From positions 2,088,501-2,152,500 of the forward strand of contig AP031352.1 of the NCBI GenBank assembly GCA_037833965.1: a stretch of 64,000 bases of DNA. The letters are read 5' to 3'. The stretch comes from Marchantia polymorpha subsp. ruderalis (taxonomy: Eukaryota > Streptophyta > Marchantiopsida > Marchantiales > Marchantiaceae). The notes beneath the pieces were generated by a model. That model was not told the origin of the DNA. It saw only the letters and a list, made by a program, of their open reading frames with translations, and did no database searches. Shown here one piece after another: positions 1-64,000 of the stretch (positions within the stretch are counted from its first letter, which is position 1; the number at the start of each line of letters is the position of its first letter). Both the position numbers and the translations under genes were made by a program.

Positions 1-915
1 CGGCGCTGACTTGTCCGTCCGCGGCGATGACCTGGCGCAGAAGGCGCCGTACACTTTCTACCTCACAAGGCGCATTTCTAGGGCCCAAGGCGGATTTCCC
101 GCCGACGCCGAAGCGCCTGTGCACAGGCGGCACGTGTGGAGGTGGCCTGTGCACAGGCGACCTGTGCACAGGCGAACTTCCTTCGTCCGCGCATAGGACA
201 AAACTTTCTTCGCCTGTGCACAGGCGGAAAGTTGAGTATCTTGCGACCTTCATAACTCCCGGAATTCTCCTCCGTTCGTGGCGTTCTTGGGCTCGTTAGA
301 ATCAGCGCGTCAAGCTCTTTCCAACGAGACCCTAACCAAGTCGAGGCGTTGCGCATTGAGAAAGTTATGAGGGTTTCACTCTTCCGCCGAATGCACTCTC
401 CCGTATCGCCGAAGGCGTTGACCCGAAGGCGTTGACCGAAGGCGTCTACCGCCCAAGGCGCATCTTCCGGCGGTTCTTCCGCCCAAGGCGCATCTTCCGG
501 CGGTTCTTCCGCCGAAGGCGTACCGCCAAAGTCGCTCTACCGCCGAAGGCCCCCCCATCAGTAACTTCCGACACTCATAACTCAGTGACCTCTCATCCGT
601 TTCACAAGTTATTGGTCTCGTTAGAACGAGCGTCGCGAGCTCTTTGCAACAAGACCCGAAGCAACTCAAGACGTTACGAATTGAGAAAGTTATGAGTGAT
701 CTACCGCCGAAGGTGCTCGAAGCTGATCCTGCAGCATGAACCGCCCGTTCCGTCCCAAGCGTCCCACTGTGGCCTAAGCCCAAAACCCCTTGACTGTCCT
801 CGATCCTCTTTTTACTCTGGTTTCGCGTACCGATTACTATTTACAGCTGCTGCCGCGGTACTTACTATTCAAAAATGTTTTAGTTCCGACAAAAAACAAA
901 AAGTGGGTTACCACA
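1..915 (-). mobile_element. 3' LTR (start of U3) of element 1, cut by window edge
   Basis: On the minus strand this begins TGTGGTAACCCAC at base 915, directly after a purine-rich tract, as a 3' LTR should. It repeats 3702-4616 (offset 3701) almost perfectly; by eye I see only one substitution (T/G in the ATTGG/CTTGG stretch near 611). The rest of the LTR lies left of the window. It carries four copies of the palindrome CCTGTGCACAGG and many CGCCTTCGGCG hairpins. The near identity to the 5' LTR points to a recent insertion. Confidence 0.85.
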
Positions 916-931
916 TGCTCCCCTCCTCAAT
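916..931 (-). promoter_or_regulatory. Polypurine tract of element 1
   Basis: On the minus strand the bases immediately before the LTR start read TTGAGGAGGGGAGCA. This is the expected primer site for plus-strand DNA synthesis. Element 2 has the almost identical tract at 5653-5668. Confidence 0.75.
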
Positions 932-1026
932 TGTGAGCGACCTCGCGAACAGTTTAGAAATGATATTTCAAATTGGAGTTCACTCTGGTGCCCAACAACT
1001 GCAATGACAGATCCGGCAGTTCTCTG

Positions 1027-1382
1027 TTAAGTGGTGTAGGGATCTCCTATCCCTGTCTTTGGAATTCGGTCTAACAGATCTTGAAACTGCTCAGTGTAGT
1101 CACAAAAATTTTTCTTCTTCCCTCTCTGAAAATTTTGAAGCTTGGACAGGATTCGGATGTAATCGCCAAGCTCTCGATCTGTGCAACAACTTCGCGCATC
1201 GTTGAGAGTAAGTGTCAATCTCGTCAGGTGCTCTACTTTTGTGATTGAACCAACTCCGGACCTTCTTGCGCAAGAAATTGGAAAAAATCCGTAGCCTATC
1301 ACCATCGCACTCTTCTTTGTTGGTGATAGCAATTGATATTGATCATGCATTTCTGCACACGTACTCTTGTGTTGACGCTCTA
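1027..1382 (-). pseudogene. Gag capsid remnant of element 1
   Basis: A 124-codon minus-strand frame runs from the primer binding site region and ends with a stretch like the C-terminal half of a Ty3 capsid: LSKLQNFQRGKKKNF, then CDYTEQFQDLLDRIPKTG. It matches the same part of element 2 gag (LTKLRNLQREKKESL, then DYTERFLDLLDRIPKTG at 12098-12290). Upstream of that the frame no longer aligns, so deletions or frameshifts have removed most of gag. No protease, RT or integrase remains in the roughly 500-bp interior. The element must therefore have moved, if it did, with proteins from a relative. Confidence 0.7.
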
Positions 1383-1400
1383 TCCCCGGCAGCGGCGCCA
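1383..1400 (-). promoter_or_regulatory. Primer binding site of element 1 (tRNA-Asp type)
   Basis: The minus strand reads TGGCGCCGCTGCCGGGGA, 22 nt inside the LTR end. Plant tRNA-Asp has a 3' end complementary to TGGCGCCGTTGCCGGGGA, so this differs at one base. The same 18-mer is at 18263-18280 in element 2. Confidence 0.8.
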
Positions 1401-1617
1401 AAAAGAAGTTGTCGGCTTCTTATGTAATAACCCACTAAAGGCTAAAACTGCAATATAGTGGTAGAAAGGTCGAACCCACAGGGACAGAGGAACACACAGG
1501 GTACAAAGTGTCACGTTTTAACAGACTATTGAGGAGTTTGAATTCTCAGGCAACTGTCACTCCCAGAAATACTGCAAGTGTCCACTCGGAGCGCACTCGG
1601 AGGTCGCACAGTGCAGC

Positions 1618-1640
1618 GTAACACACACACACACACACAC
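1618..1640. repeat. (AC)n microsatellite inside LTR U5
   Basis: A CA/TG dinucleotide run lies between TTACGCTGCA and the TTTCAGG motif of U5. The same run, with varying length, is in every LTR copy of the window (near 17700, 18500, 23950, 37165, 37675, 51130, 55545). Confidence 0.85.
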
Positions 1641-2366
1641 CTGAAACTACAGAAACACAACCCAGAGATCCGTTAGGACCTCTACTTCAAGATTTCAGGG
1701 GGAAAGTCTCTCACGAGCACACTCGGCAAAGCTGCGGGCAGTGACTTCCAACTCCGGCTTTTACAACGCTTCCACTAGCTTGCTGCTAGCGTAGGAAACC
1801 CGGTTTGGACTACCTACTTCGGATCGAAGTCACTCAGACGCGGTGAACAACACTCTCAACTCACAAAACGCGCAGAGAACACAGGTCCACACTGAAGGAC
1901 TCACTGTGAAACATTCCAGTAACACAACAACAGTCTATTGAAGAGTTTGAATTCTCAGGCACTTGTCATTCCCAGAAATACTACAGGGGTTACCCTCAAG
2001 GCACCTGCTGCAGCGTAACCTGAATTTACAACCAAGGCTTACACGAAGTAGCAAAACTTCACTTTGGCATTCAGGGGAAAAATCCCAAGGAGTACAATCA
2101 GAAAGAAACACTCGAAGGTGTAGGGGCGAAACTGTTCAAGTATCTAACTAGTCACTGGCTCTGAGCATCGGCAGTCACCCGCAGGTGCAGATCCGAACTA
2201 CTCAAGTCTCTAACCAATGTACTAGCTCTGAACATTCGGCCGAAGGCCTTCAGCTACAAAATGCGGAACGCTAAGTTGTAACTCCTCGTGCGTGGTGACA
2301 GAACTCAAGGACACAAACACGCAAAGGAAATGGGTTCCTGATCTGCACTTCTGATGGGAAAGAACC

Positions 2367-2395
2367 CCAGGCAAAACGCCTGGAACTATTTTATA
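2367..2395 (-). promoter_or_regulatory. LTR TATA box and downstream hairpin, element 1
   Basis: TATAAAATA lies at 2387-2395 on the minus strand, followed by CCAGGCGTTTTGCCTGG (2367-2383), a six-pair hairpin close to the expected transcription start. The arrangement is the same in the other LTRs. Confidence 0.7.
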
Positions 2396-4616
2396 CCTTC
2401 TAAGTCCTACCTAACACTACACTGCACTACCATGGTGCGAGCCGCAACAGAACCTACACCTGAGGAGTCGGCGGCTGCCTTCCCCTCTAACTTACAACCT
2501 AAATCTAACCCTAACCCTAAATCTGAATCCTAAGCCTACTGTACAGAGCCGCCAGCGCCTTCCCACCCAAGATCTGAGGCGGAAAATTTGCAGGCAGGCG
2601 TGGCCGGCCGAGATCAACGGCCCCACAAAATTTCAGATCCATCCGACCGTCCATCGCAAAGATATGGGCCCCGCAAGATCTCTGAACCTAGGCCAAAATT
2701 CCTTCTCCAAAATCCGAGGACTGTGGGTTCCACGCGTCCTACACGCAAGCCGCTTACTCGCAGGCCGCCACTGCCACACCTGAACATTCTACATTCATGA
2801 CCACCCGATCCTCGCCGGAGGAAATCTCCTTCCGCGCACCGCCGAATGCGTCCAACCGCCAAAGACGCACTTCCACACCTTGTCAATCTCTAACAGTCAC
2901 CCCGACGCCCATAACTCACGGATCCCTGCTTCGTTTGCAACGTTCTTGGGCTCGTTGGAACGAGCGTGTTGTGCTCTTTCCAACGAGCCCCTAACCAAGT
3001 CAAACGGATAAGAATTGAGAAAGTTATCACTGTTTTACTCTTCCGCCGAAGGCCTGCAACCGTCGAAGGCGTCCGTCCGCGCATCGGACAAAAGTCGATC
3101 TCCCTACCTCCGAAGGCGGAATTCCCGGAAGCGTAACCCCGAAGGCGAACATCTAGGGCCGAAGGAGAACGTCTACGTATCTTCCGATAGTCCTAACTCC
3201 CTAAATTCCCATCCGTCCCAGGCGTTCTTGGGCTCGTTGGAACGAGCGTCGCGAGCTCTTTCCAACGAGACCCTAAGCACCGCAAACCATTAAGAATTGA
3301 AAACACTATGTCAATTTTACCCTTCCGCCGAAGGCCTGCCTGTGCACAGGCCGCCTACTTGCAACCCGCCTGTGCACAGGCGTCCGCGTCGTCAGCCGTC
3401 CGCGTCGTCAGCCGCCCCTCTAAGTGTTAACGCCGAAGGCCCCTCTAAATGTTAGCACCGAAGGCCCTCCATATCAGAAACTTCCGCCGCTTCTAACTCG
3501 GTGATGCCTCATCCGTTTCAAGAGATCTTGGTCTCGTTGGAACCAGCTCGTCGAGTTCTTTCCAACGAGACCCGAATCAAGTCAAACCGCTAAGAATTGA
3601 GAAAGTTATGTCGGTTTTACTCTTCCGCCGAAGGCGTTCGCCTATCCACAGTCCGTCCGCGGCGATGACCTGGCTGTCCGCAGCGCTGACCTGGCCGTCC
3701 GCGGCGCTGACTTGTCCGTCCGCGGCGATGACCTGGCGCAGAAGGCGCCGTACACTTTCTACCTCACAAGGCGCATTTCTAGGGCCCAAGGCGGATTTCC
3801 CGCCGACGCCGAAGCGCCTGTGCACAGGCGGCACGTGTGGAGGTGGCCTGTGCACAGGCGACCTGTGCACAGGCGAACTTCCTTCGTCCGCGCATAGGAC
3901 AAAACTTTCTTCGCCTGTGCACAGGCGGAAAGTTGAGTATCTTGCGACCTTCATAACTCCCGGAATTCTCCTCCGTTCGTGGCGTTCTTGGGCTCGTTAG
4001 AATCAGCGCGTCAAGCTCTTTCCAACGAGACCCTAACCAAGTCGAGGCGTTGCGCATTGAGAAAGTTATGAGGGTTTCACTCTTCCGCCGAATGCACTCT
4101 CCCGTATCGCCGAAGGCGTTGACCCGAAGGCGTTGACCGAAGGCGTCTACCGCCCAAGGCGCATCTTCCGGCGGTTCTTCCGCCCAAGGCGCATCTTCCG
4201 GCGGTTCTTCCGCCGAAGGCGTACCGCCAAAGTCGCTCTACCGCCGAAGGCCCCCCCATCAGTAACTTCCGACACTCATAACTCAGTGACCTCTCATCCG
4301 TTTCACAAGTTCTTGGTCTCGTTAGAACGAGCGTCGCGAGCTCTTTGCAACAAGACCCGAAGCAACTCAAGACGTTACGAATTGAGAAAGTTATGAGTGA
4401 TCTACCGCCGAAGGTGCTCGAAGCTGATCCTGCAGCATGAACCGCCCGTTCCGTCCCAAGCGTCCCACTGTGGCCTAAGCCCAAAACCCCTTGACTGTCC
4501 TCGATCCTCTTTTTACTCTGGTTTCGCGTACCGATTACTATTTACAGCTGCTGCCGCGGTACTTACTATTCAAAAATGTTTTAGTTCCGACAAAAAACAA
4601 AAAGTGGGTTACCACA

Positions 4617-5652
4617 TGTTCGTACCGCCCCTCGGCCAATCCCCCTCTGCCTTGACGCGTGTGTCCGCATGTCGGACAAAAGTTCAACTCCTGCCTGTGC
4701 GCAGGCAGGAGCCTCGGCGGATGCTCCGCCGGCGCGGAACTTGAACATCCTCCTGTGCACAGGCGATCGCCTGTGCGCAGGCGAATTCCGTGCGCGGCGC
4801 TGCGCTGGCGCGGAAGGCGTTGACCGTGGTCAGCCGTCTCCGTCCAGTCTGTCCGTTCCTTGTCTCTTCGTCGGCGCTTCCGCCGCCGCAACTCCGTCCG
4901 TCCCAGAGCGCATCCATCCGTCCCGTCCGCATGGTCCGTACCGATTTGATTACTCTGGCGGCTCTTCCGCCGTACGCGGCGCTGCGCTGGCGCGGAAGGC
5001 GCCGTACACTTTCTACCTCACAAGGCGCATTTCTAGGGCCCAAGGCGGATTTTCCGCCGACGCCGAAGTGCCTGTGCACAGGCGGTCGCCTGTGCGTAGG
5101 CGGACTTCGCGCCTCCCCTAACCCTACTTCGCCTGTGCACAGGCGAACGCCTTCGCCCGCGCATAGGACAAAACTTGATTCCCCCTTCCGCGTAGGCGGA
5201 ATTCGCGCCGGTGGCGAACTCTTTCCGCCGTAGGCGACCATCTCCGTTTCTTCCAATAGTGATAACTCCCTAAGTCCTCGTCCGTTCCAAGCGTTCTTGG
5301 GCTCGTTGGAATCAGTGCGTCGAGCTCTTTCCAACGGGACCCTAACTTGGTCAAGGCGCCCGAGGGTTGACCTGATTATGGAGGATTTCCCTACCGCCGC
5401 GGACGCAACCTCCGAAGGCGGGTTTTGCGCCTTGTGTCGTAGGGGTCCTCACTGCAGAGCTCGCAGGGAGGGTGGTGCCTGTCCTTACTGCTGCACCCCA
5501 AATTCCAGATTCTACAAGATCCCTCGAGAATCCCCGCGATCTTCCGGATTCACTCTGTTTTGATGTACCGAAGGCTATTTACAATGCTGCCAGGGTACAG
5601 TTTTCCAAAAATGTTTTAATTTCCTCAAAATTGCCAAAAGTGGGGTACCACA
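4617..5652 (-). mobile_element. 3' LTR of element 2 (first 1.04 kb of U3)
   Basis: On the minus strand this starts TGTGGTACCCCACTTTTGGC at 5652, right after the polypurine tract of element 2, and matches 22654-23690 (the 5' LTR) with only a handful of substitutions by eye. At 4617 it is interrupted by element 1; the remainder, which would hold the U3 reading frame, must lie left of the window. The high identity of the two LTRs means element 2 inserted recently. Confidence 0.85.
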
Positions 5653-5668
5653 TGCCCCCCTCCTCAAT
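5653..5668 (-). promoter_or_regulatory. Polypurine tract of element 2
   Basis: The minus strand reads TTGAGGAGGGGGGCA directly before the LTR start at 5652. It lies just beyond the pol stop codon. Confidence 0.8.
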
Positions 5669-5689
5669 TGTGAGCGCCCACGCGAACAC

Positions 5690-8530
5690 TCACATGTGGT
5701 ATTTCTTCAACCGCCACCCGTTCACTCGGGTGCCTAACAAATCGCCGGCCAGGTCCGCAAGTTGGATGGATCCATTCGGGAAGACTTCGACAACCCTGTA
5801 AGGTCCCATCCATCTTAGGTGCAGTTTGCCTGGGAATCTGGCATGCCTGCTGTCGTAGAGCAATGCCAAATCACCCGCCTGCAGGAGTACCGGTTTGATC
5901 TTTTTATCGTATCTCTCCTTTCGGCGGAGCTGGATTTTCCTGGTGCGATCTTCGGCGTCTCGTCTCCTCTCATCCAGCAGCGTGACCTCCTGTAACCTGT
6001 AGAGCTGACTCTCCTCTGCGCCCATCCTCTGCAAATCCAACGTTCGTTGGGTGGGTACTTCAAATTCGATCGGGAGGATCGGGTGTTGCCCATACACCAG
6101 AAAGTATGGTGTCTGTTTGGTCGTGATCTTCTCAGCTGTCCGGTACGCCCATAGAGCGGCTGCTAGCTTCGTATCCCAGTCGTGAGCGTGATTCACCGTG
6201 ACCTTGAGTAGTATTTTACACAGCAGACCATTGGACTTCTCCGTCAGTCCATTTGCCTTGGGATTGTATGGAGTAGTCTTCCGGTGCTTGATGTGGAAAT
6301 ACCGTGTCAGATCTTCGATGATCTGATTCAGAAAATGCGTGCCCCGGTCGCTGACTAGCTCTAAGGGACATCCGTAGCGTGTGATGATCGACTCAAACAA
6401 GAAGGCTGCCACTGTGGCAGCATCATCCCTTCTGGTGGCCCTGGCCTCTACCATTTTAGTGGCGTAGTCCGTTGCTACCAGAATGTAGCGCCTTCGTGTA
6501 CTTCTAGTCACTGGTTGTATCGGCCCTACAAAGTCAATGCCCCACTTTTCGAAAGGTGCTAGAGGCATGATGGGAGTCAGGGGCCAGCGAGTTGTAGGCG
6601 TCGGTCTCCCCGTCCTCTGGCAACTGTCGCACTTGCGGATGTAATCGAGAACATCCTTAAACATGGTCGGCCACCAATACCCCGCATTTAGAATCTTTGT
6701 GACCGTGTTCCTGGTGGCATAGTGTCCACCCGCCTCCTCTGTATGCATCGCACTCACTATTCTTGGTACCTCTGATTCCTCCAGGCATCTGCATAAGCGC
6801 TCATCTGCCATCTTTTTGAATAAAACCCCCTGCTGGAGTTGGTACGGGCCTGCCTTATGAATAAAGACAGTTCGCTGTTCCAAATCCATGCCTACGGGAC
6901 ACTGGAGGGTTAGCAGATATCGATACAGGTCGGCATAGCGGGACTCATGTCCTGCAGACAACTGAAATAACTCTTCATCTGGAAAATCGTCCACCAATTC
7001 CTCCTCTGTCGGCTGGGTCCATAATCGGGACAAATAATCCGCATTTTCGTGGTGCACCCCTTTCCTGGTCTGGACTGTGTAGGTGAACTCTTGTAGTAAC
7101 AACACCCACCTGGCGATCCGACCGGATAGGTCGGCTTTCTTGACTAGGTGTTGCAATGCGTAGTGGTCCACATGGAACACAAACTCGTAGCAGATTAGGT
7201 AGTGACGGAACTTTTTACAGGAGTACACCATCCCCAACGCTTCTCTCTCCGTCGTGGTGTACTTCCGCTCTGCTAGAGACAGCTGTCGGCTCGCGAAGTA
7301 GATCGGGTAGTCCTTTTTGTTGTCATCCTTTTGACTCAGTACTACACCGATGGCGAATGCAGATGTGTCAACGTAAACATGGAATGGTCGATTCCAGTCT
7401 GGACTCCTTAGTACGGGAGCAGTCGTGAGTTTCGCTTTAAGAGCCTCAAATGCTGACTGCTGGTTCGCACCCCAAGCATAAGGCTCGTCCTTCTTCAACA
7501 ACTTGGTCAGGTCCGCCGCCAGTATTGCATACATGTGTATGAATCTTCGGTAGTAGCCCACATGACCCAGGAATGCTCGCAGCTCTCTTAGATTCGTGGG
7601 TGGCTCAAGCTCGAGTATAACCTTGACCTTCTCGATGTCCATCGCAATGCCGTCTGCCGAGACCCGATGACCCAACAAGATCCCACTAGTCATAAAGAAA
7701 AAGCACTTCTCGGGATGCAGTGATAAACTGCTCTCTCTACATTTATCGAAGGTCTGCTTCAAGTGACTTAGGTGTTCAGACCGCTTCCCAAAGACACAGA
7801 AGTCATCTATGAATATTTCCAGGAACTTCCTCAGTTGTTCCTGGAAGATATTGGTCATCATCCGTTGAAAGGTGGTAGGCGCGTTGCACAGACCGAAGGG
7901 CATCTTGTGGTATGCGTAAGTTCCCCAGTCGGTTGTGAACGTAGTTTTATCCTTGTCCTGTTCCCGGATAGACACCTGATTGTAACCTGAGAACCCATCC
8001 AGGAAGCTATAACATTCATGTCCTGCGACATGGTCTAGAATGGCATCCGTGAATGGTAACGGGTGATGATCCTTGCGTGTTGCTGCATTCAACTTCCGGA
8101 AATCCTGACACACTCGTATCTTACCCGTCAACTTCTTGGGTACGATAACAATCGGCGACACCCACTCACTGCTGAGCACAGGGTAAATAATACCAGCACT
8201 CAAGTACTTATCTATCTCCTCTTTCACTAGCAAGGAGTATTTTGGGTTGAGGCGATACTGGCGCTGTCGTATGGGTACTGAGTCGTCCAGTAAATCGATA
8301 CGGTGTTCCCCATACCGTGCAGGTATCCCCTTCATGTCTTCGATCTTCCAGGCGAAGACGTCGACATAATGGCTAAGGAATGCCTGTACTTTCCTTAGCT
8401 CGTCTCCTCTCACTGCGCTTGATACCTTCAAGCACTTGTCGGGACTGAGTTGTACTTCGTGACAGTCACTAGGGTCGACAATGCCCTCGGTGTGACTCGT
8501 CTCACTCCTTCCCAGTCCCACAGTTAATTG
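5690..8530 (-). CDS. pol: Pol polyprotein of element 2: reverse transcriptase, RNase H, integrase
   Basis: This frame encodes the replication and integration enzymes of a Ty3/gypsy element. Counting from the GTG codon at 8521, the RT has FLDGFSGY (Asp175) and the catalytic box FIDD (237-240). RNase H follows with Asp385, Glu426 (TTEREAL) and Asp452 (HVDH). Integrase has an HHCC zinc finger (His593, His600, Cys631, Cys634) and a DDE triad at Asp663 (WGIDF), Asp725 (VSDRG) and Glu761; a GPY/F module (MGPYRVVEVFPNGS) lies near the C-terminus. I see no chromodomain. The frame has no own ATG at its start: it follows the gag-protease frame in phase after a TAG at 8531-8533, so it is probably made by stop-codon readthrough. 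It appears intact. Confidence 0.93.
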   Translation of the reverse strand, partial: QLTVGLGRSETSHTEGIVDPSDCHEVQLSPDKCLKVSSAVRGDELRKVQAFLSHYVDVFAWKIEDMKGIPARYGEHRIDLLDDSVPIRQRQYRLNPKYSLLVKEEIDKYLSAGIIYPVLSSEWVSPIVIVPKKLTGKIRVCQDFRKLNAATRKDHHPLPFTDAILDHVAGHECYSFLDGFSGYNQVSIREQDKDKTTFTTDWGTYAYHKMPFGLCNAPTTFQRMMTNIFQEQLRKFLEIFIDDFCVFGKRSEHLSHLKQTFDKCRESSLSLHPEKCFFFMTSGILLGHRVSADGIAMDIEKVKVILELEPPTNLRELRAFLGHVGYYRRFIHMYAILAADLTKLLKKDEPYAWGANQQSAFEALKAKLTTAPVLRSPDWNRPFHVYVDTSAFAIGVVLSQKDDNKKDYPIYFASRQLSLAERKYTTTEREALGMVYSCKKFRHYLICYEFVFHVDHYALQHLVKKADLSGRIARWVLLLQEFTYTVQTRKGVHHENADYLSRLWTQPTEEELVDDFPDEELFQLSAGHESRYADLYRYLLTLQCPVGMDLEQRTVFIHKAGPYQLQQGVLFKKMADERLCRCLEESEVPRIVSAMHTEEAGGHYATRNTVTKILNAGYWWPTMFKDVLDYIRKCDSCQRTGRPTPTTRWPLTPIMPLAPFEKWGIDFVGPIQPVTRSTRRRYILVATDYATKMVEARATRRDDAATVAAFLFESIITRYGCPLELVSDRGTHFLNQIIEDLTRYFHIKHRKTTPYNPKANGLTEKSNGLLCKILLKVTVNHAHDWDTKLAAALWAYRTAEKITTKQTPYFLVYGQHPILPIEFEVPTQRTLDLQRMGAEESQLYRLQEVTLLDERRRDAEDRTRKIQLRRKERYDKKIKPVLLQAGDLALLYDSRHARFPGKLHLRWMGPYRVVEVFPNGSIQLADLAGDLLGTRVNGWRLKKYHM

Positions 8531-8536
8531 CTATTC
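8522..8536 (-). promoter_or_regulatory. Candidate readthrough stop between gag-protease and pol
   Basis: The minus strand reads GAA TAG CAA TTA ACT across 8522-8536. Gag-protease and pol are in the same frame, separated only by this TAG. UAG followed by CARYYA is the readthrough context known from tobacco mosaic virus and relatives. That it works here is inference. Confidence 0.65.
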
Positions 8537-9775
8537 GTCTTCCGGCTGAATAGCTTCCGGCTCTTCTTCTTCTCCCACCGAACAGCAGGCAACGAATCCC
8601 ACGAAATAATCGGATTCGGTACCACTGGAATCCGATCGCGCGGTCGACTCACTGTCCCCGCCCGATGTGTAACCTGCACTTGTCGATGGGGTCTCCCCTT
8701 CGTGTCTGACCCTATTCCAGGGCACCGTAATGGTTTTGGTCGGTTCCGAAGGATGGGGAAACTTAAGGCGATGCCTTCGCCAATCACATCTGACTTGTGC
8801 GCCATATAGCCATGGTCGCCCGAGCAGAACGTCATAGCCCTGCTTCATCATCGGTTGAAGGATGATATACGTCAACCGGAAGTCCGCACCCCCGATGATT
8901 GTCTTGACATTGCGCAGCATACCTGCAGGCATTCTCCGCGTCTGATCCGCTAATCTCAACACACGCTTCGAGGGTTCGTATTGACTGAACCCCAAGGCTC
9001 TCGCGGTATCCTCCGTCATTATGTTGACTCCTGATCCAGAGTCGATGGGCACCCTGCGTACACAACACCCTGCTATTTCCACATCGATCTCTGGTGGCCC
9101 TTGGTCTTCGCTCTCCACTTGATATACTTGAGAGGAGGTGGATGCGCGCGGCTTCCGCGGATGCCGTAGCGAAAGCATCAACATTCTCCGATACGTCTTA
9201 TTGTCCTCCAAGAGCTGCTTGAACGTGATGTTCACTTTTCGACTCCCGAGATCTTCGACCAAGTCATAGTGGGCGCGTTGGGTCGCCGGGGTCGGCGGCG
9301 ACGCTCTGCGAGGTTCCACGGTGGCTGCCAACTTCGCCCCAAGGGAGGATGTCAAGTCTGGCCACGGTGGGTCCTTTTGAGTGCGGATCGCTTCCTTCAA
9401 CAGGTTGGTTACCTCGTTGCGGATATCCGGAGCATAGTCCCGTTTCAGCAAGCGTACTGGCTCGTCCTCGACTGCTGTCTGGGGGCGCACTGCTGGTGCC
9501 TCTCGCGTAGCCGAAGACTTCCGTGCAGGTCGCAAGTCGGACTTGCTGGATGTCTTCTCCTTCCCTTTTCCCGTCCGGTCGTCGGTTCTCCGTTCGTGCT
9601 TGCGAGTGTCACGCTCTTGCTCCTTCGATTTCTTGGAACTACGAGTTTCGACCCGTGCGCACATAACCTCTTCCGCCGGCCATTCTTCGTCTTCGTCGTC
9701 CCCAACTGAACCTACTTCGACCAGGTTAACTTGGACGTCCTCCTTGGCAGGAGTGTTCACAAATCCTACCGCTGG
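8531..9775 (-). pseudogene. Gag C-terminal remnant and aspartic protease of element 2
   Basis: The frame encodes the end of gag and the retroviral-type protease that would cleave the polyprotein. The protease is recognised by VPIDSGSGVNIM (catalytic Asp-Ser-Gly) followed about 60 residues later by DVLLGRPWL. It is preceded by a charged, low-complexity linker and followed by an acidic tail that ends at the TAG. The open frame extends 39 codons further upstream, but those codons come from the inserted LTR at 9776, so the natural N-terminus is lost. No CCHC zinc knuckle is visible; the region that should hold it appears deleted with the end of that LTR. The protease domain looks intact. Confidence 0.8.
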
Positions 9776-12097
9776 TGTGGTAACCCACTTTTTGTTTTTT
9801 GTCGGAACTAAAACATTTTTGAATAGTAAGTACCGCGGCAGCAGCTGTAAATAGTAATCGGTACGCGAAACCAGAGGATCGAGGACAGTCAAGGGGTTTT
9901 GGGCTTAGGCCACAGTGGGCCGCTTGGGACGGAACGGGCGGTTCATGCTGCAGGATCCGCTTCGAGCACCTTCGGCGGTTGATCACTCATAACTTTCTCA
10001 ATTCGTAACGCCTTGAGTTGCTTCGGGTCTTGTTGCAAAGAGCTCGCGACGCTCGTTCTAACGAGACCAAGAACTTGTGAAACGGATGAGAGGTCACTGA
10101 GTTATGAGTGTCGGGAGTTACTGATGGGGGGGGCCTTCGGCGGTAGAGCGGCTTTGGCGGTACGCCTTCGGCGGAAGAACCGCCGGAAGATGCGCCTTGG
10201 GCGGTAGACGCCTTCGGTCAACGCCTTCGGGTCAACACCTTCGGCGATACGGGAGAGTGCATTCGGCGGAAGAGTGAAACCCTCATAACTTTCTCAATGC
10301 GCAACGCCTCGGCTTGGTTAGGGTCTCGTTGGAAAGAGCTCGACGCGCTGATTCTAACGAGCCCAAGAACGCCACGAACGGAGGAGAATTCCGGGAGTTA
10401 TGAAGGTCGCAAGATACTCAGCTTTCCGCCTACGCACCGGCGAAGAAAGTTTTGTCCTATGCGCGGACGAAGGAAGTTCGCCTGTGCACAGGTCACCTCC
10501 ACACGTGCCGCCTGTGCACAGGCGCTTCGGCGTCGGCGGGAAATCCGCCTTGGGCCCTAGAAATGCGCCTTGTGAGGTAGAAAGTGTACGGCGCCTTCTG
10601 CGCCAGCTCAGCGCAGCGGACGGACAAGTCAGCGCAGCGGACGGACAGCTCAGCGCCGCAGACAGCCAGGTCATCGCCGCGGACGGCCAGGACAACGCCG
10701 CGGACGGACAAGTCAGCGCAGCGGACGGACAGCTCAGCGCCGCAGACAGCCAGGTCATCGCCGCGGACGGACTGTGGATAGGCGAACGCCTTCGGCGGAA
10801 GAGTAAAACCGACATTACTTTCTCAATTCTTAGCGGTTTGACTTGATTCGGGTCTCGTTGGAAAGAACTCGACGAGCTGGTTCCAACGAGACCAAGATCT
10901 CTTGAAACGGATGAGGCATCACCGAGTTAGAAGCGGCGGAAGTTTCTGATATGGAGGGCCTTCGGTGCTAACATTTAGAGGGGCCTTCGGCGTTAACACT
11001 TAGAGAGGCGGCTTACGCCGCGGACGGACGCGGACGCCTGTGCACAGGCGGACGGCCTGCGCACAGGCGGGTTGCAAGTAGGCGGCCTGTGCACAGGCAG
11101 GCCTTCGGCGGAAGGGTAAAATTGACATAGTGTTTTCAATTCTTAATGGTTTGCGGTGCTTAGGGTCTCGTTGGAAAGAGCTCGCGACGCTCGTTCCAAC
11201 GAGCCCAAGAACGCCTGGGACGGATGGGAATTTAGGGAGTTAGGACTATCGGAAGATACGTAGACGTTCTCCTTCGGCCCTAGATGTTCGCCTTCGGGGT
11301 TACGCTTCCGGGAATTCCGCCTTCGGAGGTAGGGAGATCGACTTTTGTCCGATGCGCGGACGGACGCCTTCGACGGTTGCAGGCCTTCGGCGGAAGAGTA
11401 AAACAGTGATAACTTTCTCAATTCTTATCCGTTTGACTTGGTTAGGGGCTCGTTGGAAAGAGCACAACGCGCTGATTCTAACGAGCCCAAGAACGTTGCA
11501 AACGAAGCAGGGATCCGTGAGTTATGGGCGTCGGGGTGACTGTTAGAGATTGACAAGGTGTGGAAGTGCGTCTTTGGCGGTTGGACGCATTCGGCGGTGC
11601 GCGGAAGGAGATTTCCTCCGGCGAGGATCGGGTGGTCATGAATGTAGAATGTTCAGGTGTGGCAGTGGCGGCCTGCGAGTAGGCGGCTTGCGTGTAGGAC
11701 GCGTGGAACCCACAGTCCTCGGATTTTGGAGAAGGAATTTTGGCCTAGGTTCAGAGATCTTGCGGGGCCCATATCTTTGCGATGGACGGTCGGATGGATC
11801 TGAAATTTTGTGGGGCCGTTGATCTCGGCCGGCCACGCCTGCCTGCAAATTTTCAGCCTCAGATCTTGGATGGTAAGGCGCTGGCGGCTCTGTACAGTAG
11901 GCTTAGGATTCAGATTTAGGGTTAGGGTTAGATTTAGGTTGTAAGTTAGAGGGGAAGGCAGCCGCCGACTCCTCAGGTGTAGGTTCTGTTGCGGCTCGCA
12001 CCATGGTAGTGCAGTGTAGTGTTAGGTAGGACTTAGAAGGTATAAAATAGTTCCAGGCGTTTTGCCTGGGGTTCTTTCCCATCAGAAGTGCAGATCA
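9776..12097 (+). mobile_element. Truncated solo LTR (short type) inserted in element 2
   Basis: This starts TGTGGTAACCCAC at 9776 and is a plus-strand relative of 1423-4616: the same U3 modules in reverse order, the same palindromes and the same TATA region. It stops at GCAGATCA (12097), where other copies continue with about 900 bp of R-U5. No matching duplication is found (GCTGG on the left, GATAA on the right). A deletion probably removed the LTR end together with adjacent gag sequence of element 2. Confidence 0.8.
12041..12069 (+). promoter_or_regulatory. LTR TATA box and hairpin (truncated short LTR)
   Basis: TATAAAATA at 12041-12049 is followed by the hairpin CCAGGCGTTTTGCCTGG at 12053-12069, as in the other copies. 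Confidence 0.65.
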
Positions 12098-12542
12098 GAT
12101 AAACCCTAAACCGGTCACGTACCAATCCACAGCTTGTTGTACCGAGAAAGGGGACCCTGGTCCTGTTTTCGGTATTCTGTCAAGGAGGTCCAGAAATCTC
12201 TCAGTGTAGTCACGCAGACTCTCCTTCTTCTCTCGCTGCAAATTACGTAACTTTGTCAAACCCGGCTGTCGTAGCCGAGCTCGCGGAAGCGGCGAAGGAA
12301 CTTCTCCTTCAGCTGGGCCCATGTTGTCAACCCAGTCGGATCGATGCTCTCGTGATTGTACCAACTCCTCGCTTTCTTCCGCAGAAGGCTTGGAAAGATC
12401 CTTAGTCGGTCGTCGTCTGCGATCTCGCGATTGGCAATAGACACCGATTCGAACAACTTGATGTATGAATCTGCATCGTCGTCATCCCCACTCCCTTTAT
12501 ACTTTGGGTAGGAATGTTTAGTAATCGGCTGAGGTAGCCGCA
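12098..12542 (-). pseudogene. Gag capsid of element 2, downstream part (frameshifted)
   Basis: On the minus strand, directly after the solo-LTR insertion, the frame reads LPQPITKHSYPKYKGSG and continues through capsid-like sequence (LFESVSIANRE, LLRKKARSWYNHES, TWAQLKEKFLRRFREL) typical of the retrotransposon gag family. Near 12270-12290 an indel shifts the frame; the homologous continuation (LTKLRNLQREKKESL, DYTERFLDLLDRIPKTG) is in another frame and ends at the truncated LTR. Removing the insert and one CCGCA copy joins it in frame to 17920-18216 (...GQANVR then LPQP...). Gag of this copy is therefore broken three times: insertion, frameshift and deletion. Confidence 0.8.
12538..12542. repeat. 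Target-site duplication CCGCA (left)
   Basis: CCGCA at 12538-12542 is repeated at 17920-17924 on the other side of the solo LTR. A 5-bp duplication is what LTR-retrotransposon integrases make. Confidence 0.85.
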
Positions 12543-13767
12543 TGTGGTACCCCACTTTTGGCAATTTTGAGGAAATTAAAACATTTTTGGAAAACTGTAC
12601 CCTGGCAGCATTGTAAATAGCCTTCGGTACATCAAAACAGAGTGAATCCGGAAGATCGCGGGGATTCTCGAGAGATCTTGTAGAATCTGGGATTTGGGGT
12701 GCAGCAGTAAGGACAGGCACCACCCTCCCTGCGAGCTCTGCAGTTAGGATCTCTACGGCGCAAGGCGCAGAACCCGCCTTCGGAGGTTGCGTCCGCGGCT
12801 GTAGGGAAACCCCCCGTAATTAGGTCAACCCTCGGGCGCCTTGACCAAGTTAGGGTTCCGTTGGAAAGAGCTCGACGCGCTGATTCCAACGAGCCCAAGA
12901 ATGCTTGGAACGGATGAGGACTTAGGGAGTTATCGCTATTGGAAGAAACGGAGGCGGTCGCCTACGGCGGAAAGAGTTCGCCACCGGCGCGAATTCCGCC
13001 TACGCGGAAGGGGGAATCAAGTTTTGTCCTATGCGCGGACGAAGGCGTTCGCCTGTGCACAGGCGAAGTAGGGTTAGGGGAGGCGCGAAGTCCGCCTACG
13101 CACAGGCGCTTCGGCGTCGGCGGAAAATCCGCCTTGGGCCCTAGAAATGCGCCTTGTGAGGTAGAAGTGTACGGCGCCTTCCGCGCCAGCGCGGCGCCGC
13201 GTACGTCGGAAGAGCCGCCAGAGTAATCAAATCGGTACGGACCATGCGGACGGGAAGGGTGGATGCGCTCTTGGACGGACGGAGTTGCGGCGGCGGAAGC
13301 GCCGACGAAGAGACAAGGAACGGACAGACTGGACGGAGACGGCTGACCACGGTCAACGCCTTCCGCGCCAGCGCGACGTAGCGCACGGAATTCGCCTGCG
13401 CACAGGCGAACGCCTGTGCACAGGAGGATGAAGTTCCGTGCCGGCGGAGAATCCGCCGGCGCTCCTGCCTGCGCACAGGCGGGAGTTGAACTTTTGTCCG
13501 ACATGCGGACACACGCGTCAAGGCAGAGGGGGATTGGCCGAGGGGCGGTACGAACAAGTGTACCGCGCAAGGCGGAAAACTCGCCTTCGGCGTTACGCCC
13601 CCATGTCCGCAGGGTGACACGCTCGCGGAGTTCAAATCCGCCAATTCGAGCGTGAGAGTTTAATCGACGACGGCGGAGCGTGAAGCCGCGCGTGAGAGCG
13701 AAGACCGTTCCAGCGTACAGCCGGCGCGGCCATCAAGTGAGACGTTCTTCACGACCAAGAGCCGACC

Positions 13768-16700
13768 ATGACCTTCGACCGGGCGGCGGAGAACGTCCCA
13801 TTCTTGAATTCGCGATTCCAATCTCTTGTGCGCGCTGCGCACATCCATCTGCTGGCTGCGGAACATTCTCGACGTCGTCGCACAGGAGATTTCTTGTTGA
13901 TTGAGGGAGAAGTGAGTGCGCGTGATTTGGAATTGAGGGCGATTAGAGTTTGCCGAGAGAGAAAGAAGCGCGGGCAGTGCGGAAGTAGAATGAGCGGGCG
14001 AGCGAGCCCAAGGAACGCAATGACGAGACCGAGCAGATTGCGGATGGTGCCACTTCGCCTACCGCAGAACGGGCTGCGCGCTTTTGAGGAGCGCTTAATA
14101 GCAAGAAAGCTCGATTTCTTGCTATGGGGATGGAATTACATCTGTGCGAATATGGTGCGCGAGTGGCTAGAGCCACAGGGACCACCCTCGCGCGGATTGC
14201 GTCCGCATGTTGACCGGTGGACAGTCCAAGATTGGGCACAGGCGTTGGGAAGATGTGCTGGCATGCCAGGGCATCTCCTTTTCGACAGTGAGAGCATCAA
14301 GGTGACCAAGCAAGAAGAGGCGCAATTTGTGGAGCTGTTCAAAACCGGGAGGTCTACCAAGAATGGGTACAGGACCCGTGATTACAAGGATCGATTTCGC
14401 CGGACTTTGTCCGCGGCGCTGATGCAATTACTGCAGCCGCACCGCGCCTGCTACATCACATTGTGGCAGGTCTCTTTTGTGGAGTGCGTCATCGAGGGAA
14501 CTCCAATTCACTGGGCGAGCATCCTGCACAGGGTGATGCGACAGCACGCGTTTGAGGAGAAGGGGGGAACTCTAAACCATCTTTCTCCTTTCCTCATCAA
14601 TTTTTATCGACTGCGGAATTGTTTGACAGCGGCGGAGCTTGAACATTTTCCGCCATTGTCCATCGACCATCCCGGGAAGTATGTGCGGGAGAACGAGGTC
14701 GACACTGATGCAGAGGAGTCACCGACTTCTACCCCATCAAGACGGAGGGACGAAGTGAGACACACTCCTGCAGCACGAGTGCCGCGGAAGCGGCGATGGA
14801 GGGAAGAGTCTAAAGAGGAGCAGCATCAAGAACCCTCTGCTCCCATTCGACCGCGGCCGCTGTGCGAGCCATACAGCCGGCCGAAGCAGAAGGCACGCAG
14901 ACTGGTGTTACCAGCCGACAGTGCGGACACGGCGACAATTGCGACGGAGATAGGAAGTGCGTCGCCAGAGAGGCATGAGGAAGCGCGGACGACCGCAGGA
15001 GCGACGGGCCACGCTGCAACTTCGACGGGAGAGAGGCCGCCTACGGGCCAAGGGCCTCTGGAGTTACCACGTGCGATGCGGACAGATGTTCCGTTTGCGC
15101 ACAGACGAGCCTCCGCGGACGGACGAGCCTCCGCGGACCGGCGAACACAAGTGGACGTGGATCTACGCTTACGCGTGGGAAGGAGCAGTCCGCCTGTGCA
15201 CAGGCGCTCGCCTGTGCACAGGTCGCCTGTGCACAGGACACCTCCACACGTGCCGCCTGTGCACAGGCAAGAGTCACCCCCGTTCCAACGTAGGAAGGGG
15301 AAGGAGCCGGCGGAAGAACCGCCTACGAGACACCGGCCCTCGGGGCCAGACCCTACGGCGCACCACGCGCCGCAATTTGCGCCTTCGGCGCCAGGGCCTT
15401 CGAGCCGAGGAGATACGAGCAGAGAGCGTGCGGAGGCCGCACCATCGGCGGGAAGTCCGCCGATAGATGCGCCTTCGGCGGTAGGGCCTATAGGCCAAGG
15501 AACATCGGGCGTGCGGCCCCCGGCCATGTCGCCTTCGGCGATAGATGTCCGCGGCGCTACGCCTGCGGCGGACAAGGCGCCGGCAAATGCGCCTGCGCAC
15601 GGGCCGGGCACAGCCCCCACGGACCGATCAAGGGAGCAGCAGACGGAGGAGCGGAGTGACTGTCCGCGGGATGAAATCTCGATGCGCGATGCGCAATCAA
15701 ACCCCGCGCAGCCACCTTCCGCTCGATCGCCTTCGGCGGCGGACGACGGCGGCAGAGAGGATGCGGTAGACAATCAACAAGCGAGAGACGGGGATGCCGC
15801 ACGAGTATATTCGCCTTCCGCCTTAGACATTTTGGCGACGAGCAGCGAGGCTGCAGCCGTGCCTTCGCAGGCAGCACACGTCGACGACGTGCAGCCCCAC
15901 TCGGGGCAGTCGCCGACGCAATCAATGGCGACTGAAATTCTCCACTCGGATGATGACGACGGAGGCTCCACGGAGGAAATGTCAGGAGCAGAAGACACCG
16001 AGGAGGAGGAGGAGGAAATTGTTGGAGCGCCGGCGGCGGCGCTCTCTGAGCAGGTGATTCCGTTGCTGCGGTACTTGGATCGCAAGGTCGATAAATACGC
16101 CGACCCACTCCAGCCGGGATCTTACATCGAGTTAGTGCGCAGGCGGACTCGCACTAAAGTCCACACCAGCAAGCTATTAGCTAGAGTGGACCAGGAGTTG
16201 AAGGAATTGAAGGAGAAGCATGCGTGCTTGTGGGGTCAGTACAAGCTTAATCAGAAATTCTACAAGCACTCCGAGAAGATGAAGGATGAGAAACTGGGCG
16301 AGCTCACCAAGGAGCAGGTGAAGGTCAAGGAAGCACTCATTTCTGAGCAGGCCCAGAATCGGATTTTGTCAGAGGAGCTCGTACGACAGACGCGGTTGTT
16401 GGAACAATGTCAGCTCGCACGGCAGGCGGATGAAGAGTTAATCCGCAGGTTACAGTCAGAGTGTGGCGAATTGAGAGCGCAACGTGCTGAAGCCGAATCG
16501 CAATTAGTGATAATTGAAGAGGATCGCAGGAAGGAGGCGGATCGCACGAAGGTGGAGACGGCGAGGCGAGTCGCCCACTGTCTCAAGGGCTACGCCCACT
16601 GGGAAGTGAAGGCGCAGGAGAAACTCACACTGCGTGAGTTTGAATTGCGCGCAGCCGGGTTGTTGTCAGGCGACAGTAGGAGTCGGCGGAAGGTAGCGAA

Positions 16701-16905
16701 GAAGCTCGATGCCTTTCTGTCGAAGGCACAGGATACCATGTCCGCCCTCGAAGGGGAGGTGTCCGCGGCGTTGCAGAGGTTGGGACTGCGCAGTCGAGCG
16801 GAAGATTGGCAGGGTAGGGAGTTAGTGCGCGGCAGTCGGCCGCGCAGGAGACGTAGTACAGGTTCCGCGGAGTGTAGTGTAGCGTGGTTCCGTGCAGGCG
16901 TGTAG
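13768..16905 (+). CDS. 1045-aa protein encoded within LTR U3
   Basis: I do not recognise a named family. Residues 85-310 form a conserved tryptophan-rich domain (FLLWGWNYICANMV, WTVQDWAQALGRCAG, YRTRDYKDRFRRTL, HWASILHRVMRQHAFEEKGG). Residues 320-740 are proline- and charge-rich, with four PVHR repeats that are translations of the palindrome CCTGTGCACAGG. An acidic run (about 727-750) precedes a C-terminal region (760-1045) with a long heptad-rich coiled coil (about 800-930) and a basic end. The first ATG gives 1045 aa, but the homologue at 28725 aligns only from the Met at residue 85 (base 14020), a possible true start. The stop lies 37 bp before the TATA box. It resembles an accessory ORF downstream of pol that has become part of the LTR; a link to plant 'transposon protein' domains of Athila/Tat-like elements is only a guess. 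Confidence 0.75.
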   Translation: MTFDRAAENVPFLNSRFQSLVRAAHIHLLAAEHSRRRRTGDFLLIEGEVSARDLELRAIRVCRERKKRGQCGSRMSGRASPRNAMTRPSRLRMVPLRLPQNGLRAFEERLIARKLDFLLWGWNYICANMVREWLEPQGPPSRGLRPHVDRWTVQDWAQALGRCAGMPGHLLFDSESIKVTKQEEAQFVELFKTGRSTKNGYRTRDYKDRFRRTLSAALMQLLQPHRACYITLWQVSFVECVIEGTPIHWASILHRVMRQHAFEEKGGTLNHLSPFLINFYRLRNCLTAAELEHFPPLSIDHPGKYVRENEVDTDAEESPTSTPSRRRDEVRHTPAARVPRKRRWREESKEEQHQEPSAPIRPRPLCEPYSRPKQKARRLVLPADSADTATIATEIGSASPERHEEARTTAGATGHAATSTGERPPTGQGPLELPRAMRTDVPFAHRRASADGRASADRRTQVDVDLRLRVGRSSPPVHRRSPVHRSPVHRTPPHVPPVHRQESPPFQRRKGKEPAEEPPTRHRPSGPDPTAHHAPQFAPSAPGPSSRGDTSRERAEAAPSAGSPPIDAPSAVGPIGQGTSGVRPPAMSPSAIDVRGATPAADKAPANAPAHGPGTAPTDRSREQQTEERSDCPRDEISMRDAQSNPAQPPSARSPSAADDGGREDAVDNQQARDGDAARVYSPSALDILATSSEAAAVPSQAAHVDDVQPHSGQSPTQSMATEILHSDDDDGGSTEEMSGAEDTEEEEEEIVGAPAAALSEQVIPLLRYLDRKVDKYADPLQPGSYIELVRRRTRTKVHTSKLLARVDQELKELKEKHACLWGQYKLNQKFYKHSEKMKDEKLGELTKEQVKVKEALISEQAQNRILSEELVRQTRLLEQCQLARQADEELIRRLQSECGELRAQRAEAESQLVIIEEDRRKEADRTKVETARRVAHCLKGYAHWEVKAQEKLTLREFELRAAGLLSGDSRSRRKVAKKLDAFLSKAQDTMSALEGEVSAALQRLGLRSRAEDWQGRELVRGSRPRRRRSTGSAECSVAWFRAGV
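15190..15269 (+). repeat. Cluster of GCCTGTGCACAGGC palindromes inside the U3 frame
   Basis: Four copies of CCTGTGCACAGG lie here in the same phase and encode Pro-Val-His-Arg. Equivalent clusters are at 20960-21045 (three exact copies) and 34655-34740 (four copies), whereas the diverged copy at 53410 has only one. Confidence 0.8.
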
Positions 16906-16941
16906 CGTAGTGCAGTGTAGTGCTAGGTAGGACTTAGAAGG

Positions 16942-16970
16942 TATAAAATAGTTCCAGGCGTTTTGCCTGG
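16942..16970 (+). promoter_or_regulatory. LTR TATA box and hairpin, solo 5.4-kb LTR
   Basis: TATAAAATA at 16942-16950 is followed by CCAGGCGTTTTGCCTGG at 16954-16970. The U3 frame ends at 16905, just upstream. Transcription from this promoter would begin near 16970 and define the start of R. Confidence 0.7.
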
Positions 16971-17697
16971 GGTTCTTTCCCATCAGAAGTGCAGATCAGG
17001 AATCCATTTCCTTTGCGTGTTTGTGTCCTTGAGTTCTGTCACCACGCACGAGGAGTTACAACTTAGCGTTCCGCATTTTGTAGCTGAAGGCCTTCGGCCG
17101 AATGTTCAGAGCTAGTACATTGGTTAGAGACTTGAGTAGTTCGGATCTACACCTGCGGGTGATTGCCGATGCTCAGAGCCAGTGACTAGTTAGATACTTG
17201 AACAATTTCGCCCCTACACCTTCGAGTGTTTCTTCCTGATTGTACTCCTTTGGGATTTTTCCCCTGAATGCCAAAGTGAAGTTTTGCTACTTCGTGTAAG
17301 CCTTGGTTGTAAATTCAGGTTACGCTGCAGCAGGTGCCTTGAGGGTAACCCCTGTAGTATTTCTGGGAATGACAAGTGCCTGAGAATTCAAACTCTTCAA
17401 TAGACTGTTGTTGTGTTACTGGAATGTTTCACAGTGAGTCCTTCAGTGCGAACCTGTGTTCTCTGCGCGTTTTGTGAGTTGAGAGTGTTGTTCACCGCGT
17501 ATGAGTGACTTCGATCCGAAGTAAGCAGTCCAAACCGGGTTTCCTACACTAGCAGCAAGCTAGTGGAAGTGTTGTAAAAGCCGGAGTTGGAAGTCACTGC
17601 CCGCAGCTTTGCCGAGTGTGCTCTTGAGAGACTTTCCCCCTGAAATCTTGAAGTAGAGGTCCTAACGGATCTCTGGGTTGTGTTTCTGTAGTTTCAG

Positions 17698-17721
17698 GTG
17701 TGTGTGTGTGTGTGTGTGTGT
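17698..17721. repeat. (TG)n microsatellite in U5
   Basis: A TG run follows TTTCAGG and precedes TTACGCTGCA, at the same place in every LTR copy of the window. Confidence 0.85.
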
Positions 17722-17919
17722 TACGCTGCACTGTGCGACCTCCGAGTGCGCTCCGAGTGGACACTTGCAGTATTTCTGGGAGTGACAGTAGCCTGAGAAT
17801 TCAAACTCCTCAATAGTCTGTTAAAACGTGACACTTTGTACCCTGTGTGTTCCTCTGTCCCTGTGGGTTCGACCTTTCTACCACTATATTGCAGTTTTAG
17901 CCTTTAGTGGGTTATTACA

Positions 17920-17924
17920 CCGCA
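17920..17924. repeat. Target-site duplication CCGCA (right)
   Basis: This matches 12538-12542 and confirms the ends of the solo LTR at 12543 and 17919. Confidence 0.85.
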
Positions 17925-18216
17925 CATTGGCTTGTCCGTCTGCCATCGGTGTGTCTGTCGACGGTTCTCGGGCGGTCGTTTCTAATTCACGAGGCGGGTC
18001 CGTGCAAGGAATATCTAGTAGAACTGTAAGCACCAAGTTTGGTTCCGAGTCGCCGGGGGTAGGTTCCCCAAGGATGTCGGCCGAACTAGGCTTAGGTACT
18101 CTTTTTGGTGTTTTCTTGTTTTGACGCCGTGTCTCTTCCACGGCCTTCTCTGAATCTCGTCGGAACTTGCGGACAGCTCTAGCACTTAGGTTGCTCCCGC
18201 TAGCCCCAGTCGACAT
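17920..18216 (-). pseudogene. Gag N-terminus of element 2, split by the solo LTR
   Basis: The minus-strand frame starts at ATG 18216 (MSTGASGSNLSARAVRKF), about 47 nt downstream of the primer binding site, and runs as a basic then proline-rich gag N-terminus until the CCGCA duplication at 17920, where the solo LTR begins. The reading frame resumes exactly in phase at 12537 after the insert is removed. This is the normal gag start of the element; only the interruption makes it a pseudogene. Confidence 0.75.
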
Positions 18217-18262
18217 TCACCGAGCATGGCTGCTCGTCAAAACCCCGGTGTTGACGCAACTG

Positions 18263-18280
18263 TCCCCGGCAGCGGCGCCA
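18263..18280 (-). promoter_or_regulatory. Primer binding site of element 2 (tRNA-Asp type)
   Basis: The minus strand reads TGGCGCCGCTGCCGGGGA. A 22-nt spacer (18281-18302) separates it from the LTR end, longer than the usual few bases; the spacer can fold as AAGAAG-TTGTCGG-CTTCTT. Confidence 0.8.
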
Positions 18281-19255
18281 AAAAGAAGTTGTCGGCTTCT
18301 TATGTAATAACCCACTAAAGGCTAAAACTGCAATATAGTGGTAGAAAGGTCGATCCCACAGGGACAGAGGAACACACAGGGTACAAAGTGTCACGTTTTA
18401 ACAGACTATTGAGGAGTTTGAATTCTCAGGCAACTGTCACTCCCAGAAATACTGCAAGTGTCCACTCGGAGCGCACTCGGAGGTCGCACAGTGCAGCGTA
18501 ACACACACACACACACACACACACACCTGAAACTACAGAAACACAACCCAGAGATCCGTTAGGACCTCTACTTCAAGATTTCAGGGGGAAAGTCTCTTGC
18601 GAGCACACTCGGCAAAGCTGCGGGCAGTAACTTCCAACTCCGGCTTTTACAACACTTCCACTAGCTTGCTGCTAGTGTAGGAAACCCGGTTTGGACTGCC
18701 TACTTCGGATCGAAGTCACTCCTACGCGGTGAACAACACTCTCAACTCACAAAACGCGCAGAGAACACAGGTCCGCACTGAAGGACTCACTGTGAAACAT
18801 TCCAGTAACACAACAACAGTCTATTGAAGAGTTTTAATTCTCAGGCACTTGTCATTCCCAGAAATACTACAGGGGTTACCCTCAAGGCACCTGCTGCAGC
18901 GTAACCTGAATTTACAACCAAGGCTTACACGAAGTAGCAAAACTTCACTTTGGCATTCAGGGGAAAAATTCCAAGGAGTACAATCAGAAAGAAACACTCG
19001 AAGGTGTAGGGGCGAAACTGTTCAAGTATCTAACTAGTCACTGGCTCTGAGCATCGGCAGTCACACGCAGGTGCAGATCCGAACTACTCAAGTCTCTAAC
19101 CAATGTACTAGCTCTGAACATTCGGCCGAAGGCCTTCAGCTACAAAATGCGGAACGCTAAGTTGTAACTCCTCCTGCGTGGTGACAGAACTCAAGGACAC
19201 AAACACGCAAAGGAAATGGGTTCCTGATCTATACTTCTGAGTTTGGGAAAGAACC

Positions 19256-19284
19256 CCAGGCAAAACGCCTGGAACTATTTTATA
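19256..19284 (-). promoter_or_regulatory. LTR TATA box and hairpin, element 2 5' LTR
   Basis: TATAAAATA (19276-19284, minus) is followed by CCAGGCGTTTTGCCTGG (19256-19272). This is the promoter expected to drive the genomic RNA of element 2. Confidence 0.7.
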
Positions 19285-19320
19285 CCTTCTAAGTCCTACC
19301 TAACACTACACTGCACTACG

Positions 19321-22300
19321 CTACACGCCTGCACGGAACCACGCTACACTACACTCCGCGGAACCTGTACTACGTCTCCTGCGCGGCCGACTGCCGCGCA
19401 CTAACTCCCTACCCTGCCAATCTTCCGCTCGACTGCGCAGTCCCAAACGCTGCAACGCCGCGGTCACTTCCCCTTCGAGGGTGGACATGGTATCCTGTGC
19501 CTTCGACAGAAAGGCATCGAGCTTCTTTGCTACCTTCCGCCGACTCCTACTGTCGCCTGACAACAACCCGGCTGCGCGCAATTCAAACTCACGCAGTGTG
19601 AGTTTCTCCTGCGCCTTCACTTCCCAGTGGGCGTAGCCCTTGAGACAGTGGGCGACACGCCTCGCCGTCTCCACCTTCGTGCGATCCGCCTCCTTCCTGC
19701 GATCCTCTTCAATTATCACTAATTGCGATTCGGCTTCAGCACGTTGTGCTCTCAATTCGCCACACTCTGACTGTAACTTGCGGATTAACTCTTCATCCGC
19801 CTGCCGTGCGAGCTGACATTGTTCCAACAACCGCGTCTGTCGCACGAGCTCCTCTGACAAAATCCGATTCTGGGCCTGCTCAGAAATGAGTGCTTCCTTG
19901 ACCTTCACCTGCTCCTTGGTGAGCTCGTCAAGTTTCTCATCCTTCATCTTCTCGGAGTGCTTGTAGAATTTCTGATTAAGTTTGTACTGACCCCACAAGC
20001 ATGCATGCTTCTCCTTCAATTCCCTCAACTTCTGGTCCACTCTAGCTAATAGCTTGCTGGTGTGGACTTTAGTGCGAGTCCGCCTGCGCACTAATTCGAT
20101 GTAAGATCCCGGCTGGAGTGGGTCGGCGTATTTATCGACCTTGCGATCCAAGTACCTCAGCAACGGAATCACCTGCTCAGAGAGCGCCGCCGCCGGCGCT
20201 CCAACAATTTCCTCCTCCTCCTCCTCGGTGTCTTCTGCTCCTGACATTTCTTCCGTGGAGCCCCCGTCGTCATCATCCGAGTGGAGAATTTCAGTCGCCA
20301 TTGATTGCGTCGGCGACTGCCCCGAGTGGGGCTGCACGTTGTCGACGTGTGCTGCCTGCGAAGGCACGGCTGCAGCCTCGCTGCTCGTCGCCAAAATGTC
20401 TAAGGCGGAAGGCGAATGTACTCGTGCGGCATCCCCGTCTCTCGCTTGTTGGTTGTCTACCGCGTCCTCTCTGCCGCCGTCGTCCGCCGCCGAAGGCGAT
20501 CGAGCGGAGGGTGGCTGCGCGGGGTTTGATTGCGCATCGCGCATCGAAATTTCATCCCGCGGACAGTCACTCCGCTCCTCCGTCTGTTGCTGCTCCCTTG
20601 ACCGGTCCGTGGGGGCTGTGCCCGGCCCGTGCGCAGGCGCGATTGCCGGCGCCTTGTCCGCCGCAGGCGTAGCGCCGCGGACATCCATCGCCGAAGGCGA
20701 CATGGCCGGGGGCCGCTCGCCCGATGTACCTTGGCCTATAGGCCCTACCGCCGAAGGCGCATCTATCGGCGGACTTCCCGCCGATGGTGCGGCCTCCGCA
20801 CGCTCCCTGCTCGTATCTCCTCGGCTCGAAGGCCCTGGCGCCGAAGGCGCAAATTGCGGCGCGTGGTGCGCCGGAGGGTCTGGCCCCGAGGGCCGGTGTC
20901 TCGTAGGCGGTTCTTCCGCCGGCTCCTTCCCCTTCCTACGTTGGAACGGGGGTGATTCTTGCCTGTGCACCGGCGGCACGTGTGGAGGTGTCCTGTGCAC
21001 AGGCGACCTGTGCACAGGCGGGCGCCTGTGCACAGGCGGACTGCTCCTTCCCACGCGTAAGCGTAGATCCACGTCCACTTGTGTTCGCCGGTCCGCGGAG
21101 GCTCGTCTGTGCGCAAACGGAACATCTGTCCGCATCGCACGTGGTAACTCCGGAGGCCCTTGGCCCGTAGGCGGCCTCTCTCCCGACGAGGTTGCAGCGG
21201 GGCCCGTTGCTCCTGCGGTCGTCCGCGCTTCCTCATGCTTCTCTGGCGACGCACTTCCTTTCTCCGTCGCAATCGTCGCCGTGTCCGCACTGTCGGCTGG
21301 TAACACCAGTCTGCGTGCCTTCTGCTTCGGCCGGCTGTATGGCTCGCACAGCGGCCGCGGCCGAATGGGAGCCGAGGGTTCTTGATGCTGCTCCTCTTCA
21401 GACTCTTCCCTCCATCGCCGCTTCCGCGGCACTCGTGCTGCAGGAGTGTGTCTCCCTTCGTCCCTCCGCCTTGATGGGGTAGAAGTCGGTGACTCCTCCG
21501 CATCCGTGTCGACCTCATTCTCCCGCACATACTTCCCGGGATGGTCGATGGATAATGGCGGAAAATGTTCAAGCTCCGCCGCTGTCAAACAATTCCGCTG
21601 TCGATAAAAATTGATGAGGAAAGGAGAGAGATGGTTTAGAGTTCCCCCCTTCTCCTCAAACGCGTGCTGTCGCATCACCCTGTGCAGGATGCTCGCCCAG
21701 TGAATTGGAGTTCCCTCGATGACGCACTCCACAAAAGAGACCTGCCACAATGTGATGTAGCAGGCGCGGTGCGGCTGCAGTAATTGCATCAGCGCCGCGG
21801 ACAAAGTCCGGCGAAATCGATCCTTGTAATCACGGGTCCTGTACCCATTCTTGGTAGACCTCCCGGTCTTGAACAGCTCCACAAATTGCGCCTCTTCCTG
21901 CTTGGTCACCTTGATGCTCTCACTGTCGAAAAGGAGATGCCCTGGCATGCCAGCACATCTTCCCAACGCCTGCGCCCAATCTTGGACTGTCCATCGATCA
22001 ACATGCGGACGCAATCCGCGCGAGGGTGGTCCCTGTGGCTCTAGCCACTCGCGCACCATATTCGCACAGATGTAGTTCCATCCCCATAGCAAGAAATCGA
22101 GCTTTCTTGCTATTAAGCGCTCCTCGAAAGCGCGCAGCCCGTTCTGTGGTAGGCGAAGTGGCACCATCCGCAATCTGCTCGGTCTCGTCATTGCGTTCCT
22201 GGAGTTCGCTCGCCCGCTCATTTTACTTCCGCACTGCCCGCGCTTCTTTCTCTCTCGGCAAACTCTAATCGCCCTCAATTCCAAATCACGCGCATTCACT

Positions 22301-22443
22301 TCTCCCTCAATCAACAAGAAATCTCCTGTGCGGCGACGTCGAGAATGTTCAGCAGCCAGCAGATGGATGCGCGCAGCGCGCACAAGAGATTGGAATCGCG
22401 AATTCAAGAATGGGACGTTCTCCGCCGCCCGGTCGAAGGTCAT
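19321..22443 (-). CDS. 1040-aa protein encoded within LTR U3 (5' LTR of element 2)
   Basis: Near-identical to the frame at 13768-16905 and to that at 33236-36373, with the same N-terminal tryptophan-rich domain, acidic patch and C-terminal coiled coil. Length differences fall in the low-complexity middle, where this copy has fewer palindrome-derived residues (ASADRRTQ instead of the doubled ASADGRASADRRTQ). The stop codon lies about 37 bp before the TATA box. In the 3' LTR of a complete element this frame would lie downstream of pol, in the position of an env-like or accessory gene, and could be expressed from a subgenomic RNA. In this 5' position it lies upstream of the LTR promoter. The function is unknown. 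Confidence 0.75.
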   Translation of the reverse strand: MTFDRAAENVPFLNSRFQSLVRAARIHLLAAEHSRRRRTGDFLLIEGEVNARDLELRAIRVCRERKKRGQCGSKMSGRANSRNAMTRPSRLRMVPLRLPQNGLRAFEERLIARKLDFLLWGWNYICANMVREWLEPQGPPSRGLRPHVDRWTVQDWAQALGRCAGMPGHLLFDSESIKVTKQEEAQFVELFKTGRSTKNGYRTRDYKDRFRRTLSAALMQLLQPHRACYITLWQVSFVECVIEGTPIHWASILHRVMRQHAFEEKGGTLNHLSPFLINFYRQRNCLTAAELEHFPPLSIDHPGKYVRENEVDTDAEESPTSTPSRRRDEGRHTPAARVPRKRRWREESEEEQHQEPSAPIRPRPLCEPYSRPKQKARRLVLPADSADTATIATEKGSASPEKHEEARTTAGATGPAATSSGERPPTGQGPPELPRAMRTDVPFAHRRASADRRTQVDVDLRLRVGRSSPPVHRRPPVHRSPVHRTPPHVPPVHRQESPPFQRRKGKEPAEEPPTRHRPSGPDPPAHHAPQFAPSAPGPSSRGDTSRERAEAAPSAGSPPIDAPSAVGPIGQGTSGERPPAMSPSAMDVRGATPAADKAPAIAPAHGPGTAPTDRSREQQQTEERSDCPRDEISMRDAQSNPAQPPSARSPSAADDGGREDAVDNQQARDGDAARVHSPSALDILATSSEAAAVPSQAAHVDNVQPHSGQSPTQSMATEILHSDDDDGGSTEEMSGAEDTEEEEEEIVGAPAAALSEQVIPLLRYLDRKVDKYADPLQPGSYIELVRRRTRTKVHTSKLLARVDQKLRELKEKHACLWGQYKLNQKFYKHSEKMKDEKLDELTKEQVKVKEALISEQAQNRILSEELVRQTRLLEQCQLARQADEELIRKLQSECGELRAQRAEAESQLVIIEEDRRKEADRTKVETARRVAHCLKGYAHWEVKAQEKLTLREFELRAAGLLSGDSRSRRKVAKKLDAFLSKAQDTMSTLEGEVTAALQRLGLRSRAEDWQGRELVRGSRPRRRRSTGSAECSVAWFRAGV

Positions 22444-23690
22444 GGTCGGCTCCTGCTCGTGAAGAACGTCTCACTTGATGGCCGCGCCGGCTGTACGCTG
22501 GAACGGTCTTCGCTCTCACGCGCGGCTTCACGCTCCGCCGTCGTCGCTTAAACTCTCACGCTCGAATTGGCGGATTTGAACTCCGCGAGCGTATTACCCC
22601 GCGGACATGGGGGCGCAGCGCCGAAGGCGAGTTTTCCGCCTTGCGCGGTACACTTGTTCGTACCGCCCCTCGGCCAATCCCCCTCTGCCTTGACGCGTGT
22701 GTCCGCATGTCGGACAAAAGTTCAACTCCTGCCTGTGCGCAGGCAGGAGCCTCGGCGGATGCTCCGCCGGCGCGGAACTTGAACATCCTCCTGTGCACAG
22801 GCGATCGCCTGTGCGCAGGCGAATTCCGTGCGCGGCGCTGCGCTGGCGCGGAAGGCGTTGACCGTGGTCAGCCGTCTCCGTCCAGTCTGTCCGTTCCTTG
22901 TCTCTTCGTCGGCGCTTCCGCCGCCGCAACTCCGTTCGTCCCAGAGCGCATCCATCCGTCCCGTCCGCATGGTCCGTACCGATTTGATTACTCTGGCGGC
23001 TCTTCCGCCGTACGCGGCGCTGCGCTGGCGCGGAAGGCGCCGTACACTTTCTACCTCACAAGGCGCATTTCTAGGGCCCAAGGCGGATTTTCCGCCGACG
23101 CCGAAGTGCCTGTGCACAGGCGGTCGCCTGTGCGTAGGCGGACTTCGCGCCTCCCCTAACCCTACTTCGCCTGTGCACAGGCGAACGCCTTCGCCCGCGC
23201 ATAGGACAAAACTTGATTCCCCCTTCCGCGTAGGCGGAATTCGCGCCGGTGGCGAACTCTTTCCGCCGTATGCGACCACCTCCGTTTCTTCCAATAGTGA
23301 TAACTCCCTAAGTCCTCGTCCGTTCCAAGCGTTCTTGGGCTCGTTGGAATCAGTGCGTCGAGCTCTTTCCAACGGGACCCTAACTTGATCAAGGCGCCCG
23401 AGGGTTGACCTGATTATGGAGGATTTCCCTACCGCCGCGGACGCAACCTCCGAAGGCGGGTTTTGCGCCTTGTGTCGTAGGGGTCCTCACTGCAGAGCTC
23501 GCAGGGAGGGTGGTGCCTGTCCTTACTGCTGCACCCCAAATTCCAGATTCTACAAGATCCCTCGAGAATCCCCGCGATCTTCCGGATTCACTCTGTTTTG
23601 ATGTACCGAAGGCTATTTATAATGCTGCCAGGGTACAGTTTTCCAAAAATGTTTTAATTTCCTCAAAATTGCCAAAAGTGGGGTACCACA

Positions 23691-24161
23691 GTCCTTCAGT
23701 GCGGACCTGTGTTCTCTGCATGTTCTGTGAGTTGAGAGTGTTGTTCACCGCGTATGAGTGACTTCGATCCGAAGTAGGCAGTCCAAACCGGGTTTCCTAC
23801 GCTAGCAGCAAGCTAGTGGAAGTGTTGTAAAAGCCGGAGTTGGAAGTCACTACCCGCAGCTTCGCTGAGTGTACTCTTGAGAGACCTTCCCCCCTGAAAT
23901 CTTGAGTAGAGGTCCTAACGGATCTCTGGGTTGTGTTTCTGTAGTTTCAGGTGTGTGTGTGTGTTACGCTGCACTGTGCGACCTCCGAGTGCGCTCCGAG
24001 TGGACACTTGCAGTATTTCTGGGAGTGACAGTCGCCTGAGAATTCAAACTCCTCAATAGTCTGTTAAACGTGACACTTTGTACCCTGTGTGTTCCTCTGT
24101 CCCTGTGGGTTCGACCTTTCTACCACTATATTGCAGTTTTAGCCTTTAGTGGGTTATTTCA
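23691..24161 (+). mobile_element. U5 end of an older plus-strand LTR
   Basis: The sequence aligns with the U5 part of the other LTRs (compare 17440-17919), including a short TG run near 23951, and ends GTGGGTTATTTCA (one change from TTACA). Its upstream part was separated by the insertion of element 2 and lies left of the window. There is no primer binding site after it, so it is probably the right end of a solo or 3' LTR in host DNA. Confidence 0.75.
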
Positions 24162-24680
24162 GGGACTTCATTCGCCCTTAGCGTTCGTTAGCCAGCACTC
24201 TCTCATCTTTCCGCCCATTGGCTGGGCTGAAGTGGGGGGACCCTTAGCACACCTCATCAAGTTTCCTTTTTCCCCAATCTTGGGGTGCCTTTCTAGGCGA
24301 GCTGGGATTCGGGTACTTACTGACTGGTATACTTACTGACCTTTAGTTCTTGCGTCTCCCTTGGATCCGAAAGCGAAGAAAGCCCTAGACTAGAATCAGC
24401 TGTCTCTCCCGAACGTTTTGTTCTCGGCTGATTGCCCCAAAAAGGTCTTGAGTGATCTGCGCCGCGCCGAAGCTATTTTTTTGGCGTGAGTCTCGTGGAT
24501 GGCTAACTGGGTGGGCTGCCCAAACTTACTGGTGCTAGCTGCCTTTCTAGCCCCTCAAGTAACCGGCGCACCGTCGGTCAGCCGCCAGCGCTGACTTAGA
24601 ATTCGAACCCGAACCTCCGTTCCAACTAGTGACCGACCTAGACTTCTGTAGGCTTCGTAAGAGGTAGTGATTCAGATAAG
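24162..24680. other. Organelle-like intergenic segment (possible NUMT)
   Basis: About 520 bp of balanced base composition, unlike both the GC-rich LTRs and the AT-rich DNA to its right. It has the texture of plant mitochondrial spacer (runs such as GGGGGGACCC and CTAGACTAGAATCAG). I see no gene in it. The assignment rests on style only. Confidence 0.3.
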
Positions 24681-24889
24681 CAAGGAGAAATCTCGCAAAG
24701 AATTTATATCAAGAGAGTATTGTAAGTATCTTTTATTCTACTGAATTTGTTACAGACCTAGAACTACCGACCATGAAGTATAATACTCAGGCATGCGTAA
24801 TTTATTGGACCATATGGCGTAGTGGCTAAATTACCTAAATGTACTCTTTCTTTGGCGCCTAAATTGATGTTGTACGTTAACGTCAAAGC

Positions 24890-25024
24890 TCCGGAACATT
24901 TAAGTGGTAATTTCAGGAACAAGCCATGGTTCTTGGCTTCTTAAGGATCAGATATCGGTCCGGAACATTTAAGGGTTAAGTTCACGAACATGACATAGTT
25001 CTTGGCTTATTACAGAGCAGATAC
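24890..25024. repeat. Two-copy tandem repeat, about 69 bp
   Basis: CCGGAACATTTAAG starts units at 24891 and 24960, and both continue to GTTCTTGGCTT followed by AGATA. The copies are diverged. Confidence 0.65.
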
Positions 25025-25712
25025 TAGCCGCACTTGTGCAAAGTGGAAGGAAGATTCTGCTCAAACTCAGTGCAGGGCACAACAAATGATGTCATTCAAA
25101 TTGAATGCAGAGAACCACGATTTCGGTTCCAAAGCAAATCGTAGACTGTGCAAAAAGTACTTTACATCTCTCGAGAATTCAATGCTATGGTGAACTCGAG
25201 GACGGAGAGATGTTTGATGTGCACTGATGACCCAGCTCTGCCGGTTATTCTTATATCTTGAAGACTGGTTCGTAGCAAAGATGATGTGATGTGGATGCAC
25301 AATGTCATGGATTGCTTGAAAGCACATATATCTTAGATGTAAGTACTGTCCTTTGTGTACAATTGCATGTAAAGCTGCATGTTTTTGCCCCGTCGTGAAC
25401 TTTCCACAGGAAGTTGTAAGTTTCATTGCCCTCTTACAAAGCACTTTCATAAGAGATAGTAGCCGCACTTGTAATAATCAGGATGGCTTTGACGGTAACT
25501 CTCCTCAGTGTAGCGCTGAATGCAATTTATGAGATTGTTTGTGAGTAAAGATGCCGTATTTTTTGTTTTAAAGAAGTTTCTTTGTCCTGCAAAGAGCACA
25601 TTATGTTGGCACTCTTATCCTAAGTCTCCATCCGAATTTGAGTTGCTATGGGTGACAATTGGAAGCGTTTTCGTAGGAAACTAACAGCTGCCTCGATTAA
25701 CTTTCCTGATGA

Positions 25713-25735
25713 GACTAAATTAAGTTAATTTAGTC
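25713..25735. repeat. Perfect palindrome
   Basis: GACTAAATTAA, a central G, then TTAATTTAGTC: 11-bp arms with a one-base centre. Confidence 0.75.
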
Positions 25736-26025
25736 TAATGACTTATATAAGCATGCCCTACCATACTGCTTGCAATCTAGGCTAACCAACATTCAAGTGA
25801 ATAGTAGAGACATCCAAGATATGGATACGATCTATATACCCAAGATATCCACACAAAGACGCCATTAATATGCAAAGAGCGAGGAGAAGTCAAGGTGAAG
25901 AAGTGAGACTTAGATTCAGGGAACATTCGCAAAGAAATGAGCAACAAGTAAACGTGAAAAGGTGTCAGTCCCGTCCGCCAAAGATTAAGGGAATAAAGTT
26001 AAGAGAATAAAGAAGGAGCGTTTGC

Positions 26026-26124
26026 CACAGCTTTTCGGGCCATATATGATGGCCCGAAAAGCTGTGTAAACCTGAGCGAAAAGCTTTTGACAGCGCGGGC
26101 ATATATGATGGCCGCGCTGTCAAA
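26026..26124. repeat. Two adjacent hairpins with a shared loop
   Basis: Hairpin 1 (26026-26066) has 18-bp perfect arms (CACAGCTTTTCGGGCCAT); hairpin 2 (26086-26124) has about 17-bp arms (TTTGACAGCGCGGGCAT, one mismatch). Both have the loop sequence ATATG flanked by CAT and ATG, but the stems are unrelated. No protein or known RNA is recognised. Confidence 0.7.
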
Positions 26125-27630
26125 GACAGAGCATTTTGCTCAGCCTTTATCCTATGTACTAAAGCTTTCGTGGAAGGTGCAGGCGATGATACTTCAGGTT
26201 TCTTTTAAGTTCAATCAGATCGAGGTGGGGTCTCCATGATCTCCTGCTGATGGTAACATGTATATAGTCCGGACCATGTATCGATCGGCCATCAGCTTGG
26301 CATCGAGATGGAAGACCAAGGAGGTAATGTTTTGTAATTTACAGAGAATTTGGAGCCCTTGTTTGATCTTCGGGCCGAATCTGAGAGAAAAGGATACTTT
26401 CAGGCAGTCATTCGCAAAGATCTGCGGAATTTGGGCTCCAGAGCTAAATCTCTGAGAGTAAACTTCTCCCAATCTGTTCTCTATATTTAGCTCTGAAAAT
26501 GATAACATGTATCTTCTTTATATTGATGATTGAACCACCTTTAAAGTTGATGTATGTTCAATGCAAACTTTAATTATATAAATTCAAACTTGACTACATT
26601 TTTTCCTCTAGGCTTATTAAAAATAATCAAGACTCGTAAAAAAATGAGTAGTATCTGGGACAATTTTTACAAACTTTTCTTTTGACTCTAATAAGGACTT
26701 AAAATAAAAAAATCTGCGTGAGATCAACCACATTATTCTTGTGACCATATTGTTCTGAATGCTGCTCACTGTGTTTTTGTTTCGGACATCCATTGGTATT
26801 GGTGATTTCTGGCAGGGTAACAAAGAGCAATTTTTGACAAGAAACGAGCGTGGATCATAAGGGACAAGTGATTGTGTGAAATGTGCGCTGATGATTGATG
26901 AGACATTGAAATTGGAGTTTCAAACAGAAAAACTATGATTCGATTAAATTTACGCGACAGACCATCATTGTCTAGACTCTAGGAACCTTCACCGACCATC
27001 GCTGTCTAGACCTTATGAACCTTCACGGTGGTTATAATTACACTTCTTGCTACCTCACTCTCATTCACACCTTTAAGTATATGCGGCGGAACTTTAAGGT
27101 CATGGTGAGGTGGAAATGTTGTTTATTCCAAACATTGAGATGGGTGCTGATGAGGTCAAAAGGGGATGGCATGGAGGAGGAGGGACTACTGTTTAGTAGA
27201 GCAAGAAGGAAGGAAGCTCGAGCTATCAACTCTCTCATCCACTATAGCGTAGCATAGATGCGTCGTGAGATGATTTGAGCTGAGAGCCGGGGAACTCAAA
27301 AGCGGAGAGAGGAGATAGATGCATGGTGGAGATAGGGACGTGGAGAATAGTCGCGAGGAGACGAGAGCAAATCGGATGCGAGTAGAGAATAAAGGGGAAC
27401 TCGAAACAGTAAGTTGGCTTTACTTTCAAGCCTTCGGTACCCAACATAAATTGAAAAGTATATTGAGTCTTGCTGTTGATTGACTGTTGCTGTTGGGGAA
27501 GCAGATCACGATTTCAAGATCTCAACGCTTTTCGCTTTGCACTTGGGGAAAGCAAAGCCCTTTTGAACTTAGTAGAACGTGGTAGGGAACAACTAAAGAA
27601 GTCGGTGGTGCACATCTGTATTTGCTTTCG

Positions 27631-27635
27631 GTTCC
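27631..27635. repeat. Target-site duplication GTTCC (left)
   Basis: GTTCC here and at 37932-37936 flank the diverged solo LTR. Confidence 0.8.
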
Positions 27636-28724
27636 TGTGGTAACACACTTTTTGTTTTTTTTTGCAGAATTTAAACAATTTTAGAAAACTAGTACCGAAG
27701 CAGTGTTTGTAGTTAGAAAAGGGTACGTTAAATAGAGAGGATTGATGAGATCGTCACGAGGTCACGAAGGATCGCGTAGTCGGATGTACCAACGCCAATG
27801 TCTTCGGCGCCTTCGGCAAAAGCTCCTTTTCTGAGGTGTCTCTACTCACGCGCTTCCAGCGTTTAAGGAAGCTACGCTTCCGGCGCAGACACCTCAGGAG
27901 GAGGTTTTGCTTAAGACGTCAGAAGAACGGCCCGGACCTCTGAAGGCTTCCGACCATGAGTGCGCCTTCGGCGATGCGCCGCTAGCGCGGGAAGGGAAAA
28001 CCTTCATAACGATCGGAATACACGGTAGATCCAGTTGGTTGAAATTGCATTAGAAAGAGCTCGGGACGCTCGTTCTAACGAGCCCAAGAGCGTCGGAGAT
28101 GGATCAGGGACGAAGAAGTTATGAGCGTCGGAAAACTCGTAGCCGGACATGCGCCGTTCGCGCTAGGGTTCACAGCCGGAAAGGACTCCCGTACACCTTC
28201 GGCGATGCGCCTTCGGCGGAATCGCGCGCTCACGGGAGGAAACCAACTCAGAGTCGGAAGCGCCTTTGGCGGCTGCTTATGGAAGGAAAGCGCCGGTCGG
28301 ATGTACGCCTCCGACGTGGCGCTGATGGCCGGCTGCGCTGGCATGATTTGCGCTGGCATGATTTGCGCCGGCGGGATATGCGCCGTCAGCAATGGACGAG
28401 GCATAAAGGACAAAATAAGCGGTACGAATACGCGCCGGCGTAATTTGCGCCGACTGGATGTGCGCCTCCAGCAAGGCGCCGATGGATAAGGAACACGCCA
28501 GCGGCGACGCGCCTCCGGTGATGGACGGGTTAGGGAAAGACAACATAGCCGACGTATACCCTACGGCGGACTCGAGTCCGGAAGACGGCGGCGGCGGGAG
28601 AATTCAACATTCACGCATGCGAATGCGCGCAGTGCGGAGACGTGAATTCGCGCATGCAAAGGGCGAACCGTTAGGCCGTATAACCGGCTGCGTACGTTGT
28701 AACCAGTAAGAACGTTGGACGTTC

Positions 28725-31568
28725 TTGAAATCGGAGAAGAAAAGACTGCGCCCCAGGCTCATTCTCTCATTCTTGATTTTGCGAGTTCCAGCTTCCAAGA
28801 TTACGCGCAAGGGCGGAGAGACCTGCAGTGAGAGGAGAGAGTGCGGAGACGAGTTACGCAAGGATCTTGACAGACCTTGGAGAGAATTGCGAGTAGCGAA
28901 CTTGAGCGTGAGCGAAGAGAGAGTGAGCAGTCAGTGCTTGAGCGGCCGACGCGCAGTGGCGATTGTGAGAGAGCGAGCGAAAGGGAGAACGTTTGGGTGT
29001 GCAGGTAACGCAATGTCGAAGGTTCCCCAGCTGCGGGTGTCTCCCCTCAGGGTGCCGCAGATCGGTCTACGCGCATTTCAAGATGTGCTGCTGGGGCTGA
29101 AGCTCGATTTCCTCCTGTGGGGGTGGAACTGGACATGTTCGGAGATGGTGCGCGAGTATCTGCAGGAGAGACACAAGCCCTCACGCGGATTCCGTCCACA
29201 TCCAGAAAGATGGGACATTTGTAACTGGGCGCAGGTGTTGGGCAGGTGTGCCGGCAAGGAAGGGGATCTCCTCTTCGAGGCCGATAGCGTGGAGGTGTCC
29301 CAGGAGGAAGAAATCTCCTACAATGAGCTCTTCAAAGTTGCCAGGCATCCCAAGAACGGTTTCCGGACAAGGGATTACAAAGATCGATTGCGGAGAAATG
29401 TCGCGACTGCATTGCTGCAGATATTGCAGCCGACCAAGACCGCTTACATGCATGGTTGGCAGGTAGAATTTGTGGAGCTAGTGTTGTCAGGAGCTCCAGT
29501 GCATTGGGCACGGCTCCTGTGGAAGGTGACGCGCCAACATGCGCAAGAAGAGAAAGGAGGAACCCTCAATCATCTTTCGCCTTACCTGATTGTGTTTTAT
29601 CGGGCGATGGGTTGTTTGACAAATTCAGAGCGGACACGGTTTCCGCTGCTGACCCGGAGCTATCCAGGTAGATACTCACGGGAGGCCGAAGTGGACACGG
29701 ATCCGGACGAGGAACCTGCCAGTCCGCCTCCGGCTCCGGCCCCAGCAAGAGCAGCAGAAGAACGTAGAAGTGAGCGCATTCCGCGACAAGCGGAAGTGGG
29801 ATGAGAGACCTGAGGACAGGCAGCCGGAAGTGCCAGCTGCGCCGACTCGTGGTCGGCCCACCCACGAGCCTCACAGTCGACCAAAACAGAGGGCACGCAA
29901 AATGCCAACTAGTATTGAGGAGACCGGGCGTACTCCGGTCCGGCGGAACCCACGCAGGAGGAGATAATCGCGCAGATTCTAGGGAAGTCGACAAATACCT
30001 CTGCGCAGAAGGCACCAATGCCTTCGGAAGGAGATGGACGGACTGACAGTCGGCCGACTACGAGTCGGGCGACTGAAGGTCGACAAGCGGAAGGAAGGCC
30101 AACTGAGCGGCGCGTTGAACCGGACAGTAGGCCAGAAGCAGAAGAGAGTTTGGCTGACGAGCCAACAACCCTCAGAAGGTCATCTTCGGCGGAAGGCACT
30201 TCTGGGAAAACGCCGCCAGCAAGCAGGCCAAGTGGAGTAAAGACGCGCAGGGTGTATCCGACTCCCAGTCGGACAACTGCTAGTCGGCCGACTGCGAGTC
30301 GGTCAACAGAGAGTCGGCCGGATTCGCCGACTGCGAGACGGATAGGACCGGTGACCAGTGTGCGGACGCCTTCGGCGGACGCACCTTCAGCGAAGACACC
30401 TTCCGCGCAGATTGCGCCGGAAGGGCAGGCAGCAGAAGCGGGCGGTGCAAAGGTGACAAGAGTCACTGCGGCGTCGACCCCTTCGGAAACCGAAGATCGA
30501 GCCGGAACAGGGGCTCAAGCAGTGGGATCCTCCACTGCCCTGGATATTTTAGCAGGCAGTGGTATGGCAGTCGCAGCGGAAGCTGCTGCGCACCACAGTT
30601 CCGGGGAGTCGCCAAGGGATTCGGTGGCGACTGAAATCCTTGAAACTGAGGATGAGACGAGCTCGGAAGAGCAAGAAGCGGATTCTGTGCAGAAAACGCC
30701 AACAGGGGTGTTGTGCGAGCAGATAGTCCCTCTCCTGCGATATCTGGATCGCAAGACATCCAAGTACTCGGGTACTGGAAAACCGCAGTCTTATGTGGAG
30801 ACTGTCAAGCGCAGGACGAGGAGCAAGGTGGCCACTTGGGCCTCTAGGTGCCAAGTATATGTGGAAAGGAACACCGCTCTCCGACAACACCTGGCGGTCA
30901 CACAGAAGCTATACCAAGCCTTGCAGCAGCAGAAGGAGGATGCGGCGACGAAAAGCCAGGTGGAGGCCGAGCTAATGCGGGCAAAGATCGAGTCAGAATT
31001 GCAGGAAGAGCGGAGACAAAACCGCATCCTAGCAGCAGAGCTTGCGCGCCAGACGCGCGCCTTGGAAGAAAGTCAAAGAGCCCGCAAGGAGGATGAGGAG
31101 TTGTTGCGCAATTTGCAATCCGAGTGCTCGGATTTGCGGGCGCAGCGTGCGGAAGCGGAAATGCAGCTAGCAGAGGTGGAAGGCAGCTGCCGGGCGCGAG
31201 AAGAGTTGGCGACGCGGGTGACTCACTGTCTAAAAGGATACGCCCATTGGGAGGTGGCAGCTCAAGAGAGGATCACACTCAGGGAGTTTGAGCTTCGGGC
31301 GGCGGCTTTGACGGAGGGTGACAGTCGGAGTCGGCGGCGAGTAGCGAGGAAATTAGAAACCTTCTTGTCGGGTGCGCGCGACACTATGGCGCACTTAGAG
31401 TCGGAAGTCACTGCAGCCCTCCGACGCCTGGGGTTGCGCAGTCGGTCGGAAGACTGGCAAGGTAGAGACAGCGAGCGGAGCAGTTCGGCGCGCAGGAGGC
31501 GCAGCACCGGATCCGCCGAGTGCAGTAGTATAGTTTGGTTTCGCGCAGATGTTGTGAGGAGTAGATAG
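28725..31568 (+). pseudogene. Diverged homologue of the U3 protein, frameshifted
   Basis: Frames at 28725-29804 and 30018-31568 (same phase) are bridged by a third stretch in another phase (about 29770-29967) that encodes the homologous segment (RPEDRQPEVPAAPTR, HEPHSRPKQRARK). Two compensating indels thus interrupt an otherwise continuous protein. Conserved blocks are LDFLLWGWNWTCSEMVREYL, NWAQVLGRCAG, FRTRDYKDRLRRNV, EEKGGTLNHLSPYL, and in the C-terminal part VPLLRYLDRK, NRILAAELARQTR and HCLKGYAHWEV. The N-terminus aligns with the 1045-aa copies only from their Met85. In its low-complexity middle the palindrome is AGTCGGCCGACT rather than CCTGTGCACAGG. Confidence 0.75.
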
Positions 31569-31600
31569 GATAGCGTAGTGTTAGTTAGGACCTTTGAGGG

Positions 31601-31629
31601 TATAAAGTAGATCAAGGCGTTTTGCCTTG
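31601..31629 (+). promoter_or_regulatory. LTR TATA box and hairpin, diverged LTR
   Basis: TATAAAGTA at 31601 is followed by CAAGGCGTTTTGCCTTG at 31613-31629. Relative to the other family the second pair has changed on both sides (C-G to A-T), which preserves the stem. Confidence 0.7.
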
Positions 31630-31984
31630 GGACTCTTCCAGTTTCGGAAGTGCAGATCAGGAACTCACTTTCTTGGCGTGTTTGTGCATTTGGTCCTGGC
31701 ACCACGTAGAGAAGCTGCAGCATAGCGAAGTTACCGTATGTTGTAGTTGAAGGCCTTCGGCTGAATGTTCAGAGCTAGCACCCGGTTAGAGACTTGAGTA
31801 GTGCGGATCTGCACCTGCGGGTGATTTCTGATGCTCAGAGCCGGCTGCGAGTTAGAGACTTGAACAGTTCCCCCTTACTCCTTCGAGTGACATATCCTGA
31901 TTGTACTCCTACGGGAAGTTTCCCCTGAATGCCAAAGTGAAGTTTTATTACTTCGTGTAAGCCTTGGTTTGCAATTCAGGTTGT

Positions 31985-31989
31985 GTGCG
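31985..31989. repeat. Target-site duplication GTGCG (left)
   Basis: GTGCG here and at 37385-37389 flank the nested solo LTR. Confidence 0.85.
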
Positions 31990-33235
31990 TGTGGTACCCC
32001 ACTTTTGGCAATTTTGAGGAAATTAAAACATTTTTGGAAAACTGTACCCTGGCAGCATTGTAAATAGCCTTCGGTACATCAAAACAGAGTGAATCCGGAA
32101 GATCGCGGGGATTCTCGAGGGATCTTGTAGAATCTGGGATTTGGGGTGCCGCAGTAAGGACAGGCACCACCCTCCCTACGAGCTCTGCAGTTAGGATCTC
32201 TACGGCGCAAGGCGCAAAACCCGCCTTCGGAGGTTGCGTCCGCGGCTGTAGGGAAACCCTCCCTAATTAGGTCAACCCTCGGGCGCCTTGACCAAGTTAG
32301 GATCCCGTTGGAAAGAGCTCGACGCACTGATTCCAACGAGCCCAAGAACGCTTGGAACGGACGAGGACCTAGGGAGTTATCGCTACTGGAAGAAACGGAG
32401 GCGGTCGCCTACGGCGGAAGGAGTTCGCCACCGGCGCGAATTCCGCCTACGCGGAAGGGGGATTCAAGTTTTGTCCTATGCGCGGACGAAGGCGTTCGCC
32501 TGTGCACAGGCGAAGTAGGGTTAGGGAAGGCGCAAAGTCCGCCTACGCACAGGCGTTCGCCTGTGCACAGGCACTCGGCGTCGGCGGAAAATCCGCCTTG
32601 GGCCCTAGAAATGCGCCTTGTGAGGTAGAAAGTGTACGACGCCTTCCGCGCCAGCGCAGCGCCGCGTACGTCGGAAGAGCCGCCAGAGTAATCCAATCGG
32701 TACGGACCGTGCGGACGGCACGGGTGGATGCGCTCTTGGACGGACGAAGTTGCGGCGGCGGAAGCGCCGACGGAGAGACAAGGAACGGACAGACTGGACG
32801 GAGACGGCTGACCACGGTCAACGCCTTCCGCGCCAGCGCAGCGCCGCGGACGGAATTCGCCTGCGCACAGGCGAACGCCTGTGCACAGGAAGATGTTCAA
32901 GTTCCGCGCCGGCGGAGAATCCGCCGAGGCTCCTGCCTGCGCACAGGCAGGAGTTGAATTTTTGTCCGACATGCGGACACACGCGTCAAGGCAGAGGGGG
33001 ATTGGCCGAGGGGCGGTACGAACAAGTGTACCGCGCAAGGCGGAAAACTCGCCTTCGGCGCTACGCCCCCATGTCCACAGGGTGACACGCTCGCGGAGTT
33101 CAAATCCGCCAATTCGAGCGTGAGAGTTTAATCGACGACGGCGGAGCGTGAAGCCGTGCGTGAGAGCGAAGACCGTTCCAGCGTACAGCCGGCGCGGCCA
33201 TCAAGTGAGACGTTCTTCACGACCAAGAGCCGACC

Positions 33236-36200
33236 ATGACCTTCGACCGGGCGGCGGAGAACGTCCCATTCTTGAATTCGCGATTCCAATCTCTTGTGCG
33301 CGCTGCGCGTATCCATCTGCTGGCTGCGGAACATTCTCGACGTCGTCGCACAGGAGATTTCTTGTTGATTGAGGGAGAAGTGAGTGCGCGTGATTTGGAA
33401 TTGAGAGCGATTAGAGTTTGCCGAGAGAGAAAGAAACGCGGGCAGTGCGGAAGTAGGATGAGCGGGCGAGCGAACCCCAGGAACGCAATGACGAGACCGA
33501 GCAGATTGCGGATGGTGCCACTTCGCCTGCCGCAGAACGGGCTGCGCGCTTTCGAGGAGCGCTTAATAGCAAGAAAGCTCGATTTCTTGCTATGGGGATG
33601 GAATTACATCTGTGCGAATATGGTGCGCGAGTGGCTAGAGCCACAGGGACCACCCTCGCGCGGATTGCGTCCGCATGTTGATCGGTGGACAGTCCAAGAT
33701 TGGGCGCAGGCGTTGGGAAGATGTGCTGGCATGCCAGGGCATCTCCTTTTCGACAGCGAGAGCATCAAGGTGACCAAGCAAGAAGAGGCGCAATTTGTGG
33801 AGCTGTTCAAGACCGGGAGGTCTACCAAGAATGGGTACAGGACCCGTGATTACAAGGATCGATTTCGCCGGACTCTGTCCGCGGCGCTGATGCAATTACT
33901 GCAGCCGCACCGCGCCTGCTACATCACATTGTGGCAAGTCTCTTTTGTGGAGTGCGTCATCGAGGGAACTCCAATTCACTGGGCGAGCATCCTGCACAGG
34001 GTGATGCGACAGCACGCGTTTGAGGAGAAGGGGGGAACTCTAAACCATCTTTCTCCTTTCCTCATCAATTTTTATCGACAGCGGAATTGTTTGACAGCGG
34101 CAGAGCTTGAACATTTTCCGCCATTGTCCATCGACCATCCCGGGAAGTATGTGCGGGAGAACGAGGTCGATACTGATGCAGAGGAGTCACCGACTTCTAC
34201 CCCGTCAAGACGGAGGGACGAAGGGAGACACACCCCTGCAGCGCGAGTGCCGCGGAAGCGGCGATGGAGGGAAGAGTCCGAAGAGGAGCAGCATCAAGAA
34301 CCCTCTGCTCCCATTCGACCGCGGCCGCTGTGCGAGCCATACAGCCGGCCGAAGCAGAAGGCACGCAGACTGGTGTTACCAGCTGACAGTGCGGACACGG
34401 CGACGATTGCGACGGAGATAGGAAGTGCGTCGCCAGAGAGGCGAGAGGAAGCGCGGACGACCGCAGGAGCAACGGGCCACGCTGCAACCTCGTCGGGAGA
34501 GAGGCCGCCTACGGGCCAAGGGCCTCCGGAGTTACCACGTGCGATGCGGACAGATGTTCCGTTTGCGCACAGGCGAACCTCCGCGGACGGACGAGCCTCC
34601 GCGGACCGGCGAACACAAGTGGACGTGGATCTACGCTTACGCGTGGGAAGGAGCAGTCCGCCTGTGCACAGGCGCTCACCTGTGCACAGGTCGCCTGTGC
34701 ACAGGACACCTCCGCACGTGCCGCCTGTGCACAGGCAAGAATCACCCCCGTTCCGACGCAGGAAGGGGAAGGAGCCGGCGGAAGAACCGCCTACGAGACA
34801 CCGGCCCTCGGGGCCAGACCCTCCGGCGCACCACGCGCCGCAATTTGCGCCTTCGGCGCCAGGGCCTTCGAGCCGAGGGGATACGAGCAGAGAGCGTGCG
34901 GAGGCCGCACCATCGGCGGGAAGTCCGCCGATAGATGCGCCTTCGGCGGTAGGGCCTATAGGCCAAGGAACATCGGGCGTGCGGCCCCCGGCCATGTCGC
35001 CTTCGGCGATAGATGTCCGCGGCGCTACGCCTGCGGCGGACAAGGCGCCGGCAAATGCGCCTGCGCACGGGCCGGGCACGGCCCCCACGGACCGATCAAG
35101 GGAGCAGCAGACGGAGGAGCGGAGTGACTGTCCGCGGGATGAAATCTCGATGCGCGATGCGCAATCCAACCCCGCGCAGCCACCCTCCGCTCAATCGCCT
35201 TCGGCGACGGACGACGGCGACAGAGAGAATGCGGTAGGCAATCAACCAGCGAGCGACGGGGATGCCGCTCGGATACATTCGCCTTCCGCCTTAGACATTT
35301 TGGCGACGAGCAGCGAGGCTGCAGCCGTGCCTTCGCAGGCAGCACACGTCGAGGACGTGCAGCCCCACTCGGGGCAGTCGCCGACGCAATCAATGGCGAC
35401 TGAAATTCTCCACTCGGATGATGACGACGGAGGCTCCACGGAAGAAATGTCAGGAGCAGAAGACACCGAGGAGGAGGAGGAGGAAATTGTTGGAGCGCCG
35501 GCGGCGGCGCTCTCTGAGCAGGTGATTCCGTTGCTGCGGTACTTGGATCGCAAGGTCGATAAATACGCCGACCCACTCCAGCCGGGATCTTACATCGAGT
35601 TAGTGCGCAGGCGGACTCGCACTAAAGTCCACACCAGCAAGCTATTAGCTAGAGTGGACCAGGAGTTGAGGGACTTGAAGGAGAAGCATGAGTGCTTGTG
35701 GGGTCAGTACAAGCTTAATCAGAAATTCTACAAGCACTCCGAGAAGATGAAGGATGAGAAACTGGGCGAGCTCACCAAGGAGCAGGTGAAGGTCAAGGAA
35801 GCACTCAACTCTGAGCAGGCCCAGAATCGGATTTTGTCAAAGGAGCTCGTGCGACAGACGCGGTTGTTGGAACAATGTCAGCTCGCACGGCAGGCGGATG
35901 AAGAGTTAATCCGCAGGTTGCAGTCAGAGTGTGGCGAATTGAGAGCGCAACGTGCTGAAGCCGAATCGCAATTAGTGATGATTGAAGAGGATCGCAGGAA
36001 GGAGGCGGATCGCACGAAGGTGGAGACGGCGAGGCGAGTCGCCCACTGTCTCAAGGGCTACGCCCACTGGGAAGTGAAGGCGCAGGAGAAACTCACACTG
36101 CGTGAGTTTGAATTGCGCGCAGCCGGGTTGTTGTCAGGCGACAGTAGGAGTCGGCGGAAGGTAGCGAAGAAGCTCGAGGCCTTTCTGTCGAAGGCACAGG

Positions 36201-36373
36201 ATACCATGTCCGCCCTCGAGGGGGAGGTGTCCGCGGCGTTGCAGCGGTTGGGACTGCGCAGTCGAGCGGAAGAGTGGCAGGGTAGGGAGTTAGTGCGCGG
36301 CAGTCGGCCGCGCCGGAGACGTAGTACAGGTTCCGCGGAGTGTAGTGTAGCGTGGTTCCGTGCAGGCGTGTAG
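33236..36373 (+). CDS. 1045-aa protein encoded within LTR U3 (nested solo LTR)
   Basis: Same length and layout as the frame at 13768-16905: conserved tryptophan-rich domain at about 85-310, palindrome-derived PVHR repeats near 475-500, acidic run near 727-750, coiled coil near 800-930. Most differences between copies are single substitutions. This copy remains open although the LTR is solo, so either the insertion is young or the frame is under selection in its source element. Met85 (base 33488) is an alternative start supported by the diverged homologue. Confidence 0.75.
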   Translation: MTFDRAAENVPFLNSRFQSLVRAARIHLLAAEHSRRRRTGDFLLIEGEVSARDLELRAIRVCRERKKRGQCGSRMSGRANPRNAMTRPSRLRMVPLRLPQNGLRAFEERLIARKLDFLLWGWNYICANMVREWLEPQGPPSRGLRPHVDRWTVQDWAQALGRCAGMPGHLLFDSESIKVTKQEEAQFVELFKTGRSTKNGYRTRDYKDRFRRTLSAALMQLLQPHRACYITLWQVSFVECVIEGTPIHWASILHRVMRQHAFEEKGGTLNHLSPFLINFYRQRNCLTAAELEHFPPLSIDHPGKYVRENEVDTDAEESPTSTPSRRRDEGRHTPAARVPRKRRWREESEEEQHQEPSAPIRPRPLCEPYSRPKQKARRLVLPADSADTATIATEIGSASPERREEARTTAGATGHAATSSGERPPTGQGPPELPRAMRTDVPFAHRRTSADGRASADRRTQVDVDLRLRVGRSSPPVHRRSPVHRSPVHRTPPHVPPVHRQESPPFRRRKGKEPAEEPPTRHRPSGPDPPAHHAPQFAPSAPGPSSRGDTSRERAEAAPSAGSPPIDAPSAVGPIGQGTSGVRPPAMSPSAIDVRGATPAADKAPANAPAHGPGTAPTDRSREQQTEERSDCPRDEISMRDAQSNPAQPPSAQSPSATDDGDRENAVGNQPASDGDAARIHSPSALDILATSSEAAAVPSQAAHVEDVQPHSGQSPTQSMATEILHSDDDDGGSTEEMSGAEDTEEEEEEIVGAPAAALSEQVIPLLRYLDRKVDKYADPLQPGSYIELVRRRTRTKVHTSKLLARVDQELRDLKEKHECLWGQYKLNQKFYKHSEKMKDEKLGELTKEQVKVKEALNSEQAQNRILSKELVRQTRLLEQCQLARQADEELIRRLQSECGELRAQRAEAESQLVMIEEDRRKEADRTKVETARRVAHCLKGYAHWEVKAQEKLTLREFELRAAGLLSGDSRSRRKVAKKLEAFLSKAQDTMSALEGEVSAALQRLGLRSRAEEWQGRELVRGSRPRRRRSTGSAECSVAWFRAGV

Positions 36374-36409
36374 CGTAGTGCAGTGTAGTGCTAGGTAGGA
36401 CTTAGAAGG

Positions 36410-36438
36410 TATAAAATAGTTCCAGGCGTTTTGCCTGG
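36410..36438 (+). promoter_or_regulatory. LTR TATA box and hairpin, nested solo LTR
   Basis: TATAAAATA at 36410-36418 and CCAGGCGTTTTGCCTGG at 36422-36438, 37 bp after the stop of the U3 frame. Confidence 0.7.
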
Positions 36439-37164
36439 GGTTCTTTCCCATCAGAAGTGCAGATCAGGAACCCATTTCCTTTGCGTGTTTGTGTCCTTGA
36501 GTTCTGTCACCACGCACGAGGAGTTACAACTTAGCGTTCCGCATTTTGTAGCTGAAGGCCTTCGGCCGAATGTTCAGAGCTAGTACATTGGTTAGAGACT
36601 TGAGTAGTTCGGATCTGCACCTGCGGGTGACTGCCGATGCTCAGAGCCAGTGACTAGTTAGATACTTGAACAGTTTCGCCCCTACACCTTCGAGTGTTTC
36701 TTTCCGATTGTACTCCTTGGGATTTTTCCCCTGAATGCCAAAGTGAAGTTTTGCTACTTCGTGTAAGCCTTGGTTGTAAATTCAGGTTACGCTGCAGCAG
36801 GTGCCTTGAGGGTAACCCCTGTAGTATTTCTGGGAATGACAAGTGCCTGAGAATTCAAACTCTTCAATAAACTGTTGTTGTGTTACTGGAATGTTTCTCA
36901 GTGAGTCCTTCAGTGCGGACCTGTGTTCTCTGCGCGTTTTGTGAGTTGAGAGTGTTGTTCACCGCGTAGGAGTGACTTCGATCCGAAGTAGGCAGTCCAA
37001 ACCGGGTTTCCTACACTAGCAGCAAGCTAGTGGAAGTGTTGTAAAAGCCGGAGTTGGAAGTCACTGCCCGCAGCTTTGCCGAGTGTGCTCGCGAGAGACT
37101 TTCCCCCTGAAATCTTGAAGGAGAGGTCCTAACGGATCTCTGGGTTGTGTTTCTGTAGTTTCAG

Positions 37165-37186
37165 GTGTGTGTGTGTGTGTGTGTGT
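37165..37186. repeat. (TG)n microsatellite in U5, nested LTR
   Basis: TG run after TTTCAGG, as in the other copies; the diverged LTR has its own run near 37675-37695. Confidence 0.8.
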
Positions 37187-37384
37187 TACGCTGCACTGTG
37201 CGACCTCCGAGTGCGCTCCGAGTGGACACTTGCAGTATTTCTGGGAGTGACAGTTGCCTGAGAATTCAAACTCCTCAATAGTCTGTTAAAACGTGACACT
37301 TTGTACCCTGTGTGTTCCTCTGTCCCTGTGGGTTCGACCTTTCTACCACTATATTGCAGTTTTAGCCTTTAGTGGGTTATTACA

Positions 37385-37389
37385 GTGCG
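37385..37389. repeat. Target-site duplication GTGCG (right)
   Basis: Matches 31985-31989. Confidence 0.85.
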
Positions 37390-37931
37390 TGTGTTACTGG
37401 ATCGTGTCTCAGTTAAGTTCTCAGTCGGGTTTGCACTCCCTGCGTTTGGTGTGAGAGTCGAGGGTGACGTCCACGGCGTATGAAGAGGCTTCGTTCCGAA
37501 GTGGGAAGTCCAGTCCGGGTACCCTACGCTAGTTCTTGGCGGAAGGGCAGTAAAAGCCGGAGTGGGAGTCACTACCTGCAGAACCTCTGAGTGAACTTTT
37601 GAGACACTTTCCTCCTGAAATCCGAAGCGGAGGTCCTGACCGACCTCCGAGTTGTGCTTTTGCCAGTTTCAGGTGTGTGTGTGTGTGTGTGTGTGTTGAG
37701 TGACCACGCTGTACCGTGCATCCTCCGAGCATCCTCCGAGTCGAGATCCTCCTCCGAGTCGAGCCTCCGAGTCGAGCACTGCAGTATTTCTGGGAGTGAC
37801 AGTCGCCTAGAATTCAAACTCTACAAAAGTCTGTTAAACGTGACACTTTTACTCTGTGTGTTGCCTCTGTCCCTGTGGGTTCGATCTTTTTACCACCATA
37901 CTGCAGTTTTAGCCTTTGGTGGGTTATTACA

Positions 37932-37936
37932 GTTCC
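37932..37936. repeat. Target-site duplication GTTCC (right)
   Basis: Matches 27631-27635 and closes the diverged solo LTR. Confidence 0.8.
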
Positions 37937-38394
37937 ACACGACTGCGTTCAATTACTACATGATACATTTGAAATTCAAGGAAATCATGTAGTAACAAGG
38001 ACAGCAGCTGAATCAATCTAAGGACCTAATGGAATAAACCCAAATCCTGGAGGGCTGAAGTTGTAAAATGCGGAAGAACCAAAATGTCAAAATGCTGAGC
38101 AGACTAAGAGAGAAAACGCCAAAATGCCGAAGAACCAAAATCTGCAGTAATTGCTCAAATGCCAATAAGCCTAAAGTCTGTACTATTCAAGATCCAAAAT
38201 GACAAGTAGCCAATATGTTCAAAATATCTTAAAATATTTTCGAAAATGTAAAAACGACAAAACATAAAAACCGCTGAAATGAGGAAGTAGCCGAAATGAA
38301 AAAAATTCAAGAAAAGATATTTAAAGTATTCAAGTGTAAAGTAGCTACAATACTGAATGAAGGATGGTACTTAACAGCGAAATTTTTAAAAAAT
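37937..38394. other. AT-rich host DNA with short degenerate repeats
   Basis: No gene is seen. The stretch is rich in degenerate short words such as AAAATGCCGAAGAACC and CCGAAATG, and starts with an ACTACATGAT...ATCATGTAGT inverted repeat near 37956-37991. Confidence 0.5.
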
Positions 38395-39130
38395 TTACAA
38401 AGAGAAAAAACTTATAAGCGATGACCCGGGGGGGCCCCGGCCTCCCCGGGGAGAGCCCTTCGGCCTTCGGGCCTTTTCTCTGATATAAAATGACTCTCCC
38501 GTTGGTCGAGACCTTCGGGCCTCAAAAACAAAAAAAAACAACCGAACCGAGAGTGACCCATCACACGGCTCTCTAACCTGACTTTCTTCGGAGCTTCTTC
38601 AAACCCGGAAGGTCTATTTAACGCACATTCCCTCTCTTTCGAGCGCCTATTACACGGTCCTCGGAAGATGGCCTGATAGACTCGTCAAAGTGAAACTTGC
38701 CAAACGGTAACCATTTAGTAAGTACATAGGCTCCTTCCCTGCTGCTTGTTATCAAGTGCTTTCCTATTGCTAGGTCCCTTTCAGGTAGGCAGGTAATACG
38801 GGCCCTCTGACTTCCTAGGGATAAAGGCCGCGTAGAATGGAGGCTATGCGCGCAACCGAGTAGCTTTGAGGATACTGAAAGTAAGCAAAATTAGGTTTCG
38901 GGTGACCCTAGGGGAGTATAGCATGCTGCTAAACGGAGACACGGATACAAGCACATATATCGAGGCCGTCTTCGGAGCAACCAGTCGTTCATAGGTTCTA
39001 TCCCTGAGTCTACTGCGGGTCTGCCTTCCCGAAGCAGTCCCCTTTTCCCCACATGCTACAATACCCTTTGGGCTTTCCCCGCAAGGATAGTGGGACGGAC
39101 GGTGAAAAAGAATTGAAGACTCCAAACAAC
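38395..39130. other. Organelle-like segment (possible NUMT)
   Basis: About 735 bp of much higher GC than its flanks, starting with a CCCGGGG/CCCCGG-rich block and the words CTTCGGCCTTCGGGCC. The right half (38800-39090) has the texture of plant mitochondrial non-coding or intron sequence. A 93-codon open frame on the minus strand (38844-39125) has no motif I can name. Confidence 0.35.
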
Positions 39131-41376
39131 TAGATGTTAGAGAAGCGGTGATGAAAATAGCGGCAAACTAAAACACAAGTTAAAGAAATTTGCAATATGT
39201 CGTGCAATAAAAATGACATTGACAAGAAGAACCATAATATTTTAGTGGGTTAGAAAAATCATCCAAAGAGAAGAAAGTGTCCAAGAGTCAAAACCTGTAT
39301 TAAAACAAAGATGAAATAAGTGAAACACATGCCCTCATTCAAGTAGTGAGTGGGAAAATATAAATTTCATTAAAATGAGTTAGGCAAACCTGAAATATAA
39401 AGTCATTTTAAACTCATTTCCAACATTTTAGAATATTATAATAAAATCTTGAATAAATAAAATCTTTCAGCTGAACGTACGTTGTGGTTGATTAGACTTT
39501 ATGTGAGGTTTTGTGAAATTTAGAATTAAACATCAAAACAATTACAACTTAATAAATTTGTACATTGATATTTGATTCAATTTAATAAGTTCTGAGTGCA
39601 AATGAATGCTCAAAATGACTATGTATTCAAAGTTGATGCATTAACTGATTTTTATGAAATTAGTAGATTATTCTTTTGCTATACATATTCAAAATAAGTT
39701 CATCGAATTCATTTTCATTATCTATATTTATCTTTTTAAATCTAGGTTGATTAGTGTTATGATTTCTAAATTACAAACAGCAATTTGATATTTTAAATAC
39801 AGATATTAGGTTTTGATTGCCTAGCTACGATATACTTCGAATATTTTTATTATCATTATACGGTTGTTTCAAAATGTTGGAATTTCATCATGCTAATGTT
39901 GAAATAGTAATGACTGAAACATGCATCCTTTGTTCAATTTCAAGGACAATTGCATCATAAACTTGTACAACCCACTAAACTTGTAAACCCATCATAGCCA
40001 GTTGAACCGTTTGGTATATAATAGGTCAATATGCAAAACTCTGCGTATAATGATAATAAAATTATTCGAAGTATATCGTAGCTAGGCAATCAAAACCTAA
40101 TATCTGTTTTAAAATATTTGCAAAAATAAAACTTCCTTATAGTCATTGATTCCAGATTTTAAAAAAATAAAATAATTCACCTGACATTTTATCTATTGAT
40201 TTTTTTTTCTTTTACTCTTTATCTTTGTTGAAAATTGATAAAATTTTGGAGTACAAACTTCAATGAAACTTTCGATCTCACGAATTTTCGTCTCTATTTT
40301 CTTAGTCCTTTTTGAGAAGATATTATCTTCCAAAACTTGTTTTTCAAATGTTGTTTGTTATATTTTGTAATTATTGCATGCGGATGTAATATGTCATCAT
40401 TTCATCATCTTCACCAAAATTGGCACTACCACATCTTCTAGCTTCTCGAACAATTTGATCAGTGAAGATATTAGCTCTCCTTCATCAACGTTCAACGACT
40501 TTAGTTTAGCATCTATCCCTTTGGCACAAGACTATGAGAAGGATTGAGCGTTTTCTGTTTTTTTACATATATAATTTCTTTGTTTCATATTGAGCCACTT
40601 AGAAAAGTCCAAATTGAACTTGGTATGCATCACATACTTCATTTTCTCTTTCTTGTAACCTTGGCAATCTTACAGGCCATAGCCTGTAAAATAGCATATA
40701 ATGAGAGAGTACATCCTTTTCGTCTTATCAATGGATAATTTCTCTTTTGGCCCAAAATTTTCACGCAACTACACAATGCGTCATCAACATACTAGAAATG
40801 CACCTGCCAAGATCTTCGATCTATGCAATCGTCACACCACATCAATCTGGCTTGGACAACTATTACCGATGCAATTTTATTGGCAATTTCTGAGAAGTGG
40901 TAGTCAATAAGTTTGTCGGTGTTTTCTTCAAGACTGTTTATAACTCTCTTAAATTTATCTCGCGAGATGCGCAGTTAATCTTTCACAAGTCGATACAAAC
41001 ACTAACTTCTTTTCTCACTAGACCTTGATCTCGATTACTATTTCCGCTCGTCAGTCTAGAAAATCAATTTGCCTGGCAATACTTAGACCCCAACGCTAAT
41101 ATGGATTCGTCAGTTTCATTTCCTCCCAATATACCTTTTCTGTAATGAACAAAAAACAAAAAACGAACAAACGCCTAGACAATCCCTGTACGGTCCTAAA
41201 TCTTCCATATTTTATATTACACTTAAAATCGAAATTGGATTCTCAAGCAAGAGAGCACAATCCAAAAAATCACTGCAAAACATTGACAAAATAATAACAA
41301 ATATGTCGGAAGAAATCTAGACTGATGTATGGTTCTTCAATGCAGAAGCTTCGTAGTTTCCTCTATTACTGTAGCC
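39131..41376. other. AT-rich host DNA without a recognisable gene
   Basis: Apart from the MITE-like element at 39788-40117 I see no gene or known element. The short open frames at 40544-40738 and 40701-40910 look like chance frames. Confidence 0.5.
39788..40117. mobile_element. MITE-like element with about 72-bp terminal inverted repeats
   Basis: The left arm (39788-39860, ATATTTTAAATACAGATATT...) is nearly the exact reverse complement of the right arm (40046-40117, ...AATATCTGTTTTAAAATAT). The arms contain GGTTTTGATTGCCTAGCTAC and are separated by 185 bp without an open frame. TTG flanks both ends and may be a 3-bp duplication. The superfamily is not clear. Confidence 0.7.
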
Positions 41377-41552
41377 AACATACTTACAGGTTTAGAATTA
41401 ATACCTTGGGAGCAAATGGAGTCACTGGGTCAATGAGAACCCAATCACTACAAAATATATACACATTCCAAAACAATGTGCATGGACAGAAATTCGGACG
41501 CAAATTCGAGTAAGTTTAGATTCGTCTTTCGCCACTCGAAAACGTAAATAAA

Positions 41553-41732
41553 GCGAGCCACGGCCACAGGAACTAGCTACTATTGCACTTCTGCCGGGGA
41601 CGATTAACGAGAGCGAGCCACCGCCACAGGAACTAGCTACTATTGCACTTTTGCCGGGAACGATTAACGAGAGCGAGCCACCACCACACGAACTAGCTAC
41701 TATTGCACTTTTGCCAGGGATGAAATGTACCG
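41553..41732. repeat. Three tandem 60-bp units
   Basis: Units start GCGAGCCAC at 41553, 41613 and 41673. Copy B has one equivalent unit at about 47786. Confidence 0.8.
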
Positions 41733-41835
41733 TACCACCGGTGTTCGCTGACAGTCGATTAAGGATTCACTTGTTTTAGAGGCTTGAGGGCAACGCCGCT
41801 AGTAGAACCTTCGCAGCGTAATCCGATTAGTTATC

Positions 41836-42610
41836 TTCGTACCTTTAACTCTAGCTTTTACCTTTTACCATTGAAAAGGTCTTTTATCTTACCTTGCCGA
41901 GTCCTACGTGTACAATCCCATTGGTTATCTTCCCACTTTTACCCTTAACTTTTACACTTTTCGAGTCTTACATGTACAATCCGAATGGTTATCTTCGCAC
42001 CTTTACCCTTAACTTTTACACTTTTCGAGTCCTACATGTAAAATCCGAATGGTTATCTTCGCACCTTTACCCTTAACTTTTACACTTTTCGAGTCCTACA
42101 TGTACAATCCGAATGGTTATCTTCACACCTTTACCCTTAACTTTTACACTTTTCGAATCCTACATGTACAATCCGATTGGTTATCTTCACACCTTTACCC
42201 CTAACTTTTACACTGTAGACTCTTACATGTACAATCCGATTGGTTATCTTCGCACATTTACCCTTAACTTCTACACTTTTGGAATCCTACAGGTACAATC
42301 CGTTATCTTCTCACCCTTTTCCCTAACTATTACACTGTCGACTCCTACATGCACAATCCGATTTGTTATCTTCGCAACTTTACCTCTAACTTTTACCTTT
42401 ACCCTTGAGGAAAAGTTAATCTACTTTACTTTGCCAAGGCCTACATGCGCAATCCATTTAATTATCTTCGTACCTTTTACTTTTACCTCTTCCCTTGAGT
42501 AAAAGGTAATTTTCCTTACCTTGCTAAGTCTTACATGTAGAATCCGACTAGTTATCTTGGTACCTTTAGCCCGAACTTTTACTTTTTATCCTTAAGCAAG
42601 GTGTAATTTA
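41836..42610. repeat. Tandem array of about 64-bp units
   Basis: Units start near TCGAGTCCTACATGTACAAT at 41897, 41961, 42025, 42089 and 42153, exactly 64 bp apart, then continue with more diverged and length-variable units to about 42610. Each holds GGTTATCTTCGCACC and TTAACTTTTACAC. The array is absent from copy B. Confidence 0.85.
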
Positions 42611-43347
42611 TGTTACCTTGCCAAGCCTTCATGCCCAATGCCTGTCTGAACCCAATGTAGTTCCTAGATGAGCCGCTAATTTTTTACCAATCGGGTATCT
42701 TCGAGGTAGTTTCGTGATTTGGAGGTCCAACCGAAGTCAACATTTGACCTTCGGTAGGGAATGGACCGAACGGCATACCCTTGACTCGTACAGGAACACT
42801 GAATAACGTCTTCTCCAGTGACGTGGATTCCTTTTGAAGTAGAGAATCTTTTCCAAAAGTCGTAGCATGATCAGTAGGACATGTGCAACAGAAACGAGGT
42901 CCCTTAGGCGGTTGGTGCGGGTTCAGCAGTCTGCAGCACGCGAGATTGTTAATGCCTGCTTTAATTCTCAAGAAATATCTAATGATCGTGGATCTTGCAA
43001 AATCAAAGAGCAAGTAGATCTCCTCGTGCAAGACGAAATGGTGTTTGTGTAACCTCGAAGGTTCATGCAGATGGAAATGTTATTTCCCCTGCGAGGGTTT
43101 GTTGCCTTTTGGCTGTTTGTAACATTCACTTTGCGGTTTTTCACATCTACCAAGAGGAGCATGAAGAAACCAAAAGAGTACTTAGAGCAAACCAATTTTT
43201 TCAAACATGTCGGAGAAGTTGCCTCGCTGCTCCGTCTGTAAACTGCACGCTCTTTGACCCAGACTTCTCCCTGAGACATTTGACGACTATCGGGTAAGGT
43301 CTTGCGGCTAAAGCAATCACTGCTTATAGCGGCATCTATGCTCATAA

Positions 43348-43354
43348 TATAAAT
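43348..43354 (+). promoter_or_regulatory. Probable TATA box of germin-like gene 1
   Basis: TATAAAT lies 240 bp upstream of the ATG. The same motif at 48729 is also 240 bp from the ATG of gene 2. The sequence between contains a short upstream frame (ATG at 43407, 22 codons) in both copies. Confidence 0.45.
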
Positions 43355-43587
43355 CAGCGATCACATCCCACATTAAACCGCAACAATCTTTACTCTGTGT
43401 TTGCGCATGTCCCAGACTTATCTCTTAGTCTCATTCGACTACAATTCAGATTTATTTCCGCATTCCAGGTTTTGAACACTGTCTGGTGGATTTTGAGTTC
43501 ACGTCCAAGACTACTCCTGTTCGCTCTTAGTGCACAACGCAGACGGCGAGGACGGATCTCTCCCACAATCACCGCAATATATCGGCG

Positions 43588-44262
43588 ATGAAGCTCCTTG
43601 CTGCTATGATCCTTGCAGCTGGACTGCTGTCAGCTGTCCACATTGTCCATGCAGCGGATCCTGACCCACTGCAGGATTTCTGCATTGCAGACATTGCTGC
43701 CGGACCAGTTTCAAATGGTTTCCCTTGCAAGTTGCCTGCACTTGCTTCCACAGACGACTTTGCATTTTCTGGGCTTGCTGAAGCTGCAGATCCCAGCGTA
43801 TCTCCTACCAACGGAACTGCAACCCTCGCCTTCGTCAGACAATGGCCAGCTCTGAACACTCAGGGATTGTCTCTCATAAGACTCGATATCAATCCTGGTG
43901 GCATCATCTTCCCCCATACACACAACTTGGCCACTGAGATTCTGTATGTGTTGGAGGGAGAGATGTATACGGGCTTCGTCACCAACAACTTCGGAAACGA
44001 CCCAACCATATCCAACAAGCTGTATGCAAAGGTCGTGAAGAAGGGAGAAGCTTTCATTTTTCCCAGAGGTCTGCTACACTTCCAGCTGAACAAGGGGAAG
44101 GTTCTTGCATCGAGTCTGAACGTCCTGAACAGTCAGAATCCTGGTATTCAGCTCATGCCATCAGCTTTGTTCGGAAGTGGCATCGACCGTGAAATGCTGG
44201 AAAAGTCATTCTTCATGAATGAGGCTCAAGTTGCTGCGTTGGAAAATATTTTCCAGCAGTGA
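43588..44262 (+). CDS. Germin-like protein 1 (cupin), secreted
   Basis: A 224-aa single-exon germin-like protein, the usual length of the family. A hydrophobic signal peptide (about 1-22, ending VHA) is followed by ADPDPLQDFC. Cys32 and Cys47 are the disulfide pair of germins. Germin box 1 (GGIIFPHTHNLATEILYVLEG) supplies His110, His112 and Glu117; box 2 (GEAFIFPRGLLHFQLN) supplies His164, completing the metal site of the cupin barrel. Asn75 is in an N-glycosylation motif. Family members are apoplastic, usually oligomeric, and some have Mn-superoxide dismutase or oxalate oxidase activity; the activity here cannot be told from sequence. The start is the first ATG that gives a signal peptide. 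It is duplicated at 48969 with about six amino-acid changes. Confidence 0.92.
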   Translation: MKLLAAMILAAGLLSAVHIVHAADPDPLQDFCIADIAAGPVSNGFPCKLPALASTDDFAFSGLAEAADPSVSPTNGTATLAFVRQWPALNTQGLSLIRLDINPGGIIFPHTHNLATEILYVLEGEMYTGFVTNNFGNDPTISNKLYAKVVKKGEAFIFPRGLLHFQLNKGKVLASSLNVLNSQNPGIQLMPSALFGSGIDREMLEKSFFMNEAQVAALENIFQQ

Positions 44263-45460
44263 AACGTTGAATTATGAGTTGCCAGGAGAAATCTGAGACT
44301 TTCCTGGCCTTGAAACAACCTGCGTGCAGGTGTAGATATCCCTAGGATCAGTTACGTAGAATTATTAGACAGCCCATTTAATGCTGTTGATTGATCAGCT
44401 TGGTATAACAAAGATTGAACTCAGGTGCTAAACGTTGAGTTCATTCTCCACCAGTTGAAATTGTATTTTTGCTCGATACCTTTCTCATAAACGCGGTGTA
44501 CTCCAACACGTATGTACGTTGTACTAAATTTTACGCATTGTGCTCATTCCGCGAAATATCCAACTTCACATTTTATTCTGACACCATTTGGAACGGTTAT
44601 TTTTGCTAGAGTTTTGACATGTAATTAGCTATGGGCAACAGAAAACGTTCATGAGACTTAAGATACAAAGCATGTGATTAATGACAGCAGTGACGTGTGT
44701 CAAGGTTGATTCGGGGACTATTACGTCTTGAGGAGGGCAAACTGAATGCCTGAATTTGATTAGCATGCTTGCAGTCGGAATGGAGCTGCAGGAGTGGATC
44801 TGTGTGATGTGATGACGTTCTCCTTTAATCACAAGCATCAAGAAGAATGGAGTTTAACCATTTTAAAGGTGAAGTAAATCTACTCGTACGTTATTAAAGT
44901 CTTTCTCAAGTCTCAAGGTTTGCAACGGTGCCTTTGCAACCTTTGCACGTAGACCACCATTTATAAGAATGAACCTGAGCAGAGGAGTACGCAGTAAGGA
45001 GTTCCTTCAACAAATTACCACATGGCAGAAATTTGCAGCGTGAATGACTTTGCGTACTGGGGAGGATGATTAAGGAACATGATGTTACAAGTGAAGGTGA
45101 TTTACTTAGCTTAAATCTGTATTACTATGGTACGTATGTGAATTTGCCTCTGCTGCGAAGGCTTCAAGAAGACAGATAGTTCGGCCATCTTCTTCTCCTT
45201 CTCTAGTCCGTCGACATATGCTTGTACACCTCTTTAACCTCTGCATGTTTAGATAGGGTGCTTAATTATAAACTGAAGCAGTAGTCCAGAAGCATTGACG
45301 AAATGTAAAGGGGACAGTATATACTTATACTTGGTGTTTAAATATAAATGGACGCTAGAGGTGAGTGGTCATCAGACATTTTGCACTTGGGATTATGTAG
45401 TATGTGCAATGTGATTTACCACCGGCGTAGTTATGCGCTAGTCGTAGGTAGAGTATGCCA

Positions 45461-45586
45461 AGGTTGACTTTGTATAGTCGTAGGGAGACTATACAATGTC
45501 AACCTGGGGTCGATAGAGAGTAAGATCAATCATCAACAAGTCGAGTGTCTTGGAGTTTGACTTGTCGGATCACACGAGTGTGATCC
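45461..45586. repeat. Two inverted repeats close together
   Basis: 45461-45505 folds as a 19-bp stem (AGGTTGACTTTGTATAGTC against GACTATACAATGTCAACCT, one mismatch) with a 7-nt loop. 45567-45586 is GGATCACAC-GA-GTGTGATCC. Shorter complementary words surround them. Confidence 0.7.
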
Positions 45587-46017
45587 ATCGTGCTGATCTG
45601 CTCCTAGCCTATCGCTTTGGTTGATACAAATGTGATGTTGATGAACATCAGATTGTAAGATTCACAATATAGTTGTGACTCATAAGAATATGGCTGTGCT
45701 GACTAACATGGAAGTGATTCTTTGGAGTCATGGTGGGACAATTCACTCTCTGTGGATTAGACTTGACGGTAAGTGGGTTTATTTCGGAATCAGGCGCAAT
45801 GATTATGGAGATGGAGGTTCAGATCAGAAAATTCCAAGGAAAGTGAGAGTTTGTCGTGTGCGTGCCAGCATGATTCCCTATCTTGTAAAGCAACTTGCTT
45901 GCTTTTTTCCTTTGGAAGATATTTGAAACCAGCTTTTGTTCTTGCAAGGGGACACAATTCTTGCTCACTTGGAAATGTCTTAATTTCCACTAGTAGAAAA
46001 GTCATTCAGAGATCTGA

Positions 46018-46061
46018 TTTGGAGAGTTAAACTCACTTGTAAGTGAGTTAAACTCTCCAAA
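46018..46061. repeat. Long hairpin, 21-bp arms
   Basis: TTTGGAGAGTTAAACTCACTT is followed by GT and its reverse complement with one mismatch. No function is evident. Confidence 0.75.
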
Positions 46062-47973
46062 GAAATAGATATATCAAGAACTTTTCAGATGTTTAAGATG
46101 AATGAGCACAAGCAGTAGATGATTGTTTGACATCACAAAGGTTCAAGCTACGTAATGAAATGAAGAGACAAGTTGCCACTTGCAAATGGATTTCAATTCT
46201 CAGGAAGATCAAGTAACTATATAGAATAAATTATATTGTATATCAATGTCTTATTGGTGAAAAATTATTTTCTACCTTTGGAAAAGGGCAATGAAACACT
46301 AGAGTTTAGAAAAAAGTTTATTTGAAAATGTAGTCTGAAAATGAGAGACAAACAATTATTTTCCTCTTCTTTATATAGCTTTTATTGAGAAATACAAAAA
46401 GATAAAATCTTATTTCCACCGTCAATTCTATTCCTAGTGGATGGATGATAAAGCGGATAATCTTAACAAGAATATGGATTGTTGACATGACACTCCCAAC
46501 TAACACACCAAGCATGCGGATCGCTGGCGTGATAGCTATAACTAGTGCGCGCTAAAGTAACCATATAATCATTTTGAGTAACTTTTACTTTATTTCTATT
46601 TAATTAAAGATGGTTACAAATTTCCCTACTTTTAACCGATATGCAACGAGGATATTGCACATCCGTTCAAATTTTTGAACTATCAACGGTGCATTATTTA
46701 GATTTTTAGCTGGTTTCCAAGTTTATTTGTATGATGGATAAATTTTTCATCCAACCAAATACTCAACTTTGAATTATTTTGATATCTATTTCTTGAGTAT
46801 CTTTTTTAGCTCAAATTTCTCTTGATTAGCTATCAAGATAGGAAAAGGAGATAACCTTGGTTGGTTTGTGAATTGTTTTGATTGTGATTCATGGTTTCGT
46901 AATCATAATGCATGAATTATAAGATATATTTTCATATGTGACGGAAGTTTCAACTTGTATGACATTTCACCAACAAGTTTCAATATCACAAAAGTACCAA
47001 TGAATCTAGGAATCAACTTTTGGATTTCTAGAAGAGAGAATTTTGTTGTAAATAGGCAAACCTAATCTACAACCTGAAAAACCAACTCTCGACAATGAGT
47101 ATCAACATGCTGTATTTGTTGATTTTCAGCAATCAACAATTTCTACTTTGCTTGGTGTAACGCTTGATAGATATGTTCCACAAACTTGTCAATCGCGGTA
47201 ACCTTAGTTGAAAACTCTTTTCTATTCTAAAATTTCATCAAACTTGATGGAGTAATGATAAATTAACATTTTTGCTAGAAATATTTTCCATTCATGATAG
47301 ATTCATCAAATGAACTTTCAGTAAACTTTTTTGAAAAATCAATTTGATTTTGAAATTACAAAGAGATTTTTACACAAAGTTTTTTCAAACTACTTTATGA
47401 TATATTAAATGATTCAAAATTGATATTTTATTTTTTTAAATTTTTGGTAACACTAGAAATACATGAATGAATTATCTTTGAACTTGACTCGGTTGAACAA
47501 TTTTCAAAATGTGATATATGAATCACTTGTATGAAACAAGCATTTCATTATCATCACATGCTCTCAAAACTAGAACTTGAAGTGGCCAACACACTTGCAG
47601 GTTTATGAGAGCAAATGGAGTAACAAAGTTCATGTTGTTATTATATCTCTTATGTACATTATCTCAATGTGAGCCCTGTCACTTCAAGATATATGCACAG
47701 TCTAAAACAATGTGCATTGACAGATTCGGACACAATGACGAGTAAAGTTTACAGTCGTCTTTCGCCACTCCAAAAGATAAATAAAGCGAGCCACCGCCAC
47801 GGGAACTAGCAACCATTGCACTTTTGCCAGGGACGATAAGCGAGAGTGAAATGTATCGTACGCACCGGCCTTCGCTGCTAGTCGATTACGGATTCACTTG
47901 AATTAGAGGCTTGACGGCAACGCCGCATGCCGCTACTACAACCTTGGCACAGCATGCATGCGCAATCCGTATC

Positions 47974-48024
47974 TGGCCCCGATGACGTTCCTGGATGACT
48001 CATCCAGGAACGTCATCGGGGCCA
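47974..48024. repeat. Perfect 51-bp palindrome
   Basis: 25-bp arms (TGGCCCCGATGACGTTCCTG and five more bases) around a single C at 47999. It lies at the point where copy A has the 64-bp array. Confidence 0.88.
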
Positions 48025-48034
48025 TCATCAAAAA

Positions 48035-48080
48035 TTGGTCAAAATTCGTCGCTCATCCAGGATGAGCCGCGAATATTTGA
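48035..48080. repeat. Imperfect palindrome around GCTCATCCAGGATGAGC
   Basis: A perfect 17-bp core is extended by GGTCAAA...TTTGACC on the outside with a few mismatches. Copy A has only one half (near 42667). Confidence 0.7.
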
Positions 48081-48245
48081 CCCATGGGGTATCTTCGAGG
48101 TAGTTTCGTGATTTGGAGGTCCAATCGAAGTCCAGATTTGACGTGCGGTTGGAAATGCACCGAACGGTCCAGGAACGCTGAAGAACGTCTTCTCCAGGAA
48201 TTTGGATTCCTTTTAAAGCAGAGAATCTTTCCCAGAAGTCGTAGC

Positions 48246-48270
48246 ATGAGCAATAGCCTATTGCTCATGT
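48246..48270. repeat. Perfect 25-bp palindrome
   Basis: CATGAGCAATAG, a central C, then CTATTGCTCATG. Copy A has a simple CATGATCAGTAGG at this place. Confidence 0.8.
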
Positions 48271-48728
48271 CCTATTGCCAATAGTACATGTGGAACAGAA
48301 ACGAGGTCTCTTACGGGGTCAGTGCGAGTTCAGCCGTCTGCAGCACGCGCGATAGTTTATGCCTGGTTTAATTATCCTCAGATATATCTGATGATCGTGG
48401 ATCTTGCAAATTCAAAGAGCAATTAGATCTCCTCGTGCATGACGGGAAGGTGTTTGTGTATCGTCGAGGGCTCATGCAGATGGCAATCTGTTCAAGAAAC
48501 ATTTCCCTTGTGAGGGGTTTGTTGCCTTTTGGCTGTTTGTAACATTCACTTTGCGATTTTTCCCAACAACCCACAACAGCATAAAAAAATCAAAAGAGTA
48601 CTTAGAGCAAAACCAATTTTGTCAACCACGTCGGAGAAGTTGCCTCGCTGCTGCGTCTGTAAACTGCCTATCGGGTTATGTCTTGCGCCTCAAGCAATCA
48701 CTCCTTATAGAGGCATGCATGCTCAGAA

Positions 48729-48735
48729 TATAAAT
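48729..48735 (+). promoter_or_regulatory. Probable TATA box of germin-like gene 2
   Basis: TATAAAT 240 bp before the ATG, matching gene 1 in position. Confidence 0.45.
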
Positions 48736-48968
48736 GAGCTATCACATCCCACATCAAACCGCAACAATCTTTACTCTGTGTTTGCGCATGTCCCAGACTT
48801 ATCTCTTAGTCTCATTCGACTACAATTCAGATTTATTTCCGCATTCCAGGTTTTGAACACTGTCCGGTGGATTTTGAGTTCACGTCCAAGACTACTCCTG
48901 TTCGCTCTTAGTGCACAACGCAGACGGCGAGGACGGATCTCTCCCACAATCACCGCAATATATCGGCG

Positions 48969-49643
48969 ATGAAGCTCCTTGCTGCTATGATCCTTGCAGC
49001 TGGACTGCTGTCAGCTGTCCACATTGTCCATGCAGCGGATCCTGACCCACTGCAGGATTTCTGCATTGCAGACATTGCTGCCGGACCAGTTTCAAATGGT
49101 TTCCCTTGCAAGTTGCCTGCACTTGCTTCCACAGACGACTTTGCATTTTCTGGGCTTGCTGAAGCTGCAGATCCTAGCGTATCTGCTTCCAACGGAACTG
49201 CAACCCTCGCCTTCGTCAGAGAATGGCCAGCTCTGAACACTCAGGGATTGTCTTTCGTAAGACTCGATATTAATCCTGGTGGCATCATCTTCCCCCATAC
49301 ACACAACTTGGCCACTGAGATTCTGTATGTGTTGGAGGGAGAGATGTATACGGGCTTCGTCACCAACAACTTCGGAAACGACCCAACCATATCCAACAAG
49401 CTGTATGCAAAGGTCGTGAAGAAGGGAGAAGCTTTCATTTTTCCCAGAGGTCTGCTACACTTCCAGCTGAACAAGGGGAAGGTGCTTGCATCGAGTCTGA
49501 ACGTCCTGAACAGTCAGAATCCTGGTATTCAGCTCATGCCTTTAGCTTTGTTCGGAAGTGGCATCGACCGTGAAATGCTGGAAAAATCATTCTTCATGAA
49601 TGAGGCTCAAGTTGCTGCGTTGGAAAACATTTTTCAGCAGTGA
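48969..49643 (+). CDS. Germin-like protein 2 (cupin), secreted
   Basis: A 224-aa germin-like protein that differs from the product at 43588 at about six positions (for example PTN to ASN at 73-75, Q85E, LI to FV at 96-97, S192L). Signal peptide, both cysteines, the His110/His112/Glu117/His164 metal site and both germin boxes are unchanged, so it should fold and bind metal like its twin. The 240 bp of promoter and leader are nearly identical too, but sequence farther upstream differs in tandem repeats and palindromes, so expression could differ. The two genes are a recent tandem pair, a common arrangement for germin-like proteins. Confidence 0.92.
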   Translation: MKLLAAMILAAGLLSAVHIVHAADPDPLQDFCIADIAAGPVSNGFPCKLPALASTDDFAFSGLAEAADPSVSASNGTATLAFVREWPALNTQGLSFVRLDINPGGIIFPHTHNLATEILYVLEGEMYTGFVTNNFGNDPTISNKLYAKVVKKGEAFIFPRGLLHFQLNKGKVLASSLNVLNSQNPGIQLMPLALFGSGIDREMLEKSFFMNEAQVAALENIFQQ

Positions 49644-50310
49644 AACGTTGAATGATTAGTTGCCAGGAGAAATCTGAGACTTTTCAGGCCTTGAGACAAC
49701 CTGCGTGCAGGTGTAGATATCCCTAGGATCAGTTACGTAGAATTATTTCCGACAGCCCATTTGATGCAGTTGATTGGTCAGCTTGGTATAACAAAGATTG
49801 AACTCAGGTGCTGAAGGTTGAGTTCATTCTCCACCAGTTGAAATTGTACTTTGGCTCGATACCTTTCTAATAAACGCGGCGTACTCTAACACATGTACGT
49901 TGTCCTAAATTTTATGCATTGTGCTCATTCCGCGAAATATCCAACTGCACATATTATTCTGATACCATTAGGAACGGTTATTTTTGGTAGAGTTTTGACA
50001 TGTAATTAGCTATGGGCAACAGAAAACGTTCATGAGACTTAAGATACAAAGCATGTGATTAATGACAGCAGTGAAGTGTGTCAAGGTTGATTCGGGGACT
50101 ATTACGTCTTGAGGAGGACAAACTTGATGACTAAATTTGATAAGCATACTTGCACTCGGAATGGAGCTGCAGGAGTGGATCTGTGTGATGTAATGACGTT
50201 CTCGTTTAATCACAAGCATCAAGAAGAATGGAGTTTAACCATTTTGAAGGTGAAGTAAATCTACTCGTACGTTATTAAAGTTTTTCTGAAGTCTTAAGGC
50301 TTGCAACGGT

Positions 50311-50537
50311 AAGCGTACACAGATGATAACCGGAATTCGTGTAATGTACGTTGATTTCGAAGAATGTGAAACTGCTGCAGCCACTCGCTGAGCTTGAAAT
50401 TTGTTTTGGAATTTTGTGAAACGCAGATTGGTGTTTCAGGGCTAGAGTATCACTCAAGATATGAGAAAGTGGCTTGCTTCGTCAGAATTGATAGCGCGTC
50501 TTTATACTAGCACAAGACCATTTTTCTGATCCATGCT
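50311..50537. other. Short host DNA stretch before the right-hand retroelement nest
   Basis: No gene is seen between the end of the duplication and the LTR end at 50538. Confidence 0.6.
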
Positions 50538-50933
50538 TGTAATAACCCACTAAAGGCTAAAATTGCAATATAGTGGTAGAAAGGTCAAACCCACAGGGAT
50601 AGAGGAACACACAGGGTACAAAGTGTCACATTTAACAGACTATTGAAGAGTTTGAGTTCTCAGGCGACTGTCACTCCCAGAAATACTGCAAGTGTTCACT
50701 TGGAGCTCACTCGGAGGTTACACAGTGTAGCGTACAGCGCGCGCGCACACACACACCTGAAACTACAGAAACACAACCCAGAGATTGGTTAGGACCTCTA
50801 CTTAAGATTTCAGGGTGGGGAAAGTCTCTCGCAAGTACACTCAGCGAATCTGCGGGTAGTGACTCCCAACTCCGGCTTTTACAACCCTTCCACTAGTTTT
50901 CTTCTAGCGTAGGGAACCCGGATTGGACTTCCT
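50538..50933 (-). mobile_element. U5 fragment of a diverged minus-strand LTR
   Basis: On the minus strand it ends GTGGGTTATTACA at 50538 and aligns with U5 of the other copies, with more changes (for example a mixed CG/CA run near 50735). It is interrupted at 50934 by another LTR; the rest is presumably right of the window. Confidence 0.75.
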
Positions 50934-51127
50934 TGTAATAACCCACTAAAGGCTAAAACTGCAATATAGTGGTAGAAAGGTCGAACCCACAGGGACAGAG
51001 GAACACACAGGGTACAAAGTGTCACGTTTAACAGACTATTGAGGAGTTTGAATTCTCAGGCGACTGTCACTCCCAGAAATACTGCAAGTGTCCACTCGGA
51101 GCGCACTCGGAGGTCGCACAGTGCAGC

Positions 51128-51158
<31 letters not shown>

Positions 51159-51886
51159 CTGAAACTACAGAAACACAACCTAGAGACCCGTTAGGACCTC
51201 TACTCAAGATTTCAGGGGGAAAGTCTCTCAAGAGTACACTCAGCGAAGCTGTGGGTAGTGACTTCCAACTCCGGCTTTTACAACACTTCCACTAGCTTGC
51301 TGCTAGCGTAGGAAACCCGGGTTGGACTGCCTACTTCGGATCGAAGTCACTCATACGCGGTGAACAACACTCTCAACTCACAAAACGCGCAGAGAACACA
51401 GGTCCGCACTGAAGAACTCACGGAGAAACATTCCAGTAACACAATAACAGTCTATTGAAGAGTTTGAATTCTCAGGCACTTGTCATTCCCAGAAATACTA
51501 CAGGGGTTACCTCAAAGGCACCTGCTGCAGTGTAACCTGAATTTACAACCAAGGCTTACACGAAGTAGCAAAACTTCACTTTGGCATTCAGGGGAAAAAT
51601 CCCGAAGGAGTACAATCAGAAACGAACACTCGAAGGTGTAGGGGCGAAACTATTCAAGTATCTAACTAGTCACTGGCTCTGAGCATCGGCAATCACCCGC
51701 AGATGTAGATCCGAACTACTCAAGTCTCTAACCAATGTACTAGCTCTGAACATTCGGCCTAAGACCTTCAGCTACAAAATGCGGAACGCCAAGTGGTAGC
51801 TCCTCTTGCGTGGTGACAGAACTAAGGACACAAACACGTAGGGAAAATGAGTTCCTGATCTGCACTTCCGAAATTGGGAAAGAACC

Positions 51887-51915
51887 CAAGGCAAAACGCC
51901 TTGAACTATTTTATA
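51887..51915 (-). promoter_or_regulatory. LTR TATA box and hairpin, diverged LTR
   Basis: TATAAAATA (51907-51915, minus) and CAAGGCGTTTTGCCTTG (51887-51903). This copy carries the A-T version of the second stem pair. Confidence 0.7.
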
Positions 51916-51951
51916 CCTTCTAAGTCCTAACTAGCACTACACTGCACTACG

Positions 51952-54829
51952 CTACACGCCTGCACGGAACCACGCTACACTACACTCCGCGGAACCGGTG
52001 CTACGTTTCCTGCGCGACGGATTGCCGCGCACTAACTCCCTACCCTGCCAGTCTTCCGCTCGACTGCGCAGTCCCAACCGCTGCAACGCCGCGGACACCT
52101 CCACCTCGAGGATGGACATGGTATCCCGCGCCTTAGACAGAAAAGCGTCTAGCTTCTTCGCTACCTTCCGCCGACTCCTGCTGTCGCCTGCCAACAACCC
52201 TGCTGCGCGAAGTTCAAACTCACGCAGTGTGAGTTTCTCCTGTGCCGCCACTTCCCAGTGGGCGTAGCCCTTGAGACAGTGGGCGACACGCCTCGCCGTC
52301 TCCTCCTTCGTGCGATCTGCCTCTCGCCTGCGATCCTCTTCAATTACCACTAATTGCGATTTGGCCTCCGCACGCTGTGCTCTCAATTCACCACACTCTG
52401 ACTGTAGCCTGCGGATTAAATCCTCATCCGCCTGCCGTGCGAGCTGACACTCCGCCAACAAACGCGTCTGTCGCACGAGCTCCTCTGACAGAATCTGATT
52501 CTGAGTTTTCTCAGACATCAAATCCTGCGTGGTCTGCACCACATCCCTAGTGAGCTCTTCCAATCTCTCCTTCCGCATCTTGTCGAGGGCGTGCGATTTC
52601 CTCTCAAGGTTGTACTGCCCCCATAAACAGGCATGCCTCTCCCTCAATTCCCTCAACTCCTGGTCCACCCTAGCTAGTAGCTTGCTAGTGTGGACTTTAG
52701 TGCGAGTCCGCCTGCGCACTAATTCGATGTAAGATCCCGGCTGGAGTGGATCGGCGTATTTATCGAATTTGCGATCCAAGTACTTCAGCAACGGAATCAC
52801 CTGCTCAGAGAGCGCCGCCGCCGGCGCTCCAACAATTTCCTCCTCCTCCTCCTCGGTATCCCTTGCTCCCGACATTGCCTCGGTGGAGCCTTCGTCGTCA
52901 TCATCCGAGTTGAGGATTTCAGTCGCCATTGATTGCGTCGGCGACTGACCCGAGTGGGGCTGCACGTCGTCGACGTGTGCTGCCTCCGAAGGCACCGCTG
53001 CAGCCTCGCTGCTCTTCGCCAAAATGTCTAAGGCGGTGGGCGAATGTGGCCGTGCTACATCCCCGTCGCCCGCTTGTCGGTCTTCAATCGTATGCTCTCT
53101 GCCGCCGACGTCCGCCGCCGAAGGCGATAGAGCGGAGGGTGTCTGCGCGGGGTTTGATTGCGCATCGCGCACCGAAATTTCGTCCCGCGGACTGTCAATC
53201 CGCTCCTCCGTCAGGTGCTGCTCCCTCGATCGGTCCTGCGCGGGGGCTGTGCCTGGCCTGTGCGCAGGCGCAAATGCCGGCGCCTTGTCCGCCGCAGGCG
53301 CAGCGCCGAAGGCGTCTATCGCCAAAGGCGACATAGCCGGGGGCCGCTCGCCCGATGTCCCTTGGCCCGTAGGCCCTACCGCCGAAGGCGCTTCTACCGG
53401 CGGATTAAGGCCTGTGCACAGGCGGACTGCTTCTTCCCACGCGTAGGCGTAGGTCCACGTCCGCTTGTGGTCGCCAATCCGTCGAGGCTCGCCCGTGCGC
53501 AGGCGGAACACCTGTCCGCAACGCACGTGGTAACTCCGGAGGCCCTTGGCCCGTAGGCGGCCTCTCGTCCGTCGAACGTGCAGCGGGGTCCGTTGCTCCT
53601 GCAGACGTCCGCGCTCCCTCGTTCTTCTCCGGCGACGCACTTCCTTTCTCTGTGGCAATCGTCGCCGTGTCCGCGCTGCTGGCTGGTAACACCAGCCTGC
53701 GCGCCTTCTGCTTCGGCCGGCTGTACGATTCGTACAACGGCCGCGGTCGAATGGGAGCAGTGGGTTCTTGATGCTGCTCCTCTTCGGACTCTTCTCTCCA
53801 TCGCCGCTTCCGCGGCACTCTTGCTGCAGGAGTATTTCTCCCTTTGTCCCTCCGCCTTGACGGAGTAGAAGTCGGCGACTCCTCTGCATCAGTGTCGACC
53901 TCATTCTCCCGCACATACCTCCCGGGATGGTCGACGGACAACGGCGGAAAACGAGCAAGCTCCGCCGCGGTCAAACAATTTCGCTGTCGATAAAAATTGA
54001 TGAGGAAAGGAGAGAGATGATTTAGAGTTCCCCCCTTCTCCTCAAAAGCGTGCTGTCGCATCACCCTGTGCAGGATGCTCGCCCAGTGAATTGGAGTTCC
54101 CTCGATGATGCACTCCACAAAAGAGACCTGCCACAATGTGATGTAGCAGGCGCGGTGTGGCTGCAGTAATTGCAGCAGCGCCGTAGCCAAAGTTCGGCGG
54201 AATCGATCCTTGTAATCGCGGGTCTTGTACCCATTCTTGGTAGACTTCCCCCGCTTGAACAGCTCCACAAATTGCGCCTCTTCCTGCTTGGACACCTTGA
54301 CGCTCTCACTATCGAAGAGGAGGTGCCTTGGGATGCCGGCACATCTCCCCAATGCCTGCGCCCAATCTTGGACCGTCCATCGATCAACATGCGGCCGCAA
54401 TCCGCGCATAGGTGGTCCCTGTGGCTCTAGCCACTCGCACACCATATCCACACAGATGTAGTTCCATCCCCATAGCAAGAAATTGAGCTTTCTTGCTATC
54501 AGGCGCTCCTCGAAAGCGCGCAGCCCGTTCTGTGGTAGTCGGAGCGGCAGCATCCGCAATCGGCCCAGTCTCGTCATTGCGTTCTTGGAGTTCGCCTGCT
54601 TGCTAATTCTCCTTCCGCTCCGCTCGAGCTCCTTTCTTCCTCGGCAAACTCTAATCTCCTTCAATTCCAAATCACGCGCACTCACTTCTCCCTCAATTAC
54701 CAAGAAATCCTCTGCGCGGCGATGTCCAGAATGCTTAGCAGCCAGCAGATGGACGCGCGCAGCTCGCACTAGAGAATGGAATCGCGAATTCAAGAATGGA
54801 ACGCTCTCCGCCTCCCGGTCGAAGGTCAT
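51952..54829 (-). pseudogene. U3 protein homologue with one frameshift
   Basis: The N-terminal 474 codons (53405-54829) and the C-terminal part (51952 to about 53410) are in different phases and meet at the palindrome region (RSSPPVHRP, then PVEAPSAVGPTG), where several PVHR repeats and neighbouring codons are missing. Apart from that break both parts are open, and both the tryptophan-rich domain (LNFLLWGWNYICVDMVCEWL) and the coiled-coil domain are well conserved. The break point suggests that the palindromic cluster is a deletion hot spot. Confidence 0.78.
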
Positions 54830-55345
54830 GGTCGGCTATTGCTCGTGAAGGACGACTCAATTGATGGCCGCGCCGGCTCTACGCTAAAACGGTCTCCGCT
54901 CTCACGCGCGGCTTCACGCTCCGCCGACGCCGATTTAACTCTCACGCTCGAATTGGCGAATTTGAACTCCGCGAGGGTACTACGCCGCGGACACGGGTGC
55001 GCAGCGCCGAAGGCGGATTTTCCGCCTTGCGCGGTACACTCGTACGTACCGCTCCTCAGCCAATCCTCCTCTGCCTCGGCGCGTGTGTCCGCATGTCGGA
55101 CAAAAGTTCAACTCCCGCCTGCGCGCAGGCGGACTCCTCGGCGGATTCTCCGCCGACGCGGAACTTCACCCTCCTGTGCACAGGCGCTCGCCTGTGCGCA
55201 GGCGAAGTCCGTCCGCGTCGATGCGCTGGCGCGGAAGGCGTTGACCGCGGTCAACCGACTCCGCCCAGACTGTCCGTTCCTTGTCTCTCTGTCGGCGCTC
55301 TCGCCGCCGCAACTCCGTCCGACCAAGAGCGCATCCATCCGTCCC

Positions 55346-56593
55346 TGTAATAACCCACTAAAGGCTAAAACTGCAATATAGTGGTAGAAAGGTCGAACCC
55401 ACAGGGACAGAGGAACACACAGGGTACAAAGTGTCACGTTTTAACAGACTATTGAGGAGTTTGAATTCTCAGGCGACTGTCACTCCCAGAAATACTGCAA
55501 GTGTCCACTCGGAGCGCACTCGGAGGTCGCACAGTGCAGCGTAACACACACACACACACACACCTGAAACTACAGAAACACAACCCAGAGATCCGTTAGG
55601 ACCTCTACTTCAAGATTTCAGGGGGAAAGTCTCTCACGAGCACACTCGGCAAAGCTGCGGGCAGTGACTTCCAACTCCGGCTTTTACAACGCTTCCACTA
55701 GCTTGCTGCTAGCGTAGGAAACCCGGTTTGGACTACCTACTTCGGATCGAAGTCACTCAGACGCGGTGAACAACACTCTCAACTCACAAAACGCGCAGAG
55801 AACACAGGTCCACACTGAAGGACTCACTGTGAAACATTCCAGTAACACAACAACAGTCTATTGAAGAGTTTGAATTCTCAGGCACTTGTCATTCCCAGAA
55901 ATACTACAGGGGTTACCCTCAAGGCACCTGCTGCAGCGTAACCTGAATTTACAACCAAGGCTTACACGAAGTAGCAAAACTTCACTTTGGCATTCAGGGG
56001 AAAAATCCCAAGGAGTACAATCAGAAAGAAACACTCGAAGGTGTAGGGGCGAAACTGTTCAAGTATCTAACTAGTCACTGGCTCTGAGCATCGGCAGTCA
56101 CCCGCAGGTGCAGATCCGAACTACTCAAGTCTCTAACCAATGTACTAGCTCTGAACATTCGGCCGAAGGCCTTCAGCTACAAAATGCGGAACGCTAAGTT
56201 GTAACTCCTCGTGCGTGGTGACAGAACTCAAGGACACAAACACGCAAAGGAAATGGGTTCCTGATCTGCACTTCTGATGGGAAAGAACCCCAGGCAAAAC
56301 GCCTGGAACTATTTTATACCTTCTAAGTCCTACCTAACACTACACTGCACTACGCTACACGCCTGCACGGAACCACGCTACACTACACTCCGCGGAACCT
56401 GCACTACGTCTCCTGCGCGGCCGACTGCCGCGCACTAACTCTCTACCCTGCCACTCTTCCGCTCGACTGCGCAGTCCCAACCGCTGCAACGCCGCGGACA
56501 CCTCCCCCTCGAGGGCGGACATGGTATCCTGTGCCTTCGACAGGAAGGCCTCGAGCTTCTTTGCTACCTTCCGCCGACTCCTACTGTCGCCTG
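55346..56593 (-). mobile_element. 5.4-kb-type LTR, R-U5 and end of U3, interrupted by element 3
   Basis: It ends GTGGGTTATTACA at 55346 (minus) and is nearly identical to 1423-2430 and to the matching parts of the 5.4-kb LTRs. TATA is at 56310-56318. At 56594 element 3 begins; the remainder should be right of the window. It is itself inserted in the LTR at 50934-55345. Confidence 0.82.
56355..56593 (-). pseudogene. C-terminal fragment of the U3 protein
   Basis: The last 79 codons of the frame (GDSRSRRKVAKKLEAFLSKA...AWFRAGV) are present and then cut by the element 3 LTR at 56594. This is an interruption, not decay. Confidence 0.8.
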
Positions 56594-58430
56594 TGTGAGC
56601 CAAACCTTCCCACCCTTCAGCGTTTGTAGTCCGGGTGGGGGTTCGAACTCCCATAATCTAACTTCTCTGATCGCAAGCCATGTGCTCAAAGTGTATCCAA
56701 GACAACAAGATCATAAACACTTGCTTGTTCACAGACAATTTATCCAGAACGGAAAATGATTACTTGCTGTCTGCTATCTCCACAAGGGCAGCAGACAAAC
56801 TCTTTGTTACATAAAGATCTAACTCAACTCTGGGTGACTTTTTCAACACCACAGCCGCTGTGGTCTATCCTAGATCCCAGTCCCACTCCCAATTCCTACT
56901 CAGACCGCAGTGTCGATTTCTCAGCTTCCACCTTCAGACCCCACCAGATTCCTCTCTCAGATTCAACTTTGCCTTTTCAGTGTCAAATTCAGATTCCGAC
57001 TGTCAGATCTCAGTCTCAGATTTCACTTCACTCTCAGCTCCCATTCTCAGATCTTCCACTCTGATCTCAGATCCCACTCACAGATGTTACACTTCAATCT
57101 CAGATCCCACTCAAATTTCACTCTCTGATACAACTCTCCACCCACGAGAGTTTGCTTCCTCCTACTTCGAACTCTCCACACTCCCCTCCTAATTCTCACC
57201 ACTTCCGTCTCCACACACGCACACCACCAGCTCTCTGTTCCCAGGCCGAACTCCCCACTTCGAAGTTCAAGGCCGAGACACACACAGCCCGCCTGAAAAT
57301 GCAACACTCGCAATGATGGGTAGCTGCCTACTCCCCCTGCGCGACTACATGCCGCCGCCGCCGCCACACCTGTACATTCTACATTCCTGACCACCCGATC
57401 TCCGCCGGAGGGGATCCTCTTCCGCGCACCGCCGAAGGCATCCACCCGCCGAAGACGCACGACCACACCTTTGCTTATCCATAACAGTCACTCCCGACAT
57501 CCATAACTCACAGATCCTAGCTCCGTTTCACAAGTTCGTGGGCTCGTTGGAACGACCAGGTCGAGCTCTTTCCAACGAGACCCTAACTGGGTCAAACCGT
57601 TATGAATTGAGAAAGTTATGCCTGTTTTACCCTTCGCCAAAGGCCTGTTACCTGTTATCACCGAAGGCGCCGGCACGATGTTCGCCGGTTCGATGTCTTC
57701 CGGTTTGATGTTGTTCTACCCTATCCGCCGCTTCCGACGCTCATAACTCAGTGACGCCTTATCCGTTTGAAGAGTTCTTGGTCTCGTTGGAACGAGCGTC
57801 GCGAGTTCTTTCCAACGAGACCCTAATCAAGTCAAACCGTTAACAAATGAAAAAGATATGCCGAGTTTACTGTTTCGCCGATGGCCCTTGCACGATGTTC
57901 ACCGGCTCGGAGTTCGCCGACCCCGAGTTCGCCGAAGGCCTGCTCGCAGTTGTCGCGAAGTCGTCCGAAGCCGGAGATGTTCGCAGCCGGAGACGTCCGG
58001 AGCCGAAGACGTTCGCAGCCGGAGACGTTTGCAACCGGACTTGCCTCAACCCTTCCCATCAGTAACTTCCGACACTCACAACTGAGTGATTCCTCATCCG
58101 TTTGAAGAGTTCTTGGTCTCGTTGGAACGAGCGTTGCGAGCTCTTCCCAAGGAGACACTAACTGAGTCAAGGAGTCACACATTGAAAACGTTATGAGGGT
58201 TTCACTGTTTCGCCGAAGGCCTTTCCCCGAAGGAACTTCACCGAAGGCTCTTCGCCGGAGACCCTGCCCTGAAAGCCCCGTTCCGGACCTTTGCCTACTA
58301 ACTATTACACCAACTCCTAATCTTACCAAAACTTCCAGAAAACTCCGAGCATAATTTTGCAAGAGCTTAAATCTAAAACTTTAACTCTCACAAGGTTAAA
58401 AAGACATGTGAGCACAATTTTGTGCTCACA
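56594..58430 (-). mobile_element. 3' LTR of element 3
   Basis: Ends are TGTGAGCACAAAATTG at 58430 and GGTTTGGCTCACA at 56594 on the minus strand (TG...CA, inverted ends), about 1.84 kb. It lies directly after the pol frame of element 3. It contains the CTCGTTGGAA...TTCCAACGAG module (57543-57579, 57783-57819 and a degenerate one near 58123) and a stretch near 57360-57500 like U3 of the short LTR at 2770-2930. It carries no long frame. A clear polypurine tract was not seen. Confidence 0.7.
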
Positions 58431-58487
58431 TCATTGGCGACCATCAGGGGAAGATTCCAGAATCCTAGCTCTGCAGGCTAGACAGCT

Positions 58488-61283
58488 TCAAATCCGGTAC
58501 TGCTTGCATCTACTTCCCGCAGTGCGTGTGGGGAAAACTTCTCCATTCAACGTTTCCAACTGCACTGAGTTGTTTGGAAATACCTCACGAATCAGATAAG
58601 GCCCTAACCATACTGCATCAAACTTTCCTGGGAACTCAAGCTTCCTACCATCCTGGAGCATCACCATCATACCTGGCCTCAGCGTCCTTTTCTTATGCTT
58701 CTTGTCAAAGGTGATTTTTCTCCTCCGTTGAATGGCCTCAATATGTTGAGCACTCATTCTCCTCCTCTCATCAAGCTCTTCTAATGTCGTCAGCCTATTC
58801 CTTAATGACTGACTGTTTGTAAGCCGTGACTGCACTGCAACTCGGAGTGATTCCACCTCAAATTCGATGGGGAGAGTGGCCTCCAATCCATACACTAACG
58901 AAAACGGCGTTGCCTGGGTTGTTACCTTAAAAGTTGTCCGATAAGCCCACAATGCTGCTGTCAGCTTGGTGTCCCAATCCCTTTTTGAGTCAACCACCGT
59001 TTTGCGAAGAATGCTCACCAGAATCCCATTGACTCGCTCTGTCTGACCATTTGTCTGCGGATGATAAGGAGTCGTTTTTCTGTGATCTATCTCAAACCTA
59101 TCTGTTAATTCTTGAAACATCTCATTCAAGAAGTGCCTGCCCCTATCGCTAACCAGAATCTTGGGACATCCAAACCTTGAAATGATGTTTTCGTACATGA
59201 ATGTGGCAGCATGAGCAGCCGTATTCGTCTTCACCGCTTTTGCTTCCGCCCACTTTGTCAAGTATTCTGTCGCAACTATGATGTAAGCCATGCCTTTTGA
59301 CGAATGAGGATGAATCTCACCGATATAATCAATTCCCCATTTTTCAAAAGGTACAAGTGGCAATGAAACGTGTAGAGGCATCTCCATTCGAAGGTCATTC
59401 CTAGCATACCTCTGACAGGCATCACAGCGCTTCACATATTCATGAGAGTCCCTAAACAACCTAGGCCAGAAGTATCCCGCTCTAAGTATTTTCTGACCTG
59501 TAAGTTGGCCAGAGAAATGTCCTCCACAAGCACTGTCGTGGCAAGCCTCTAAAATTGCAGGAACCTCCACTTCTGACACACACCTTCTCAGAACACCATC
59601 AGCTCCCCTTCTAAACAATCTGTGGCCAATCACTGCAAAATGTCTACTGTTGACTCTCACCTTCCTCCTTTCCTCCTTAGTCCAATCACCTGACAACTGC
59701 TGAGTTGTCAAAAACTCTACTATTCCAGCGTACCATTCTGGCTGAGCTGTGACTACAAAAAGACTATCATCTATCAACCTATCATCTAATGGACTGGTCC
59801 CTACATCCTCCGACAACCTAGATAGATGGTCGGCCTGCAAGTGCATGCGACCAGGTTTATACTCTACAGTGTAGTCAAATTCCTCCAGCAATAAAACCCA
59901 CCTGGCCAATCTTCCACTAAGCTCCGCCTTGTTCACCAGATATTTGATTGCCATATGATCAACGAAGAAAACCACTGGATTGCAGATCAGATAATGTCTA
60001 AACTTCTTGACTGAAAAAACCATGGCCAAGCACTCCCTCTCAGTAGTAGAATAGTTCCTCTCTGCTGGATTCAACTGCCTACTGGCATAAGCGATTGGCA
60101 GGTCCTTCCCCTTCTCCCCTGTAGACTGACATAACGCACTACCCACTGCTACACTACTTGCATCACAGAAAACGTGAAAAGGCATGCTCCAGTCAGGAGG
60201 CCTCAACACCGGATAAGTACTCAACCTGGACTTCAACTCTTCAAAAGCTTCTTGACAAGCATCTGTCCACTCAAACCTGTTCTCCTTCCTCAACAGTTGA
60301 GTAATAGGCACTACAATCTTGGCAAAGTCAGGAATCAACTCTCTATACCACCCTACATGTCCCAATAACTTGGCTACACCCTTAGCATTCGTGGGAGTTG
60401 CCAATCCTTCAATGACTGCAATCTTATCAGGATCCGGTTCTCTTCCCTTCTCACTCACGACATAACCCAAAAGAACTCCTCTCTGAACACCTAGGAATGT
60501 CTTCTCAGGATTCAGAGCTAGCTGCATTCTTCTACATCTAATGAGAGCTTCTCTAACACACTGCAGATGCTCACCAGCACTTGACTGAGTGCTAAAATCG
60601 TCCACAAAAACTGTCATAGACTTGTATAACAGATCTGTGAAAATATACATCACTAACCTTTGGAATGTGGCAGGTGCATTGCACAATCCGAAAGGCATAA
60701 CAACCCATACAAAAGTTCCCCACGGAGTTGTGAAGGCTGTCTTATGAACATCCTGTACAGCTATGGAAATCTGATTGTAGCCAGCATATCCATCCATGAA
60801 TGTGTACCTCGCATGACCCCCAACTTCCTCCAAAAGCAGCGTGATAAAAGGTAAAGGAAAGTGATCCTTCTCAGTACAGGCATTCAGCTTCCTATAATCC
60901 ACACACACTCTAAGTTTCCCATTCTTCTTCTTGACCAAAACCATAGGAGAAACCCAATCCGTGATCTCTACAGGCTTGATGAATCCAGCTTTGAGTAATC
61001 TCTCCAATTCTGCTCGAACTAACAACTGTAACTGTGGGTTCATCCTTCTCTCCTTCTGTCTAATAGGCTTAGCTCCAGGGACCAGCGAAATCCGATGCTC
61101 CACCATTTCACGAGGTACTCCCTTCAACTCATCATACGACCAAGCAAAGGTATCACTGAATTCGTCCACCAACTCACCATACTTCTGTATCTCATCCTCT
61201 CCTAGCTTGGAACCCATCTTCATTTGCTTCAGTTCTCCTCCTCTGATGGACACCTCCACATATTTCCAGTCTTCTTCTGCCAC
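58488..61283 (-). CDS. pol: Pol of element 3: reverse transcriptase, RNase H, integrase
   Basis: An intact 931-codon Ty3/gypsy pol. RT has FMDGYAGY (Asp164) and FVDD (226-229); RNase H has Asp374, Glu416 (STTEREC) and Asp442 (FVDH); integrase has the HHCC finger (His582, His589, Cys620, Cys623), the DDE triad (Asp652 in WGIDY, Asp713 in VSDRG, Glu749 in QTERVNG) and a GPY/F module (LGPYLIREVFPNNS). No chromodomain is visible. It is clearly different from the pol at 5690-8530. It overlaps the end of the gag-protease frame by 55 nt in the -1 phase, so a programmed -1 frameshift is likely. Confidence 0.93.
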   Translation of the reverse strand: MAEEDWKYVEVSIRGGELKQMKMGSKLGEDEIQKYGELVDEFSDTFAWSYDELKGVPREMVEHRISLVPGAKPIRQKERRMNPQLQLLVRAELERLLKAGFIKPVEITDWVSPMVLVKKKNGKLRVCVDYRKLNACTEKDHFPLPFITLLLEEVGGHARYTFMDGYAGYNQISIAVQDVHKTAFTTPWGTFVWVVMPFGLCNAPATFQRLVMYIFTDLLYKSMTVFVDDFSTQSSAGEHLQCVREALIRCRRMQLALNPEKTFLGVQRGVLLGYVVSEKGREPDPDKIAVIEGLATPTNAKGVAKLLGHVGWYRELIPDFAKIVVPITQLLRKENRFEWTDACQEAFEELKSRLSTYPVLRPPDWSMPFHVFCDASSVAVGSALCQSTGEKGKDLPIAYASRQLNPAERNYSTTERECLAMVFSVKKFRHYLICNPVVFFVDHMAIKYLVNKAELSGRLARWVLLLEEFDYTVEYKPGRMHLQADHLSRLSEDVGTSPLDDRLIDDSLFVVTAQPEWYAGIVEFLTTQQLSGDWTKEERRKVRVNSRHFAVIGHRLFRRGADGVLRRCVSEVEVPAILEACHDSACGGHFSGQLTGQKILRAGYFWPRLFRDSHEYVKRCDACQRYARNDLRMEMPLHVSLPLVPFEKWGIDYIGEIHPHSSKGMAYIIVATEYLTKWAEAKAVKTNTAAHAATFMYENIISRFGCPKILVSDRGRHFLNEMFQELTDRFEIDHRKTTPYHPQTNGQTERVNGILVSILRKTVVDSKRDWDTKLTAALWAYRTTFKVTTQATPFSLVYGLEATLPIEFEVESLRVAVQSRLTNSQSLRNRLTTLEELDERRRMSAQHIEAIQRRRKITFDKKHKKRTLRPGMMVMLQDGRKLEFPGKFDAVWLGPYLIREVFPNNSVQLETLNGEVFPTRTAGSRCKQYRI

Positions 61284-64000
61284 ATGAGTTTGTTCCTCCG
61301 AGCTTTGATACCAATCTGGAGGGACCTGAGGATAATCCCTGACGGTTGGCCCACCACAATTCCGGTTGATGTAGTCCTGAAATGCAAGGGTTCCTCCAAC
61401 TTCGCATTTTTCACAGTAGTCTCCTCCTCTTGAGTTCCATCAACATGCACCGAATCCACCTCAGTAATATCCAACTCGTCCAACCATGGAGTGAGACCTC
61501 CATGTATCCACTCTTCCTCCATAAGAACCTCACATGGTTCTAGCAACAGATACTCTTCTCGCTGTGAACTGATCACCTCCTTCTCGAAAATTTTGTGATG
61601 AGAAATCATCATGGCGTCACAACCTGACTCAGGATAATCTCTCAACCACTGAGCAAACTCTCCATCATCGCTTCTGCTGTAAAAACTAGGGCCCAAGCTA
61701 CCTGATCCTACATCTAATCTATTTTTTCTGTCATTCAAATGAACCACTCCCACTAAAGTGTCATCACACTTGGCCTCGTTTTTCTCTTCTTCCTTCCCTG
61801 AAGATAACTCAGGATCCTCTCTCACCCTTCCACCTAATGACCCTATTGACACCTTGACTCTGTTATCATGAGGACCATATGTGATTGATGGCTTCAGTCC
61901 TCCCCAATCCACAATTGCATTAGCCATTCTCAACCAAGGTCTGCCCAATAGAATGGGAAAGGTGTCCCTGTTCGAATGCATCTTAATCACATGAAATGTG
62001 ACAATGTACTCCTCACCACCAGTGGACAACCTGCAATCTTTAATCATCCCCACTGGTACAGCTGAAGTCTGATTGGCCATATTGATAATGAAAGGTGAGG
62101 GGCCTGTCAGATTCAAACCTAACTTTCTCATGGTGTGTTCAGGTAGGATGTTCAAACCACTACCCCCATCAACTAATACATTGGGAATCACCTTGTCTAC
62201 CACTACCACCTCTATCTCCACAGGTTTGACATCCTGACTTCCTTTTTGCAAATGAACTCTAGCAGCGACTCTAGTCTTCGTCTTTCTACTCCTTCTATGC
62301 ACTGGAATGCCCTCCTTCAAAGTCTTACGAGCAATGGGAGATATTTCCAGCAGCTGACCAAAAGTAATGTCTGCCTTCAGCGAACTCAGATCTGACCACA
62401 AATTGTACTTCTCCGACTCTCTCCTTCTCTGACCTCTCATGTTCTCCCACTCTGTCACAGGAATCCCAGGTCCTTCCCACTCTCGTGATTGATTGCTTTC
62501 TGAATCTTGCGTGACAGGTGGCACCTCTGCATCATGTAGAACCTCATCTCTTTTCTCCTCTGCCCTTGTAATCCTCCTTGCTCTCCTCGCCACTCTCTCA
62601 AGATCAGAGAGATGAGGAGGCTCCTCAGATGAAGTCTCCCCTTGCTCATCTTCATTTTTCTCAGTTTGCATCTTGCGATGCACAGCTCTGGTGGTGACAG
62701 CAAGGGCCGGAGCTTCATGCATAATCACATCATCCGAATTTTTCAACTTATAAGTAATCAGGTTAGTATGTGGAGGCCACTGATTCTGCCCTTGTTCGAC
62801 TATCCCCTTACCAAGATCAGAACTACTACGTTGGACATCTCCATCATCGTTTGCAAACCTAGCATCTTGAGAGTTTGAAGAACATGGATCTGCAAAAGAA
62901 ACCTGTTTTCTGTTGTCACTACGAGGTTCATCTCGTGGTTCACTCTGGATGGGAATATATCTGTTCACTGTCTGCAGTCCAACAGGTGGATTGAATGTCT
63001 GTTTGCCGTTCTCATGATCATAATACAAGTTAGAAGGTCTAAGATTGTTGGAATGCTCATTCTGCGGTCTTGCACCCCTCATATTTTCTCTCGCCTGGTA
63101 AGGACTAACAGTAGGCTGAGGCATCCTAATAACTTTATCTGGCTGCCGACATTGGTCAGAGGGATGACTACCTCCACAATTACTACACCCATTAACCCCA
63201 ACCTCAGACCAACACTGACCTGGATAGTGCCACCTACCACAAAATGCATGTAATTCTTTTCTCTCCATGTTCTGACCAACCTGACCCCTAGGAGGTACTC
63301 TGTACCCGTTTTGACCTTGGTAATTTGGTCCTTGGCCCCTTTGGTGTTGCACAGGTGGGCCACCGCTCATTCTGTTGTCACGGTTTGGCACCACCCTACA
63401 AAATTGCCTGGTATGACCAGATTGACCACACTGGACACACCACATGCTTGATGAATGTCTACCTGACTCGACTGGAGGAGGAGGCCCTGGCTGTTGACTC
63501 CTGATCATCAAGGCCATCTGATCTGTAATATTTTGCATTTGCTTCATCATGGTCTCTTGAAAGCCCACTTGGCTAGCATTTAATCTTTTCTCTACATCTG
63601 CCAGGTTAGGATCTACAGTAGGGGCTGGCAATGCCAAAACAGGTGCTGGCTCTTTGGTCTGCGAAATTGACTCAATGAGAGAATAGTGAGCTTGACCCCT
63701 ATGCCTACCTGAGTCTCCTTCCATTGCTCTTGGACGAATTGGGATGAACTGAGGAATGGATTCATCCTCCTTCCTCCACAATCTATCATAGTCCTTGTCA
63801 ATATTCTCTATCTCCCTGGCAGCCATCTTGGCCTCAGCAAGAGTTTGAGGGCTTCTCTCCAGCACCCCTCGGATGGTCCCAGATTTGAAAAAGCCTTGGA
63901 TAAAAAATTGTCTCAGCGTATCGTCATTGAGCATTGTACCAACAAAACGCGCACAAACCAGATCAAATCTTCTAATGTAAGCTGAGATTTCCTCTTCCCT
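61229..64000 (-). CDS. gag: Gag-protease of element 3, N-terminus beyond window
   Basis: The open frame continues past the first Met (63934) to the window edge with capsid-like sequence (EEEISAYIRRFDLVCARF), so the start lies outside. Numbering from that Met, a CCHC zinc knuckle is at 166-179 (CVQCGQSGHTRQFC) and another zinc-finger-like motif at 250-262 (CSNCGGSHPSDQC), for RNA binding and packaging. The aspartic protease has VLVDGGSGLNIL (Asp589) and later ILLGRPWLRM (about 661-670). A long acidic tail follows. Gag and protease form one frame; pol follows in -1. Confidence 0.88.
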   Translation of the reverse strand, partial: REEEISAYIRRFDLVCARFVGTMLNDDTLRQFFIQGFFKSGTIRGVLERSPQTLAEAKMAAREIENIDKDYDRLWRKEDESIPQFIPIRPRAMEGDSGRHRGQAHYSLIESISQTKEPAPVLALPAPTVDPNLADVEKRLNASQVGFQETMMKQMQNITDQMALMIRSQQPGPPPPVESGRHSSSMWCVQCGQSGHTRQFCRVVPNRDNRMSGGPPVQHQRGQGPNYQGQNGYRVPPRGQVGQNMERKELHAFCGRWHYPGQCWSEVGVNGCSNCGGSHPSDQCRQPDKVIRMPQPTVSPYQARENMRGARPQNEHSNNLRPSNLYYDHENGKQTFNPPVGLQTVNRYIPIQSEPRDEPRSDNRKQVSFADPCSSNSQDARFANDDGDVQRSSSDLGKGIVEQGQNQWPPHTNLITYKLKNSDDVIMHEAPALAVTTRAVHRKMQTEKNEDEQGETSSEEPPHLSDLERVARRARRITRAEEKRDEVLHDAEVPPVTQDSESNQSREWEGPGIPVTEWENMRGQRRRESEKYNLWSDLSSLKADITFGQLLEISPIARKTLKEGIPVHRRSRKTKTRVAARVHLQKGSQDVKPVEIEVVVVDKVIPNVLVDGGSGLNILPEHTMRKLGLNLTGPSPFIINMANQTSAVPVGMIKDCRLSTGGEEYIVTFHVIKMHSNRDTFPILLGRPWLRMANAIVDWGGLKPSITYGPHDNRVKVSIGSLGGRVREDPELSSGKEEEKNEAKCDDTLVGVVHLNDRKNRLDVGSGSLGPSFYSRSDDGEFAQWLRDYPESGCDAMMISHHKIFEKEVISSQREEYLLLEPCEVLMEEEWIHGGLTPWLDELDITEVDSVHVDGTQEEETTVKNAKLEEPLHFRTTSTGIVVGQPSGIILRSLQIGIKARRNKLMWQKKTGNMWRCPSEEEN

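What the first reader, a model, noticed from the sequence alone, without database searches (positions are those of the whole stretch)
12543..17919. A 1045-codon reading frame located inside the U3 of a giant LTR
The same two ends that meet the polypurine tract (5652) and the primer-binding-site spacer (18303) of element 2 delimit a 5.4-kb unit with TG...CA ends and a perfect 5-bp duplication. So the long frame lies inside the LTR, between its start and its TATA box, and not in the element interior. A protein gene in U3 is known for the sag gene of mouse mammary tumor virus and is rare elsewhere. In a full element the 3' copy lies downstream of pol, where env-like or accessory genes sit; the 5' copy is duplicated at each round of reverse transcription. 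I know of no described plant element with this design, but I could not search.
Basis: partly seen in the sequence, partly recalled or inferred. Interest (0 to 1): 0.92.

Follow-up and report, generated by a model that had tools for sequence, protein, structure and literature searches.

The report
Protein gene inside a retrotransposon LTR
In a liverwort genome, the repeated ends of an abundant virus-like jumping gene carry a gene of about 1045 codons that selection has kept working, so the gene is doubled at each insertion and can stay behind in leftover single ends; what its protein does is not known.

Summary
Confirmed. 12543-17919 is a solo LTR (TG...CA ends, 5-bp duplication CCGCA) holding an open 1045-codon frame (13768-16905) that ends 36 nt before a TATAAAA box. 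Elsewhere in the genome, three elements with perfect 5-bp duplications have two 5.3-5.4 kb LTRs around gag, CCHC/protease and pol, and the frame is open in all six LTRs; one LTR pair is identical over 5391 bp. Of 14 close frames examined (not a random sample) 12 are open. Selection is purifying: over 66 pairs of open frames the median dN/dS is 0.26 (0.085-0.90), and 0.02 (0-0.15) in the N-terminal domain. Older subfamilies have the frame at the same place in their LTRs. The genome holds about 2400 copies of the N-domain stretch and about 2800 LTR starts (up to 2 mismatches). No Pfam family or solved structure matches the frame; it has no membrane-like segment and is modelled as helical N-domain, disordered middle and long coiled coil. 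Named homologues are all Marchantia polymorpha. The extra ORFs of plant elements that I read about lie in the interior; mouse mammary tumour virus sag is the positional analogue. In the window itself, the damaged minus-strand element has the frame in one LTR only. Expression and function are untested.

The parts
12543..17919 (+). Solo LTR A, 5377 bp, TG...CA; 5-bp duplication CCGCA at 12538-12542 and 17920-17924
13768..16905 (+). Open frame of 1045 codons inside LTR A
16942..16948 (+). TATAAAA, 36 nt after the stop; presumed promoter of the genomic RNA
   Evidence: role inferred
18303..23690 (-). LTR B, PBS-side LTR of the minus-strand element
19321..22443 (-). Open frame of 1040 codons inside LTR B
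18263..18302 (-). PBS (18263-18280) and 22-nt spacer to the LTR; PBS reads like the 3' end of tRNA-Asp (recalled)
5653..5665 (-). Polypurine tract next to the PPT-side LTR
5690..8521 (-). pol (RT, RNase H, integrase), 943 codons
8531..9892 (-). Aspartyl protease frame (truncated at its start compared with the C8 element)
1423..5652 (-). LTR D, chimeric: first 1040 bp and last 1008 bp of the LTR, frame-bearing middle replaced by 2.2 kb of repeats
31990..37384 (+). Solo LTR C, 5395 bp; duplication GTGCG at 31985-31989 and 37385-37389
33236..36373 (+). Open frame of 1045 codons inside LTR C
27636..37931 (+). Solo LTR F of an older subfamily, interrupted by solo LTR C; duplication GTTCC at 27631-27635 and 37932-37936
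   Evidence: start supported by the C9 relative
28725..31568 (+). Diverged, broken frame inside LTR F, open in two pieces (28725-29804 and 30018-31568)
50934..55345 (-). LTR E of a second older subfamily (about 10% diverged), lacking its first ~710 bp, with a broken frame (pieces 53405-54829 and 51952-53958)

Best explanation
A high-copy Ty3/gypsy-type LTR retrotransposon of Marchantia polymorpha carries, besides gag, CCHC/protease and pol in a 5.8-kb interior, a further gene of about 1045 codons inside each 5.4-kb LTR, upstream of the TATA box and so in U3. Shown: the place in both LTRs of single elements, open frames in young copies, purifying selection, and the same layout in older subfamilies. 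Inferred: reverse transcription copies the single U3 of the genomic RNA into both ends, so the gene is doubled and made identical at each round; on the genomic RNA it is the last gene. Most likely (inferred, about 0.5) it is made from its own mRNA, started in the 1.2 kb of U3 before the ATG and ended at the poly(A) site of the same LTR. The product (helical N-domain, disordered middle, long coiled coil, no membrane-like segment) most likely (inferred, about 0.5) is an oligomeric accessory factor of retrotransposition, perhaps nuclear.
For: Three elements with matching 5-bp duplications (GAGTG, CCTGT, CTGCT) and open frames in all six LTRs; LTR pairs differ by 21 of 5320, 9 of 5388 and 0 of 5391 bases. 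12 of 14 close frames open. dN/dS over 66 pairs of the 12 open frames: median 0.26, range 0.085-0.90; N-domain (codons 91-320, defined in 63 pairs) median 0.023, range 0-0.146; against older subfamilies N-domain 0.17 (E) and 0.23 (F). Counts: 2836 LTR starts, 2416 N-domain stretches, 1296 LTR/PBS and 695 PPT/LTR junctions, up to 2 mismatches. Interiors of 5791-5817 bp in 34 of 38 listed pairs. gag, CCHC, protease, RT, RNase H and integrase domains in the C8 element. TATAAA 32-44 nt after the stop in A, B, C, E, F, the C8 pair and the C9 relative. Diverged frames in the LTRs of F and of a C9 relative that runs on into the PBS spacer. Structure model.
Against: No RNA or protein data. Two of 14 close frames are broken (L041, L050), as are the frames of E and F. 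The window's own element has lost the frame from one LTR. Pairs between the C8 element and L039/L040 have dN/dS 0.58-0.90, driven by the disordered middle (up to 1.54), while their N-domains show no replacement change. The copies examined were chosen by good pol matches or exact junctions, so open frames are over-represented. The structure model is weak outside the coiled coil (mean pLDDT 53; N-domain alone 47). No TATA[AT]A common to the copies lies before the ATG, and nine ATGs precede the frame in LTR A.
Confidence: 0.72

Rival explanations
1. The protein is made only from a spliced subgenomic RNA of the full element, in the manner of env; only the 3' LTR copy matters, and 5' and solo copies are passengers.
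For: The frame is the last gene on the presumed genomic RNA. Splicing is reported for the extra ORF of barley Bagy2 (PMC7264820).
Against: None of weight here; splice sites were not examined and no RNA data were available. Frames of the two solo LTRs A and C are open, but recent solo LTRs would be open in either case.
Confidence: 0.3
2. Transcription of the genomic RNA starts before the frame, so the frame is in R and is the first gene of the RNA; the TATA box after it is not the main promoter.
For: The stretch just before and over the ATG has long runs without change in seven A-type LTRs (994-1050, 1148-1208, 1217-1271).
Against: A TATAAA at one place after the stop is kept in every LTR checked, including subfamilies E and F and the C9 relative, and none common to the copies lies before the frame.
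Confidence: 0.1
3. The frame is an env-like gene.
For: Same place on the RNA as env, after pol and in sense.
Against: Highest 19-residue Kyte-Doolittle mean is 1.14, no membrane-like segment; charged, disordered and coiled-coil model.
Confidence: 0.04
4. The frame is open by chance or through base composition and is not a gene.
For: GC-rich; long open frames also exist on the other strand (e.g. 20141-21385).
Against: Chance about 3e-17; N-domain dN/dS median 0.023 over 63 pairs; the protein is kept to 44-58% identity in diverged relatives.
Confidence: 0.01

Closest known systems
Mouse mammary tumour virus sag/naf frame in U3 (PMC9412291, passages)
   Same: Sense protein frame in U3, hence in both LTRs; in MMTV a promoter inside U3 (P2) is reported to drive it.
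   Different: MMTV is an animal retrovirus with env and a membrane-bound superantigen (recalled); here a plant Ty3/gypsy-type element, a frame of about 1045 codons and a coiled-coil protein. No sequence comparison with sag was made.
Plant elements with additional ORFs: Grande gene23, RIRE2, Retand ORF4, PvRetro13 ORF2 (PMC7264820, parts 1-2 of 3 read)
   Same: Extra gene kept in most copies; no clear relatives; some products nuclear or with an SMC-like domain; Grande gene23 has its own promoter.
   Different: Those lie in the interior between pol and the 3' LTR, in antisense; here the gene is in sense and inside the LTR. PF04195, reported for Retand ORF4, was not found here.
Retrosat2/RIRE3/RIRE8 ORF0 with long LTRs (PMC3485330, passages)
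   Same: Ty3/gypsy-type family with unusually long LTRs and an extra ORF.
   Different: ORF0 lies in the interior, upstream of gag-pol; LTRs about 3.2 kb.
[not shown]
   Same: Ty3/gypsy lineages reported in this genus.
   Different: Membership not tested; the passage mentions no LTR gene.

Membership tests
Ty3/gypsy LTR retrotransposon | Two direct LTRs with TG...CA ends and a 5-bp target duplication | tested here: met
   Three elements: C8, C3:2473808 and C3:3044618
Ty3/gypsy LTR retrotransposon | PBS after the 5' LTR and polypurine tract before the 3' LTR | tested here: met
   1296 and 695 junctions genome-wide
Ty3/gypsy LTR retrotransposon | gag, then protease, RT, RNase H, integrase in that order | tested here: met
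   (protease match slightly below the curated cut-off)
MMTV sag-type U3 gene | Sense protein frame wholly in U3, in both LTRs | tested here: inconclusive
   In both LTRs: met. U3: from the TATA box only
MMTV sag-type U3 gene | Promoter inside U3 that drives the frame | not testable with these tools
   No RNA data; no TATA[AT]A common to the copies before the ATG
MMTV sag-type U3 gene | Homology to Sag | not tested
   No direct comparison made; no Pfam family matched the window frame at E <= 1
Plant internal additional-ORF elements (Grande/Retand type) | Extra ORF in the interior between pol and the 3' LTR | tested here: not met
   Frame starts about 1.2 kb inside the LTR
Plant internal additional-ORF elements (Grande/Retand type) | Transposase_28 domain (PF04195), as reported for Retand ORF4 | tested here: not met
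   No match over the cut-off in the genome, best E 0.89; not among families matched by 38 homologues
env-like plant elements | Transmembrane segment | tested here: not met
   Kyte-Doolittle maximum 1.14 over 19 residues
Tat lineage | Place in an RT tree; additional RNase H | not tested
   No RT tree was built; Pfam lists RT_RNaseH and RT_RNaseH_2 on one overlapping stretch only

The most novel reading that the evidence does not exclude
Each LTR is a self-contained gene cassette: its own promoter in the first part of U3, a gene of about 1045 codons, and a poly(A) site in R. Recombination to a solo LTR, which normally ends an element, would then leave a working gene for a trans-acting factor. 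The many LTRs of the family would supply a shared protein that helps all full-length copies, for example by countering silencing or guiding the integration complex.
Probability: 0.25. Interest if true: 0.85.

Novelty: new variant of a known kind. Interest (0 to 1): 0.68.

Why it matters
LTRs are usually taken as regulatory DNA. Here a large gene under selection sits in the LTR of an abundant plant family, is doubled at each insertion and can stay behind in solo LTRs. If it is expressed, it extends extra genes of plant retrotransposons from the interior to U3, may explain why these LTRs are so long, and offers a haploid model plant, with elements whose LTRs are identical, in which to ask what accessory proteins of plant retrotransposons do. 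It also means that dozens of annotated Marchantia 'hypothetical proteins' are related to this LTR gene.

Tried and rejected
Rejected: the frame as an interior gene or as gag (gag is a separate 454-codon frame after the PBS); chance ORF; env-like gene; Transposase_28.

Led nowhere: Pfam on the window frame (no family at E <= 1) and on 38 homologues (17 families, each in one or two members, best Extensin_1 at 2e-4, read as low complexity or coiled coil); PDB sequences (none); structure of the N-domain (pLDDT 47), so no fold search was run. Homologue searches gave 4, 44 and 79 hits (each scored only about 8000 candidates). I do not know which other liverworts that database holds, so I claim nothing on species range. 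An exact LTR-end pattern (5709 places) was too narrow to place the diverged relatives on C1. The genome search with the window protein did not complete.

Dropped or failed: two pol comparisons (L012, L018) misaligned (45 codons) and are not used; A-F2 gave no finite dS. One search stopped on an error after its pairwise tables; searches cover the rest. Broken L041 and L050 are left out of the 66 pairs; the open first part of L041 (315 codons) gave 0.13-0.52. The best place for F's left end is a 5-base duplicate found by scanning about 9 kb, where a chance match is not unlikely (my estimate); the LTR-like start there and the C9 alignment support it.
Full report
WHERE. The window is C3:2088501-2152500 of a 241-Mb genome in nine contigs. 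The named homologues of the frame are all from Marchantia polymorpha subsp. ruderalis, so I take the genome to be this liverwort; the size and contig number fit (recalled).

OBSERVATION. 12543-17919 begins TGTGGTACCCC, ends GGGTTATTACA and is flanked by CCGCA on both sides: a solo LTR of 5377 bp. It holds an open frame of 1045 codons from ATG at 13768 to the stop at 16905; by base composition the chance is about 3e-17. The same start meets a polypurine tract at 5653-5665, and the same end meets a spacer and PBS at 18302-18263, in a minus-strand element with protease and pol. The PBS resembles the 3' end of tRNA-Asp (recalled).

A CORRECTION FOR THE WINDOW. The minus-strand element is damaged. 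Its PBS-side LTR (18303-23690) holds the frame (1040 codons). Its PPT-side LTR (1423-5652) keeps the first 1040 and the last 1008 bp of the LTR; the part with the frame is replaced by 2.2 kb of repeats, and the gag region is mostly replaced by an inverted relative of those repeats. The window alone does not show one element with the frame in both LTRs.

WHOLE ELEMENTS. The genome does. On C8 (L043, L044) a 5336-bp LTR is followed by the same PBS, a 454-codon gag (Retrotrans_gag, Ty3_capsid), a 485-codon CCHC/protease frame, pol, the same PPT and a 5335-bp LTR, with GAGTG on both sides; the LTR frames have 1046 and 1051 codons, and the LTRs differ at 21 of 5320 aligned bases. The element at C3:2473808 has LTRs of 5388 and 5403 bp with nine differences, duplication CCTGT, frames of 1045 and 1050 codons. 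The element at C3:3044618 has LTRs identical over 5391 bp, duplication CTGCT, frames of 1045 and 1045 codons. For these two the interiors were not fetched; the distance between their junctions is in the list. A fourth pair on C1 has no matching flanks and 193 differences, one open frame (1029) and one broken, and may be a recombinant. Of 14 close frames examined 12 are open: A, B, C, L039, L040, L043, L044, L047, L048, L049, L051, L052; L041 and L050 are broken. L039-L044 were picked from the best pol matches and L047-L052 from exact junction matches, so this is not a genome-wide rate.

NUMBERS. With up to 2 mismatches the genome has 2836 LTR starts, 2416 copies of a 34-base stretch of the N-domain, 1296 LTR/PBS junctions and 695 PPT/LTR junctions; reversed control patterns gave none. 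Using the listed exact places only: of 74 N-domain places, 53 have an exact LTR start 1558-1636 bp upstream on the same strand and 21 have none in the list. Interiors from PBS side to PPT side measure 5791-5817 bp in 34 of 38 pairs, the other four 5934-12650. Seven LTRs shared by tandem elements measure 5296 (three), 5385 (three) and 4230 bp (the window's chimeric one).

SELECTION. Over all 66 pairs of the 12 open frames, dN/dS of the whole frame is 0.085-0.90 with a median of 0.26 (one pair is identical and undefined). In codons 91-320 it is 0-0.146 with a median of 0.023 in the 63 pairs where it is defined. Against my reading: pairs between the C8 element and L039/L040 reach 0.58-0.90, because of the disordered middle (up to 1.54), on few changes; their N-domains have no replacement change. 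LTRs of one element give 0.45, 0.64 and 0.75 on 6-12 changes, as expected for changes after insertion. Against older subfamilies the N-domain gives 0.17 (E; bootstrap 0.09-0.29) and 0.23 (F; 0.13-0.35). pol gives 0.07 and 0.10 in two usable comparisons, so pol is under stronger constraint than the whole LTR frame.

DEPTH. LTR F (27636-37931, duplication GTTCC, with LTR C nested in it) is an older solo LTR; its diverged frame, now open in two pieces, sits at the same place. A relative on C9 has an open frame of 872 residues that matches P0003 at 64% and 53% in two stretches. It ends 44 nt before TATAAA and about 1.04 kb before an LTR end, and then 22 of 24 bases of the PBS spacer follow before a break (counted by eye). 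The start of its LTR aligns with the start of F. So the LTR gene is older than the split of these subfamilies. Other diverged relatives were not checked for LTR boundaries.

WHY U3. TATAAA lies 32-44 nt after the stop in A, B, C, E, F, the C8 pair and the C9 relative, and L039 and L041 have one at the matching place. Of the eight LTRs scanned only B has another (position 70). If this is the promoter of the genomic RNA, the frame is in U3: not at the 5' end of that RNA, and last before its 3' end. No transcript data were at hand.

PROTEIN. No Pfam match for the window frame, scattered weak ones among 38 homologues, no PDB match, no PF04195 over its cut-off in the genome. AlphaFold2 (mean pLDDT 53) gives helices at 100-293, disorder over most of 300-750 and a long helix at 802-965 with 98 residues at pLDDT 90 or more in the model. 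No membrane-like segment; several basic clusters. From this I infer an oligomeric, perhaps nuclear, accessory protein; nothing tests it.

HOW IT PROBABLY WORKS. Shown: layout, selection, recurrence. Inferred: both LTR copies come from the one U3 of the RNA; a separate mRNA from the first part of U3 ends at the poly(A) site of the same LTR, so that any LTR, solo ones included, could make the protein. The spliced-RNA rival is open.

KNOWN THINGS. Literature searches showed listings (capped for 35, 36 and 86); among the listed titles and abstract starts, and in the passages I read of eight papers, no plant element with a gene inside its LTR is described. Most subscription papers are not held, so this is weak evidence of absence. 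The review of extra ORFs in plant elements (PMC7264820; parts 1 and 2 of 3) speaks of the internal region. Passages only were seen of PMC3485330, PMC11302176, PMC4031123, PMC10787394, PMC9985172, PMC9412291 and PMC10508981. The position is that of MMTV sag. Verdict: a new variant of a known kind.

Noticed in passing
1423-5652 and 9776-12098: An LTR form whose frame-bearing middle is replaced by 2.2 kb of repeats; the exchange begins almost exactly at the stop codon (A 16907 on is kept). It may be a frame-less form that relies on frame-bearing copies.
   Followed up: partly
24 places in the window, e.g. 115, 3338, 10510, 15192, 21024, 34660, 53410: The 14-base palindrome GCCTGTGCACAGGC recurs 24 times, in noncoding LTR parts and inside the frame, where it codes for the PVHR repeats.
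   Followed up: no
229-4430, 9963-12966, 32238, 57480-58230: A repeat of about 176 bp (GGAAAGAGCTCG...AACGAGCCC) recurs in LTRs of several subfamilies and in many copies in the frame-less LTR form.
   Followed up: no
G000 C3:20843023-20880735 and C2:31345303-31384689: Regular arrays LTR-interior-LTR-interior of period about 11.1 kb with shared LTRs.
   Followed up: partly
43588-44262 and 48969-49643: Two near-identical 224-codon frames that look like secreted germin/cupin-type proteins (recalled resemblance), in a 2.3-kb duplication at 90% identity.
   Followed up: no
41893-42586: Tandem repeat of about 64 bp upstream of the first of these frames.
   Followed up: no
20141-21385 (+): A 414-codon open frame antisense to the LTR frame, also present in other copies (315-425 codons); probably a shadow of codon usage.
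   Followed up: no
58488-63934 (-): A second Ty3/gypsy-type element with an aspartyl-protease frame with CCHC-like motifs (901 codons) and a pol frame (931 codons).
   Followed up: no
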